A DNA stretch of 64,000 nucleotides from Sthenelais limicola (lineage: Eukaryota; Annelida; Polychaeta; Phyllodocida; Sigalionidae). The notes beneath the pieces were generated by a model. It did not search any database. It saw only the letters and a list, made by a program, of their open reading frames with translations, and was not told where the DNA came from. The stretch is taken from assembly GCA_942159475.1 (NCBI GenBank), contig OW804102.1, positions 27,162,873 to 27,226,872 of the forward strand, given 5' to 3'. How positions within the stretch are numbered: the stretch's first letter is position 1; the number at the start of each line of letters is the position of its first letter. Positions 1 to 64,000 of the stretch are shown in pieces. Position numbers and translations under genes: made by a program.

Positions 1-56
1 AGCCTCCATGATACATTCTCCCACCGCTACCCTATACTACTACTACTCCCCTATAT

Positions 57-291
57 GGATGAAATCGCCGGAAAATGTACAATTCACCTTCACCAATCCT
101 CTCAAATAACCCAAATTTAAGACAAAAGTGAGGTTTGAAATAAAGTTCAACATAACCAGACAGATTGCTTGAATCAAGGCAATACCAAATATACCCAGAT
201 ATATCTAGTACTGACGATTTTTCACTCTAATTTAGCAGAATTTACTAAATGTGTAGAGCTGCCAATTGTACAATTTCTGAAGATCTGACCC
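57..291 (+). mobile_element. MITE family A copy
   Basis: About 235 bp bounded by inverted ends: GAAATCGCCGGAAAATGTAC on the left, and GTACAATTTCTGAAGATCTGACCC on the right reading back to GGGTCAG. The interior, CACCTTCACCAATCCTCTC followed by AAATAACCC, matches about 20 other copies in the window. It has no coding capacity, so it is a non-autonomous inverted-repeat element. The left tip has diverged from the GGGTCAG consensus. Confidence 0.75.
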
Positions 292-897
292 TTATACAGA
301 TAAAGGCACAAGCAATAAGCGGAGGGAAAAAGTAAGACATTAATAAGAGTCGGTAAAAAACCCCACAAAGCAATGATTGTGCTAGAAAAAGAACACCAAG
401 GGTAAATTTACTGGTGGACTTTGTAAATACACCAAGAGCTATTAATAGGGAAGATTACGAGAAGAAGGAGAAAGAGGAGGAGGAGGAAGAGTTCTGAAAG
501 GAGAGACACTGCATAGATTTTTATTATCAATATTACAGGACTTAATCATGTAGGATATCAGCATTACCACACGGGTCCGCTATTAGTTATTCGAGGATGC
601 ATAATCCAGTATATTTTGATCCTCCTAATCTCGTTAGGATCAGATGCATGGCTCTTATTAGACTCTTGGTATAAACCCCGTCCCTAATAGATACTATATA
701 TATAAACCCTGTGTCAATTAGATGAATTATGCCTTAGTCACGCCCGGGAATGATGGTCTGCGGGATATAACCACTTAAGGCACAAACTAAATGTCTTATA
801 GTTTATTAGGGGAGTAATATCCTCCATTTGGGGCTTCCTGTGATGCTCTGTTTGAGCGTGTTTGTACACTTGTGCAGTCCTTATCAGATCCTCGTAT

Positions 898-1231
898 AGG
901 GGATTTGCATAGCCGCCATTTGTATCTTAATTCTTAGGGAATTATGGGAATGATGGTACAGTCTAAAATCGATGTAAAACATGTCATGTCCAGCATGGAC
1001 TATTTATCAATGTTCTAATGTCAATATCCATGTGTTTTACATGTTTCCATGGCACAAGTCTCCATCCTTCCCATCATGCATTTGGTTTTCATAGATAATT
1101 TTACAAGCTATGATATTAGTGAAAATCGACATTGAAAAAAATCTTGCCAAATATTAACCTGTCAAATTTCATTAGAATCTACCCCAGCATGCACTGTAAC
1201 ATACATGCGCAGTGGCACATACAAGTCCCCT
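898..1231 (+). mobile_element. MITE family B copy
   Basis: About 335 bp starting AGGGGATTTGCATAGCCGCC and ending GTGGCACATACAAGTCCCCT, an inverted pair about 15 bp long. The interior holds the family hallmarks ATTATGGGAATGATGG, TCCATGTGTTTTACATG and CCCATCATGCATTTGG. It has no ORF. Five other copies lie in this window. Confidence 0.75.
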
Positions 1232-1381
1232 ATTGTGCAGTGCTTATTAGACTCAATATTTAAACTGTCATCAGTTCAGCCCTACTACACAAGCCAAGTG
1301 TGCTACATCCATATATATAAGATATATTGATAAGATGTTATGGGTTGTAGCAGGGTCGGTAGGTGTGCACAGCTGGTAAAT

Positions 1382-1616
1382 GGGTCAGATTGTCAGAAAT
1401 TGTACAATTTACCTTCACCAATCCTTTCAAATGACCCTAATTTAAGAGAAATGTGGCGTTCAAAATACAGTTTAACGCAATGAAAGAGACATCCTGTATC
1501 AACACAGCGCCAGACATAATCTGATATACCCATTATTCATAATTTTTCAGTCTAATTTAGCAGAAGATACCAAATTTGTAGAGCTGCTGATTGTACATTT
1601 TCTGAAAATCTGACCC
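1382..1616 (+). mobile_element. MITE family A copy, both tips intact
   Basis: Begins GGGTCAGATTGTCAGAAATT and ends TTTTCTGAAAATCTGACCC, so both terminal inverted repeats survive. The flanks AAAT and ATAT are compatible with a mutated 4-bp target duplication. The interior matches the family. Confidence 0.8.
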
Positions 1617-1838
1617 ATATAGATCTATGCCGGAACATATGCAGGTGCAACTTTACTCTACGTTCTATTTATAGATAAACCAATCTGTAAGATGTCCCCA
1701 GTAACAAGCTGCAGGATTAGAATGAATGACTTGACTTGGTTTTGGTCTTGGTAAACAAATGTTAAAGCAAACTAAGGTGCAGTGCACACTACACACCTGC
1801 TGGGCCATCTACAGGCTCTGGGGGTTGTTGCCATCATA

Positions 1839-2664
1839 CCAGCAATGTTACCCTAGTAACAGCCGTCCCCAGCAATGTTACCCTAGTAACAGCTGTCCCC
1901 AGCAATGTTATCCTAGTAACAACTGTCCCCAGCAATGTTACCCTAGTAACAGCTGTTCTCAGCAATGTTACCCTAGTAACAGCCGTTCCTAGCAATGTTA
2001 CCCTAGTAACAGCCGTCCCCAGCAATGTTACCCTAGTAACAGCCGTCCCCAGCAATGTTACCCTAGTAACAGCTGTTCCCAGCAATGTTACCCTAGTAAC
2101 AGCCGTCCCCAGCAATGTTACCCTAGTAACAGCCGTCCCCAGCAATGTTACCCTAGTAACAGCCGTCCAAAGCAATGTTACCCTAGTAACAGCTGTCTCA
2201 AGCAATGTTACCCTAGTAACAGCCGTTCCCAGCAATGTTACCCTAGTAACAGCTGTCCCAAGCAATGTTACCCTAGTAACAGCTGTCCCAAGCAATGTTA
2301 CCCTAGTAACAGCTGTCCCAAGCAATGTTACCCTAGTAACAGCTGTTCCCAGCAATGTTACCCTAGTAACAGCTGTCCCCAGCAATGTTACCATAGTAAC
2401 AGCTGTCCCCAGCAATGTTACCCTAGTAACAGCTGTCCCCAGCAATGTTACCATAGTAACAGCCGTTCCCAGCAATGTTACCCTAGTAACAGCTGTCCCA
2501 AGCAATGTTACCCTAGTAACAGCTGTTCCCAGCAATGTTACCCTAGTAACAGCTGTTCCCAGCAATGTTACCCTAGTAACAGCTGTCCCCAGCAATGTTA
2601 CCCTAGTAACAGCTGTCCCCAGCAATGTTACCATAGTAACAGCTGTCCCCAGCAATGTTACCCT
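1839..2664. repeat. 30-bp minisatellite, about 27 units
   Basis: Head-to-tail units of exactly 30 bp read AGCAATGTTACCCTAGTAAC then AGCTGTCCCC, with variation mostly at the last few bases. Each unit carries the small palindrome GTTAC-CCTA-GTAAC, and most carry a CAGCTG E-box core. Because 30 is divisible by 3 the array is open in several frames, giving long decapeptide-repeat ORFs on both strands that are artefacts. Confidence 0.95.
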
Positions 2665-2818
2665 GTGATTCTGTGATGAGCGGTTCACCAGTAATGTCTG
2701 CTTTTTATCCCTTTCAACTAGGGCCCAGGGGAGGATCGCTGCGGCACTAGGATTCAAACCCATATTTTCATGCCTCTGCGTCCAAAGCCAGCTCGATAGA
2801 CCACTCTGCCACCCAGTG
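2665..2818 (-). repeat. tRNA-like sequence, possible tRNA-derived SINE head
   Basis: On the minus strand, TGGCAGAGTGG (2801-2811) fits an RNA polymerase III A box, and GGTTTGAATCC (2750-2760) fits a B box with one change from GGTTCGAATCC. Their spacing suits a tRNA-derived promoter. The cloverleaf arms do not pair convincingly, so this is more likely a SINE head or tRNA pseudogene than a functional tRNA. It abuts the 30-bp array. Confidence 0.45.
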
Positions 2819-2834
2819 TACCCAGTGTTAAATA

Positions 2835-2915
2835 GCCAATTAGATTCGTGATTGAATTAAATCATGATTGAATTCAATCATGATTGAATTATATCACGAT
2901 TGAATTAGATATAAA
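2835..2915. repeat. Short AT-rich array of ATGATTGAATT units
   Basis: About four degenerate units of ATCATGATTGAATT, partly palindromic through TCATGA and GAATTC. Confidence 0.6.
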
Positions 2916-3174
2916 TTGTTAAATTGGTTCCAAAGATGTGAGGTAAATGTCTTTTATTAAGACGAAAAGAAAACAGTTAGATATCAAGTTGCAATGTTAC
3001 CTTCACCTTTGATACGTGATGCCAGCCAGCCTCAGAGAGCAAGCTTCTGGTTTGTCTATGAATTCATAACGGCCACTTTGATTGGCCACTTAAATTTATA
3101 AGTGGAAGAAATTCACAACAAACTCCACAAACTACTGACACAACTGACACCTCGCCATTGGAGTGTCTTCAACA

Positions 3175-3350
3175 TAATTTAGCCATCAGTCCCTTAATAG
3201 TATGGGTCCTCGGTATGACCATAAACTTCCTTTCTGTCTATTTTCCCTGTCTCTCTCTCCCTTCTTGTCTATCTCTATTTCCTGGGTTTGATCATAAACT
3301 GCCTTCCTCTCAGCTCAAACAACCAATCTCACTCACTCACCCTTATTTGT
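3175..3350 (+). repeat. Dispersed repeat family E, partial copy
   Basis: Contains GGTCCTCGGTATGACCATAAA, a CTCTCTCCCTTC tract, TTTGATCATAAACTGCC and the tail CAACCAATCTCACTCACTCA. These blocks recur in order at 6.9-7.2, 33.9-34.1 and 50.4-50.6 kb. I see no clear terminal inverted repeat, so the element class is undetermined. Confidence 0.6.
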
Positions 3351-3385
3351 AAAGAGAAATGAGTAATATTTAGCCATAAATGGGG

Positions 3386-3798
3386 CATATGTGATGTGTT
3401 ACAGGAAAATGAGTCACAAGTCGCAAAAATTGGATTTTGAGATACCATCATATTTGAAAAGATGCGACTAAGCCGATTCTAAACAATATAATATCTAATA
3501 AGTACTTAGAACTATATTTTAAGTTTGATATTTTCATTTTTTAAAAGAAAAGTTTGCCATACTTTTGGGTAGACAACTACTAGTAAATTAGCTAAATATA
3601 CTCTATAGAATGACCTTAGAAATGCTTGGACATGTTTATTACACTCACATAACATTCGGTATATATATTCATGCTACCCCAAGGACTAGACACCCCAAGA
3701 AAGAAATCATTCCAACAAAGAGATCTTGTGAATAAATCACTTTGAAAAATAACAATTTTGCGACTTGTGACTCATTTTCCTGTAACCCATCATCACAA
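3386..3798 (+). mobile_element. MITE family C copy, full length
   Basis: About 413 bp with long inverted ends: ACAGGAAAATGAGTCACAAG followed by TCGCAAAA on the left, and TTTTGCGACTTGTGACTCAT then TTTCCTGTAAC on the right. It is noncoding. This is the best reference copy for the family here. Confidence 0.8.
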
Positions 3799-3922
3799 AT
3801 ACTAATATTGTTTCCCGCCAATTGCCGGCCAAATACCGTCTGCTGCATGTGATGGAGAGCGTCCAGGTAATTCTGGCGTCTCCTCCACGCACCGACGCCA
3901 GTCCTCCGCCCAGGCAGCCAAT

Positions 3923-4270
3923 AGGGGAATTTGCATAGCCGCCATTTTGAATCTTGATTCGCATGAAATAATTGGACTAATGGTACAGACTGAAATTTAT
4001 AGAAAACATGACATATGTTCTGCATGGACTAGTTGTCAGTGCTCTAATGTTAATATTCATGTGTTATACATGTTTCCATAACGCAGGCCTTCATCTTTCC
4101 CATCATGCATTTGGTTTTCATAGATCATCTATACAAGCTATAATATTGGTAAAAAACATTCTTGCAAGTTTCGATACAAATTTTGCCAAACATCTGTATG
4201 TCAGCTTTCAACAGAATCTATCCCAGCATGCACTGTAACAGACATGCGCAGTGGCACATGCAAATCCCCT
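3923..4270 (+). mobile_element. MITE family B copy, full length
   Basis: Starts AGGGGAATTTGCATAGCCGC and ends GCACATGCAAATCCCCT. It carries the family interior (CATGAAATAATTGGACTAATGG, CCCATCATGCATTTGG). It lies between a family C copy and a C/T-rich tract. Confidence 0.8.
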
Positions 4271-4274
4271 ATTA

Positions 4275-4315
4275 CCGCCCCCCCCTCCCACCCTCCCTCC
4301 CTCCCTCCTCCCCAA
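4275..4315. repeat. CCCT-rich tract
   Basis: Low-complexity C/T run (CCCTCCCTCCCTCCCTCC). Confidence 0.8.
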
Positions 4316-4379
4316 ATATCCTCTACCTATTCTAACCAGGCGTAATTAAATGAGGAAAAATACAAATTTGATATTTGTT

Positions 4380-4785
4380 GAAAAAGAAGCTTTTGATCAG
4401 ATTTCCTGGCGCCATGCTCTGGCTATAATTCAAGACGCTGCATGGACGCCAATGACGTCAGCGGATGATTGACAGCTGCGGGGGGAGACGCCCGGGCGTC
4501 CGACTCTAAATTACCAGAATGCAGCAAAGAGTTGATAAAAAACATAATGTCTCCTCCTATTAAGTTCTAATGCCGAGGCTCATTCAGATGGTTCCTTCCT
4601 TTCAAGGAGGATGGAGCATATTAGCGGTGATGTTTTACACTGGAGTGTCTTATATTACCCGCTCCTATTGGGAGGATTAGATTGGAGGTATTAATCAGCC
4701 TGATTCATGCCTGGTGTTAATGGCAAACCATTACAGCCCGCCTCCTGTAATGGCGTCTTCATCCCTTGTATATACACTATTATAT
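4380..4785. promoter_or_regulatory. Non-repetitive island, candidate regulatory DNA
   Basis: About 400 bp of higher-complexity sequence unlike the flanking repeats. It has no splice-bounded ORF. It contains a palindromic cAMP-response element core TGACGTCA (4453-4460), then TGATTGACAG (4466-4475), which matches the known PBX-MEIS/PREP binding consensus. A regulatory role is inferred from these motifs only. Confidence 0.3.
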
Positions 4786-4789
4786 ATAT

Positions 4790-5014
4790 GGGTGAAATCG
4801 CCAGACAATGTACAATTTGCCTTCAGCAATTCTCTCAAATAACCCAAATTTAAGACAAAAATGAGGTTCAAAAATCTGTTCAACATAACCAAACATTGTT
4901 TGAATCAAGGCAATATCAAATATATACCTAGTATTGATCATATTTCAGTCTAATTTAGCAGAATTTACTAAATGTGTAGATCTGTTGATTGTACATTTTC
5001 TGAAGATCCTACCC
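4790..5014 (+). mobile_element. MITE family A copy
   Basis: Begins GGGTGAAATCGCCAGACAAT and ends TGTACATTTTCTGAAGATCC then TACCC. The interior matches the family. Confidence 0.75.
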
Positions 5015-5106
5015 ATGTACTATAGCTCCAGTGTGCTGGAGAACCATTGTCCACCTGCCACTGCCTATCTGGGCTGAGGGGCCACAATTAAACACTCCCT
5101 GAGTAG

Positions 5107-5379
5107 GATCGTCAGAAAATGTACAATATAGGCCTTCACCAATCCCCTCAAATAACCCAAATCTAAGACAGAAATCATGTTCAAAATACAGTTTAATATA
5201 TAGGCTATATTAAACTGTATTTTGAACATGATTTCTGATAGCAGAATATAATTTTTTAAACATTAGAATACCAGATATACTCAGATATACCTGTAGTATT
5301 CATCATTGTTCAGGCAAATTCAGCAGGATTTCTAAAAAGTGCAGAACTGCCAATTGTGCATTTACTGATGTTCTGACCC
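5107..5379 (+). mobile_element. MITE family A copy with internal inverted duplication
   Basis: Left end GATCGTCAGAAAATGTACAA and right end with TTCTGACCC. It differs from other copies by a near-perfect internal hairpin around 5170-5240: the arm TTCAAAATACAGTTTAATAT is followed by its reverse complement around a short TAGGC loop. The hairpin accounts for the extra 40 bp. Confidence 0.7.
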
Positions 5380-5513
5380 TTCTGTCTGACTGTAGGGCAA
5401 GAGACGAGAGGAGTAAACCCGCCAGCCTCTGTCTCCATGGTCACGGCCTCTAGTATCTGCTCCTGCCACCAGGGTGAGCCACCGCCAGTGGGCGCGGGGG
5501 TGCTGACCCGGTT

Positions 5514-5640
5514 TGTGATGGGTTACAGGGAAACGAGTCACAAGTTGCAAATTTCCAAGTGATTTATTCACAAGATCTCTTTGTGGGGGTGTTCTCAATG
5601 TTTGTATTCATGCATTTCTAAGGTCATCCTATGGAGTACA
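5514..5640 (-). mobile_element. MITE family C fragment
   Basis: Only one end is present: GTTACAGGGAAACGAGTCAC then TTATTCACAAGATCTCTTTG, followed by the internal block CATTTCTAAGGTCATCCTATGG. It then stops at a family A fragment. Confidence 0.6.
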
Positions 5641-5641
5641 T

Positions 5642-5745
5642 GGGTCAGATTTTCAGAAAATGTACAATTAACAGCTGTACACATTTAGTAAATTCTGGTA
5701 AATAAGTTGCAGTTTGGTCAATACTACATAATAAGTTATATAAAC
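5642..5745 (-). mobile_element. MITE family A fragment
   Basis: The intact tip GGGTCAGATTTTCAGAAAAT is followed by about 80 bp of family interior, then lost. No matching second tip was found nearby. Confidence 0.6.
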
Positions 5746-6090
5746 TGGCATGCTCTACCGGCGCGGTGCCAGCATTTTTCGCGTCCGGAACTGTGTCGAT
5801 ATGGAGTGGACCATCACTGGCTTAATATTATCAGTGTGAATAAGCCTTTGACTTGTGGGATAATGTAGATACATCTATTTCATAATTTCCTCGCAGATTT
5901 TAATCAACAAAATAATAATAGTTGCCCTGGCACTTAATTAATAAACCACAATATATAATAACTTATCCTATATGTGCGAGGATTTCAACAATGTATGGTG
6001 CGTCTTATATCGTAAGATCTTGTACCGTATGATTTCCTCCTCTTTTTATGAAACACACCCCACAAGGACACCACCAATACAACCGGATCA
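5746..6090. other. Unassigned intergenic sequence
   Basis: AT-rich single-copy-looking DNA. I see no gene, repeat array or inverted-repeat element in it. Confidence 0.5.
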
Positions 6091-6093
6091 TAT

Positions 6094-6328
6094 GGGTCAA
6101 ATTTTCAGAAAATGTACAATTCAACTTCGCCAATCTTCTCAAATAACCCATATTTCAGATGAGAATAAAGTTTGAAATACAGTTCAACCTAGCCAAAGAG
6201 ATTGCTAGAATCAATGCAATGCCGAGTATACTCGAATTTACCTAGTATTGGCCAAATTGCAGCCTAATTTTGCAGAATGTACTAAATGTGTACAGCTGCC
6301 AATTGTACATTTTGTGAAAATCTTACCC
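6094..6328 (+). mobile_element. MITE family A copy with matching flanks
   Basis: Begins GGGTCAAATTTTCAGAAAAT and ends TTTTGTGAAAATCTTACCC. It is flanked on both sides by ATAT, which supports a 4-bp target duplication. Confidence 0.8.
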
Positions 6329-6625
6329 ATATCGGTGCATTGTCTTTACCACATGCTATAGGCGTTACAATGACAATACCTGGACGCTTTATATTTCTCT
6401 CGGGGGATAGCTGCATTGTCTGGGAAACAATGACTACAACACACTATTAATACACTATTAATGCACTCATTTCCCATGAGTATAATACTTTCTAGCTTGG
6501 TGTCCTGTGTTACTTTTTAAAATTGTCCTTTGTTGTCCTAATGAATGAAGAGATCATCTTCCCATATCGTTTCTTCTCAGGTACTGAAATTCCTTTTTAC
6601 TAGCAAAAATATACGGTTATGTTTC

Positions 6626-6750
6626 TTAAGGCCCTTGTCCACTCAGCCGATTCTCATGCGATTCTCATGCGATTCTCATGGAATTTAGTGGAAAGGTTGC
6701 GCTGCGGCGCAAAATCGCATGAGAATTGGCGTAGTGGACTATATGTCTTA
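6626..6750. mobile_element. Small fold-back element (about 125 bp)
   Basis: Inverted arms: AAGGCCCTTGTCCACTCAGC with CGATTCTCATGCGATT on the left, and AATCGCATGAGAATTGGCGT then AGTGGAC on the right. A second copy of the same family lies at 22496-22602. The left arm has a triplicated ATTCTCATGCG unit. Confidence 0.65.
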
Positions 6751-6929
6751 AGACATTTCAATAAGATGTTTAAATAAGATGTAATTTTATATGCATTCAC
6801 TTTTTGGTATAACCTTTTAGAACATTGTTCATGTGTATCATTATAACTTTCGAACTGGTTGAATTACAAGTCAATAGTATGAATCTTTCTCTAAATGTCA
6901 TCAAACTCTGAGAATAATGTGCCTTGTAC

Positions 6930-7210
6930 ACAATGCTTTGATGGTCCTGGGTATGACCATAAAGTGCCTTTCTGTCTCTTTTCTCTGTCTCTGTCTCTCC
7001 CTTTTTCTCTATCTCTATTTCCTGGGTATGATCATAAACTGCCTCCCTCTCAGCTCTCCCGCCCTTGATATAACCATATTAAATGTGTTGATAAGGGCGT
7101 AAAGCAACCAATCTCACTCACTCACTCCCTCTCAGCTCTCCCGCCCTTGATACAACCATATTAAATGTGTTGATAAGGGCGTAAAGCTACCAATCTCACT
7201 CACTCACAAT
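6930..7210 (+). repeat. Dispersed repeat family E with duplicated 3' part
   Basis: Blocks GGTCCTGGGTATGACCATAA, a C/T tract and GGGTATGATCATAAACTGCC precede CTCCCGCCCTTGATATAACC and the tail GGGCGTAAAGCAACCAATC. The last 80 bp (from CTCAGCTCTCCCGCC) are repeated directly downstream. A minus-strand copy is at about 50.4-50.6 kb. Confidence 0.6.
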
Positions 7211-7519
7211 GTTTTGATGAATAAAATACTTTACAACAAACCTTGTACATGATTTCTTGTTCATTGGTTCCTTTTGTCAAGCAGCCTATGTGTCATACGG
7301 GAAGGGACAACATGTAATAGAGATACGTTGAAGAAATTACAGGGATATTTGACTCAAGTAATTATTCTATCGCAAGGACTGCCAGATAGCGTTGTGTGTC
7401 TTTGTTTAATACCCAAGCAGTGGATCCTTACAACACAAGGTTTCACGTAAATCCTAAATCTTCTCCCCCGTAACCAGGGATGGATCTTATTCCAGGGTCA
7501 GAACATTTTACACCCTGTG

Positions 7520-7690
7520 GAGTAGCAAGGTGTGAAACTGAATTCCTCACCATCCACCTGTGAGTTAAACATGGGGAAGCAAGGTGTGAAACTGAACTCC
7601 TCACCACCCACCTGTGAGTTAAACATGGAGAAGCAAGGTGTGAAACTGAACTCCTCACCACCCACCTGTGAGTTAAACATGGGGAAGCAA
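7520..7690. repeat. 54-bp minisatellite, first block (about 3 units)
   Basis: Units contain AAGCAAGGTGTGAAACTGAA and CCCACCTGTGAGTTAAACAT. They are the same unit as the larger block at 8065-8500, from which they are separated by a fold-back element and unique sequence. Confidence 0.85.
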
Positions 7691-7692
7691 TT

Positions 7693-7825
7693 ATAGCAAA
7701 TGGCACGATGGAGGGGTCAAACTGATCGAGTCCCGTCAGAAAACGGGACAAACCCAGAAGGGCTGAGTTCCCGTTTTCTGACGGGACGAGATCAGTTTGA
7801 ACCCGAACAGAATGCCATTTGCTAT
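7693..7825. mobile_element. Fold-back element, 133 bp
   Basis: The outer arms ATAGCAAATGGCA and TGCCATTTGCTAT are inverted. The inner arms TCAAACTGATC, GTCCCGTCAGAAAACGGGA and their complements pair almost fully around a short AAACCCAGAAGG loop. It interrupts the 54-bp minisatellite, so it probably inserted into it. Confidence 0.7.
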
Positions 7826-8064
7826 TTATTACACACTCTATTAGGATGTCAAAAAGTAAATTTAACTTGTATAGCCTATAGTTTAGCTCGAGGAGGCATG
7901 ATTCATCGCAATTTGTAGGCCTAAGTTACGCAGTCGGGAAGACGTCATCTGGCCTACGCTGCACCAATGAAATTGCGTCTTTACCCGAACTGATCACGTA
8001 TGCAGTTTGGGTCAACCGAACTCCACCCCCAAACTGCACCTTTCTAACTGCTCACCTGTGTAAT
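7826..8064. other. Spacer between the two minisatellite blocks
   Basis: Unique sequence with no supported gene. Confidence 0.5.
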
Positions 8065-8500
8065 AAGGTGTGAAACTGAACTCCTCACCACCCACCTGTG
8101 ATTAAACATGGGGAAGCAAGGTGTGAAACTAAACTCCTCCCCACCCACCTGTGAGTTAAACATGGGGTAGCAAGGTGTGAAACTGAACGCCTCACCACCC
8201 ACCTGTGAGTTAAACATGGAGTAGCAAGGTGTGAAACTGAACTCCTCACCACCCACCTGTGAGTTAAACATGGAGTAGCAAGGTGTGAAACTGAACGCCT
8301 CACCACCCACCTGTGAGTTAAACATGGAGTAGCAAGGTGTGAAACTGAACTCCTCACCACCCACCTGTGAGTTAAACATGGAGTAGCAAGGTGTGAAACT
8401 GAACTCCTCACCACCCACCTGTGATTAAACATGGGGAAGCAAGGTGTGAAACTAAACTCCTCCCCACCCACCTGTGAGTTAAACATGGGGAAGCACTGCA
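8065..8500. repeat. 54-bp minisatellite, second block (about 8 units)
   Basis: Exact 54-bp spacing of AGCAAGGTGTGAAACTGAAC (for example 8223 to 8277). Minus-strand open frames with SVSHLA-type or FSFTPC-type repeats are products of the period being divisible by 3, not genes. Confidence 0.9.
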
Positions 8501-9044
8501 CATGGGGTCTAGGTTGTGCATGTTCCCTCACCCGCCGCCAGGGTAGGATGTATATAGTGCACTGGGGAAAGAAGGCATGTTTAATCTACCGCACACTTCA
8601 CCTTATCGCGTACAACAATATATCTATTTATTAGGGAGTTTCTGCAAGCAATCCTGTCTCAATTATGCAACCGTATCCGTATATCTTTGTGTGTATTACG
8701 TCGCATTTTTATGTAGTCCCTATAAAAAAAAATTGAAACGAAACATTATGTTGCGTTACGTTTTTCCCGCCATGTGTTGCTGAATCTCTTTCTTTCTTTT
8801 AACTTATGTTTTGATGTACGGAGATACAAATACGTTTACGTTTACAAATAGGTTATACTTGCTGAACTGCCCTATTACAAGTATGATATCAGTAGCATAT
8901 CCTTAGTTAGTTTACAACTCATATCATTGTTGATTCCAGGCGTGTATATTGTTCCTATCAATCTCTACTCATGTATCGTTATAATTGAACAACAACATTG
9001 AATCACTGCTTTGAACGTCTTGGGGCTATACCCACTTAAAATAC
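8501..9044. other. Unassigned AT-rich intergenic sequence
   Basis: No gene or element recognised. Short open frames here lack any supporting motif. Confidence 0.5.
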
Positions 9045-9327
9045 ATTTACTGAATTTGAAGACAGTGTATTACATGTATCCATGCATTTCTAAGGTTATC
9101 TTATAGAGTATATTTTGCTACTTTACTAGTAATTGTCCACCTAAAGATATTGAAACTTTTTTTTTCAAAAATAAAAATATCAACTTAAAAAAAAGAAATA
9201 CTTAATAAAAGTCCTTATGTTTACCATCATTGTAATCGGCTTGATCTCATCTTTTGAATGTGATGATATCTCAAAATCTCAAATTGTGTGCGATTTGTGA
9301 CTCATTCTGCTGTAACACATCACATTT
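9045..9327 (-). mobile_element. MITE family C copy, truncated at one end
   Basis: The right end has TGCGATTTGTGACTCATTCT then GCTGTAACACATCAC. The interior has CATGCATTTCTAAGGTTATC and ATGATATCTCAAAATC. The left terminal repeat is missing. Confidence 0.65.
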
Positions 9328-9614
9328 ATCCTCCTATATCCATAAAGCTAGCTGGAAACAGAACAGTTGTCATATTGCTGTACATACTGAGTATAAACAA
9401 TGTTAAAAGCAATACGTTCCTCATACAAAGTTGCACCCCTTTCCCAATTCAACAACAAGGCTTGCTCACAAAGCATTGTAATAAAGATATAAAACGACTG
9501 CTTATGACATATTTCTACATGTAAAGTTATCTTTCAGCAGAACGGTAAAATAACAGTTGGAACGATACCTAATATCTTGTATGAAATAATTCAGGTTTTG
9601 TCATCCGAGTTGAA

Positions 9615-9956
9615 AGCTGCTCTCTCAGTTATCGTCGGTAACAAACAAAATATTTTCTAGAATGTCATTCTTTCTTTTCTAACCCATCTAATCTAAAAGT
9701 CATTTGACCGACATTGTGTTCAGTTGTTTTTGCTATAGGGTTTCTAAAACGTGCCATTTGTATTTTGGTGGACCCGCCCGAATCCTTTACAATGATAACT
9801 TCACTTATTATCGCTCATCGGCGGCTGTTATTGCTCGATTCAAATTATTGTATAGACATGTAACAGCAGCAGAATATTGATGAATTCAATCTGATAAGAC
9901 ATAATATGCGTAAATTCGGTAAGATTTTTGAAGTAATAATGACTGAAAATGCAAGT
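9615..9956 (+). mobile_element. MITE family D copy
   Basis: Starts AGCTGCTCTCTCAGTTATCG and ends ATAATGACTGAAAATGCAAG followed by TTTAA. It shares with 34371-34723 the blocks AACCCATCTA, TTTTTGCTATAGGGTTTC and ACTTATTATCGCTCATCGGC. The right flank is TTAA; the left flank has decayed. Confidence 0.7.
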
Positions 9957-10017
9957 TTAAAGTGAATATGCCCGCAGTGAGAGACAGGCAGGGCCCCCTA
10001 GCCCATGCGCAAGGTAA

Positions 10018-10080
10018 CAATGGGGGTGGGGGACGGGGGGACGGGGGGGGACGGGGGGGGGGACGGGGGAGACAGAGAAG
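10018..10080. repeat. G-run tract
   Basis: Repeated GGGGGACGGGGG blocks. Four or more G-runs on the plus strand make this a candidate G-quadruplex former. Confidence 0.75.
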
Positions 10081-10540
10081 GCTGTTTTAACATCTATTTG
10101 CCTCCTCTGCCTGCAGCAGAGTGGATCATAGAGACCGTTTCCCTAGTAACTCAACTAAAACAATCCGCCGTTAATGATTGCCTGGCCGCCTCAGTGTGTC
10201 GGCCTCTCAGCCACATTCTCCCCGGCCAGTCAATAGCTTTTATCCTTTATTGAGATCCACAAGCACAACATTTTAATAGACCATGCTTTCTCCCGCGTCG
10301 CCAATCCGGAGATAATTTCGAGGCGCGGGCATTGTGCCTCGTGGATGCAGGTTTATTTTTACCTGGCTGAAGCACGGATATGAATTGAGACCATTGGGGG
10401 AGGCTCGCAATGGTCGGAGAGTTGTTTCTTCACCTATCATTCTTCTGTTGGCCTTTTTGCCCCATTTGCTTTGGGGAGAGGGCTGAATACAGGCACACCT
10501 CCACGCATTAAGGGAGTGAAGAGGCACTTAAGCATTTAAC
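10081..10540. other. Non-repetitive island, no gene recognised
   Basis: About 460 bp of balanced-composition sequence with no matches elsewhere in the window and no convincing coding frame. It could be conserved noncoding DNA, which the sequence alone cannot show. Confidence 0.3.
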
Positions 10541-10740
10541 AATGTTCAATAGAGAAGATAACTCTATTACTGGTCTGCCACCCACTTCTCCTCCAAGAGC
10601 TCTTCCCAAAGATCATCCACATATGGATCCAAACCTCTCCGCACTGCTTGTGCACGTGTCTCAAGTCTCCTGCACGAGGATATTTCACGAGGACGTTGTC
10701 CTTGAATTAATTGTTTCAAGCATCTATGTGGACATGAGCG

Positions 10741-11385
10741 AATGGTGAGAGGGAAGGGTGGGAGGATGGGGAGGAGGAGGGAAGGGGTGGGAGGAGTGAA
10801 GGGGTGGGGGGAGGAGGGAGAAGAAGGACAAAGGAGGAAGAAGAAGGAAGAAGGAGGAGGAAGAAGGAGGAAGAAGGAGGAAGAAGGAGAAAGAAGGAGG
10901 AAGAAGGAGAAAGAAGGAGAAAGAAGGAAGAAGGAGGAAGAAGGAGAAAGAAGGAGAAAGAAGGAGAAAGAAGGAAGAAGGAGGAAGAAGGAGAAAGAAG
11001 GAAGAAGGAGGAGGAAGAAGGAGGAGGAATATGGAGGAGGAATATGGAGGAGGAATATGGAGGAGGAATATGGAGGAGGAAGAAGGAAGAAGGAGGAAGA
11101 AGGAGGAAGAAGGAGGAGGAAGAAGGAAGAAGGAGGAAGAAGGAGGAGGAAGAAGGAAGAAGGAGGAAGAAGAAGGAGGAAAAAGAAGGAGGATGAAGAA
11201 GGAGGAAGAAGGAAGAAGGAGGAAGTAGAAGGAGGAAGAAGGAGGGAGGAGGAAGTAGAGGAGGGATCGAGGAGGAAGTGGAGAAGCGAGGAAGAGAGGG
11301 AGGAGGTGGCAGATGAGGAAAGGGGTCCAGGAGGAGGTAGTAGAAGTATAGAAAGAGGAGGCACTGTGTAGCAGGAGGAGGGGGT
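10741..11385. repeat. Purine-rich GGAAGAAGGA repeat tract (about 640 bp)
   Basis: Almost uninterrupted A/G strand built from AGGAAGAAGG and GGAGAAAGAA units, with an inner four-unit block of GAGGAATATGG (about 11028-11075). Long open frames here on both strands (RRKKEEE on plus, LLPPSSS on minus) are compositional. Mirror-symmetric purine tracts can adopt triplex structures. Confidence 0.95.
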
Positions 11386-11624
11386 ACAGGGGGGGGGGCG
11401 GGTAGTGTGAAAACAAGGGTACTGGAGGGGGTGGACCAGAGACCATCATACCATATAGCATGCAGGCTGTCTATATAGATACAGGCAGGTAGAGAGACAC
11501 ATGCAATCTGGATGCTTTACTCGTGTAGCACAATGCTCTAATAATAGCCCACTTATTGTCAATACATTACGCCACTTTAGAGCAGCAGACATCTCCCTTG
11601 CCGCATATACAGGCCATACATACA

Positions 11625-11660
11625 TGGCCAATTCCACCAATTTGACAACATTTGGCCCCC
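11625..11660 (+). repeat. Left terminal inverted repeat of the large transposon
   Basis: Starts TGGCCAATTCCACCAATTTG and ends CATTTGGCCCCC. It pairs with 22264-22299 with one mismatch at position 7. Confidence 0.85.
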
Positions 11661-12015
11661 AACCGTGGAAAGGGGTAAAATGGGCTTAAATCAAGTTAAT
11701 TATCATTTATTTGATTTTTTTTTTTGATAGGATGGTTCTACCAACCTGTGGAACAACATTTTTGGCATTTTTAGCCCAATTTTCTTTTTTTTTTTATTTC
11801 AAAATCCCATTTTTGAGGCAAAAATCATTTTTTTTAACAGCCAATAGTCCGTGGAATTGCTAAATTTCTAAATAATCTTCAAAATTGAACTTTTTTTTTT
11901 GTATGTTGTGATAGTAGGTTACGTGAATATGATCTGTGTAAAAAAAAAATGCAAAAAAAATATTTTTTGGCCAAAAGCCATCAAAAATCAAAAAAAAAAA
12001 TTGTGGGTACCCCCC

Positions 12016-12421
12016 CATGTCGTCTTCGTCACGCTGTGTGCCTAAGGTGGAATAAATAAATTTAAAAAAAAAAAAAACGTCAAATTTTGATGAATAATGA
12101 TAGAGTGCATGGGATTATATAGGTATAGAATATCAAATGTATTGATTTGAGTTTTTCTTGAATCGTAGCTGAGAAATAACATGGCGGCAAAAGGTCGTGG
12201 GTACCCTAGCCCATGTCGTCTTCGTCACGCCTATTTTATGGTTTTTAGAGCCTTACAAGGCATGAATTTAATAATAAACTTTAAATTTGACATTTATTAT
12301 TAAGTTTGCTTAATATCAATCTATGTAGACTGAAATTAATAATTTCTGAGTCGTTTTTGTATGATTTGTACGGCAAAATGCTTAAAAAACCTTCGTCACG
12401 CTTTATGTCGTCTTCGTCACG
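12016..12421 (+). promoter_or_regulatory. Left subterminal motif cluster (GTCGTCTTCGTCACG x3)
   Basis: Exact copies at 12019-12033, 12215-12229 and 12407-12421, plus a partial CTTCGTCACG at 12391. The first two follow GTGGGTACCC. All point the same way, opposite to the three copies at the right end. This arrangement resembles transposase-binding subterminal repeats; binding is inferred. Confidence 0.65.
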
Positions 12422-12424
12422 TAG

Positions 12425-12567
12425 TGTGGAACAGCTGAACTAAATTCGTAAAATCTCTAGAGCCGTCTAGCGTAAACGCTTGAAACTGCCGGAAGTTTCG
12501 TTGCAGACGATACTTTCTCGAAAGAAGTCATTGAACAAGGCAACTGACGAACTATTATTACTTTCTG
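12425..12567 (+). other. Putative 5' UTR exon of the transposase gene
   Basis: An exon end followed by a strong donor GTAGGT (12568). The matching acceptor TTTTTTCTAG ends at 13042, four bases before the start codon at 13046. The transcription start is not determined; the left boundary given is arbitrary. Confidence 0.35.
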
Positions 12568-12774
12568 GTAGGTATTTAAGTTAAATATATGTCATTTTTA
12601 TGTTGAAATAAGCAGATCTTGTGTCATAGAACACTGTAGTTGAATCAAAGGTTTCTGTACCAAAAGAAATCACCGTGTTTCAAAAAAAAAAATCTGATAC
12701 GATATCGGAGGTCATCTAGCAATGTAAACAACACAGCCATACTAGGCGATATAACCTTGGCCTTTGTTGTGGAT

Positions 12775-12803
12775 GGAGGGGGGGGGGCCGGGGGGGGGGG
12801 CAC
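12775..12803. repeat. Poly-G tract
   Basis: GGAGGGGGGGGGGCCGGGGG run within the putative 5' UTR intron. Confidence 0.8.
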
Positions 12804-13045
12804 CTGTTATAGATATGCTTTAATTAATAATTGACCTACTTTTGACACCCCCGACCCCTATAGGCACAAGCCCTTCACGAAATGCTAGATCTGCACGCTG
12901 AAACATTTTTAAGGAATGAAATATCCGGGAAATATCACAAATTCAATGTCAGACATAGCCTATCATAGGCTAAGATTTAAGATGCAATTTTCCCAATACC
13001 ATAAGAAATATTTTACCAATATAACTTTGATATTTTTTCTAGAAA

Positions 13046-13171
13046 ATGTCACGGATTACATCTGTAGAAGCCAAGAAGGCTAAAGCTGCTGAGAGGGCCA
13101 GGCTCTATCGTGCCCGAAAGGTGGCCACAATGGACCGTCATTATGTCATGATGAGTCGGGAACGAGCACAG
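13046..13171 (+). CDS. Transposase coding exon 1 (42 codons)
   Basis: Opens with ATG directly after an acceptor (TTTTTTCTAG) and ends phase 0 at CACAG|GTAATT. It encodes MSRITSVEAKKAKAAERAR and then RLYRARK, a Lys/Arg/Ala-rich segment. Confidence 0.75.
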
Positions 13172-14119
13172 GTAATTGTTTAATAAAAAACAAAAGATTT
13201 ATAAATGATTAATCTCAAGCAGGCAAATACTTTTAGCTTTTGATGTACCCTGACCGTTAGGGTAGGAGTACAGCCGGCCTTATGATTTTACATCAGAAAG
13301 ATTTTCTTTATATAGTCAGCTATAGGTGTACGACTCAAACATAGTAGACAGAAGTGACATGGATGGTATAATTGAATCAACAGCTGGCAAGCCTTAGCGG
13401 CTGGGAGTTGTTTCTCCCTGAAGCAGTGAACAGAATAATATTTTCTAATATTAATTTTAATATTAATATTTTCTAAACATTTGCAGGTAATTTATTTTCA
13501 TCCAAATAATTAATTTTCTGGAAGGCCAGTGTTAAACTCCCAGTAGTTCGGTGCAAACAGTGATCTCATCCTCTATCCTTATATAGCTGACCCAATAGGC
13601 CACGCCCATTTTACACCATACCGTACACATTCGATTTTTCTGCAATTCCAATCTATATATTTATACAATCTGTTTGAGTCGCACACCTGCACAAGGTATA
13701 AAAGTAGAAACAATTTCTTGCCACCGTTCATTCTTCAAAGCAAATCCAAGCAGCCAACATCATACACACTTCCTTACGCTCAAGTTTTCTGTTTGGACAC
13801 CCATCCAACGTTTTTTTACATATGAACTACATTTCTAACTACTTCCTATGTCTATAATCAAAAATGATTATGCCTTGATACTCTATGCTTGCGTATTATG
13901 TGAATATCTGTAATGGAAATAAAAGGCATTTGCAAAAACAAAAAAATATCCTAACCATATAAAGATATGTATTTGATATACACGTTATATTTCATTCTAG
14001 AAAAACTATGACGAAAAAAAAAAGAACATGACAGCAGAGGAGAAGGTTCAAGAGAGGATCCGAAAAGCTGCTGTAAAACAGGAGCAAAGGTTGAGGAAAG
14101 AAGGTGTGTATGACCAATC

Positions 14120-14152
<33 letters not shown>

Positions 14153-17100
14153 TTAATCCGGGGAAATTTGTAGTCCCTTACCAATGTAGCAAAATAACAA
14201 AATGGCACGACACAAGGGACACAGCATTAACGTCATTAGAATTGTAAGAGCCTTGATGGCAGTTTATGTTGAATAAAACATATATCATATACAAAAATTG
14301 TACAACATTTTGTACTTAAAAATTAATAATTTTGAATAGCTGTGCTGTTATCTAGTTATCCATACCAAGCCATATGCGCGGTTACATTGTGCGCAAAAGG
14401 ATATTAATATATGAAATAAAACACACAAATTAATAATCATTTTTAAAAAACCTGAATAAACCTGAAAAACTCACAAAACATAGAAGGGTAAACGTTATGC
14501 TAAAATTCAATGTTAAGTCTCCAATGGTTTGGTACAAACTGAAAAGCATAATCACTATGTCAGAATTCCTATGTTAACTCTCCAATGGGGCGGTCCAAAC
14601 AGTAAATACAGATGGCGCCACCACCGATTGGTTTTGTTCTGGTATAAATAGTGGAGAAATTCTGCAGCCACTCATACCGCTCTTCGCCGGCAAGCCGAAC
14701 ACTTCACCATATGAAACAACCCACTGCTTGAGAAGAGTTTTGTTATATTCAATACCGAACCCTTTCACTTATAGGTACAGACTGTTCTGAATGATGATAT
14801 TATAATATGTATGTGAGTTTATTGGGATCTAGAATATAATTTTTGTCCTAAATCTGTATACAACAATAAAAAATATACTTGGCATTGTCGTAGATGTACC
14901 TGTTGTAACATGATTATTTTCTTTACATGAAAGGTATTTTTTTTAAAGATTTTATTTTCACTGGGTACATCACCTCCAAGAGGAGTAGGATATATATTCC
15001 GTTGGAACCCAGCTTGGGCTATGAGTGACTATATACATAGGATAATAAGTGAGCAACACAAAGGACAAGATAGAACATAACCTCTTCCTGTGAGAGTGAC
15101 TTCTTCATTGATTATGAATACAAAAAATGCAAGCAGTGAATAAGTACCTCAAGGTTTTAGGGGGGCGTAATAGGGAGAAAAATTAGTGGAGATATTAAGT
15201 CATCAAGTAACTTGTTTGGACCGTACCATTGGAGAATTCTATGTTAAAGAAAACTAGCGTGAAAAAAGAGCTTCGAATCGCATAATGTTGTCATAAAATT
15301 AGTAGAGAGATTGATTGGACCGTACCATTGTAGAAATCTATGCTAAACTAAATAACGTGAAAAAAGAGCTTCGAATCACATATTATTTATGTTTCAAATT
15401 GTGAAATGGTAAGGAAATAAAAATCTGTTTAAAAAAAAGATATTATGTGATTATTGTTTTAATAATATTTTCTTTTTTAATTTACAGCTGCCGCTTCAGT
15501 CGCCCATGACACAAGCGCTGAACTGCCGACAGAAGGAGCCAGGATAACAGTCCCTGCTTCTGTTGCCGCTGCTGTTGCCGCTGCTGTTGCTGACCCTGTT
15601 GCTGCTCCCGTTGCCGCTCCTGTTGTCGCTTCTGTTGCCGCTCCTGCTCCTGTTGCCGCTTCTGTTGCCGCTCTTGTTGCCGCCCCTGTTGCTGCTCCCG
15701 TTGCCGCTCCCGTTGCTGCTCCTGTTGCCGTTTCTGTTGCCGCTCTTGTTGCTGCTTCTGTTGCCGCTCCTGTTGCCGCTCCTCGTGACAATCCTAAACG
15801 GACACTTGCACCATTATGGTATGATTAATATTCATTTGATAGACTAAGGCAAAAGTACCTCTAATTAGGATGTGATTACCTGATTATGAGAAAGAATTCC
15901 AAAAATCAACTTGTATTTTAAGAATTTATTTCCATGGAAGTGATCGTCCATGTGAAACTTGACCTAAACACAATGAAATTATATTTTAAATGTTTATTTC
16001 TATGGAGGTGATTATCCATATGAAATCTGTACTAAAACATAGATCAATATTTCTTGAAGGTTATGATAATTATGTCTATTCCAGGAATCGATATCATGCA
16101 ACAAGGAGTGGTGCTAATGGAGAAAAGCCCCTAACGATAAGTTGTTTAAATGAATATGAATATATTGTTTTTTAATTGCAGAGAGTAGAGCTAAGTATTT
16201 TGAATATCTTTTGAGGCATTTGAGATTATAAGGGCTGGTTTAATATATGAGATAATATAATTAATAGGTGATAATTAATATTTAATGAGGTTACCCAATG
16301 TTACGTTAAAAATCTCAAGGTTAAATTGCCAGTGGTGCGGTCCAAAAAAAAGGCATAATCATTCTAAAAATATTTCTATGTTAAATTGCCAATAGGGCGG
16401 TCCAAACAGTAAATGCAGATGGCGCCACCGTCAAATCGGTTTTGCACCGTACACATCGCCAAGTATAAATAGCGGATAAATTGCGCAGCTAATCATATGG
16501 ATCGTCGCCGGGCAGCTGGACACATCGCCGAACAGCGGTTACTGACAAATTTGAGAAGAGCCTTGTTATATTCACTATCAAACTTCTCTTATACAGGCAA
16601 AATCCCATTGCTTGAGCAAGAGTATCTGTTATATTCAATACCCTTACCCTACACAAACCTTGCCACAGCTTAACACTCCTTACTAATAGTCCCATATTTT
16701 TATGAGAAAAATATTATATCGAGTAAAATAAGATATTTGATAAGTCAACCATAATTAGTTGATAATCCCTCGCCGTCTATACTACACGCGTACAGTCCCT
16801 AGTAGGCTACTAGCTAGGTTAGATTTAACAACGTCAGCCGAGCTATACCCTGTACTGGGTTACATAATAATAGCAAGGGCTAGGCTATAGGTCCACTATA
16901 CTTCTAGACAACTGAGGCTACGTGCCTGAGTGGTCGAGAAGTATAGTACATTGGTAGCAGACACGATATATGTGGGTAAGATTTTCAGAAAATGTACAAT
17001 TGGCAGCTGTACTCATTTAGTAAATTCCGCTAAATTAGGCTCCAATTTGGTCAATATTAGGTAAATTCGAGTATATTTGGCATTGCATTGATCCTAGCAA

Positions 17101-19657
17101 TCTGTTTGGTTAGGTTGAACTTTATTTTGGTCTGAAATTTGGGTTATTTGAGAGGATTCGTGAAGACGAATTGTACATTTTTTGTAACCAACCGAGCGAA
17201 TTTGCCTTAACAGAAACACTTCTGCGACAGCCCTTGTCTTATAATGACTGTATGTACAGAGAATGACCTTTTGGTAACAGCTAGAATATATGTATTGGGT
17301 ATGACTTTTTGATGGCACATCGAGTAAACCTTTGTAATAGTGATAGGCTGATAGAAATATAAACGTACCAGGCATACTCTAAATACTAACAATTATTGAT
17401 TCACTATTATTATATTTCTCATTCTTGGTGTAAGTTGATTAAAGACTATAATTCGCCGTATCATTTTTAAAACCTGATCGGCAGGACTTTAATGAAATTT
17501 ATTAAACTGTTGATTTTTTCATATTGGTCTGGAATTTTTTAATATTTATTTATCTATTTCATTCTGGGTTTTTTCAGCGCACTTCCAGTTGCTATCTCCT
17601 TTAGCAGATTACCTGAGGTAAAGAAGCTGAAGCGGGAGCAAGCGAAAATGCTGGACAATCAGGCCCGAGCAATCCAAAAGCAACAGGACGACATGGAAAA
17701 GATCAAGAGGGACTTAGCCAGGAAGGAGGAAGAAGTGAAATGTCTGCAGGAGAAGATGAGAGGTGTACATGAGAAGACAATAGAGGAGGAGGCAGAGGAA
17801 ATTATCGCCCAGCATGATGTTGGTAAGTTGATACCATTACTTACCATCAGAGAGAGTATTAAATCTTCTAAAGTTTCGGACAAAAAGAATATTTTTTCAA
17901 CAGATTCTGGATCTGATTTCGGGAAAAAAATTCCAAGAGGTTTGAAATCAAAGGTTGCTTTGGAAGTTGGGGTAAGTCGACAGCTTTTAGGTAAACCTAG
18001 GATTAGACAGCCAAAGAGGGCAGAGTGGTCGGCCAAGAAAGCAATGATTAACGATTTTCTGATGCGTGCAGAGAATTCCGCCAGGCTCCCTTCCAGTAAG
18101 GACAATAGTTTGGGAGAGAGGTATGGTCTAACCAATACCATGACAGAATTGTTTAACGATTTCTGTAAAGAATATCCATCAGTGAAAATCGGTAAGAGCT
18201 TCTTCTTCCGCTCAAGGGACAGTAAGAAAATAAAGCTTCTGAAAGAAACAAAAAGGCGTGATTGTATGTGCAAGAAGTGCCAGAATATGTCCCGGTTAGG
18301 TTTGGCAGCAGGATTGAACTTTTTGAAGGATATGGAGACGGAGGAGGTCGAGGATAGGGCTGGGATCAATCTCAGGGGTAGAAAAGTGGTGACTTTTATT
18401 TTCTGGGAGAGGCAGGAGGTTTGTCTGAATGGGAGTACCTTCATGAACGACATGCCAGTGAAAAAGACCCTGAGGAAGGAGGAATTCATGGAGCTGCTCA
18501 TATCATCACACACTGCATATTTGAGCCATGTCAGTCGCTATCGTCACCAAGCAAAGACTGCCAGGGAGGTCAAACAGAATATTTCTATTACAGAATGTAT
18601 TCTGGAGATTGATTATGCTGAGAATTATGGCTTCATCTACCAAGATGAACCTAGTTCTATTTATTATTCCAGACCACAGGCTACCATCTTCTCAAGCGTA
18701 GCAACATTCAAGAGAGATGGTGAAAAGGTGACTAAGAGTATTGGAGGCATTTCTGAGGAGATGAAACACGCTGCTCCTACTACTCTTTCATTTTTGTCAC
18801 ATATAATTCCAATGATCCGTGAATTAAATCCGGATATAACTATTGTCCATATTTTTAGTGACTCCCGATCATCACAGTTCAGGAACAGATACATTACGCA
18901 TCTTGTCTCACTGGCTCCAAAATTATTTGGTGTGGCTATGACATGGTCCTACCATGAGAGTGGACATGGCAAGTCAGCTTGTGATGGGGTGGGAGGTTCG
19001 TTGAAGAGTAAGGCGGAAAATCTGGTAAAGACAGGAGTCATAATGAGTGATGCTAAAACATTAGCCAAGGTCCTCAAATCGTCAGGGATTCGTACAGAAA
19101 TTGTGTACGTGTCTGCAAAACATATAGAAAAAAGCAGAGCAAAAATGGAAAAATGGCATGTGTCGCCTGTGGTTGGATTGATGAAACAGCATATGGTATG
19201 TCCCTTCAATGGTCATTTGTATGTTCGCAGTGTTTCCTGCTTTTGTGATGGTTGCTCTATCTTAAAGAATCAACTTCCCCAATGTGACGGTTGGGAAAAG
19301 TTGAAAATATCTGCATTAAAAAATGAGGCCTTGATGGAACAAATCCCGGAGGATGAAAATAATTTAATAATAAATAAAGAGCATGAAACAGCGTTGGTTG
19401 ATGTAGAATTGGCTGAATATTATGGGTCTCAAAGTGAAGATGAAGGGGATGGTGGGGAAGGGATCGAGGATGGGGAGGAGGAAAATCTGGATAAAGATGT
19501 TGCTAATCTGATTCCAGAGGCAGAAACCAGTGTTCAGAAAGAGGTTCGAAGGAAGAGAGGGAAGGGAGAGAAAACAAGTATTGGAGAGGGAGGGAAGAGG
19601 AGAAAGTCGACGAGGTGTGGCAGGTCCAAATCAACCTATTTTATGTTCATGGATTAA
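13046..19657 (+). CDS. Transposase of the large DNA transposon (spliced, 879 aa, Sola-like)
   Basis: Coding exons 13046-13171, 14001-14103, 15488-15818 and 17578-19657 join in frame (2640 nt with stop). All introns are GT-AG, of 829, 1384 and 1759 bp. Residues 1-75 are very basic and charged (AERARLYRARK, then EKKKNMTAEEK), likely nucleic-acid binding. Residues 95-180 are a Val-Ala-Pro repeat linker. Residues about 203-270 are a heptad-rich coiled coil. The core has LEIDYAEN (D532), HIFSDSRSSQF (D615) and HGKSACDGVGG (D656), which fits strand-1, strand-4 and helix carboxylates of a DDD/E nuclease fold; E667 is an alternative third acid. Cysteine clusters CMCKKC (416-421) and CFCDGC (741-746) could bind zinc. 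The C-terminus is acidic, then Lys/Arg-rich (RRKRGKGEK), a probable nuclear signal. The lack of internal stops suggests a recently active element. Superfamily assignment to Sola is inference; a domesticated derivative is less likely because the inverted repeats survive. Confidence 0.8.
13530..13950 (+). repeat. Promoter-like repeat module 1 in intron 1
   Basis: Begins TGTTAAACTCCCAGTAGTTC, has the box GTTCGGTGCAAACAG, the TATA-like GGTATAAAAG (about 13695) and a polyA signal in GGAAATAAAAGG. It shares its box and TATA arrangement with modules at 14.5, 16.3 and 20.6 kb. It resembles the LTR or core promoter of a short retroelement, but no TG..CA boundaries or primer site could be fixed. Confidence 0.4.
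14001..14103 (+). CDS. Transposase coding exon 2
   Basis: Acceptor TTCATTCTAG before 14001 and donor GTGTGT after 14103, ending in phase 1. It encodes KNYDEKKKNMTAEEKVQER and then a basic stretch ending RLRKE. A donor two bases later would lead to an early stop in exon 3, so 14103 is chosen. Confidence 0.75.
14120..14155. repeat. AAT microsatellite
   Basis: About ten AAT triplets in intron 2. Confidence 0.9.
14505..14900 (+). repeat. Promoter-like repeat module 2 in intron 2
   Basis: Two tandem boxes (CCAATGGTTTGGTACAAAC and CCAATGGGGCGGTCCAAAC), then CAGATGGCGCCACC, the TATA-like GGTATAAATAG and CGCTCTTCGCCGGCAAGC. A possible polyA signal lies in ACAATAAAAAATA. It is homologous to 16.3 and 20.6 kb. 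Confidence 0.45.
15205..15390 (-). repeat. Inverted module: two GGACCGTACCATTG boxes
   Basis: Two tandem units of about 100 bp, each GGACCGTACCATTG...ATGYTAAA...GAAAAAAGAGCTTCGAATC. They are reverse-oriented relatives of the GGTCCAAAC boxes. A third unit is at 20820-20925. Confidence 0.55.
15488..15818 (+). CDS. Transposase coding exon 3 (Val-Ala-Pro repeat linker)
   Basis: Acceptor TTTACAG before 15488 and donor GTATGA after 15818; it enters in phase 1 and leaves with two bases that complete a Cys codon with exon 4. About 250 bp of CCTGTTGCCGCT-type repeats encode a VAAPVAAS-type low-complexity linker, then DNPKRTLAPL. The repeat is also open on the minus strand and in another plus frame; those readings are artefacts. 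Confidence 0.7.
16240..16549 (+). repeat. 310-bp direct repeat, copy 1 (promoter-like module 3)
   Basis: Nearly identical to 20510-20819. It contains GTTACCCAATGTTACG, GCCAGTGGTGCGGTCCAAAA, GCCAATAGGGCGGTCCAAAC, GATGGCGCCACC, the TATA-like AAGTATAAATAGCGG and ATCGTCGCCGGGCAGCTGG. It lies in intron 3. Confidence 0.8.
16974..17190 (-). mobile_element. MITE family A copy nested in transposase intron 3
   Basis: Begins GGGTAAGATTTTCAGAAAAT and ends CGAATTGTACATTTTTTG. It sits between coding exons 3 and 4 of the transposase, so it inserted after the large element arose or after a copy landed here. Its right tip has decayed. Confidence 0.7.
17578..19657 (+). CDS. Transposase coding exon 4 (catalytic core)
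   Basis: Acceptor TTTTTTCAG ends at 17577. One base completes the split codon, then GCACTTCCAGTTGCT runs in frame to a TAA at 19657. This 693-codon exon carries the coiled coil, all three candidate catalytic aspartates (codons at 18611, 18860 and 18983), both cysteine clusters and the acidic then basic tail. The reverse-strand open frame inside it is a shadow. Confidence 0.85.
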
Positions 19658-19725
19658 TTTATAAATGTAACGTATTGATAATTTATATTTTACATTTGTT
19701 TTTACGAATCAATTTCATTATGAAT

Positions 19726-19731
19726 AATAAA
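19726..19731 (+). terminator. Polyadenylation signal of the transposase gene
   Basis: AATAAA 69 bases after the stop codon. Confidence 0.6.
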
Positions 19732-19818
19732 CAGATGTCTATCGAAATTATGATTTCAAACCTCGATATTATATTATGTTAAAATGACTCTCTGATTGTA
19801 AGAAATGGTATCAACGAA

Positions 19819-20204
19819 GCCTCTATCCAAGCCTCATATATATATGGTCGTTACTGTAGGCATCTCTTTTCATGCATTTATGTTCGACAGAATGGCCTCT
19901 AAATAGCGAGCAGAAACCGTTTTTTTTTAGAAAAAAAACCAGTTCATATTCACTTAACATATTCACCACCTTATATACCTGGCAGCTTCCAGAAACAGTG
20001 CGGTCCAAACAAAGTATATGGTCATTCCTGTAGACATCTCTTCTCATGTATTTATTATTGATCGATAGAACCGCACACCTCACTCTTGTTTAGCTGGCTA
20101 TATAAAGAAAACATGATAGTCCAAGGAAATGAGAAGAAAAAATTTTCACACGTAATATCTTACATACTGACTTTATTATTATCCTTTGAGGCTTGGATAG
20201 AGGT
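19819..20204. mobile_element. Inverted-repeat-bounded segment (about 386 bp) 3' of the transposase gene
   Basis: CCTCTATCCAAGCCTCA at the left and its exact complement TGAGGCTTGGATAGAGG at the right. The interior has two related units containing ATGGTCRTTNCTGTAG, CATCTCTT and CATGNATTTAT. It could be a small nested element or a fold-back. Confidence 0.5.
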
Positions 20205-20291
20205 TTTTGGGAGGCAGATATTTATTTATATATTATACTTATTGTAATTATGACAGAGTGATAATTTAATATATGTAATATATGTTACAGG

Positions 20292-20358
20292 ATTTATACA
20301 TCCGTGATATACTTAAAAAGTATTCCTTTCGTGATATACTTAAAAAGTATTCCTTTAT
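20292..20358. repeat. About 30-bp tandem duplication
   Basis: CGTGATATACTTAAAAAGTA followed by TTCCTTT, present twice in tandem. Confidence 0.85.
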
Positions 20359-20509
20359 CAACTGTTTCGCTTCTTACGATTAAGGATGATGGAGGATGGG
20401 ATACTCCATGTTGTAAATATATTGAATATGTTCCAGTATTTATACATCCATAAAATGTTATAGCATATATAATTACTCTCCTATGCCTTCCCTGCCTAGC
20501 CCAGGCTAC

Positions 20510-20819
20510 GTTTAATATATGAGATAATATAATTAATCGGTGATAATTAATATTTATTGAGGTTACCCAATGTTACGTTAAAAATCTCAAGGTTAAATTG
20601 CCAGTGGTGCGGTCCAAAAAAAAGGCATAATCGTTCTAAAAATATTTCTATGTTAAATTGCCAATAGGGCGGTCCAAACAGTAAATGCAGATGGCGCCAC
20701 CGTCAATCGGTTTTGTACCGTACACATCGCCAAGTATAAATAGCGGATAAATTGTGCAGCTAATCATATGGATCGTCGCCGGGCAGCTGGACACATGGCC
20801 GAACAGCGGTTACTGAAAA
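20510..20819 (+). repeat. 310-bp direct repeat, copy 2 (promoter-like module 4)
   Basis: Near-identical copy of 16240-16549 placed downstream of the gene. After it comes an inverted box unit (TTTGGACTGTACCATTG, GAAAAAAGAGCTTCGAATC) also found at 15.3 kb. Confidence 0.8.
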
Positions 20820-21307
20820 ATTAGTAGAGAGATTGTTTGGACTGTACCATTGTAGAAATCTATGCTAAACTAAATAACATGAAAAAAGAGCTTCGAATCA
20901 CCTAATGTTGTCATAAATTGCTACCTATATGTGATATTCCATTTATCTGCCTCGTCCCATGCAATTTACGTTCCACACCTGTGATACATTTTTTAAAATG
21001 TTTATTCTTTATCTGCCTCCTCCTTCCATGCGATTATTTATTATTTCTACCTAGATGTGATTAATTCATGTACTGTTCGGTATATTTAATGTGAAAATAT
21101 CATTTTGTTATATTGCTATAAATATGTTCCAGGAAGATTACTTCCGTGATAAATATCAAACAGAAATCTGTGATATGGATATGGATATGTGATATCTTGT
21201 TCTTATATATGATCTGAGGAACAGTGATATTACCATTAAGGTTGTCTGGGTGTGATATACCTCGATTAATACCTGGTTTGCTGATAAAAATCTAAATCTT
21301 AAATCTT

Positions 21308-21755
21308 AAAAATTCTAAATTTTACCCTTCGGAAAGTATCTAAAAATTATAAATTGTTAATGAACTAATGTGTAAGGTTATAGAGCAGAGATCTTTAAAA
21401 TTGCTTATATTTCATGATTTTTCATGATTTTGTGACGAAGACGACATTTCTACCCATAGCAATGCTTGTATATGGGAGTTCCCTGAAATTAATATATTGT
21501 ATCTATAGTATTTGAAACTAATATATTAATTAAAAATTCTAAATTTTACCCTTCGGAAAGTATCTAAAAATTATAAATTGTTAATGAACTAATGTGTAAG
21601 GTTATAGAGCAGAGGTCTTTAAAATTGCTTATTTTTCATGATTTTTCATGATTTTGTGACGAAGACGACATTTCCTCCCCATAGCAATGCTTGTATATGA
21701 GAGTTCCCTGAAATTAATATATTGTATTTATAGTATTTAAAACTAATATATTGTA
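21308..21755. repeat. 227-bp tandem duplication in the right subterminal region
   Basis: Two direct copies beginning AAAATTCTAAATTTTACCCT, about 227 bp apart. Each contains TGTGACGAAGACGACATTTC, so the duplication multiplied the subterminal motif. Confidence 0.85.
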
Positions 21756-22083
21756 AAGGTTTAGACATAAGTCTTTACTGGAAAAAAACATTAGTGTCTG
21801 GTAAAATGTTATAATCTTTTGAATTGGATTTTTTCCCCCACTATTTATATTTATATAAGACGTTACTTTGTTAGGCAATGCCCAGAAGTAAAGCTGAACA
21901 TATAATCTTATTTCCAGCACGATTTGTGATCAAATCATAAACATTTACTGTCATAATTCATTTTATATTAATTTCGAAGGCTATTCCTATACATATTATA
22001 TGCTATGGTGACAAATAAAATGAAAATATTAACCTAACTTGCATTTTATGTTTTCATTCACACAGCGTGACGAAGACGACATG
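21431..22083 (-). promoter_or_regulatory. Right subterminal motif cluster
   Basis: Inverted copies of the left-end motif at 21431-21445, 21655-21669 and 22066-22080 (the first two with T for C at the first base). The last extends to the 25-bp match described for the whole element. Confidence 0.65.
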
Positions 22084-22263
22084 CTATTTTGGGCATTTTT
22101 TTCATATTTGGAAGCTATTTTTCGACCCCCCTGTAAAAAAATAACTAATAATCAGAATTGTTCCATACTTGGTAGTTCAATGCGCATATATATAAGGTTG
22201 ATAAAAAACACCAACTCAACTGATTAATGTAAAATTTATTTTTGGGTACCCAGGGGGGGTCTA

Positions 22264-22299
22264 GGGGGCCAAATGTTGTCAAATTGGTGGAAATGGCCA
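22264..22299 (-). repeat. Right terminal inverted repeat of the large transposon
   Basis: Reads GGGGGCCAAATGTTGTCAAA then TTGGTGGAAATGGCCA, complementary to 11625-11660 with one mismatch. Confidence 0.85.
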
Positions 22300-22495
22300 C
22301 ATACTATACGGCAGGTGCTCCTATCAGAAGCTCTATTGTTATCTCCGCAATACACGGCTCAGGCCGTCAGAAAGTATACACTTGGCAACTCAAAATATTT
22401 AGTAAATTCTACTAATTTCTACTGAAAAATGACAAATACTAGGTATATTTGGGTATATTTGCTGTTGCATAGATTTAAAGAATATTTTCTGTAAT

Positions 22496-22602
22496 GGGCC
22501 TAGTCCACTAAGCCGATCCTCATGCGATTCTCACAGAATTTAGTGCAAAAGATTCCTCTGCGGCGCAAAATCGCATGAGAATAGGCTTGGTGGACTAGGC
22601 CC
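22496..22602. mobile_element. Small fold-back element, second copy
   Basis: Arms GGGCCTAGTCCACTAAGCCG and CGGTGGACTAGGCCC-like right arm (GGCTTGGTGGACTAGGCCC), with CATGCGATT and AATCGCATG inside. Same family as 6626-6750. Confidence 0.7.
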
Positions 22603-22735
22603 TTTATGTTCCACTGTATTTTGAACTTGAATTTTGAGATTTAAATTATAGATATTTGGGACGATTTTTGACTCATAATCTTGTCATGAAGTTCACCAGC
22701 GCTGGCGCTCTGCAGCATAAAGATCCATTGGTTAT

Positions 22736-23059
22736 AGGGGATTTGCATAACCGCCATTTTGAATCGTGATTTGCATGGTATTATGGGACTCATGGGACAG
22801 GACAAAATCTATAGAAAACATGTTTAACATCCATGGACTATTCATAAATGCTCTAATGTCAATATCGATATGTCATACATGTTTCTATGACACAAATCAC
22901 AATCTTTCCTATCATGCATTTGGTTTTCAAAGATCATTTATAAAAGAAAACATTCCTGCCTTTTTCGATAAAAATGTTGCCAAATATTTGTATGTCAGAT
23001 TTCACCAGAATCTATCCCAGGTTGCATTGTAACAGACATGCGCAGTATGCAAATCCCCT
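22736..23059 (+). mobile_element. MITE family B copy
   Basis: Starts AGGGGATTTGCATAACCGCC and ends GTATGCAAATCCCCT. The interior blocks are conserved (ATTATGGGACTCATGG, TATCATGCATTTGG). Confidence 0.8.
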
Positions 23060-23170
23060 ATTAGACGGACTTGATAATTATAAAAAAAGGGTGTGGAAAA
23101 ACCCCCTATCGGACATAGCCCGTTCCCTTTCCCTCCGTTTGTGAGAAATGCCTTCTAACATGTGTTATAT

Positions 23171-23399
23171 GGGTCAGATCGTCAGAAAATGCACAATCGG
23201 CAGCTCTATACATTTAATAAATTCTGTTGAATTAGACTGAATTTTCTAAAATACTAGACAGACATATCTAAGTATATTTCTTTCATTGCGTTGAATCAAA
23301 TAATATCTTTGGTTCTGCTTAACTGAATTTTGGACCTTAATTTGGGATTGAATTAAAATTTTGGTTTTTTTAGAGGATTGCTAAAGGCGAATCTGACCC
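23171..23399 (-). mobile_element. MITE family A copy
   Basis: Begins GGGTCAGATCGTCAGAAAAT and ends GCGAATCTGACCC. The right end has lost the TGTACATTTTC segment. Confidence 0.75.
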
Positions 23400-24094
23400 A
23401 AATACGTTTTACTGCATGGCCCATTGAAGATGCAATCACTTACTAATATTTGATCTGGCACAGAATCAATCCGGTTACGAGCATCTTGATATAGAAGATA
23501 AACTTTTTACTTGGTAATTCATATCATCCTTTCTTTGGTAAACAATAGTTATTTTGGGAAGAATGGATTTGTCTCCTAAAGTACACTGAGATCACGACAA
23601 CAATTCTGTCTTCCCCACCAACTGCTCTGGGCTACATTGAAGTAAGTGAGTTAGGTGGAACAGACTCTCAAACGACAGGCCTGTGGGGAAAGTGGCCTAT
23701 GCACGATTGCTGTGACACGAGAGAGCAAGGCAGCATCATCTGTCTAGCAACATACATGTATGCACTAAATGGTAGTATACTACCATAGGAGATATAGGGA
23801 TTACATCACAGTGAGCAAGTTAGATCAGCATTAATCAGTGCGTAATCTCTAATGATGACATATTTCTTGGCAACATTCAGTTTACAATAGTTATGCATCA
23901 AAATTGATCTTCACATGGACTTGACCGATGCCTGAAATTTTGATTGCTTAATATATTTGTCTTTGCGATAAGTATAGAACGCTAAGTAAACAAATGGTTT
24001 AGAAATATCCATATTCATATTGTGGCTTAACATTGCCAAATCTTTAAAGGTCTGAAACGGGAGGAAGATAGAATGGACACTTCCTATCCCGAGT
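23400..24094. other. Unassigned intergenic sequence
   Basis: No gene or repeat recognised; only short open frames without support. Confidence 0.5.
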
Positions 24095-24560
24095 GTGTGC
24101 ACTATTTCCCTGTATGCATGATTATGTGAGTGAGTGGGTGCACTATTTCCCTGTATGCATGAATATGTGATTAAATGGGTGCACTATTTCCCTGTATGCA
24201 TGAATATGTGAGTGAGTGGGTGCACTATTTCCCTGTATGCATGATTATGTGATTAAATGGGTGCACCATTTCCCTGTATGCATGAATATGTGAGTGAGTG
24301 GGTGCACTATTTCCCTGTTTGCATGAATATGTGAGTGAGTGGGTGCACTATTTCCCTGTATGCATGAATATGTGAGTGAGTGGGTGCACTATTTCCCTGT
24401 ATTCATGAATATGTGAGTGATTGAGTTCACTATTTCCCTATATGCATGAATATGTGAGTGAGTGGGCGCACTATTTCCCTGTATGCATGATTATGTGAGT
24501 GAGTGGGTGCACTATTTCCCTGTATGCATGTACATGTGAGTGAGTGGGTGCACTATTTCT
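24095..24560. repeat. 41-bp minisatellite, about 11 units
   Basis: Units GTGAGTGAGTGGGTGCACTA followed by TTTCCCTGTATGCATGAATAT, with a variant GATTAAAT replacing GAGTGAGT in two units. Confidence 0.95.
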
Positions 24561-25739
24561 ATGCTCCTCCCATGTTCGTCTAATTGTGTATCCTGCCAGG
24601 GCCAGAGCTTCCATGTGTCAATATGAGCACTCCAATAATGCCAGGTTAGGTTAGTGTTAAGTATTTCCCCCAGTACACAATAGTGCCAAGTAGGTCCTGA
24701 CGCTGAGGCTGGCGTTCCTCAGACTTTATATATATACGTTGATTGTTATTGTGTCAACATTTAGAGAAAGAGACAATAGCCTCTACAAGTAGGGCTTCCA
24801 GCCTGTCCAAAACGATAAAGATTAAAGTATTAACATGCATGTGACACAAATAACATTATTATAGTCGTTTTGATTCTTGTTGTTGGTGCAGTGTGTGACT
24901 AAAAGTACATGATACACTCTACACTCGTCCCGTAGGCAGCGGCGTGCCATAGCGTTAACCGTAGAGGGCTTTGATGTTTACTGCCTACAGGTCGCGTATA
25001 GAGTGTCGTTATATTTAACTACATATTCTGCAGTAGAATACAATGATTCTTGTGTGATTTTGTAGACAAATAGGGATTTTTCGGACTCTGTGTATGGATG
25101 CACAGCGTCATGAAATGCAATGATCATAGAAAATCCATGACCTCACATCATCTTTCTTAAATCATTCATTACCTTATACACAAAAAGGGAAAAGGTTTTC
25201 CTGTATAATATTATGTGTTGCGTTGGATGGCTAATGCCGACGACTGATTGACTTATTTGACTAGAAGCTAGAATTTAATTACGTAATTAATTTGACTAGT
25301 GATGGTATGATTTCATAAAGTAATTTGTATTATTATTTAACTATGACCATAAGGCTAAACATGTTGTACTTGATACATGAGCTTATGCATAAAAGAGACA
25401 AACAAACAATTAGCTTATTGGCAGCACTTTATAGCGTTTTTATTGCCCACTAACATCAGTTCATTTCATGTTTGCAATGAAAACGCAAATGGAGGAGTGT
25501 CAGATGTGTTGCCACATTCTCTGGAAACTGTTGTTTCTGTATGGATATTTGTTGCAACAAATTAGTGGGCAACAACAAAATTTGTTAGCGCCGTTTCTAT
25601 CTCTAGTGGAGTCGCCCTATTACAGGTATCATAATTTTATCATGAATGAGGGAAATGTTGGGCAACATGGCATTTTGCAGTAGTAGACTATTCAGTGAAC
25701 TTGGAAAGGAGAGGAAGATCATTTCCTCAGGTACATTAT
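24561..25739. other. Unassigned intergenic sequence
   Basis: About 1.2 kb, AT-rich. Open frames of about 60-70 codons near 25.4-25.7 kb have no recognisable domain, splice or start context. I see no gene. Confidence 0.5.
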
Positions 25740-26070
25740 TCCAATTATAGTAAACATTAAGGACATCTAAGTAATGTTTTCTATATTCTATATTTGATAT
25801 TTTAATGTTTTAAAAAAGTTGGAACTATTTCTGGGTGGACAATTACCAGTAAAGCAACTACATCATTATATATATTCCATATGGTCACCTTCTAAACGCA
25901 TAGATATTTAAAACACTGTCTCGAGATTTGGTACATGTATTGATATAGCTGAAAGCGCTAAACCCTCCAAAAATCAGAACATTCCAACAAATACATCTTG
26001 TATGTAAATCACTTTGGAAAATATCATTTTTGCAACTTGTGACTTATTTTCCCGAAACACATCACATATA
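25740..26070 (+). mobile_element. MITE family C copy, left-truncated
   Basis: Family interior (TTTGATATTTTAATGTTTTA, ATTCCAACAAATACATCTTG) and right end TTTTGCAACTTGTGACTTAT with CACATCACATAT. The left terminal repeat is absent. Confidence 0.65.
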
Positions 26071-26095
26071 ACGCCATGCCGTACCCCCTGTATAT

Positions 26096-26330
26096 GGGCC
26101 AGATTTTCAAGAAATGTACAATTGGCAGATCAACACATTTAGTAAATTAAGCTAAATTAGACCGAAACATCGTCTACACTAGGCATATCTGAGTATATTT
26201 TGTACTGCCTTGATTCAAACAATTTGTTAGGTTATGTTGAACTGTATTTTGAAACTGATTTTTGTCTTAAATATGGATTATTTGAGAGGATTGGTGAAGA
26301 CGAATTGTACATTTTCTGACGATTTCACCC
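26096..26330 (-). mobile_element. MITE family A copy
   Basis: Begins GGGCCAGATTTTCAAGAAAT and ends TGTACATTTTCTGACGATTT then CACCC. Flanks ATAT and ACAT. Confidence 0.8.
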
Positions 26331-26869
26331 ACATACCTATACGTTGTGTAGATATAACCCCATGCTTTATGGCAGGGTGCAAGAAAGGGGTTGATTGATA
26401 AGACACATGCCATATCAGCTTGATTGCCGTAAACATTTAGATAATTCATATTGCTTCCTTATCAAAACATAATATTTACATTCAATACTGTTCTTTGCCA
26501 GGCGGGTATAATTATAGCGGTGGATGGAAATCGATGCCCCGGTAATCAAAGTATGTGTGGCCCCCTCGCCCCATTCTCTCTAGTTAAGGTAAATAAAGAA
26601 CAGTTGTTTATCAATAAGTTGTATTATCGGCCCAATACAAATAGTGCAATACTAAAACAATTGTTTGATCTTCAGACAAACTAAGCTAATTAGGTATAGA
26701 TTCAGGTTACCGCTCATGGCTAGGGACGCGGTTACCCTATACAGCTAACTAGAGCTGGGTTCGCCTGTCATGTCTACTTACCATAATCACAGGCCAACAG
26801 AAATCAATGTTAACTATTTCTTTAAATGGGAATGGAAGTATGGGAGTAAACATACACATCTCCCGCACC
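26331..26869. other. Unassigned intergenic sequence
   Basis: No supported gene or element. Confidence 0.5.
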
Positions 26870-27510
26870 TGTCTCTAGATCTCCTTCTGTCTCTCACTCT
26901 CTCTTTCTCTCACTGTCTGCCTTTCTCTGTCTTTCTCTCCCGTCCTCTCTCTCTCTCTCTCCGACTTCACCACCTCTCTCCCTCCCTCTCGCTCCCACTC
27001 TTTCCCGCTTCCCCATCTCTACCTCCTTCTCTGCCCCTCCCTCTCTCTTCCTCCCTCTCCTTCTTCTCCACGTCTCTCCCTCTCTCTCTCTCCCACTCTC
27101 TCTCTCCCTCCCCCCACCTCTTTCCCTCTTCCTCCCTCTCTCCCTCCCTCTCTCTCCCACTCTCTCTGTCCCTCCCCCCACCTCTTTCCCTCTTCCTCCC
27201 TCTCTCCCTCCCTCTCTCTCCCTCCCTCTCTCTCCCTCCCTCTCTCTCCCTCCCTCTCTGTCTTTCCCTTACCCCTCTCTCTCTCCCTCTCTCTCTGTCT
27301 TTCCCTTATCCCCTTCTCTCTCCCTCTCTCTCCCTCTTCCCCACCTCTCTCCCCCTCTCTGTCTCTCCCTTACTCCCCCCTCTCTCTCCCTCCCTCTCTG
27401 TCTCCCTCTTCCTCACCTCTCTCTGTCCATCTCTCCCTCCCTCTCTGTCTCTCCCTTACTCCCTATTTCTCTCCCGTTCTCTCCCTCCCTCCCTCCTCCC
27501 TCTCTCATGT
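26870..27510. repeat. Pyrimidine-rich CTCTCTCCCTC tract (about 640 bp)
   Basis: Almost pure C/T strand with loosely periodic units CCTCTCTCTCCCTCC and CTGTCTTTCCCTTA. The 258-codon Leu/Ser/Pro frame over it and the reverse Arg/Glu frame are compositional. Confidence 0.95.
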
Positions 27511-27869
27511 CCACATGTGCACATAAACCACTTATACACATGGTGATACCAATGACTGGGTAGCAGTGATGGGTTAGTGAGTAGTATAGAAAAATGTTTT
27601 TTTGTACCAACAGTTTATTCCAATTTCTGACAGTAGAAATTCTGTTTTTGACACCTAGCAACAGAACTAAACAACAGATATCTTTAGCACACTCTATTGC
27701 ATCTCATTGGGCTCCACCCACAGATGAACGTTATGTGGGTGTATGAGCTCATCACCAACACCAAAGTTTGAAAATAAAATATAGTTTAGCTAGTCTTCTG
27801 TCTGGATTACTGACATTACTGACATGGTTTCTCTATTGCTCCTTCACTATCATCTTTTTGATGCAGGTA

Positions 27870-28770
27870 CGTTTTACAGTGTAGAGGAAGGAATATGAGT
27901 CACTCCCTGTCTGTGTGTATCTTACAGTGTAGAGGTAGGATTATGACCCACTCCCAGTCTGTATATATATTACAGTGTAGAGGAAGGATTATGACCCACT
28001 CCCAGTCTGTATATATCTTACAGTGTAGAGGAAGGATTATGACCCACTCCCAGTCTGTATATATATCTTACAGTGTAGAGGAAGGATAATGACCCACTCC
28101 CAGTCTATATATCTTGCAGTGTAGAGGAAGGATTATGACCCACTCCCAGTCTGTATATATCTTACAGTGTAGAGGAAGGATTATGACCCACTCCCAGTCT
28201 GTATATATATCTTACAGTGTAGAGGAAGGATAATGACCCACTCCCAGTCTGTATATATCTTACAGTGTAGAGGAAGGATTATGACCCACTGCCCAGTCTG
28301 TATATATCTTACAGTGTAGAGGAAGGATTATGACCCACTCCCAGTCTGTATATATATCTTACAGTGTAGAGGAAGGATAATGACCCACTCCCAGTCTGTA
28401 TATATCTTACAGTGTAGAGGAAGGATTATGACCCACTCCCAGTCTGTATATATCTTACAGTGTAGAGGAAGGATTATGACCCACTCCCAGTCTATATATA
28501 TCTTACAGTGTAGAGGAAGGATTATGACCCACTCCCAGTCTGTATATCTTACAGTGTAGAGGAAGGATTATGACCCACTCCCAGTCTGTATATCTTACAG
28601 TGTAGAGGAAGGATTATGACCCACTGCCCAGTCTGTATATATCTTACAGTGTAGAGGAAGGATTATGACCCACTCCCAGTCTGTATACCTTACAGTGTAG
28701 AGGAAGGATTATGACCCACTCCCAGTCTGTATATCTTACAGTGTAGAGGAAGGATTATGACCCAGTGCCC
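27870..28770. repeat. 46-50-bp minisatellite, about 19 units
   Basis: Units CAGTGTAGAGGAAGGATTAT then GACCCACTCCCAGTCTGTAT plus a variable (AT)n and CTTA. Length variation is confined to the TATATATC stretch; a CCCACTGCCCAG variant recurs at irregular intervals. Confidence 0.95.
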
Positions 28771-29658
28771 GGTGGCTGGCTCAGTCTCTATAAATCCCAC
28801 TCCTGCTTGTGACCAGGGCCAAGGTAGGGCTGGCCGGGGGCGGAGTGGCCGGATGGGGAGAGGTGGAGAAAGTGTCCATTATTTACCAAGTGGGGCGTCT
28901 CCTTGCAATTACTGCTATAGACTGCTCACCTACACATACGCCATCAACTCCTGTACTATATAGCCTGCCAGGGGCAAGGTATAGATACTGGTCAGTTGCA
29001 CTGGTCAGTTGGTAATGGGGGGGGGGGGGGAGGAGGAAGAGGAGGAGTTGCAGCCAGTAGGACTCAGGTGGCAAAGACCCAGAGTGGTATATATATCACT
29101 GGTATTTTTTTTTGACAAATTGTCCAGTTTGTCCAGTCCAGTTTTCATTAAATGCTATTCTCATGGAACCCAGTGAAAACAATCTTAGTTGGTTGAAAAG
29201 TAATAGTTTAATTTGTACATCGAGATATTATATTAATTTGTATCCACAATTAGCAGGCAGATTCGCTAAAAAAGTAAGCAGATAATCATTGTTGTGTTGT
29301 ATATCTACACCTACAAATGACAAGTCAGTACTCTACGAAGAATAAAAGCCATATATTAATGGCATTAGTAACGAATTTCTTAATCTAATCTAACAAATCA
29401 TAAGTTGAAGGAACTTATAATGTTGTTGCTGAAACATTTATTTTACAAAAGGAACAAAACTCCCCAATAGTTGGAGGATTTCAAGCCCAACTGGATTTTT
29501 AAAATGGTGTAACAGAGAATAAGGAAAGCAATCCGAGCTGCTGAGTCAACGCCTAAGAAGTGGTGCTTATATAAGATGGCTTTAGTTGTGTACTCTGTTG
29601 TTTTATTGTTGTAATTGTTACCAACGTTTCGACACATGTTGTGTCCTTGTATCTCAAT
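28771..29658. other. Unassigned sequence with a poly-G tract
   Basis: Mostly unique DNA with GGGGGGGGGGGG near 29020 and a T-run near 29105. No gene recognised. Confidence 0.5.
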
Positions 29659-30001
29659 AGGGGAATTGCATGTGCTACTGTGAATGTCTATTACAGTGCA
29701 TCCTGGGATAGATTCTGACGAGATAATGGCATACAAATATTCAGCAACACTTTTATCGAAAGTTGCAACAATATTTTCCCCAATAGCAAAGGTTTTATAA
29801 CTGATCTATGAAAACCAAATTTGATGGTAAAGATGCAGGCTTATGTTATGAAAACACGTATGGCACAAGGCTATTGACACTAGAGCATTAATAAATATCC
29901 CATGCAGACCATGGCATGTTCTCTATAGATTTTAGACTGTACCATTAGTCCCATAATTCCATGCGAATCAAGATTCGAAATGGCGGCTATGCAAATGCCC
30001 T
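29659..30001 (-). mobile_element. MITE family B copy, reverse orientation
   Basis: Starts AGGGGAATTGCATGTGCTAC and ends ATGGCGGCTATGCAAATGCC then CT. The interior is the complement of the plus-strand copies. Confidence 0.8.
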
Positions 30002-30317
30002 ATTTCTATAATATGTAGTCAAATAGATGGTAGTCAGTTAGCGTATTGGGGCTTAAGGTAAGACCTGTGAATCCGCTCTTCCCCACCTGCAGAATGTGAC
30101 CCTCCCCCCCCCACCCCCAGCCTTCCTACCTCTACACGGCCTACACTGAATGTAAACCTTCCTAATGACGGGCGCTGTGTCACGGTGCTTAGATGGCAGA
30201 GCTGTGCCATAAACCAGTGGCGTGAGGCTTTACCTACCTGCACTGGGCAGGCCGCCGCACCTGCAGGCCGTTAGCTCACACTCTCACCAACACTTCAACG
30301 TTAATCACAATATTCCA

Positions 30318-30722
30318 ATATGTGATATATCATAGAAAAATAAGCCAGAAGTCGCAGACATGTTCAAAGCAATTAATTCACAAAAAAACGTTGCTGAGAA
30401 TCTATTGGGGTGCTATGCGCTGTCAGTAGCATAAATGAACCTACCAAATACAAAGACTGTGTATTGAAGATATTCATGCATAGCTGAGGTTATCTTGAGG
30501 AGCATTTTTAACTAAATTTACCAACTTTACTATAGTGAGTGACCATCAAGAAATATCACTGACTTTTTGTTCTAGCATTAACTAATAAAGATGTACTTTA
30601 TTAGATGTCCTAATGTTTACTATCATTGGAATCCATTTGATCTCATCTTTTTAAATAATGATGATATCTCAAAATCGAATTTTTGCGACTTGTGACTCAT
30701 ATTCCTGTAACTCATCACATAT
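30318..30722 (-). mobile_element. MITE family C copy
   Basis: Degenerate left end (ATAGAAAAATAAGCCAGAAG) and well-kept right end TTTTTGCGACTTGTGACTCA with CTGTAACTCATCACAT. Interior blocks CATGCATAGCTGAGGTTATC and ATGATGATATCTCAAAATCG. Confidence 0.75.
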
Positions 30723-31427
30723 GAGTCTCTGAAGACTTAGTATAATGTTAATGGAGAATTAAGGGTCTGAAGTCTGGGTTGTCACGTCTTAGTGAATAAG
30801 CTAGGCCAAGGATGAAGGTTTAGTCCTTTTTATTCACCTAAAGATTGAAAGCTTATCGTCCAACTTTAACCAAATATGAAAGGGAAGGCAAATGCCTGGC
30901 CCTGTTTATAATACCTGGATAAATAAAGAATTAAAGAAAAATAAAAATTGTTTGTTGGTAATTGACCATGATTACCCCAATACACAGACTGTCACCTCTG
31001 TCTGGGACAGGTCTTCTTGCTGCCTTCTATTTCTACTAAAAACCTAAAATAAGCATTATATATATGTTTGTTATAAGACATTAAACACAGAGAATAAAAC
31101 ACAATTCAGTAGTTTCCACATGGTGGGGGCAAGATAACCTTGTAGTAGGGTCATTATGTGTCGGGGTAAGACTTTAAATGCTTACAAAAGTATGAAGTGG
31201 TGTAAGTATGAAGTAACGAAGGTGTTACTCTCTGTAAGGAAGGTGTTTCTCTCTTGTAGGTAATCAATCCTTCTCTCGTTGTGTTGTGGGTCCCAAGTGA
31301 ATTCAAATAAAAACAACTCAAAGCTCAATTTCTCCCGTGCACTTGGGTTTTTGCGGGGTAAGATTCTTAGACTTCTACTGTAATTTAGCCAATCATGATC
31401 ATTATTAATTGTGATTTAGCACCGCAG
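30723..31427. other. Unassigned sequence, possible retrotransposon 3' tail
   Basis: GCCTGGCCCTGTTTATAATA followed by CCTGGATAAATAAAGAATTAAAG (about 30890-30940) resembles the adenine-rich 3' end of a non-LTR element, but no coding part adjoins it. The rest is unassigned. Confidence 0.3.
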
Positions 31428-31643
31428 TGTACAATTGGCAAGTCAACACATCTATTGAATTCCGCTAAATTAGACTGGAAAATAGACAATATTAGGGATA
31501 TCTGAATATATTTGGTATTGCCTTGATTCAAACAGTCTGTTTATTTATGTTGAACTGAATTTCAAACCTCACTTTTGTCTTACATTTGAATTATTTGAGT
31601 GGATTGGTGAAGGCAAATTGTACATTTTCAGGCGATTTCACCC
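31428..31643 (-). mobile_element. MITE family A copy, left tip lost
   Basis: Starts at TGTACAATTGGCAAGTCAAC without the GGGTCAG tip. The right end is TGTACATTTTCAGGCGATTT then CACCC. Confidence 0.7.
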
Positions 31644-31909
31644 ACTTCTCCTATAACAAAAGACATGTCTATATATATAGCACCCTATGTCTGGGCATAA
31701 CTCGTGGTACCATACAGTACACAGGTAACAACAGCCTGTGCTACGGTCAGTGCCCACTACTGCCAGCTGTGCTATACCACCAGGCGGTGCAGCAGGCAAC
31801 GTATAGGATTACTTTACAAGACAATCAGTCCTCAAACTGCTTTCTGTAACCGGATATCGCACAAGATTACATATTGATTTCACTCTCACTGAGAAAAATT
31901 CATACGAGT

Positions 31910-32060
31910 GTTAAAGTGGTGGAGAGGGTGGTGGGAGGGTTGGATTGAGGGGTGGTAGTGGTGGATGTGGCTTTGAGCACTGGGGTGGGGTGGGGGTGGG
32001 GGGATGGTATTGGTGATTCAGAGCGGCAGGGGGATGATGGAGGGGTGGGGAAATGGAGGA
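31910..32060. repeat. GGTGG-rich low-complexity tract
   Basis: G/T-rich stretch with GGTGGTGGGAGGG, GGTGGTAGTGGTGGATG and GGGGTGGGGTGGGGGTGGGG. Confidence 0.7.
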
Positions 32061-32067
32061 GTGTTAA

Positions 32068-32455
32068 AGCTGCACTCTCAGTTAACGTCGGTAAAAAAAC
32101 TAAATTTGTTGTACGTTTTGTTTGTTTCTTTTCCAAACCATCTACAAGTCATCTCATGTAGATTAACAACTATCATCTTTCCTTCTACACTAATTACTAA
32201 TTACCTTTACTTATGCACCACTCCTTTCCTTCTATAGTAGTAGGACTGCACCTAACAGCCCCTGGCGGAAAATCATGGACAATGCTAAATAATAGCCCCC
32301 GTGAGCCTTGTATATCCTTATTACTTATGGCTGTATAAATATGTTAAATAAAAAAAAAACAAAAAAAAACGTCCTCGTTTGTTTTGGAGGACTTGCCCAA
32401 ATTCGTTAAATTGTTATGATGGCTTAACTTATTATCGCCAATTAGCGGAGGGCAG
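32068..32455 (+). mobile_element. MITE family D copy interrupted by a poly(A)-tailed insertion
   Basis: Left end TTAA then AGCTGCACTCTCAGTTAACG, and later the internal block CGTCCTCGTTTGTTTTGGAG. Between them (about 32155-32370) is foreign sequence ending TATGTTAAATAAAAAAAAAAC plus further A residues, like a retroposed 3' end. About 45 bp of the MITE are missing at the insertion point. Confidence 0.6.
32155..32370 (+). mobile_element. Retroposed fragment with poly(A) tail
   Basis: Ends GGCTGTATAAATATGTTAAA then a polyA-rich tail carrying AATAAA. It lies inside a family D MITE. It is probably the 3' end of a LINE or a SINE; no coding sequence is left to classify it. Confidence 0.45.
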
Positions 32456-33284
32456 AAACCCTTAAGGAGAGGATTGTAGACTTGGTACTGTAAGCTGAGT
32501 TCTTCAGTTGTTACTATAATTATGCACTTGTCTTATATTACCTCATCGAATTGCCCTGAATCAGCCCATTTATACAATGGTCATCTTGTATAATTGTGGT
32601 CAGGTATGTTTACATTGATTGTACAACTGGGGTATTCTGGTGTACGTATCCTGACATAATTCTAATGCACACACCAACATTTATTTGATAATATGCAAAT
32701 CATAATATTGCTATCATATTTATTTTGTATCAACTTTTTCCTAGACTAAAACTTGCCAATTGATGACACCTCACTGGGGATGTTGTAGAACCAGTAAAAA
32801 GAAAAGCATTATAAGGAAGATTCTGGCTTTGGGTAAAAAGGTAACAGGTAATAAACCAGAAGATCAATTATAAACTAAACTATAAACAGGGCTTTTGTAA
32901 ACATTTCTTGATTTGATATTCTGTCAGAACTAGATTTTTCTGACAGACTAGAATTGATTTCCTATATAGATACAAATAGTGGTGGCCTCGGCGGATCAAT
33001 TAAGGTGATATGTTAGTCATGTGCAAGGTGTTAGAGCCACCAAATGCACTGCCAACACATAATACTGGTTTCTGTTGGGGTTGGTCCGTACAGTTTGCTA
33101 CAAATATTTCATCCCCATATTCGATCATAATAATTGTCAGTGTTAGTTATTAGTTATTTTGGAGAAGAGTTGTCTTAGTTAGATTGTTTAACTCCAAGGG
33201 TATAACATAATTCTTGTATATGCTGCTTTCTACCTCTATCTCTTTTATTAAATTCCCAGCTTAGTAAACATCGATCGAACTACA
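32456..33284. other. Unassigned intergenic sequence
   Basis: No supported gene or element. Confidence 0.5.
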
Positions 33285-33615
33285 GATTTTCTATTTTTAT
33301 CGCCATTTCCAACCCATCTGAAAGTCATTTAGCCAAGATTTTAGTGGATTTTGTCCTGTTGTTTTTGCTACAGGGCTTCATAAAAGTCCACATTTATTTT
33401 TCAGAGACCCGTCAAAATCCTTTCCTGCGGTGGGTTCACTTTTAATCGCATACAAAGCGGTCGTTTTCTCTCTCCCGATTCAACCTCAAACTATTGTATA
33501 TTTATATATATTTGATGTAGTGTTATCTCCTGAATCAAGTCAAGAGTGAAGATATGACTAAACTTGGTTAGGCCTACATTTCCTTTTGTCGTAATAACTG
33601 AAAATGCAGCACTGA
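33285..33615 (+). mobile_element. MITE family D copy, left-truncated
   Basis: Blocks AACCCATCTGAAAGTCATTT, TTTTTGCTACAGGGCTTCAT and GTCGTAATAACTGAAAATGC match the family. The left TIR is missing and the right end is degenerate. Confidence 0.65.
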
Positions 33616-33647
33616 TAACATGAATGTACTAGATATAAAGCTAGATG

Positions 33648-33883
33648 GGTCAGATCTTTGAAAAATGCACAATTGGCTACTCTACACATTTAGTAAATTT
33701 TGCTAAATCAAACTAAAAAATGGCCAATGCTTGGTATATATCTCAGTATATTTGATATTGCCTTGATGCAATCAATATTTATGATTATGTTAAACTGCAT
33801 TTTGAAAGTCATTTTTGTCTTAAATTTGCGTTGTATGATGGGATTGGTGAAGGTGAATTGTACATTTTCTGACAAATTTACCC
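33648..33883 (-). mobile_element. MITE family A copy
   Basis: Begins GGGTCAGATCTTTGAAAAAT and ends TGTACATTTTCTGACAAATT then TACCC. It lies 32 bp after a family D copy. Confidence 0.8.
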
Positions 33884-33939
33884 AGTTGGGTCATTGAGGG
33901 AAGACTATTAAATTCACATCAGTTTGACTCTATTTTCTG

Positions 33940-34080
33940 CGGTGGTACTTGGTATGACCATAAAGTGCCTTTTCGTCTCTTTTCTCTGTCTCTCTCCCTT
34001 CTTCTCTATTTCTTTTTCCTGTGTATGATCATAAACTGTGTTTATAAGGGCGTAAAGCAACCAAACGCACTCACTCACTC
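33940..34080 (+). repeat. Dispersed repeat family E, shortened copy
   Basis: GGTATGACCATAAAGTGCC, a C/T tract, TGTATGATCATAAACTG, then GGGCGTAAAGCAACCAAACG and CACTCACTCAC. Confidence 0.6.
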
Positions 34081-34370
34081 TAGTTTCTGCGTATACGCCG
34101 ATTCAGAAGTCAAATAAAGAGTCAGAAGAGGTGACATGTAACACAATATGTCTTTGCTTCAACATTTTGAAAAGTGCTTAAAAGCTATCACCCTTAATGA
34201 AACAGAGTGTAACAATGTCTCGTCTTTGACTACAACTATGTGAACCTCAGGATTTTATCCCATGCCAAGAAGGTAATCGACCGAGGCAGGGATTCAATGG
34301 TGTGAAGGCATTCTGTCGCCTGCTGTGAGTGAGGTTGGGAGCAGCAATGGAGGTAATGTGTGTGCGTTAA

Positions 34371-34723
34371 AGCTGCACTCTCAGCTAACGCCGGTCAAAA
34401 ACTAAACATTTTCTACCTTTGGTTCCATTCTTTTCCAACCCATCTAAAAGCCATTGTACCAGGATTTTGTCGGATTGTATTGCTACAGGCCTTCATAAAA
34501 CGTCCTCGTTTTCGTGTGTATTTGGAGGACCTGTCCAAATCCTTTCTTACGATGACTTCTCTTATTATCGCTCACTGGCGGCTGTTTTCACTCGGCTGAT
34601 TTGCCTTCGAATAATTGTATAAGCATATAAGAGCAGCAGAATATTGCTAAATCCAGTCCTATAAGCCATAATAGGAGTGAATTTGGTGAGATTTGTTTGG
34701 TCGTAATAGCTGAGAATGCAGCT
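34371..34723 (+). mobile_element. MITE family D copy, full length with TTAA flanks
   Basis: Terminal inverted repeats AGCTGCACTCTCAG and CTGAGAATGCAGCT, with TTAA on both sides (34367-34370 and 34724-34727). It is noncoding. TTAA duplication is characteristic of piggyBac and Kolobok transposases, so one of these probably mobilised it. Confidence 0.85.
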
Positions 34724-34821
34724 TTAATCATGTATAAAATAGGAGCAGGTGAGGAGGTGACCCCAGATAATGACGTAGGCTGCTAGAAGAACCATCTTGT
34801 ATCTAAATGTCAGCACCAGTA

Positions 34822-35530
34822 GGGTCAAGTCAGCAGAAAATGTATAATAGGGGATTTGCATGTGCCACTGCGCATGTCTGTTGCAGTGCATCCTGGGATG
34901 GATTCAGTTGAAATCTGACATACACAATTTTGACAACATTTTTCATCTAAAATTGCAAGAATATTTTTGAAAGTATCACAGCTTGTGTAAATGATCTATG
35001 TTAACCAAATGCATGATGGGAAAGATATGGACTTGTGTTATGGAAACATGTATAACATATGGATAGTGACATTAGAGCATTGATAAATAGTCCATGCAGA
35101 ACATGACATGTTTCTTATGGATTTTACACTATACCATTAGTTCCATAATTCTATGCACATCAAGATTCAAAATGGCGGCTATTCGCCATCAGCAATCCTC
35201 TCAAATAATTCTACAAGACTAGAATGACCTTCAAAATACAGTTTAACATAACCAACCAGATCTTTTTAGTTAATGCAACACCAAATATATTCAGATATAC
35301 CTAGTATTTATTAGTATATAGCCTAAAGTGGGGTCTCCACAAGGTCCTCTCTATATGGTTCACTGGCCACCTCACCACTCCTCTCCACATATAGAACCAT
35401 CCCAACACCATCGCAAGGCTTACCACAGAGCTTACTGCAGAGCTTACCACAGAGTAAGACCCGCCTTAATATAGCAAAATTGATTTAATGTGTAGGGCTG
35501 CCGATTGTACATATTCTCACGACCTGTCCC
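34822..35530 (+). mobile_element. MITE family A copy carrying two nested insertions
   Basis: Left tip GGGTCAAGTCAGCAGAAAAT, right tip GATTGTACATATTCTCACGA then CCTGTCCC. A family B copy (34849-35175) sits just inside the left tip. About 140 bp of unrelated sequence (about 35331-35467, with repeated GCTTACCACAGAG) sits near the right tip. Removing both leaves a normal-length family A element. Confidence 0.7.
34849..35175 (-). mobile_element. MITE family B copy nested in family A
   Basis: Starts AGGGGATTTGCATGTGCCAC and ends AAAATGGCGGCTAT, lacking the last dozen bases of the terminal repeat. It lies directly after family A sequence TGTATAAT. Confidence 0.75.
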
Positions 35531-35739
35531 AGTAGCAGTAGCAGTAGCAGTAGGGCATACATACAATGACTGAGAGAGGGCAAGATAATAAAAACCCTCT
35601 TATATAAGCTGCTGACTGGCGCACTGTGTACTGAGGCACAAAGTCTTGTATACACAGGTAAAAACATTGTTTTACAGTTGCCTGGTACGGCTGTCCTTTC
35701 AACCATGTCATGTTGATAGTGTATCAGGCTTTTTACTTC

Positions 35740-36095
35740 ACTTCCTTTAAGCCGAGAACCCATGCAGCAAGCAAAATACAGGACGTTTGGCTTTGCATGG
35801 AGTAATGTTCTGGCGATTCAATTAATGATTTGGCGATTGAAACTAACATGAGCTACTCTGCCGATTTAAGTCGTTTGGATTTCGGACGCTTAATCTGAAC
35901 ATGTTTAATTTGCACATCCATCTGGACGCTCATTATATCCCAGAATCCAAGCGTTTCTATTGCGTAAAGTCGCACATGTTAATGTCAAAATCGCCAAATC
36001 ATTAATTGAGTCGCCAGGACATTGCTCAATCCAAGCCAAAGCCAAATGCCATGTATTTTGCTCGCTATGTGGACTCTTGGCTTTAGGTCTTTTAA
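35740..36095. mobile_element. Long palindromic element (about 350 bp)
   Basis: The left arm has GCAAGCAAAATACAGGACG, GGCTTTG and CTGGCGATTCAATTAATGATT then TGGCGAT. The right arm carries the complements (ATCGCCAAATCATTAATTGA, then GTATTTTGCTCGC). The centre is unique. The arms exceed 100 bp in total, typical of a fold-back or MITE with long inverted repeats. Confidence 0.65.
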
Positions 36096-37235
36096 ATCGC
36101 CTTGTGGACTCCCGGCATTAGGTTGTTCTCTCACCTGGGTTAGTATCCTACTGCAGCTATTGTTCTATGGTGTATTACCGGGTGGTTCAATTCAGCTCGG
36201 TAGCTGGGTCAGTTTTTAAGGGTGCTATCTTGCAAAAATATTGCATTGTTGTCAATATTTTCTTTAATAATACATCAAAACGCATGATTTTAGCCTCATT
36301 TGACCGTAACCTGGTACATACAGTAATTAGACACTGATACCTGTGTAATTAGTCAAATCTGACATTACTTAGCTCAATTTTGAATTCCTTTATTGAAGGA
36401 CTAAAGTAATGTATAGTAACCACCGCTGCTTTGACACTGTCTGACGTTTCCAAGATTTGTTAGGGTTATCTAGTAACGAGGACATATAGGGCATCTTCTC
36501 AAGCGAAGACGAATAACAACTTCATTCTCACAGATCAAGAAGTAATGGGTTTATATTAAAGGATTAATGACCGACATTGAGGGGCTGCGGCTGCACTGTT
36601 GGCTGTATTCGCCTGGGGATTATGGACAGACAGCACCAGTGGGTCCGATATGGAGGTTATTAAAGGGGATACACGAGTGCTGAAAGAAAACAAATTGACC
36701 AGCTCTTTTTTTCACCTAACGCAGACTTCTTTTTTTTATAAAACTTCCAGGGATCATTATTTTCAGCATAGGAAAAGAAATAATGAAAGAACATATCTAG
36801 ATCACCCTGTTAGATTTTGTTATAGCCGCTAGAAAAACAGTGGTTTACTATAGGAGTCTATGGGAAAATGTGTTATTCTTGTCACGTTTTACTGAATGAA
36901 ACAGAAATGGCCACCGAGCAATAGTCACCGAGGTTATCTGAGGTTGACCATGTCTACCAGGTTACATATCATAGCATACAACCAACAATGGTATAACATC
37001 AAGAAAACCTAAATTATATAGAACTGAAATCAACTGTAAGCGAAAAAGGAAGTGAACACATTGAAAAGTAAGGCGTCTACACCAAACCATCTACACTGAT
37101 GAGTATAACAAAATATTCAGAGAGAAAACAATAACCACTAGGTGGCGTGGGTGTTGACACTCATGTGTCCCTTTAATCTGTTTAGTCTCTGCCTAAGGTG
37201 GTTATAGCCCCTGAACCGTGCAAGACAGGTGTAGC
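36096..37235. other. Unassigned intergenic sequence
   Basis: About 1.1 kb without a supported gene; an open frame of 77 codons near 36.6-36.8 kb has no recognisable domain. Confidence 0.5.
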
Positions 37236-37925
37236 AGGTCTAATGTACCCCCCATCAGGTGTACCCCCCGGTATAACTAACCTAGGTCTAATGTACCGGG
37301 GGTAAATTTGACCTAGGTCCAATACACCCCGGGGGTACTTTAGACCTAGGTTGGATATATATATACCCCCTCCAGTTTCAATGTACCCCGGGGGTACATT
37401 AGACCTAGGTCAAATGTACCCCCACTAGGTTCAAAGTACCCTTAAACCTAGGTCTAATATACCCCCAGTATGTGTTACCAATCTAGAACTGATATAACCC
37501 CATTGAAACATTAATTCTTTTAATTATGACAATAAAAGTAATAATGAATAACGTAAAAAAATGAATAGAGTACAGGCCTGATAGACAGAACTGAATAGAT
37601 TTTAGTTGTTTTGCCTTTTTATTTGCAATAAGCTCCCATGGTCATTCAGTTACAATGATATTTTTAGTTTGAATAAATAAAGAAAAAAGGATTGTTATAC
37701 AGAATTACAATAAATTACATTATTAGACCCTCAAATTGATCTTTAATTTAATCCCATAAGCATTAGATATGACCTTCTCTCCCAATGTGTTCTTTTAGAA
37801 TTATTGGTGTAAGATTATCAATGAAACAAAGGGGGATAATTTGAACCTAGAGGGGGTCATTTAAACCTAAGGTCTAAATTACCGGGGGGTATATTAGATG
37901 AGGGGCGTAATTTAGAACTGTTACA
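37236..37925. repeat. CCTAGG palindrome-rich element
   Basis: From 37236 to 37480 the motif GACCTAGGTC or its half ACCTAGGT recurs about every 30-50 bp beside CCCCGGGGGTA blocks. After about 350 bp of AT-rich DNA, related motifs return (37840-37925: GAACCTAGAGGGGG, AACCTAAGGTC, ACCGGGGGGTATATTAGA). The arrangement suggests one element with palindrome-rich ends. Confidence 0.5.
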
Positions 37926-38335
37926 CCGGGACTACACCATAATGTTGTGATGCTTCAAGTACTGCCTTCTCACCCCAAAAGTAATAATTCCTTTTTAATC
38001 AGAATGCCGGCAGAAGGCGTCTGTGTGGTTTGCCAGAATAATTATCTAACAGATATATGTTTGTACCTACTGTATCTATCCTAGGCGCTCTTGAAATAAT
38101 TACAACTCATGGCCACATGATTTTAATTCCGACCTCATTCCTATTTCTACACTGCATCTGGGCAAGTTAATCTTCAGTTCCGTGAATCAAAAACCTGTCA
38201 ATAACATTGCACATTAGTATTTTAGGGTTTCCCCAGAAGGCAACAAGAACATTCTTAGAAGCCTTTATATTCATGGCGGGATGTCGCATGCCAGGCAAAG
38301 TTGAGTTTGAAAAGTTGAACATATTTTGTAAGCCT
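37926..38335. other. Unassigned intergenic sequence
   Basis: No supported gene or element. Confidence 0.5.
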
Positions 38336-38337
38336 TA

Positions 38338-38368
38338 CACATGAATGAATGAATGAATGAATGAATGT
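38338..38368. repeat. GAAT microsatellite
   Basis: About seven ATGA/GAAT tetranucleotides in a row. Confidence 0.9.
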
Positions 38369-38529
38369 CAGTGTTGCCATTCTATATCCCTGTCTCTACT
38401 TGTAAGGCGTTGTGCACAATACCCATGACATGCATCTACCAAGTCCTGCGGTGCCAACTATGGATCGATATACAATGGTAGGTCCATATCTATAGGTGGT
38501 GCACTGGGCTATAGGACATTAGCCCCCGT

Positions 38530-39022
38530 CAATATCACCTGCCAACATCCCCGGACAATATCCCCCACCAATATCCCCCTGGAAGATATTCTCCTACCAA
38601 TATCCCCCTGACAATATCCCCCTGGAAGATATGCTCCCACCAATATCCCCCTGGAAGATATTCTCCTACCAATATCCCCCTGGACAATATCCCCCTGGAA
38701 GATATTCTCCTACCAATATCCCCCTTGACAATATCCCCGTTGCCAATATCCCCTTGACAATATCCCCCTCCACAATACCCCCCTGGACAATATCCCCCTG
38801 GAAGATATTCTCCTACCAATATCCCCCTGGACAATATCCCCCTGGACAATATCCCCCTTGACAATATCCCCCTGGAAAATATGCTCCCACAAATATCCCC
38901 CTGGACAATATCCCCCTGGAAAATATGCTCCCACCAAAATCCACCTTGACAATATCCCCGTTGCCAATATCCCCTTGACAATATCCCCCTCCACAATATC
39001 CCCCTTGGCAATAGTGCCCTCT
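38530..39022. repeat. CAATATCCCCCTGGA minisatellite with higher-order structure
   Basis: Basic units of 15-18 bp (ACAATATCCCCCTGG, CCAATATCCCCCTGG) are combined into larger blocks ending AAGATATTCTCCTAC or AAAATATGCTCCCAC. The minus-strand Gly/Ile-rich frames (QGDIVQGDI) are a product of the repeat. Confidence 0.9.
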
Positions 39023-39599
39023 CTCTGATCCATATAGGTGTAAATTGCCCTTTTTTGGAACTATTTCTTATTTCTGTATTTCACATTATAATTTAGGATA
39101 CAAAGGATAAATAATCCATGTTCTTGATGAATCTATCAACCCAGAGCTAGCCTAACATTTTTAATTTCATCGAGGGTTTATATATGACATATTAATTTTT
39201 ATTTCCATAAAAAGTGAACAGAAATAAAGTAAGCCCCGTCTGGAATCCAGATCTTCCGGGTGAGCCTGAAAAACACTATATCACAATAAGAGCCATCGGA
39301 AAAATTGACATTACATAGTTATCGGAAGAATTGACAATATTGACGGCTTCATGTGCCCATGATGATGGGATTTTGTAACAAAGTTACTTGTCCCAGCAGT
39401 ACTGAAATTCATCTAAGTAAATACATAAACAAGATCAACATGGGTAAAAATATCAGTAACTCTGACATTCACAGCCAGTTCAAATTAAATGATCCTGAAG
39501 GAAAACGGTTCTCAGAAAGGTTCAGAAATCATTTCTGTTTTTACAGCGGAGGGCCCGGACTTCAAGGTTGTTCCAGACCTCAGGGACTCTGTAAATGAG
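39023..39599. other. Unassigned intergenic sequence
   Basis: No gene recognised; an 81-codon frame near 39.35-39.6 kb has no known motif. Confidence 0.45.
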
Positions 39600-40745
39600 A
39601 GATCTCTTTATCTTATCAGTTCTTGGTGTAATAGTTTTTAAGAATTTTTTGCCCAAAGATTTCTTAAAGATGTACTTTTAGTTTTGAGGTTCTACTCTCC
39701 TAGACTAAGCGAGAATGCTAAGTCCAAAGGATTGGACACTACCTATATGTAGCAGGGCTAATTTAAGAACTCTTTGTTGTTTATCAACATTGGTGTATTT
39801 ATTTAGTTTTAGGATAATTCTCACTGAAGAGTTCTGCAATGTCTGAACCTTTTTCAATAAATCTTTAGAGGCACCATATATATTATGTCACCTTATTCCA
39901 GAATAGGGTGGATAGCCACCTTGTAAACCACAAGGACAGTTTCCTTAGGGGCAAAATGACTTAATGTAGATAGGGCCTTCACTTTGGTTTTTGCAAGGTT
40001 GATTTTCGATTTCAAGTGGTCCGTGAACGTCAGCTTGCCATCAATTTTTAAGCCCAAAAAGGCATACTAATTTGTTCTCTCTATCTGATCCCCTATGTTA
40101 AAGGCGACCTTCAAAGGGTTTTTTCTGTGTTTCAACCATAGTTTTGCTTTTTTTGACATTTAGCAAGATCTTATTCTTTCTACACTAGATATGAACATTA
40201 TCTAAGCTATGTTGTAAATTCTTTAAACCAGGAGACCCTTTTTTTCATTGATAAATGATTATAGATGATAGTGTTGTCTGCAAATAGTTGCATACTAGAA
40301 TTGGTAATTAACTCATGAAGATCATCAGTGTAGGCCAGGAATAATAGAGGCCCAAGAGACATGCCTTGTGGAACACCACAGGAGATCAGTTTGTTAGAAC
40401 CTCCCATTGATAATGACAACTCTTTGGTACCTATGGCTCAAATAATTTTGAACCCATTTTAATGCTTGATCCCCAATTCCCAAGTTTTTAAGTTAATGAA
40501 GTAAGATTGAGTGGTCAGCAGTATCAAATGCCTTCCTGAAATCCAGGAAGGCAAGAACCGTTCCATCTTTTTCATTTAGGTTGGTGAAAATGTCATTGAA
40601 AACCCACTGATGGGCATCCGTAGTAGACTTCCCCTGTCTGAACCCGTATTGATGTTGAAAGATGAGATTGTTTTGAAAAAACCCATTAGTTGATTACCAA
40701 CTATTTTTTCCAGCACTTTTGCCAGGAACTGTATTGCACTTAGGG
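39600..40745 (-). pseudogene. Decayed non-LTR retrotransposon reverse transcriptase
   Basis: On the minus strand, pieces in shifting frames read YGFRQGKSTTDAH and LDFRKAFDTADHSILL (domain A), then GVPQGMSLGPLLFLAYTDDL (domain B) and LFADNTIIY in place of the catalytic F/YADD. Weaker C-terminal pieces (FLGLKIDGKLTF) follow. Several stops and frameshifts break it, and the second catalytic Asp is changed to Asn, so it is dead. The motif set is that of the Jockey/CR1/RTE group; the clade is not resolved. No endonuclease part is seen. Confidence 0.75.
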
Positions 40746-40871
40746 TTTCCTCAGACCCTGGCAGAGAGCCAGGTAAAAAATAGTGGTATTCTGGTGAACA
40801 CGGAAATGACTAATTGGTAGGTGATTTGGTTTTGCACCAAGAAGAACAGGCCATTGTTATCCGACATGACA

Positions 40872-41075
40872 TCTTGAAAAGACAACAAATAATAATAGAA
40901 AATATTTTCATAGAAAAGGACCTGGAAATCAATAGAAGGAGAGGTAGAGGGTTGGGTAGGGGGAGGGGAAGGGAAGAGGGGTTGAAGTAAAGGGGAGAAA
41001 GGGGGAGGGGAGAGGGGAGAGGAGGAGCGGGAATGAAAAGACGACAAATAATAATAGAGAATATTTTCATAGAAA
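40872..41075. repeat. Direct repeats flanking an A/G-rich tract
   Basis: AAAGACAACAAATAATAATA then GAAAATATTTTCATAGAAA at about 40877-40917, and a near copy at 41037-41073. Between them is a GGAGGGGAAGGGAAGAGGGG tract. Confidence 0.7.
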
Positions 41076-41099
41076 TTAGCTGGGAATGCAGCCTTAACT
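41076..41099 (+). mobile_element. MITE family D right-end fragment
   Basis: TTAGCTGGGAATGCAGCCTTAA resembles the family D right tip only. Confidence 0.35.
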
Positions 41100-42349
41100 C
41101 ACATTGTACCCTTCCAAACTGCTACCCCCCTAGTTCCCTGAATGCTATTAATTAAAACTGTTGAATACTGTAATTGTTAAGACAGTCTATGTTCAATAAT
41201 AACTGTAAGAACTAGATTCATATAAATACTATGATGTAAGTTGTTACTTCTATGTTTCTTCTTTCTTGGGACATAACTGGAAGACCTGCCAATGACGCCA
41301 GTTGGTTTTTCTCCTCATTTTATTGATCATTATTTTAATGATGAAATAAAGACAAAAATAAATAATGATGATATGATGATAATAGTAATATATAGCTCCT
41401 TGGTTATAGATACAAATGAATTCTGGCGACATTGGAATATTATGTTTTGCACTTTGTGATTGTTTACTGGGCTCCTTTCTAATTAACAAGCTGTATGGTG
41501 GAACAAGCATATTCAGTCAGAGGGGTGTTGTACAAGGAAATTCAACGATAGAATGGCATTCCGTCCTCGTTGGGGCCTAGAAAGGAGTATGAGAAGCTAA
41601 GATTAACCCTCTGTTGCACAATAAATAAATGTTTAAAAGACTTAGAAAATCCTTGAGGGTGTTCATAACTTTGTCTAGGTCCCAATGAACGAGCACCTAT
41701 GAATTGATTGTGCAACAGGTTCTCGTTGGTAGGGCAAAGAACCAGCAGGTATTTTTACGAATTTCAACGAGCAACAGAGAGGCTACAGACAGCCACAAAT
41801 ATGCAACAAACAGGCGCTGTGCAACACCCCCAGATGCAACTTCTGGGCAGGCATGAGTTTTAATACATTATCCAATCAAATGCTTCGGGTGCATTGCACT
41901 ATATACAAGTCCGTGTTAAATCACTCTTATAGAGGCCTCGAAACTCCTTCTTAGCAAGAGTTGCATTGCATATATATACGATTATTTTTCTGAGACTAGT
42001 CTGAGATAACTCTAAGAGACCTCTTACCTCGCTCAAATGCATGAGTTTCAATGCAACAACCCTGGTATCATAAAGCCCTCATAGTCGTAAATTTAAGAGG
42101 GTGTTATCATTTGAATAGATACAGATTCTATAACTTATGATTAAAACTGAATGAGGTGAAGTGTAATGCGGATGGCAGAGTGCCAGGAGCAGGAGTAGGA
42201 GTGGGAGCTGGCGTGGCACTAGTTACCAGCCATTGTTTCCCACCAGCTGCTGCTGGAGTGAAGAGAAAGTTGACACGAGGAGAAAAATAAAGTTGTTATT
42301 GTCAAACTGAGTCGGGCACTCGCCCTTCGCTGCCCTCCTCTCACGCCAC
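41100..42349. other. Unassigned intergenic sequence
   Basis: About 1.2 kb with an ATGATGAT-type stretch near 41.36 kb. No gene recognised. Confidence 0.5.
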
Positions 42350-43310
42350 TTAATTGTCTGAGCGGGAGTAGGAGCAGAGAGGGGGAGGAGCTGAGTGGGG
42401 GAGGAGTAGAGAGGGGGAGGAGTAGACAGGAGGAGGAGCAGAGGGGAGGAGGAGCAGAGAGGAGGAGCATGAGCAGAGAGGAAGAGGGGTAGAGAGGAGG
42501 AGGAGCAGAGGGGAGGAGGAGCAGAGAGGAGGAGGAGCAGAGGGGAGGAGGAGCAGAGAGGAGGAGCATGAGCAGAGAGGAAGAGGGGTAGAGAGGAGGA
42601 GGAGCAGAGGGGAGGAGGAGCAGAGAGAAAGAGCATGAGCAGAGAGGAAGAGGGGTAGAGAGGAGGAGGAGCAGAGGGGAGGAGGAGCAGAGAGGAAGAG
42701 GAGTAGACAGGAGGAGGAGCAGAGGGGAGGAGGAGCAGAGAGAAAGAGCATGAGCAGAGAGGAAGAGGGGTAGAGAGGAGGAGGAGCAGAGGGGAGGAGG
42801 AGCAGAGAGGAAGAGGGGTAGAGAGGAGGAGGAGCAGAGAGGGGGAGCATGAGCAGAGAGGAAGAGGGGTAGAGAGGAGGAGGAGCAGAGGGGAGGAGGA
42901 GCAGAGAGGAGGAGCATGAGCAGAGAGGAAGAGGGGTAGAGAGGAGGAGGAGCAGAGAGGGGTAGGAGCAGAGAGGAGGAGGAGCAGAGAGGAGGAGCAT
43001 GAGCAGAGAGGAAGAGGGGTAGAGAGGAGGAGGAGCAGAGGGGAGGAGGAGCAGAGAGGAGGAGCATGAGCAGAGAGGAAGAGGGGTAGAGAGGAGGAGG
43101 AGCAGAGGGGAGGAGGAGCAGAGAGGAGGAGCATGAGCAGAGAGGAAGAGGGGTAGAGAGGAGGAGGAGCAGAGAGGGGTAGGAGCAGAGAGGAGGAGCA
43201 TGAGCAGAGAGGAAGAGGGGTAGAGAGGAGGAGGAGCAGAGGGGAGGAGGAGCAGAGAGGAGGAGCATGAGCAGAGAGGAAGAGGGGTAGAGAGGAGAAG
43301 CAGGAGCACT
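42350..43310. repeat. Purine-rich minisatellite GAGGAGGAGCAGAG (about 960 bp)
   Basis: Composite units built from GAGGAAGAGGGGTAGAGAGG, AGGAGGAGCAGAGGGGAGG and AGGAGCATGAGCAGAGAGG. Overlapping minus-strand Leu/Ser/Pro frames of 350-462 codons result from the repeat. Confidence 0.95.
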
Positions 43311-43520
43311 GCGGGGAGGAGCAGAAGCTTGAGAGGAGCAGGCAGAGAAGGAATAGGAGCAGGAGTAGGAGAGGAGCAGGAGCAGGAGCAGAGCAGGACC
43401 AAGAATAGGAGTAGGATAGGAGAGAGGAGCAGGACAAGGATGGCAAGGAGTGGAGGACAAGGATTGGAAGGAGTGGAGGAGCAGGCAGGGGGGAGGAGGG
43501 AGGAGGCGGAGGGGTAAACT
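43311..43520. repeat. A/G-rich low-complexity tail of the minisatellite
   Basis: GGAGCAGGAGCAGGAGCAGA and GGAGTAGGAGAGG variants without regular period. Confidence 0.8.
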
Positions 43521-43549
43521 GCCCTGCCCCTCTAGCTCCACCCTAGGGT

Positions 43550-43735
43550 TAAATACACATCTGCTGTCCTGACCTGATAGCAATGACATACAAATTGTTT
43601 GATGCACAATATTGATTTCCAGGTCCTTTTTTCTGGGCTCACTGTGGCTGGATGACAGAGTGAGACGGCGGAGGTTAGAGGCCTGGTGATGTACGCTCTC
43701 ATAATGCTGGCTTTATGAACCTGGGGGCCGCACTC
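43550..43735. other. Short non-repetitive island between purine tracts
   Basis: About 185 bp of ordinary-composition sequence (for example CCTGACCTGATAGCAATGAC) between two long A/G arrays. No coding frame; possible conserved noncoding DNA. Confidence 0.3.
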
Positions 43736-43739
43736 TCCC

Positions 43740-44215
43740 CCCGGGGGAGCTGTGGGGGGGGGGAGGGGTAGAGGGGGAGGGGGAGGGGGAGGGGAGAGGG
43801 GGAGGGGAGAGGGGGAGGGGAGAGGGAGGGGTAGAGGATTGGGTAGGGGTAGGGGAGGGGAAGAGGGATTGAAGTAAAGGGGAGAAAGGGGGAGGGGAGA
43901 GAGTGATGGTAGCGGGGGAGACACAGGGGGAGGGGGAAGATGGGATGGGGAGTAGGGGAGGGGAGCAGGGAGAGTGGAAGAGGCAGAATAACATGAGAGG
44001 GGAGGCGAAAAACGGAAGGAGGAAGAAAGGAGAGGGAGCGGGAAAGGATGCAGAAGAAGGTCTGAAGAGGAGGAGAGAAAGAGGGGTGGATGAGAAGGAG
44101 CAGGAGGAGGAAAAGGCGGAAAAGAAGTAGATTGAGAAAGAGGATGAATGGGGAAGAAATGTCGGGAGGAATGAGAAAGAGGTGGAGAAAGAAAAGAAAG
44201 AGTGGTACATGAGGA
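43740..44215. repeat. Purine-rich GGGGGAGGGGAGAGG tract
   Basis: A/G-rich strand with GGGAGGGGGAGGGGAGAGGG units grading into GGAGAAAGAGGAAG. Open frames are compositional. Confidence 0.9.
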
Positions 44216-45232
44216 AGAGGAGAAGACTGGGGTAGAGGAAGAAGAGAGGGGCAGGTGCTGAGTAGGCAGAATCCTACAGGTGTCGGTGCGTATCGGCCGC
44301 TTACAGCGCACTCTTTAAAATATCCCATTAAACTTGTCGGAAACTCGTATGAAACTATTTAGCACCAGAAAGTGAGTCAGCTGCACTGCTTCCCTCGAGC
44401 TCTCCCGCTGGCACAAGTAGAGAAACAAGAAGCAATAAAGTAGCGAGACATGGGCGAGTCAACTGAACGCAGGTAGGAGTGGCTCGGGTGGAGGGCGGTG
44501 TGACCGACCCATCGTTTATTATTCACACCCACCCACACCTTAATACAAATACTGATTGCAGTCCTCCTGCCTTCTCCCCATCTACACCACCGACTCTACC
44601 GATCCCAGCACCAACACATTATTTCACAGAGACAGCTAAAAGCCTTTGCTCGTTCTTTTTCCCTGACCATATCAGCGCCATACAAGTGAGTGAGGAGGAG
44701 CATGGGGCCTGCGTAATGACCCCCGGTCACACTGATATTGGTGACGTAAAGCACAGAAAGTGATGATGAGGACACAGATCTGCCATCAGCGCCTGGTAAG
44801 CGGGACAAATAGACGCTGGGCGTGTTGTCATGCGAGCAGCGCCGTGCTGCGGCCACTGTGAGCACTACTAGATAGCGTAGATAAGGCTGAGACGCACAAA
44901 GTTGTGTCTAACCACCGCTAGACTGCGCTGTGTCTAAGATCTTGGTGTGTAACTAGTCTGGCAACCCGGGGGATTCCTGCCTCCTGATAAACAGGCGAGT
45001 GTCGCAGGAGCCATGTTCGTGTTCTCTCAACAACATGCTTTTCTTTACTTCTGTCTCACCAAATCACATCTAGTGACTCAAGGAAAAATCACTTTCTGTA
45101 AAATTTGTTTGCAGCTTCCCACCTTTAAGAGATGCCTTTTGACACCGGAGCACTTCATAGAAAGGTTTGTACCATGGCGTTTGTAAACAATATATTATCA
45201 AGGTCGTTATTTGCGTTGCTTCCTTCTCTTAT
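44216..45232. other. Unassigned sequence
   Basis: About 1 kb of balanced composition with no recognised gene. Open frames of 89-94 codons on opposite strands overlap each other and have no domain. Confidence 0.45.
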
Positions 45233-45467
45233 GGGTCAGATTTTCAGAAAATGTACAATTCGCCTTCACCAATCCTCTCAAATAATCAACATTTAAGACA
45301 AAAATGAGCTTCAAAATGCAGTTAAACATAACAGAACTGATACTTTAAATCACTTCGATACCAAATATACCCAGATATACCCGGTATTTTTCATTTTTCA
45401 GCCTTATTTAGGAAAATTTCCTAAATGTGTAGAGCCGCCAATTGTACATTTTCTGAAAATCTGACCC
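45233..45467 (+). mobile_element. MITE family A copy, full length with TTAT flanks
   Basis: GGGTCAGATTTTCAGAAAAT at the left and TTTTCTGAAAATCTGACCC at the right. TTAT on both sides is a clear 4-bp target duplication. It is the best reference copy of the family. Confidence 0.85.
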
Positions 45468-45544
45468 TTATAGAGCATAAATAGATGTGCTTGTAGGACA
45501 GGTGAGATGATGATAATGCACCCGGTAATGCATGCATGAATGCA

Positions 45545-45618
45545 CCTGACAATACAGCTGATAATGCAGCTGATAATGCAGCTGATAATGCAGCTGATAA
45601 TGCAGCTGATAATGCACT
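45545..45618. repeat. 12-bp tandem repeat (GCTGATAATGCA x6)
   Basis: Six exact or near-exact units; each contains CAGCTG. Confidence 0.95.
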
Positions 45619-45664
45619 CCTCATGTCCACTGCAAATGACTTCATGTCCACATCCCTGAGCTTG

Positions 45665-46330
45665 GTGGACTCCCCCCCCCCCCCATCCACAACCTCCCGC
45701 CCGCTTCGCTTCCTCTACTGTAACTGCTCTCCTCCACAACCAGGGCTTTTGCCTGCCTGGCCCCTCCTCTGCTCCCCACTGTTTACCCCAATTGCCACCC
45801 TGCCCCTTCTACCCCACCCAACTCACCCCTCTGCTTCCTCTCTCACCCCTATGCTCCCTCCCCACCCCCTCTACTCCCCCTCTCACCCCCTCGTGAGGTC
45901 GTCCTCTTACCCCCGCTGTTCCCTCACCCCTCTACTCCCCCTCTCACCCCCTTAGGTCGTCCTCTTACCCCCGCTGTTCCCTCACCCCTCTGCTTCCCCT
46001 CTCAACCCCCTGCTCCCTCCTCACCCTCTCGGCTCCCTCCTCACCCCCTCTACTCCCCCTCCTCCCCCTCTGCTCTCCCTCTTACCCCTGCTGTTCGGTC
46101 ACCCCTCTACTCCCCCTCTCACCCCCTCTGCTCCCTCCTCGCCCCTCTACTCCCCCTCTCACCCCCTCTGCTCCCTCCTCGCCCCTCTACTCCCCCTCAC
46201 ACCCTCTCTGGTCCTCCTCTTACCCCCCTACTCCCTCAACCCCCTGCTCCCTCCTAACCCCTCCTGGTCCTCCTCTCACCCCCGTACTCCCTTACCCCCC
46301 TGCTGCCTCCTCACCTCCTCAGCCCCTCCA
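45665..46330. repeat. Pyrimidine-rich CCCCCTCTCACCCC tract
   Basis: C/T-rich with loose units CTCTACTCCCCCTCTCACCC and TGCTCCCTCCTCACCCC. There is a poly-C run at about 45672. Confidence 0.9.
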
Positions 46331-46379
46331 TCCCTCTGTACCTGAAAGAACCGCTTACAGCAGTAGCAGGCTTTACCTC

Positions 46380-46600
46380 AGCTGATGAGCCTGAGGCCTC
46401 AGCCAGCCTGACTACCAGCAGTTGCTGCGCCAGTTAATGGATGGAAGGTTTGATTCATGAACGGGAAATATTTGTCATCTTTAATATCATTAGCGATTGG
46501 TTGCCAGCCAGGATGCGGCTCATGAATCAAGGCAAGTGAGTGGCTGTGCTTCTCCACGGTTAATTGATGGAGTAAGAGGAGGGCACCAGGTGGGTGCAGG
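46380..46600. other. Non-repetitive island, candidate regulatory DNA
   Basis: About 220 bp with GCGCCAGTTAATGGATGG, TTTAATATCATTAGCGATTG and GGTTAATTGATGG, i.e. several TAAT/ATTA homeodomain-type cores, between low-complexity tracts. Function is not shown. Confidence 0.25.
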
Positions 46601-46739
46601 CAGGCCCGCAGGTGTGGTGGTGCAGGCCTACAGGTTGGTGCACACACGTGGTAACATATAGACAACCATGTATCTATAGTGGCACTGTGGGATCTATATA
46701 TATGGGATATTGGTTGGGTCGTAAAGAGAGCGCAGTAGC

Positions 46740-47170
46740 ACTGTAGCTCCTGTAGGTCCTGTATAGGGAGGGTTGTACACTGTACCTTAGGGATTAGCTC
46801 CTGTATAGGGAGGGTTGTATAGGGTGCACTGTACCTTAGGGATTAGCTCCTATATAGGGAGGGTTGTACACTGTACCTTAGGGATTAGCTCCTATATAGG
46901 GAGGGTTGTACAGGGTGCACTGTACCTTAGGGATTAGCTCCTGTATAGGGAGGGTTGTACACTGTACCTTAGGGATTAGCTCCTGTATAGGGAGGGTTGT
47001 ATAGGGTGCACTGTACTTTAGGGATTAGCTCCTGTATAGGGAGGGGTGTACAGGGTGCACTGTACCTTAGGGATTAGCTCCTATATAGGGAGGGGTGTAC
47101 AGGGTGCACTGTACCTTAGGGATTAGCTCCTATATAGGGAGGGTTGTACAGGGTGCCCAGGAGCCCTTAA
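46740..47170. repeat. 46-49-bp minisatellite, about 9 units
   Basis: Units GTACCTTAGGGATTAGCTCC then TATATAGGGAGGGTTGTAC with an optional AGGGTGCACT, giving two length classes. Confidence 0.95.
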
Positions 47171-48825
47171 GGAATATGTCCTATATAGATTTATATGGAG
47201 GGGTGTACGGGGGACGGAATGGTTCATACCTAGGACAGGTGTGGGTTAGAACCCAAGACTGCAGGTATCTCATTTGCTGGAGGACATGTGGCCCAACACC
47301 CTGTTGTACTTCACCCCCATGGTATAGATCTACACATTACATACACATATTACCACATTACATACACACATTACATACACACGTTACCAGGAACCCAGTG
47401 GAAGACTTGGAACATAGGTTTCAAAACTGGGCCCTCCTTTTTGTAATCACCATTGATGCAAATACAAAATGTTTTGAATTGAATTGAATTGAACACATGT
47501 ATGTGAATGAGTGTGTGAAGGGGGACTGTATAAGACACTGGTGTGTGTAAAGGGGGGTGGGGGTATACCCCTCACCCCGCACCACCCCCCTTTTCCATAT
47601 ATTGATCATCTGCGGATGGCGTGACCAACAATTGTCTTGTGTGTTAATTTTACTTGTTTCCCCAAAGGCTGGCTGCTGCATGCGCCAATCTCTGCCAAGT
47701 GCGCCGCCGTCGCCGCCCCCTCCGCCGTCGGCGCGGAGGACAGAGTAAATCTCTGCACACACACATGTATACACACATGTTTACACACATTCACATCACA
47801 TTCTTTATACTTTCCATTGTGTATCATGAGATTATTGGGTTAGTCCCACAATGTACGCAAATAAAATCTTCACAAAAAACCCCCCAAAAACTATCAGTAA
47901 CGTACATAGCAAGAACTGGACATGATATTCACATATTTGTTATACACACATTGCTCTGAAAACAACGTATCTAGAATGAGTTACGCATAGTGCGTATTGC
48001 ATTAGTGAGTTATGTGGGGTTGTCTGTTTTGTTTAACTAAGATTACCGCTGAAATTCAATTTCATGGCTCAGTTTTGTTTTCAGTTTTCATGATTGAAAA
48101 TACATATAATAAATCTCCCTGTATATATTTTTATTTATTTTTGTATTAATTTACGGCCAATATGATATTTAATCAAAGCTTACACAAATTCGCAGTGTCC
48201 GCCATGGACGTTTGCACGCGTTGTCTAGCATAATCATAAGAACTCAAAACATAATAAATACAATTTGGCCATTACATACCAGAGAAAAAAAGAAGTTAAA
48301 ACACCTTCCTTACTCTATTCAGTTAGAGATAATTATCCTCATTAACACTATGTATCAGGATTAATTTCTGGAAATTACATATCACCTTATACGAAATACC
48401 AACATAATTAATATATATGCGACCTTTTCTTAATTGTCAATTTGCAGGCAAATAACCAATTCCAAACCAATCAATTAAAAACTTGTGAATCTGATAGTAA
48501 TAGTTGGAGGCGTAGATCTCTATAGTGGGGGCCGTGGCCGTGACATGGCCCTAGTCCACATGACATGATTCATAATGACAAGAAGGGGCTACATATGCGC
48601 CGCCCGACAAACATGATGTGAAAGCTAATAGCTGCTTTCATTTGAAACGATTTTTCTTGGTATTAATCTTGAGAGCCTGATGGAAATAGCCTAGCCGACG
48701 TCGGTTTGCGCCTCTCGTATTTCCGTGAGAAGGTGACGGCTTAATTGATGTGTAACCGGAGCGGGGCTCTGACTTACCTCTCCTCCTGTCCTCCTCCAGT
48801 GCCTCTTCCTCCTCGTCCTCCTGGG
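47171..48825. other. Unassigned intergenic sequence
   Basis: Contains short CACATTACATACACA and ACACACATGTNTACAC repeats (47330-47390, 47755-47800) and an AT-rich centre. The 48560-48830 portion is non-repetitive (GCCTAGCCGACGTCGGTTTG) and could be conserved noncoding DNA. No gene recognised. Confidence 0.4.
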
Positions 48826-48827
48826 TT

Positions 48828-48882
48828 GCAGTAGTAGTAGTAGTAGTTAGTCCTGGGTGGTGGTGGTGGTGGTGGTGGTGAT
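48828..48882. repeat. AGT and GGT microsatellites
   Basis: AGTAGTAGTAGTAGTAGT followed by GGTGGTGGTGGTGGTGGTGG. Confidence 0.9.
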
Positions 48883-49263
48883 GTCCTTAACTCACACAGG
48901 GTCTTTGTTAAACACTTAAAGCATTATCTCCACAATATAGTTCACATATATTATATCACACACATAGTCCTCCGGTGCCTATATTATTATTGTTATAGAT
49001 ACACAGTGGTAACAGTGGTGGTAACAACCTGCTGTTACTGCGGCTGCTGGAGCAGCTATATAGGCATGCATGCGGTAACAGCAAACCTCTTATCCCCTGT
49101 TGTTGCCAGTTGCTTCTTCTTGCCTTTTCTCTCTCCAGGCCGCCGCGTGGAGACTGACCGCCTCGAACACTTGCCTCTCCTCCTCCTCTCTACCTCCGCC
49201 GCTAGTTCCCTGCGCCGCCGCCACCACGCAGCGCCACCTGCAGGGCTGTCAGCGCACTACAGG

Positions 49264-50240
49264 AGAAGGAGGGGGGTGGGGAAGACACTGGGAGGGGCAG
49301 TGTAACGTTTATATAACAATATAGCGGGTGTAAAGGTGGAGAAGGAGGGGGAAGACACTGGGAGGGGCAGTGTAACGTTTATATAACAATATAGCGGGTG
49401 TAAAGGTGGAGAAGGAGGGGGAAGACACTGTGAGGGGCAGTGTAACGTTTATATAACAATATAGCGGGTGGAGAAGGAGGGGGAAGACACTGGGAGGGGC
49501 AGTGTAACGTTTATATAACAATATAGCGGGTGTAAAGGTGGAGAAGGAGGGGGAAGACACTGGGAGGGGCAGTGTAACGTTTATATAACAATATAGCGGG
49601 TGTAAAGGTGGAGAAGGAGGGGGAAGACACTGGGAGGGGCAGTGTAACGTTTATATAACAATATAGCGGGTGTAAAGGTGGAGAAGGAGGGGGAAGACAC
49701 TGGGAGGGGCAGTGTAATGTTTATATAACAATATAGCGGGTGTAAAGGTGGAGAAGGAGGGGGAAGACACTGGGAGGGGCAGTGTAACGTTTATATAACA
49801 ATATAGGGGGTGTAAAGGTGGAGAAGGAGGGGGAAGACACTGGGAGGGGCAGTGTAACGTTTATATAACAATATACCGGGTGTAAAGGTGGAGAAGGAGG
49901 GGGAAGACACTGGGAGGGGCAGTGTAACGTTTATATAACAATATACTGGGTGTAAAGGTGGAGAAGGAGGGGGAAGACACTGGGAGGGGCAGTGTAACGT
50001 TTATATAACAATATAGCGGGTGTAAAGGTGGAGAAGGAGGGGGAAGACACTGGGAGGGGCAGTGTAACGTTTATATAACAATATAGGGGGTGTAAAGGTG
50101 GTGAAGGAGGGCGAGACACTGGGAGGGGCAGTGTAACGTTTATATAACAATATACCGGGTGTAAAGGTGGAGAAGGAGGGGGAAGACACTGGGAGGGGCA
50201 GTGTAACGTTTATATAACAATATAGGGGGTGTAAAGGTGG
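49264..50240. repeat. 70-bp minisatellite, about 13-14 units
   Basis: Exact 70-bp period containing GGAGAAGGAGGGGGAAGACA, CTGGGAGGGGCAGTGTAACG and TTTATATAACAATATA. Units are highly homogeneous; variation is mainly at the GCGGG junction. Minus-strand frames with YKRYTAPPSV repeats are artefacts. Confidence 0.95.
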
Positions 50241-50389
50241 TGTATAGCACCCATTAGTAGTAATAGTACTAACAGGAGTAATAGTAGTGCTATATATTGT
50301 CTTTTCTTCTATGCCTTTCATCAGCCGCCCATCCTATAGTTATTACATGTGCATTCCGTGCAGCTAAAGTAAGGCTATTGTAGTGGCAG

Positions 50390-50610
50390 AGTGAGTGAGA
50401 TTGTTTGCTTTACGCCCTTATCAACACATTTAATATGGTTATATCAAGGGCGGGAGAGCTGAGAGGGAGGCAGGTTATGATCATACCCAGGAAATAGAGA
50501 TAGAGAAGAAGGGAGAGGGAGACAGAGAAAAGAGACAGAGAAGAAGGGAGAGAGAGACAGAGAAAAGAGACAGGAAGGCACTTTATGGTCATACCCAGGA
50601 CCATTGTAGT
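50390..50610 (-). repeat. Dispersed repeat family E, reverse copy
   Basis: Reads in reverse the tail TTTACGCCCTTATCAACACA, GGTTATATCAAGGGCGGGAG, a GAGAGGGAGACAGAGAAAAG tract and GGCACTTTATGGTCATACCC. Confidence 0.65.
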
Positions 50611-50639
50611 GGCAGTGCCCTCCTCAATATGTGGATATG

Positions 50640-51170
50640 TCATAAATATTACTGTACTTTATGTTTGATATTTTCATCTAAAAGAAATATGGGTGGGGCT
50701 TACTAGTAAAGTAGCTAAATAATATACTCCATATTGACCTTAGAAATGCATGGATATATTTGTACTGTATTTAAATATTTTTATTCAGGGAAAAACATTA
50801 TGTAACAGGTACACTGTATCTCAGCCGTCGCTGAAGCTAATATTGATAGATCAATAATCATTATTACATATATATTTCCTAGTTCGTTCATATTCTATCT
50901 GTCTATCACTATTACAAAAAGTACACATATACAGGTATGATAATACCGAATATGAACAATACAGAATTTAAAAACCGTCACCGACGCATCTCTATATATT
51001 TAATAGACTGTCCTGAGATTTGGTACATGTATTCATGAATATGACTGACAGCGCTAGATAATCCAAAAATGAAAACCTTTCTACAGAGAAATCCTGTGAG
51101 TAAACGACTTTGAATAATATCAATTTTGCGACTTGGGACTCATTTCCCTGTAACACATCACATATCCGCA
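50640..51170 (+). mobile_element. MITE family C copy interrupted by about 210 bp
   Basis: Family blocks TTTGATATTTTCATCTAAAA and GACCTTAGAAATGCATGGAT, then unrelated sequence (about 50780-50985), then the family right half ending TTTTGCGACTTGGGACTCAT with CTGTAACACATCACATA. The left TIR is missing. Confidence 0.65.
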
Positions 51171-51332
51171 TTGCCCGGGGATGGGGGTGGGTTGGGGTGG
51201 ATGGAATAGTCTTTATGCAGATAGTATCAGGGATTATTGTTATTACAAGTTGAACCAAAGATCATTGATGAATAAATGAGTACAGTTGTTGGGTTCCCCC
51301 TTGGCCTAGTATTCATAAGCTTAACAATAATG

Positions 51333-52478
51333 CCTGGCCCACACATTCAGGAACTCACAATTCGTACAAATTGGGGTCTCACGACAATTCCTGGACGAAT
51401 TCTTAACAAAATTGGCCAATTCGTATGAATTTGTGTTAGGTTTCCCGGCCCCACACATTCCGAATTGCCTTACGAATTGTCTTAGCACTTCTCTTAAGAA
51501 ATTACGATTTCGTGGACTCATTTTCCTGTGAAACATCACATGCAAAAAAAAGAAAAAGAAAGAATAAAAAAATGTAGGGGATGTACAGAAGGGGAAATGA
51601 ACATTATAAAAGAGAAAAGAAAATTGTTGATACTCCAACAATTAGTGACGTTACAGACATTCAATAATGTTACCTGCCTCTCAGAATTACTAACATTTTT
51701 TGGCAAATCATAGAATCTCTTAAGACTTTCGGATATATTTAATTTTTTTAAAGAGATAAACCACTGTCATATGCACTGCTGCAGGCGGGAGCTCAAGGAG
51801 AATAAGGAGTGACAATAATTTTTTCAAATTTCGTCTCGAGAAAGAACATGGTTGGGGGATAACCAAAAGCAAAAGAAATGGATCTCAGCATATTTTATTT
51901 TCATTTTAGAGACCACCAAAGTTTAATATTGCAGTTTGTGGGGAAAATGGATATTTTCTCGGTTTTCAAAGATTTCAGACAAACAAATAACATTTTTCAG
52001 TTGAAATGTCTTCTAAACATAGCCACCATACAGGTTTACCCTCATGCATGAAAGAACAGGGTATAAACATAATTTGAAAGATATTATTTAGCATTGAAAA
52101 TCTTCAATATTCCTGTTTTTAACTCATCAGGATGCAGATTCAGTAGAATAACTTTTTAAAAAAGTCGGTAACCCCCATTCTTTATTGCTTGAAAGGGTAA
52201 AAAAATATGTAAGCTATGTCTATAGAGATTTTTAGGAAAAAGTTATTTTCAATTTTTTTTATCCTGGAAAGTGCTCTTAAGAATTTCGTAGCACCGATTC
52301 GGCTCTGAATTCGGTACAGTGTGGACCAATATTTTGCCTACGAATTTGTTGTATGAATTGGAGTGCTCTTCATAAGAAAAGCCAAACTCAAATAAGTTTC
52401 TTAAGAATAATTTTGAATTCGTACAAAATGTCTTAAGGTCCAATTCAGCTCTGAGTTCTTGAATGTTTGGGCTTGGCT
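51333..52478. mobile_element. Inverted-repeat element of about 1.15 kb
   Basis: Left end GCCTGGCCCACACATTCAGG then AACTCA; right end GAGTTCTTGAATGTTTGGGC then TTGGC, its approximate complement. Subterminal zones on both sides are rich in AATTCGTA and TTAAGA motifs. The middle shares about 150 bp (GCAGGCGGGAGCTCAAGGA, TTTCGTCTCGAGAAAGAACA) with 53685-53850. No transposase ORF. Confidence 0.6.
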
Positions 52479-52886
52479 TAAACTCATATGAGTTTCATCT
52501 ATAATCTCAGTTAATCATAGCCGATCTAGAAAAACTACAAGAAAATAAACGTTATTCAGAAACCAGGAGAGTTTTATCGAGACAGTATTGTTAGCTTCCA
52601 TGAAGATGGTAAAACGAACTGGTGATGGTAAAAATTGCAAATTAACTTAAGAAATATTCCTATCAGTGAAACTGAGACACATGGAGGCGAATTTGCGCTA
52701 CTTCTTAAGATAACAATTCAATTAATTTTAATTCGAAACATTATTTACTTGTAACTAAGTGTTTTATACAAATAGGAGCCATACATCTGAATATAAATCC
52801 AGGACTTCCAGCATGTTCCTTAACTACAGGGTGTGGGTCAGGAGTAAAAGTAATTGTAGGTTAATTATAGAGTCTGGGAAACAGAT

Positions 52887-53121
52887 GGGTCAGATTTTCA
52901 GAAAATGTACAATTCATCTTCACCAATTCTCTCAAATAAACCAGATTTCAGACGAAAATAAAGTTCAAAATACAGTTCAACCTAACCAAACAGATTGCCA
53001 GAATCAATGCAATGCCGAATATACTCGAATTTACCTAGTATTGACCAAATTGTAGCTTAATTTAGCAGAATTTACTAAATGTGTACAGCTGCCAATTGTA
53101 CATTTTCTGGAAATCTGACCC
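52887..53121 (+). mobile_element. MITE family A copy, full length
   Basis: GGGTCAGATTTTCAGAAAAT at the left and TTTTCTGGAAATCTGACCC at the right, with the family interior. Confidence 0.85.
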
Positions 53122-53684
53122 ACATATTTGACTATTGTTCTACTATAAGGTCTAAGGTCTATTGCTATAAAGGTTTGCTACAAGTGAGTATCATTTGTAA
53201 ACTGGTAGAGTAAGATAATATAATTTCACATTCTCAACAATCTAATAATGTAAATATATAGTATAACTATCCCTTACATACCATAAATGATATAATTCTA
53301 GAATCAAATGTATAATCTAACAGACTCATGTTTGCGAATGTGACACTTGTGATTCATGACACGAGATGTATACTTCTGACTATCAATTCATCATTTTGTC
53401 ATAACTATTCATGACTTTTTGTATCATTGTTAACAAACTCTAGATTCTTGAAGTGATTTAAAATCCATTAGAATAACACAATTTAAGACAAAACATAATG
53501 AGCTATTATGAATTTCTGATGTATTATTAACAACAACAACAACAACAAAAATGTACAAAATATGAAGTGTCACAGGTTACTGAGGAAAACATGGAGAAAT
53601 CCAGGAGATGTACCTATATGAAAAGAATGAAAATAAACAGAGCTCTGTTTATTTTCTCACTTTTTGTTTTAAAGGTAAATGCCA
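53122..53684. other. Unassigned AT-rich sequence
   Basis: Contains an AAC microsatellite (AACAACAACAACAACAAC near 53530). No gene recognised. Confidence 0.5.
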
Positions 53685-54020
53685 GCGTTTTCAGCACTGC
53701 AGCAGGCGGGAATTTAAGGAACTAATGCATGCAACAATAGAAGTCACAATATTTTGTTCAAATTTCGTCTTGAGAAAGAACAGGGTTGGGGGAATACAAA
53801 AAGCCAAGAAAACTAGGATGTTATCATATCATTTTGTGTTTTGGAGATGAGGGAAGTTTACTTCCATTTACTATTGATTTCAATGGAGGAAACTCATCCT
53901 GATACAAGATCAGCTGAATAACCTTTTCGTTTTAGTTCAATGACCCCTTATTATTTTTAATTGGGAAGGTAGAATAACATGTCAGCTATGTATATGCAGA
54001 TTTTAAAGAAACTCAGTATG
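53685..54020. repeat. Second copy of the 51.8-kb internal repeat
   Basis: GCAGCAGGCGGGAATTTAAG, AAATTTCGTCTTGAGAAAGA and ATAACATGTCAGCTATGTAT match the interior of 51333-52478 with substitutions, implying a partial relative of that element without its ends. Confidence 0.55.
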
Positions 54021-54054
54021 AGGATCTCTGTAAATCATATCCTGCGGTCCTCAA

Positions 54055-54748
54055 GGGTCAAATCGCCAGAAAATGTACAATTCACCTTCACCAATCCTCT
54101 CAAATAACAAAAAATTTAAGACAAAAATCAGGTTCAAAATAAAGTTCAACATAAGCTTATAAATTGTTTGAATGGAGGCAATACCAACCATACTCAGATA
54201 TACCTAGTATTGACGATTTTTCGGTCTAATTTGGCATAATTTACAAAATGCTCCCAGGAGCATGACTGTATTGTATTGTTTTGTACGACCTTTCTTGCGA
54301 CCAGGCTTATGTTGATAATAGAGAATGTATTGATTTAATGATTAAATTAATATAATAAAATAGCTTAAAGTGTAATACCCACTGGTATATATATATATGT
54401 GTGTAAGAGCACGACGCGAATTATCTAGATATTCTCCTCATTTATTTTTACATATGTTTTGTAAAAAATCTGAAGCGAAAATGCTATGGAACATAGAGAA
54501 AAAGATCTTGATGTACCCACCATGTCTAAACTTTTATGTTCTAGAAGTGGTTATTTTTATACAAAATCTTCATATGATGACCTATGCCTTATTGGAATTA
54601 TTTAACGCCTTGCCTTATGCAATCAGGCAACTTCTGAGAATATCAACGCTTGTTGCTGAAAACTCCGTGTTGTCCTGAATAAACATAATTTTATTTATTT
54701 ATTTTTTGTGTGGAACTGCCAATTGTACATTTTCTGAAGATATGACCC
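54055..54748 (+). mobile_element. MITE family A copy split by an insertion of about 455 bp
   Basis: Left part from GGGTCAAATCGCCAGAAAAT to ATTTACAAAATG (about 54252). The right part resumes at TGTGGAACTGCCAATTGTAC (54709) and ends TGACCC. The insert contains an ATATATAT stretch and ends CTGAATAAACATAATTTTAT with T-rich sequence. A 93-codon frame in it has no recognised domain. Confidence 0.7.
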
Positions 54749-54826
54749 ACAAAGACAGACACTCGTTCATCTCTGCAGGTGTTCCAGCTAACGACCCTGG
54801 AGTCACCCAATAAGCTATCTTTATAA

Positions 54827-55140
54827 CTGCACTCTCGGGTAGCGTCTGTCAAAAGCACAATGTGATCTACGTGTTATTCTGTTCCTTTTCGACTTACCTA
54901 TGAAACATAAATGTTGCTTTTCGACATAAATGTTACCAAAGCTGTGGAGAATTGTGTCTGGTTTTGCTACAGGGCTTTATACAGTTACATTTCAGGGAAC
55001 CGTAGAGCTGCTTTCCTGACGTTTTTGCCCGGTTGATTCGACTTCAAAGTCATGTATTAGCATAGAATAAAATATAGCCTTTAGAAGTCGTATGAGCCAT
55101 GATATCTTTAAGTCTGGTAAGATTCCGTCTGTCCACGTCT
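54827..55140 (+). mobile_element. MITE family D copy, degenerate
   Basis: GCACTCTCGGGTAGCGTCTG, TTCTGTTCCTTTTCGACTTA and TTTTGCTACAGGGCTTTATA match the family in order. The right tip is not recognisable. Confidence 0.5.
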
Positions 55141-55242
55141 AACTAACTTTAAAAAAGATACTGATATTCTGATAGATTGATTTTTAACCAAATTCCAAAT
55201 TAGTTCTTTACACCTGTCCGTTCCTCGTTGGAATTTATACTT

Positions 55243-55468
55243 GGGTCAGATTTTCAGCAAATGTACAATTCACCTTCACCAATCTTCTCTAATAACCCAA
55301 ATTTCAGATGAAAATAAAATTCAAAATACAGTTTAACCTAACCACAACAGATTGATAGAATCAATGCAATGCCGAATATACACAAATTTCACCATATTAC
55401 AGCCTTAATTAGCAGAATTTACTAAATCTGTACAGCTGCCAATTGTACATTTTCTGAAAATCTGACCC
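55243..55468 (+). mobile_element. MITE family A copy, full length
   Basis: GGGTCAGATTTTCAGCAAAT at the left and TTTTCTGAAAATCTGACCC at the right; the interior is shortened near ATTTCACCATATTACAGCC. Confidence 0.85.
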
Positions 55469-55478
55469 ATATACTTAT

Positions 55479-55505
55479 GGGTGATATCGCGAGAAGTTGT
55501 ACAAT
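55479..55505 (+). mobile_element. MITE family A left tip, interrupted by family B
   Basis: GGGTGATATCGCGAGAAGTT then GTACAAT is a family A tip. Directly after it a family B element begins; TTGGCCTTCA after the B element may be the remains of the A interior. Confidence 0.6.
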
Positions 55506-55842
55506 AGTGGAGTTGCATAGCCGCCATTTTGAAACCTAATTTGCATGGCATTATGGGAGTAATGGTACTGTCTAAAATCTATCAGTATGGATCAGTATGG
55601 ACTATTTCTCAATGCTCTAATGTCAATATCCATATGTTATACATGTTTCCATAACACATGTCCCCATCTTTCCCATCATGCATTTGGTTTTCATAGCACA
55701 TTCATAAAAGCTGTGATATTCGTGAAAACATTCCTGCATTTTTTTATAAAAATGTTCCCAAATATTCGTTTGTCAGATTTCATCAAAATCCATCCCATGA
55801 TGCACTGTACCAGACATGCGCAGTGGCACATGCAACTCCCCT
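55506..55842 (+). mobile_element. MITE family B copy nested in family A
   Basis: Starts AGTGGAGTTGCATAGCCGCC and ends GTGGCACATGCAACTCCCCT. The interior is complete. Confidence 0.8.
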
Positions 55843-56084
55843 ATTGGCCTTCATTGATCTACCAGGTGTGTTCTCACAGGCAACACCCCTACTTTGTGGG
55901 CCTGCAAACAGAACATGTTGCATAATAGCCAAACTCCTGTTGCACAATGAAAACTTGGTACCTGCTTCATAGTTAGTTTAAGTTATTCTGAAAGATGTTA
56001 AAGAACGAGAGGACATACGAATAGGAGAGTTGTTAAGTAGTATGACAACTTTATCATGAGGATATCTAGGTCCTATCATATTCC

Positions 56085-57125
56085 AAATATTGTTGAATAT
56101 ATCTATGCCTATATCTGAGGTCATCCTATGGAGTATATTCAATTACTCTTCTAATGACTTTTTCATGCATAACTCTACGTAAAAGTACTTAGGCCAAAAA
56201 AAAATAGGTGTGTTTCCGATTTACCTCCCCCCCCCCCTACCTAGAAAAACCTTACCCTACCTAATTTATTTTTTTAACCATACCTGATTTTTCCCCCATC
56301 ATATCTTACTTTTTTTGGATTTTTTGACAAAACCTGGAACTGTCAAAAGACACATTTCCCATATAACTATTGTTATGAAAAAGACATTTTTTTCAGTTCC
56401 TGGGAGGAGGTTTCCAAACAAAAAAAAATAACAAAAAAAAAATAGTTACCACCCTAGTTTTCAGCCAGATAAATCGGAAACACACCTATTTTTTTTGCCT
56501 TATTTGATGTCCTAATGTTTACCACTATTGACATCTACTTGATCCCATCTGTTCAAATATGATGATATCTCAATATTCATCTTTAGCGATCGCAAAGTGG
56601 ATATTTTCCCAAGTGTTTTATCCTAAAGATCCCTTTGTTAGAATGTTCTCATTTTTAGGGTGTCTAATACCTGAGGTCGTACGAATACATGTGCCAAATT
56701 TCAAAATGGTTGATTAAATATATCTTTGCATTACTAAGGTCATCCCATGGAGTAGGCAGAAATTTAATTAAATTGAATTTAAAATCGATTTTATTAGTTT
56801 TGTATTCAGTTATATCTTCTGGACCGCTCCGTTCTCGTCAGTAGCCTTGGCTATTAACATTGTTTTCTTTATCGTTTCACAATAACATATTTCGCATTGT
56901 GTTTCATGAATATAGATATATATTTTATACAGGTACTGTTCTTTCTTTTTACTTCATATTGCAAACTGTTCTTCCAAAAATAGAAATAGCCAACTAAAAA
57001 TATAAAAAGCTTTCCTAATGTTTACCATCATTGGTATCGGCTTAACCTCACCGTTTTATATATAATGATATCTCAAAATCTATTTTTTGCGCCTTCTGAC
57101 TCATTTTCCTGTAACACATTCTATA
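56085..57125 (-). mobile_element. Two overlapping MITE family C copies
   Basis: Family blocks appear twice in the same direction: CCTAATGTTTACCACTATTG with ATGATATCTC near 56510-56570, and CCTAATGTTTACCATCATTG with ATGATATCTC near 57015-57070. The second ends TTTTTTGCGCCTTCTGACTC and CTGTAACACATTC. The first is broken by a fold-back element. Confidence 0.6.
56191..56500. mobile_element. Fold-back MITE nested in a family C copy
   Basis: Terminal inverted repeats of about 33 bp: AGGCCAAAAAAAAATAGGTG then TGTTTCCGATTTA, and the complement TAAATCGGAAACACACCTAT then TTTTTTTTGCCT. TTA lies at both junctions and may be the target duplication. The interior has a poly-C run and T-rich stretches. Confidence 0.75.
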
Positions 57126-57127
57126 TA

Positions 57128-57346
57128 GATCGTCAGAAAATGTACAATTCACCTTCGCCAATCTTCTCAAATAACCCAAATGTCAGACGAAAATAATGTT
57201 CAAAATACAGTTCAACATAACCAAACAGATTACAAGAATCAATGCAATGCCGAATATACCCGGATTTCAAATTACAGCCTAATTTAGCAGAACATAATAA
57301 ATGTGTATAGCTGCCAATTATTGTATATTTTCTGAAAATCTGACCC
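57128..57346 (+). mobile_element. MITE family A copy
   Basis: GATCGTCAGAAAATGTACAA at the left and TATTTTCTGAAAATCTGACC at the right, with the family interior. Confidence 0.8.
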
Positions 57347-57647
57347 CCATACAAAAGTATGGTGTCAAAACAGGGCGTAAAGCAACCGAGCCCACTCATC
57401 GTTTGTCTTGCATCTGTTTCAGCAATGAGAGACATCTCTCACTCCAGCCGCTTGAAAGGACTGCTGGTGTATGGGCTCTCTTACAACTGGGCCATCAGTT
57501 GGTGCATAAAGCAAACCGAGTGACTTCTCACTAGAACTTCTCATCCTTGGCCCTAACAGCCACACGGACAATAAGGTCCCGGGCCTAGTAGTCCTGTCAC
57601 TGTATGCATGCGGCGGGCTGGCTCGGACTTATAAGGCCCATTCCCCG
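57347..57647. other. Unassigned sequence with a family E tail fragment
   Basis: GGGCGTAAAGCAACCGAGCC (57374) resembles the family E tail. Otherwise nothing recognised. Confidence 0.4.
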
Positions 57648-57807
57648 ATATGTGATGTGCTTCAGGAAAATTAGTCACAATACAAGTCGCAAAATTGATA
57701 CTTCTCAAAGTATATTTTTCACAAGATTACTTTGTATCAATGTTTTTAATTTTGGATTATCTAATACTATTAGTAGTACAAATAAATGTAGCAAATTTCA
57801 AGACAGC
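57648..57807 (-). mobile_element. MITE family C, left part split by a retrotransposon
   Basis: TATGTGATGTGCTTCAGGAA, then TTTTCACAAGATTACTTTGT and GCAAATTTCAAGACAGCGTA. The element resumes at 59673 with TTAAATATATCTATACATTT. The uninterrupted order is seen at 56695-56745. Confidence 0.7.
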
Positions 57808-59672
57808 GTATTTTTTTTTTTAAACATTTTATTTCGATAAACAATTCCACACAGGTGGTACGTTTCAAGTTATCGAGTGAAAAGAAATGGTACAATTTAA
57901 GAATCTACAATATAATATTTATCAATATCCGTAGTCTGAAGACTTCAGTGATTCCATATATCATCTATATCATTATATAACATTGAAAACCTTTATAGAT
58001 ATACAAATTATTATTTTACAATAGTCATTTCTAGGTAGCATACTACCAACTACATTTATAGAGGCTAAAAAATTCGACATTTCAACATAATATGATATGA
58101 CGACGAGGAGCAATACACATTTTTTTTTGGATTTTTTTGCCAACTAAAAATAAATACATAAGTCTATCCGCATTTATAAAACTACGAAGTTTACGTTCAT
58201 TTAACCAGTTGGTTACATTTAACTCAGGTCATACCATTTTACCGTTATTCCAATATAGATAAACGGGCCGTATTTCACGTTATATAGAAACAAAATTGTT
58301 TCACTTCAAAGCATGTTCTTAAGATAAATCTTAATTTCCTGCCACGGTTTCACTCTGATAATCGCAGGAATGTTGTTCCACATCATGGGGCCCTGACATT
58401 GTGGGGAAGAGAGATATTTTGTGGAAGAACAAACCGGTTGGATGATGTTGGGACCTTCAGCCTGCCTGGTATTGCGAGGCATGATTTGTATATATATTGG
58501 ATCTAATGATCTTCTAGCCATTATGCTTAAAATGGCGATTTTACCTCTAGCTATTAATTCATTGATGTTGTACATGGTTTTGATCTCTTGTGTGGATAGA
58601 TCATGATTAAACGATATCAACCGGATCGATCGGTTTATCGTACTTTGCACTTTCTTAATAATGTTGGCATTTGCCATATTGTACATGAACAAAGCATAAT
58701 CCGCAAGCGGTAATATATGTGCTTTCACAATCATCTTTGCTACATTGTCATCAATAAAGAATCTTAACCTGGCAAATTTGTTTACCTTCATCTGTACAGT
58801 GCACTTCATTTTGAAGAAATGCTCATTAAAGCTTAGGTTAGAATCGATACAGAAACCAAGATACCTACAATGCTTCGCTTTTGTAATGGCATGGCCATTT
58901 ATATATACATCAGCAAGGTTATTATAATTTATTCTCTTTAAACGATGCCTTGTACCTAGTACCTGCAACATACATTTCTTGGAATTGATGGTAAGTTTAT
59001 TAAAGTTCATCCAATTAGACACGCAGTTAGCAATATCTTGTGTTACGGTGATGCACTCATTCAAATCTTTACTAGTAACAGTGACAGCAGTGTCATCTGC
59101 ATAGATTGACATTTTGATTTGTACTGCGTTATTAAGACATCGTAAACAATTAGGAAGGTCATTAATATATATTAAAAATAAGAGTGGTCCGATTAAACTT
59201 CCCTGCGGTACACCGTTTTGTATGGCAATCGAATCTGAGAGCATATCATTGAGAAGGGTATTTTGTTTCCTGTCTACAAGATAATTACACACAATATTTG
59301 TTATCATGGGGTTCACACAGTAATAATCTAACTTCCTCTTTAATATATTATGGTCAATCCGATTAAAAGCTTTGGCGATGTCAAAATAGCTTGCCACTGA
59401 TAACTTCCCAGTATCCATTCCCTGTAATATAGGTTCAGTAAACTCAAAAAGAGATAAGTTAGTAGAAAAACCCCTTCTGAATCCACCTTGGCACCTAGTG
59501 AGAAGATTGTTAAATTCCATATGATTTCTCAGTGCTACACATATGAAATTCTCTAATATCTTTGAGGGTAAAGGAACAAGTGCAATTGGGCGTAGGTTAT
59601 TAAAGTAGCGAAGGTTTCCACTCTTGGGTATGGCGACAACATTAAAGTGTTTCCACTCTAGGGGCATCGTAC
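57808..59672 (-). mobile_element. 5'-truncated non-LTR retrotransposon
   Basis: A T-run at 57808-57820 is the poly(A) tail of a minus-strand element whose coding part ends at 58306. The 5' end stops inside the RT fingers at about 59667. CGTATT occurs at both junctions (57805-57810 and about 59668-59673), a possible target duplication. It lies inside a family C MITE, so the MITE is older. Confidence 0.8.
58306..59667 (-). CDS. Reverse transcriptase domain of a non-LTR retrotransposon (453 aa, 5'-truncated)
   Basis: Synthesises cDNA at the nicked target for element insertion. Visible RT blocks in order: WKHFNVVAIPKSGN (residues 5-18), NLRPIALVPLPSKILE (24-39), GGFRRGFSTN (61-70), FDIAKAFNRIDH with catalytic D96, GVPQGSLIGPLLFLIYINDL (152-171) and YADD (189-192), then the thumb (ADVYINGHAITKAKHCRYLG) and a C-terminal GPMMWNNIPAIIR. 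The full element would have an endonuclease upstream; it is missing here, as expected from incomplete reverse transcription. The frame is fully open, suggesting a fairly recent insertion. The first Met is internal to the original protein, not a true start. Motifs fit the Jockey/CR1/Rex1 group; the exact clade is unresolved. Confidence 0.85.
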   Translation of the reverse strand: MPLEWKHFNVVAIPKSGNLRYFNNLRPIALVPLPSKILENFICVALRNHMEFNNLLTRCQGGFRRGFSTNLSLFEFTEPILQGMDTGKLSVASYFDIAKAFNRIDHNILKRKLDYYCVNPMITNIVCNYLVDRKQNTLLNDMLSDSIAIQNGVPQGSLIGPLLFLIYINDLPNCLRCLNNAVQIKMSIYADDTAVTVTSKDLNECITVTQDIANCVSNWMNFNKLTINSKKCMLQVLGTRHRLKRINYNNLADVYINGHAITKAKHCRYLGFCIDSNLSFNEHFFKMKCTVQMKVNKFARLRFFIDDNVAKMIVKAHILPLADYALFMYNMANANIIKKVQSTINRSIRLISFNHDLSTQEIKTMYNINELIARGKIAILSIMARRSLDPIYIQIMPRNTRQAEGPNIIQPVCSSTKYLSSPQCQGPMMWNNIPAIIRVKPWQEIKIYLKNML

Positions 59673-59760
59673 CACAATCGTATTAAATATATCTATACAT
59701 TTCTAAACTCATTCTATTGAGTATATTAATGTGCTTTATTCAGGAAATATCATTACATCC
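59673..59760 (-). mobile_element. MITE family C, right part after the retrotransposon
   Basis: TTAAATATATCTATACATTT then CTAAACTCATTCTATTGAG continues the family C sequence broken at 57807. Confidence 0.6.
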
Positions 59761-60087
59761 CTGGGTCTTGCATTTTGTCTATGAAATCACCCACCTTTCT
59801 GAGATAATATGCTGAGAATTTGTCCCACAATTTCACTTTGTGGGACAAAGTTGTCCCCCCCCCCCATGTTTAGATTGCTTCCTATATCACTGACACTTTC
59901 GCGTTTCAAATTTCAAGAGCCAATTTTAAGTGCATTACGAAATGAATAGCCACAAGTTAAAAGCATCAATGCTTGCATCATTTAGTTTGACGGCCCAAAC
60001 ATATTCTAAATAGGTTAGATCACTGCTAATTCTGACACTAGGACATTGCATTGTGTAAGAATTAACAGTGTCACCTAACCCCTAATT
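59761..60087. other. Unassigned intergenic sequence
   Basis: Contains TTTGTCCCACAATTTCACTT followed by TGTGGGACAAAG, a short hairpin near 59820-59847, and a poly-C run. No gene recognised. Confidence 0.45.
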
Positions 60088-60316
60088 GGGTCAGATGTTC
60101 AGAAAATGTACAATTGGCAGTTCTACAAATTTAGTAAATACTGCTAAATTAGACTGCAATTTGGCCAATACTGGGTAAATTCGAGTAGATTCGGCATTAT
60201 ATTAATTCTAGCAATCTGTTAGGTTAAACTGTATTTTGAACTTTATTTTCGTCTGAATATGGGTTATTTGAGAAGATTGGCGAAGGTGAATTGTACATTT
60301 TCTGAAAATCTGACCC
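60088..60316 (-). mobile_element. MITE family A copy, full length with AATT flanks
   Basis: GGGTCAGATGTTCAGAAAAT at the left and TTTTCTGAAAATCTGACCC at the right. AATT on both sides is a 4-bp target duplication. Confidence 0.85.
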
Positions 60317-60594
60317 AATTACAGTGCCTAACATTACTTGGTAAGAGCTCACCGGTGATATGTATTGATTAAGCTGTTCTAATTAACTAATTGAATGGGA
60401 TGAGCTATGGGAATCGGGACTATATATTGATATAAGCTCACATTCTTTAAATCAGGTAAACTCTATCACAACATGCTCAACTTGCTGTAAATATGTTTGT
60501 CTGTGATTTCTTTATAATAATTACAGTCACAAGGCCCGCTAGTTTAGAATAATTCTACACGTATATGGCACTGGATATAATCAGGGAGGCATAT
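60317..60594. other. Unassigned intergenic sequence
   Basis: No supported gene or element. Confidence 0.5.
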
Positions 60595-60795
60595 GGGTCA
60601 GATTTTCAGAAAATGTAAAATTGGCAGATCAACATATTTTGTAAATTCTGCTAAATTGGACTGAAAAATCATCAACACTAGGTATATATGAGAGTATTTC
60701 GTATTGCCTTGATTCACCCGACTTTTGTGTTTAATTTGGGTTATTTCAGAGACATGGAGAAGGTGTATTGTACATTTTCTGACCAACTTAACCCC
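60595..60795 (-). mobile_element. MITE family A copy with internal deletion
   Basis: GGGTCAGATTTTCAGAAAAT at the left, TGTACATTTTCTGACCAACT then TAACCC at the right. About 35 bp of the interior is missing. Confidence 0.75.
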
Positions 60796-61009
60796 TTTCT
60801 TCCACTGTGTAGTCATTCTCCAGCACATCAGTCTTTTTATGGATCTATTGCCATTATCTCTCATTCTCATTATTTTTTGTTCTTTTCCAAGGTCTGACAG
60901 GCGTTTCTTTTCTGAGTTTTAAAAATCTAGCCACAGATCTGCCCACTGTGTTATGCCTGTCTTACTCCTGATTTTAGAACAATAACCAACTTTAAAATAT
61001 TCACTAGAT

Positions 61010-61400
61010 TTGTTCTCTATCTCTGTCTGTCTCTCCCTGTCTCTCTCTCATCTGTCACTCTTCCCGTCGCTCTCTTTCTCTCTCTATCCTGTCTCCCTCC
61101 CATTACCTCCTCTCTCCATCTCCCCGTCTCTCTCTTTCTCCTCTTTCTCTCTCTCCATCTCCCCGTCTCTCTCTCTCTCTCCATCTCCCCGTCTATCTCG
61201 TTCTCCCCTTTCTCTCTCTCCATCTCCCCGTCTCTCTCTCTCTCCATCTCCCCGTCTATCTCGTTCTCTCCTCTCTCCATCTTCTCTTTCTCTCCTCTCT
61301 CCATCTCCCGTCTCTCTCTTGTTCTCTCTCTCTTGTTCTCTCTCTCTTGTTCTCTCTCCCTCTCCTCGTCTCTCTCTTTCTCATCTTTCTCTTTGTCGCT
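61010..61400. repeat. Pyrimidine-rich CTCTCTCCATCTCCCCGTCT tract
   Basis: C/T-rich, with a loosely repeated unit CTCTCTCCATCTCCCCGTCT and a terminal TCTCTTGTTCTCTC triplication. Leu/Ser/Pro and Arg/Glu frames are compositional. Confidence 0.95.
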
Positions 61401-62139
61401 CCTGTCTGATACAATGCTCTATCAGTTTCGAGCGTGTTTTATTTTCCCCAGAAACATGCTCTATCAGTTCTAGAGTGTAGTTAGTAAAATTAATGATTGT
61501 TATGGGTTGGCACAGTCTTAAATGACCGTTTCTCTGATAAGAGCTAAGGCCCTCAAAGGGGTGTTTAAAGTACCAACTTCAATTACTCCAAAAGGTGCAT
61601 ATATTGTTATGATATCTAAGACACTTAGACCACTTACGGCGGCTTAATCAGTTTATTACGACCAGCGTGCTGTAAAGATTAATTATATCACCATAATGTT
61701 TGACTACCCTTCATAGTTTACTTAATGTAGTGGCTCAATCCCCCGATTAATTAGTGTATATAATTATATATATTTGCAGCACTTGTAATAATGTATCTTT
61801 ATATCAACCTCCATATTGATGGAAAGAGTCCATGTTTTGACACCATCTGTTCAGCTGTTGTAAGTCTATTGACAACAGAGCGTAAAATCAACACTTGAAA
61901 TCAACACCTTGACATTGTGAGTACTTGCTAAACACATCGATCGGTACTCTAAAGGTCTAATATCCCACATTACTCAGAGTAATCAAACACTTACCTAAAC
62001 ATAGGGTAATGGTCCTCACTTCCTCACAGTACTATTATGTATAGAGGGCCTAGGCTCCCTTGTCACCTTTGTATCCAGTGGTAGGCTATTGTCCAACTTT
62101 CTTCAGAGTAAATCAATTCAATTTATATCCAGTATAATC
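61401..62139. other. Unassigned intergenic sequence
   Basis: AT-rich DNA upstream of the retrotransposon tail. No gene recognised. Confidence 0.5.
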
Positions 62140-64000
62140 CTTTTTTTTTTCCCAACACCGGGTCTTTATTCATGAGGTAGACAAGATTTCAGATGCAGAG
62201 CGGTATACAATTTTGATTTTACAAGCGCTCTAAAGGTCGACAAAACAAACTGACATGGATAGAAACAAGTTACAGGGCAGGATACACAACAAAATCAAAT
62301 GCACTCGTCGTGTTCCAGGACATGGGTTAATCATATGGTCTAGACAGCACAAATCGGACATTACAAGTTATCATAGAAACGCTCCCACAACTTAAATTCG
62401 TTGACGTGGGATTGGCCGTAAACGGCGCTGTCCTTGAGGGCTCTCAGGGCCGACTTGACATCCCTGAGGAATTCAAAGAAACAGATTTCGTTATTATAAA
62501 ACAACCTCTTTTTATAAATAAAAAACTTGGCTTTAATGAGAATGAAGTTTAACCTTTTACTACTAGGCTCTTGGCATGGGATACCCAGTAGTATGTGCGC
62601 CGCATTGAGATCGTCGACTAGCTCTCTATTAAAGGCCTCATTGCGAGCGGCCCAGTTGACCAATGATAGCCAGAACTCATTCACAGTTTTACAATCAATA
62701 AAGAAATGAAATACAGTGTCGCTTTCATCGCAGTAGTTACAGTCTGGGAACAACTTGACGCGGATGTCCATCAGATATTTGTTACAAACGATTAGCCTAT
62801 TGACTACTAAGAATTGGAATGACTGCAGCCGTACATTCTTCGTGCACGTATAAGGAATGTTGTACCAGATCTTTGAACTGACCTGTGTGATATCTATGCC
62901 TTTGTCCCTGAACATTGAAACCCATTTTACATTTCTGTCCTCGCTGTATAAAATAGCACCCCTGATAGCGTTGTATAATTCTCTAGCGGTGGCGGCCAGA
63001 ATATTCACCGCTTCGCCTCTGAACCTACAGACCAGTTCGGGTCTATAGTCGGAGACGGTATCATTAATGATCGTGGTCCACCAATTTTTGGGGATCGAGT
63101 CCCTCAAGAGAAACCTCTCAACAAAAGTAATCTTCACATCATTTTCGGTTTTAAACTCATGGATACTCTTGATTTTGTCGTTCAAAATTAGGTCGTCAAT
63201 GCAATATAAACCTTTCCTTTTCCACACCTCCCAGTTGGTGTTCTTATTTTCAAGCTTTAGAATTCTATTGTTCCAAATTTTTTCGCTCAGTATTTCTTTT
63301 TTGGTAACAGGTTCATTGGATACATAAAATCTCGACCACAGTTTTAAAGCTTCATCGTAAAAATCAGACCCTGTGGACTTCATTACCGACCTGGCCTCTA
63401 GGGCTGCTTGAATGTCCTGGCCCACGGCCGCCTCGAAGAAGGCTGACCATTTAGCCCCTTTATCTAGGATTAATCTTTTAAGCCACATCATCTTAGAAGC
63501 TGCCACCTTTGAGCGCAGGTCGTGCAGGTTAAGCCCGCCCTCCTCCGCGCTCTTACACAAATATTTTCTTGCGACTTTATGTTTCTTATTTCTCCATAAG
63601 AAGTCTTCAATCATTTTTTGAAACTCTGTCACAATGCGGTCTTCTGTACAGATGTTGGCTGCGGCATACATGAATAAAGGCAGGATCAAGACGTTTGCAA
63701 CCACCACTCTACCTTTAAGGGATATGTCCCTCTTTGACCAATGGGCTATGCAGTTTTTTACCTTTACTCTGACTTCTTCGAAATTCTTATCGTTTTGAGT
63801 ACTTGTGTTAGGGGGGTGAACAATTGTAATACCCAACACCTTCATGCAGTTGACCCAACGAATCTCTTTGGCTTTCTGCGAGTACATTGGAGCATTTCCG
63901 ATATTGAAACCTCTCGTTTTATCTATATTGAGGACTAGGCCCGACGCTTTACTGAAGTCTTCTATTATCTTAATCATGTTTATCAGGGAGGTCTCGTTAT
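62140..64000 (-). mobile_element. 3' half of an L1/Tx1-like non-LTR retrotransposon, running off the window
   Basis: A T-run at 62141-62150 is the poly(A) tail on the minus strand. A short 3' UTR of about 210 bp precedes the ORF that ends at 62361. The reading frame stays open to the window edge, so the 5' part lies beyond it. Confidence 0.8.
62361..64000 (-). CDS. C-terminal part of an L1/Tx1-like ORF2 (RT thumb and zinc-binding domain), partial
   Basis: The first in-window Met is at 63977, but the frame continues upstream to the edge (NETSLIN before it), so the true start lies outside the window. Readable parts: FSKASGLVLNIDKTRGFNIG and KVLGITI, the segment after the YADD box in L1/Tx1-type RTs; GRVVVANVLILPLFMYAA and FLWRNKKHKVARKYLCKSAE with EEGGLNLHDLRSKVAASK, the thumb. 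Then comes YNIPYTCTKNVRLQSFQF leading to CNYCDESDTVFHFFIDC (about residue 410 from that Met), a CCHC zf-RVT-type motif. The palm catalytic residues are not in this window. No stops or frameshifts over at least 538 codons, so it is probably young. Confidence 0.85.
   Translation of the reverse strand, partial: NETSLINMIKIIEDFSKASGLVLNIDKTRGFNIGNAPMYSQKAKEIRWVNCMKVLGITIVHPPNTSTQNDKNFEEVRVKVKNCIAHWSKRDISLKGRVVVANVLILPLFMYAAANICTEDRIVTEFQKMIEDFLWRNKKHKVARKYLCKSAEEGGLNLHDLRSKVAASKMMWLKRLILDKGAKWSAFFEAAVGQDIQAALEARSVMKSTGSDFYDEALKLWSRFYVSNEPVTKKEILSEKIWNNRILKLENKNTNWEVWKRKGLYCIDDLILNDKIKSIHEFKTENDVKITFVERFLLRDSIPKNWWTTIINDTVSDYRPELVCRFRGEAVNILAATARELYNAIRGAILYSEDRNVKWVSMFRDKGIDITQVSSKIWYNIPYTCTKNVRLQSFQFLVVNRLIVCNKYLMDIRVKLFPDCNYCDESDTVFHFFIDCKTVNEFWLSLVNWAARNEAFNRELVDDLNAAHILLGIPCQEPSSKRLNFILIKAKFFIYKKRLFYNNEICFFEFLRDVKSALRALKDSAVYGQSHVNEFKLWERFYDNL

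Follow-up and report, generated by a model that had tools for sequence, protein, structure and literature searches.

Sola transposons are known but little studied. Their transposases are described as DDD enzymes of the RNase H-like type (PMC10741241, PMC8230255, PMC3985635), and the DDD triad together with 4-bp target-site duplications are published marks of the superfamily (PMC10741241). According to the latter source, Sola elements mostly measure 2-9 kb, some exceeding 15 kb, and carry inverted repeats of 11-1,124 bp. Repbase assigns elements to Sola by sequence convergence with the Sola1, Sola2 or Sola3 transposases (PMC4455052). The slime-mould Sola2 elements DFa-2 and PPa-1/4/5, as described in PMC3627910, encode a transposase of 888 residues, and a Fanzor gene is a feature of these elements. 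Their 4-bp duplications are AT-rich, with the pattern AWWT, and their terminal inverted repeats span 12-21 nt. The element reported here lies in a 64,000-nt stretch of the Sthenelais limicola genome, hereafter the window, and encodes a predicted transposase of 879 residues. It resembles the slime-mould elements in the similar size of its transposase, in having terminal inverted repeats and in its AT-rich 4-bp duplications, ATAT and ATTT being common to both, and differs from them in its longer inverted repeats (35 nt) and in a broader ANNT pattern that includes ACAT, ATGT, AGCT and ACGT.

Element boundaries and target site

The inverted-repeat scan paired positions 11625-11660 with 22264-22299 (36 nt, 97% complementary, before trimming of target bases). 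The 36-bp repeats of the original prediction are thus present, but their true length is 35 nt (34/35 matching): the outermost T and A belong to the target, so that the element covers 11626-22298 (Table 1) and its termini read GGCCAA. When two 35-nt window positions were drawn at random 200,000 times, pairs less than 200 bp apart being skipped, the best pair reached 28/35 and none 34/35. This copy of a large DNA transposon is complete and very young. The Rfam search of the window returned no match at the gathering threshold.

Of 31 copies examined, the window copy included, 29 had two ends, and all 29 are bordered by perfect 4-bp ANNT duplications. Two copies, c9_L025 and L036, were left out of this set, their right end being absent from the retrieved piece, and for copy c1, which has two right ends, the inner one was used. 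Eighteen of the 29 duplications are AWWT (ATAT 15, ATTT 3), and the other 11 are ACAT, ATGT, AGCT or ACGT. The predicted 4-bp duplications are therefore borne out, although not as the ATAC proposed for the flanks: the window copy duplicates ACAT, and ATAC is visible on both sides only as a consequence of the wider target, which in most cases reads T-ANNT-A. Our first reading, a 2-bp duplication, was abandoned, since the A and T around the 2-bp core are invariant (29/29 copies), which pointed to 4 bp. The choice was decided by non-T end variants, found at 34 places in the genome (10 retrieved, 6 with the right end in the piece), as the T predicted by the 2-bp reading is absent from 6/6 of the informative ones. 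In three of these six the duplications match at 4/4 positions (ACCC, ATAA, AACA), in one at 3/4 (ACTC/ACTG), and two show no matching duplication (TCTC/ATAC, ACAA/ACTG). The 4-bp ANNT duplications and the end variants likewise do not fit Tc1/mariner, characterized by 2-bp TA duplications (PMC10741241), while the TTAA duplications that mark Kolobok and piggyBac (PMC9587614) occur in 0/29 copies.

Empty sites are present for two other copies. For the window copy, none was found among the 40 candidates scored out of 1,955; the full matches in this search were two halves only, the rest being right-flank repeat matches.

Towards each end, a 15-mer is repeated at three sites, those on the right being inverted, and occurs nowhere else in the window with up to 2 substitutions. 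At least three plus-strand sites of this motif, a probable transposase-binding site, were also found in all 28 remaining two-ended copies.

Table 1. Positions of the element, its gene and associated features in the window
Feature	Position	Strand	Description and basis
Left target-site duplication	11622..11625	.	ACAT; comparison of copies
Whole element	11626..22298	+	10,673 bp; GGCCAATTCC...GGAAATGGCC; ends set by 29/29 two-ended copies and non-T end variants
Left terminal inverted repeat	11626..11660	+	35 nt; 34/35 versus right repeat
Subterminal motif, left site 1	12019..12033	+	GTCGTCTTCGTCACG; motif scan
Subterminal motif, left site 2	12215..12229	+	motif scan
Subterminal motif, left site 3	12407..12421	+	motif scan
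Coding exon 1	13046..13171	+	residues 1-42; reading frame; L049 retains the frame and splice sites, with an excess of synonymous differences
Coding exon 2	14001..14103	+	reading frame; comparison with L049
Coding exon 3	15488..15818	+	12-nt (VAAP-like) repeat array; open and phase-compatible in L049
Coding exon 4	17578..19657	+	Lys/Glu-rich region, CxC motif, DDD catalytic domain, acidic tail, stop; reading frame, alignment, model
Private G	18867..18867	+	three other full-length copies have C; replaces P617 by R next to D615; copy comparison, alignment
Subterminal motif, right site	21431..21445	-	1 mismatch; motif scan
Subterminal motif, right site	21655..21669	-	1 mismatch; motif scan
Subterminal motif, right site	22066..22080	-	motif scan
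Right terminal inverted repeat	22264..22298	-	partner of left repeat, 34/35
Right target-site duplication	22299..22302	.	ACAT; comparison of copies

The transposase gene and its relatives

The four predicted exons join to 879 codons and a stop through GT-AG introns, the exons, junctions and open frame originally proposed being confirmed in the sequence. L049, an 86% relative from the same genome, keeps the four exons, the splice sites and an open frame of 860 aa. Between the window gene and L049, the one relative on which the selection test rests, dN/dS is 0.23, with weaker constraint on exon 3 (0.62) and on the C-terminal tail (0.72); the gene is under purifying selection. Support for exons 1-2 comes entirely from the comparison with L049, within the same genome. 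BLASTP and phmmer detected no homology between these exons and distant relatives (best 17.3 bits, shuffle median 19.6), and 438 of 2,000 shuffled sequences equalled their score against a profile of the relatives' N-terminal module, a test whose leave-one-out controls passed 10/10 with 0/500 shuffles each.

The catalytic residues D532, D615 and D656 stand where they had been predicted. D615 and D656 are present in 136/136 alignment rows and D532 in 135, the remaining row having a gap. The modelled core displays the strand/helix order of an RNase H-like domain, and VIA-align places retroviral integrases at the top of its structural neighbours, which also include the Mos1 mariner transposase. With these enzymes the predicted core shares its RNase H-like fold and, as judged from the model, the expected positions of the three acids; sequence identity amounts to 6-14% in the 50 rows listed. 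Foldseek itself reports no PDB match at E <= 0.001, and the viral structure library none at the same threshold. The proposed Pfam search of the 879-aa protein yielded no usable match, nor did NCBIfam and PDB sequence searches, the sole Pfam match up to E 10 being DUF2769 (E 0.74).

Relatives are encoded in many contigs and include proteins of Ostrinia, Mya, Brassicogethes and Bemisia; the wider family comprises 1,481 matches among 7,995 scored candidates. Among the matches listed, none was recognised as a labelled Sola protein. The nearest ones in the tree are P0001, P0002, P0010 and P0011, in sets of 4 and 5 rows (support 99/93 and 100/99), the window row itself forming a long branch (2.44). 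These four proteins are 27-34% identical to the window protein (BLASTP) and have motifs in common with it; P0001 and P0002 begin at about the start of window exon 4, and P0001 possesses a C-terminal repeat region that has no counterpart in the window protein. None of the 45 pattern matches in IMG/VR, and none of the 36 in the prokaryote genome collection, was confirmed as a relative. No paper came up in a literature search on Cc8L18.2, the name of two relatives.

Copies in the genome and recent activity

The additional copies with the same termini anticipated by the original prediction were found. The full-length element with its gene sits at four loci, each with different flanks, the three further copies being 99.71-99.95% identical to the window copy, and the catalytic exon has 28 near-complete genome matches in four identity tiers. 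The genome of 1.1 billion bases also carries many short non-coding derivatives, and exact ANNT-flanked ends number 1,015, against 0 for a reversed-pattern control. Recent activity is well supported for the family, because a pair of full-length copies, located on different contigs, shows no difference over 10,674 nt, and short copies reach 99.93% identity.

The intactness attributed to the window copy holds for its complete structure, yet is qualified by a substitution adjoining the second catalytic aspartate. In the FSDSRSSQF motif, D615 is in place, but residue 617 is an arginine private to this copy (1/136 rows), where L049 and the three further full-length copies carry proline. The window copy may therefore be structurally complete with its own protein inactivated by P617R, other copies driving the family; judged from the alignment, the chance of this falls somewhat short of even, since residue 617 is variable across the 136 rows (A 84, S 28, P 14, C 9) and may tolerate change. 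In c1, one of the other full-length copies, intron 3 no longer has its AG acceptor.

Classification and proposed mechanism

The DDD triad in a modelled RNase H-like core and the 4-bp AT-rich duplications match published Sola traits, and we consider the element a probable member of Sola, with Sola2 the best fit as judged by published descriptions; it would most likely represent a new family of this known kind. The Sola-type assignment of the original prediction thus stands as the best one, the complete DNA transposon, the triad and the duplications being supported and Sola itself resting on its published marks. The length and introns, regarded at first as unusual, are not: 10,673 bp and 35-nt inverted repeats fall inside the ranges given for Sola (PMC10741241), and some Ginger1 transposase genes are described with 1-4 introns (PMC2836005).

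Some features might instead suggest a lineage outside Sola, an undescribed superfamily likewise combining DDD, 4-bp ANNT duplications and the same mechanism. Pfam, NCBIfam and PDB are devoid of a usable sequence match, the window row sits on a long branch, and the likeness to Sola is drawn from published descriptions rather than labelled Sola sequences. However, triad and duplication size are both published for Sola (PMC10741241), the AT-rich duplications resemble those of Sola2 (PMC3627910), and with 1,481 family members among the candidates a superfamily of such size seems unlikely to be undescribed; we regard this alternative as unlikely. Slightly less probable still is its specific form, in which the window protein, P0001-P0017 and the family of more than 1,400 proteins around P0007 would constitute a non-Sola superfamily without a Pfam model, using a 4-nt stagger that reads an A..T frame (ANNT in T-ANNT-A), with a currently jumping member here. 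Ginger2, as described in PMC2836005, duplicates 4 bp at an AT-rich target of 6 bp, RTATAY, similar to T-ANNT-A, and has an integrase-like fold in common with the modelled core, whose top structural rows are retroviral integrases. In contrast, its termini are TGTNR and not GGCCAA, and it encodes a DDE integrase with an H2C2 finger, whereas the third triad residue here is D and Pfam reports no integrase (rve-like) domain; a Ginger2-like element is thus very improbable. Even more so is the capture or domestication of a host gene within old inverted repeats: the gene has introns and sits within a multi-copy repeat, but it accompanies the ends at four loci whose flanks differ, the model of its core shows an RNase H-like DDD domain, and its relatives are spread over many contigs.

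We view the element, with high confidence, as a young cut-and-paste transposon that is autonomous and most likely belongs to a new Sola2-type family. The spliced gene would produce the transposase, which would bind the inverted ends and perhaps the subterminal 15-mers; the DDD active site would then cut the element out, by cut-and-paste rather than copy-out chemistry, and join it to the target where the two strands are nicked with a 4-nt stagger at ANNT, mostly within T-ANNT-A. Filling of the gaps at these nicks would generate the 4-bp duplication. The short non-coding derivatives are presumably mobilised by the same enzyme.

We know of no biochemical study of any Sola transposase. Identical full-length copies, a gene under purifying selection and a precise target rule open the cut positions, target recognition and the roles of the three acids to direct tests, and the derivatives hint at the end sequences needed. 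As the Pfam cut-off was reached by 0/9 relatives tested, such transposase genes may stay without a name in many genomes.

The element and its transposase gene

A whole DNA transposon lies on the plus strand of the window. Its inverted repeats, first noted in the original prediction, are confirmed, random pairings within the window being far poorer (at best 28/35 in 200,000 draws). The four exons proposed there, joined across GT-AG introns, give 879 codons plus a stop. L049, an 86% relative and the sole one compared across the gene (from a fetched sequence that excluded its right end), preserves the start codon, the three introns, the splice sites and the phases, and its reading frame of 860 residues is open. 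Between the two genes, dN/dS is 0.227 overall and 0.106 for residues 331-770; exon 3 (0.62) and the tail (0.72) stand higher. Synonymous change is saturated in exons 1 and 2, with 36.5 of 45.7 synonymous sites differing, as against only 46.5 of 176.3 nonsynonymous ones. This one comparison supports the predicted four exons and selection for function. Counting against the gene model, exons 1 and 2 have no match in distant relatives. In c1, one of the full-length copies, the AG of intron 3 is gone. The minisatellite of exon 3 is replaced in L049 by a different Ala/Thr/Pro repeat.

Regarding the three GTATAAATAG-box repeats, two are 94-98% alike. L049 matches them at one place in the opposite orientation, which suggests nested insertions or mobile promoter units. 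The reverse transcriptase frame, by its resemblance, probably belongs to a non-LTR retrotransposon, and the open frames in the low-complexity tracts are probably spurious.

Features of the window
Feature	Position	Strand	Remarks
DNA transposon	11626-22298	plus	
Coding minisatellite	15550-15790		exon 3; 12-nt, VAAP-like repeats
GTATAAATAG-box repeats, related, ~0.25-0.32 kb	14503-14748, 16238-16560, 20510-20831		element introns and 3' part
Repeat present twice, 72% alike	16985-17092		intron 3
Same repeat	22367-22474		just beyond the element's right end; part matches 38 other scored genome places at 78-82%
458-aa open frame	58306-59682	minus	reverse transcriptase domain RVT_1, E 4e-29
Low-complexity tracts	10567-11516, 26749-27563, 42219-46385, 60931-61480		several frames yield long, overlapping open frames

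Target-site duplication and empty sites

A 136-base left-end probe had 1,141 candidate places in the genome (1.13 Gb, 161 contigs); 40 were scored, and every one matched at 99-100%. Thirty copies from these places and the window copy formed a sample of 31, from which two were left out for want of a right end; of the two right ends of c1, the inner was taken. All 29 two-ended copies carry a perfectly duplicated ANNT 4-mer (ATAT in 15, ACAT in five, ATGT in four, ATTT in three, AGCT and ACGT in one each). Immediately outside it, 22 copies have T on the left and 25 have A on the right, a preference indicating that the wider target is usually T-ANNT-A. The window copy is flanked by ACAT; the ATAC initially reported is wrong, being a by-product of this wider target.

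A 2-bp duplication with a T and an A fixed in the element would yield an identical picture and an identical empty site, and end variants were therefore sought. Genome-wide, 1,015 exact ends have ANNT flanks, 57 a non-A first base and 34 a non-T fourth base (controls 0), these being counts of ends and not of copies since some right ends also fit the patterns. Both ends were seen in six of ten non-T copies fetched: the unusual base stands on both sides in three, three of four bases match in one, and in two the flanks disagree. The T predicted by a 2-bp duplication is absent from all six. The duplication is thus most likely 4 bp.

Empty sites were found for two other copies. That of L029 lies in a repeat which this copy itself contains (247 nt at 97.6%, gapless at the junction), and that of L031 corresponds to units of the tandem repeat into which it inserted. 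For the window copy none was found among the 40 of 1,955 candidates scored, the only full matches being two half-flanks.

Copies, age and a subterminal motif

Further copies, which the original prediction led one to expect, do exist: three other full-length ones share 99.71% (contig C3), 99.95% (C6) and 99.95% (C1) identity with the window copy. The C6 and C1 copies are identical over 10,674 nt, yet differ in flanks and duplications; the window copy differs from them in five alignment columns, four of which are private to it. The remaining 25 two-ended copies are derivatives of 1.4-2.9 kb with mutual identities of 91.3-99.93%. In seven short copies aligned to the element, the left ~800 bp is retained, as is the right ~220 bp in the six whose right end was found, both at 88-97% identity. 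The catalytic exon has 28 genomic matches covering at least 1,546 of its 1,556 bases (five at ~100%, three at 97-98%, twelve at 90-94%, eight at 85-86%), plus 16 partial ones. The second right end of c1 lies ~110 nt past the first (locus L009/L010), and in L049 an inverted right-end piece (665-805) adjoins the left end; both may be left over from aberrant transposition or repair.

In the most likely mechanism an active transposase would bind the element ends and then cut, perhaps with clean excision, and insertion at ANNT would proceed through 4-nt staggered nicks. GTCGTCTTCGTCACG occurs three times less than 0.8 kb from the left end and, inverted, three times less than 0.9 kb from the right end, all putative binding sites. 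The 28 other two-ended copies each have three or more of these motifs on the plus strand, in some cases with extra ones in 20-nt steps; in L029 an insert displaces part of the set. With up to one substitution allowed, the 25 short copies yielded no inverted motif, and the left set may suffice for movement.

Classification

Published marks of Sola include a DDD transposase, 4-bp duplications, lengths mostly of 2-9 kb with some above 15 kb, and inverted repeats of 11-1,124 bp (PMC10741241), all of which the element shows. In slime moulds, Sola2 has AT-rich (AWWT) duplications and, in one case, an 888-aa transposase (PMC3627910); among the copies examined here, AWWT accounts for 18 of 29 duplications. 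Curated Sola1 consensus elements of bivalves average 5,445 bp (PMC10294476). Ginger2 shares the AT-rich 6-bp target, but its termini and domain are absent from the element (PMC2836005). We consider the element, by these published marks, a probable Sola2-type transposon; the criterion used by Repbase is sequence convergence (PMC4455052).

The relatives' proteins (P0006, P0007, P0018-P0135) make up a transposase-like family that is very large and has no Pfam model. None of nine relatives tested reached the Pfam cut-off, and source names among the relatives listed include transposase once and Cc8L18.2-like twice. Searches outside Repbase and Dfam found no earlier description of the element's family. 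The initial observation is sound overall, apart from the ATAC flanks and an overstated rarity: the element represents a new family of a known kind that has been active recently, and its youth, complete structure and precise targeting make it useful.
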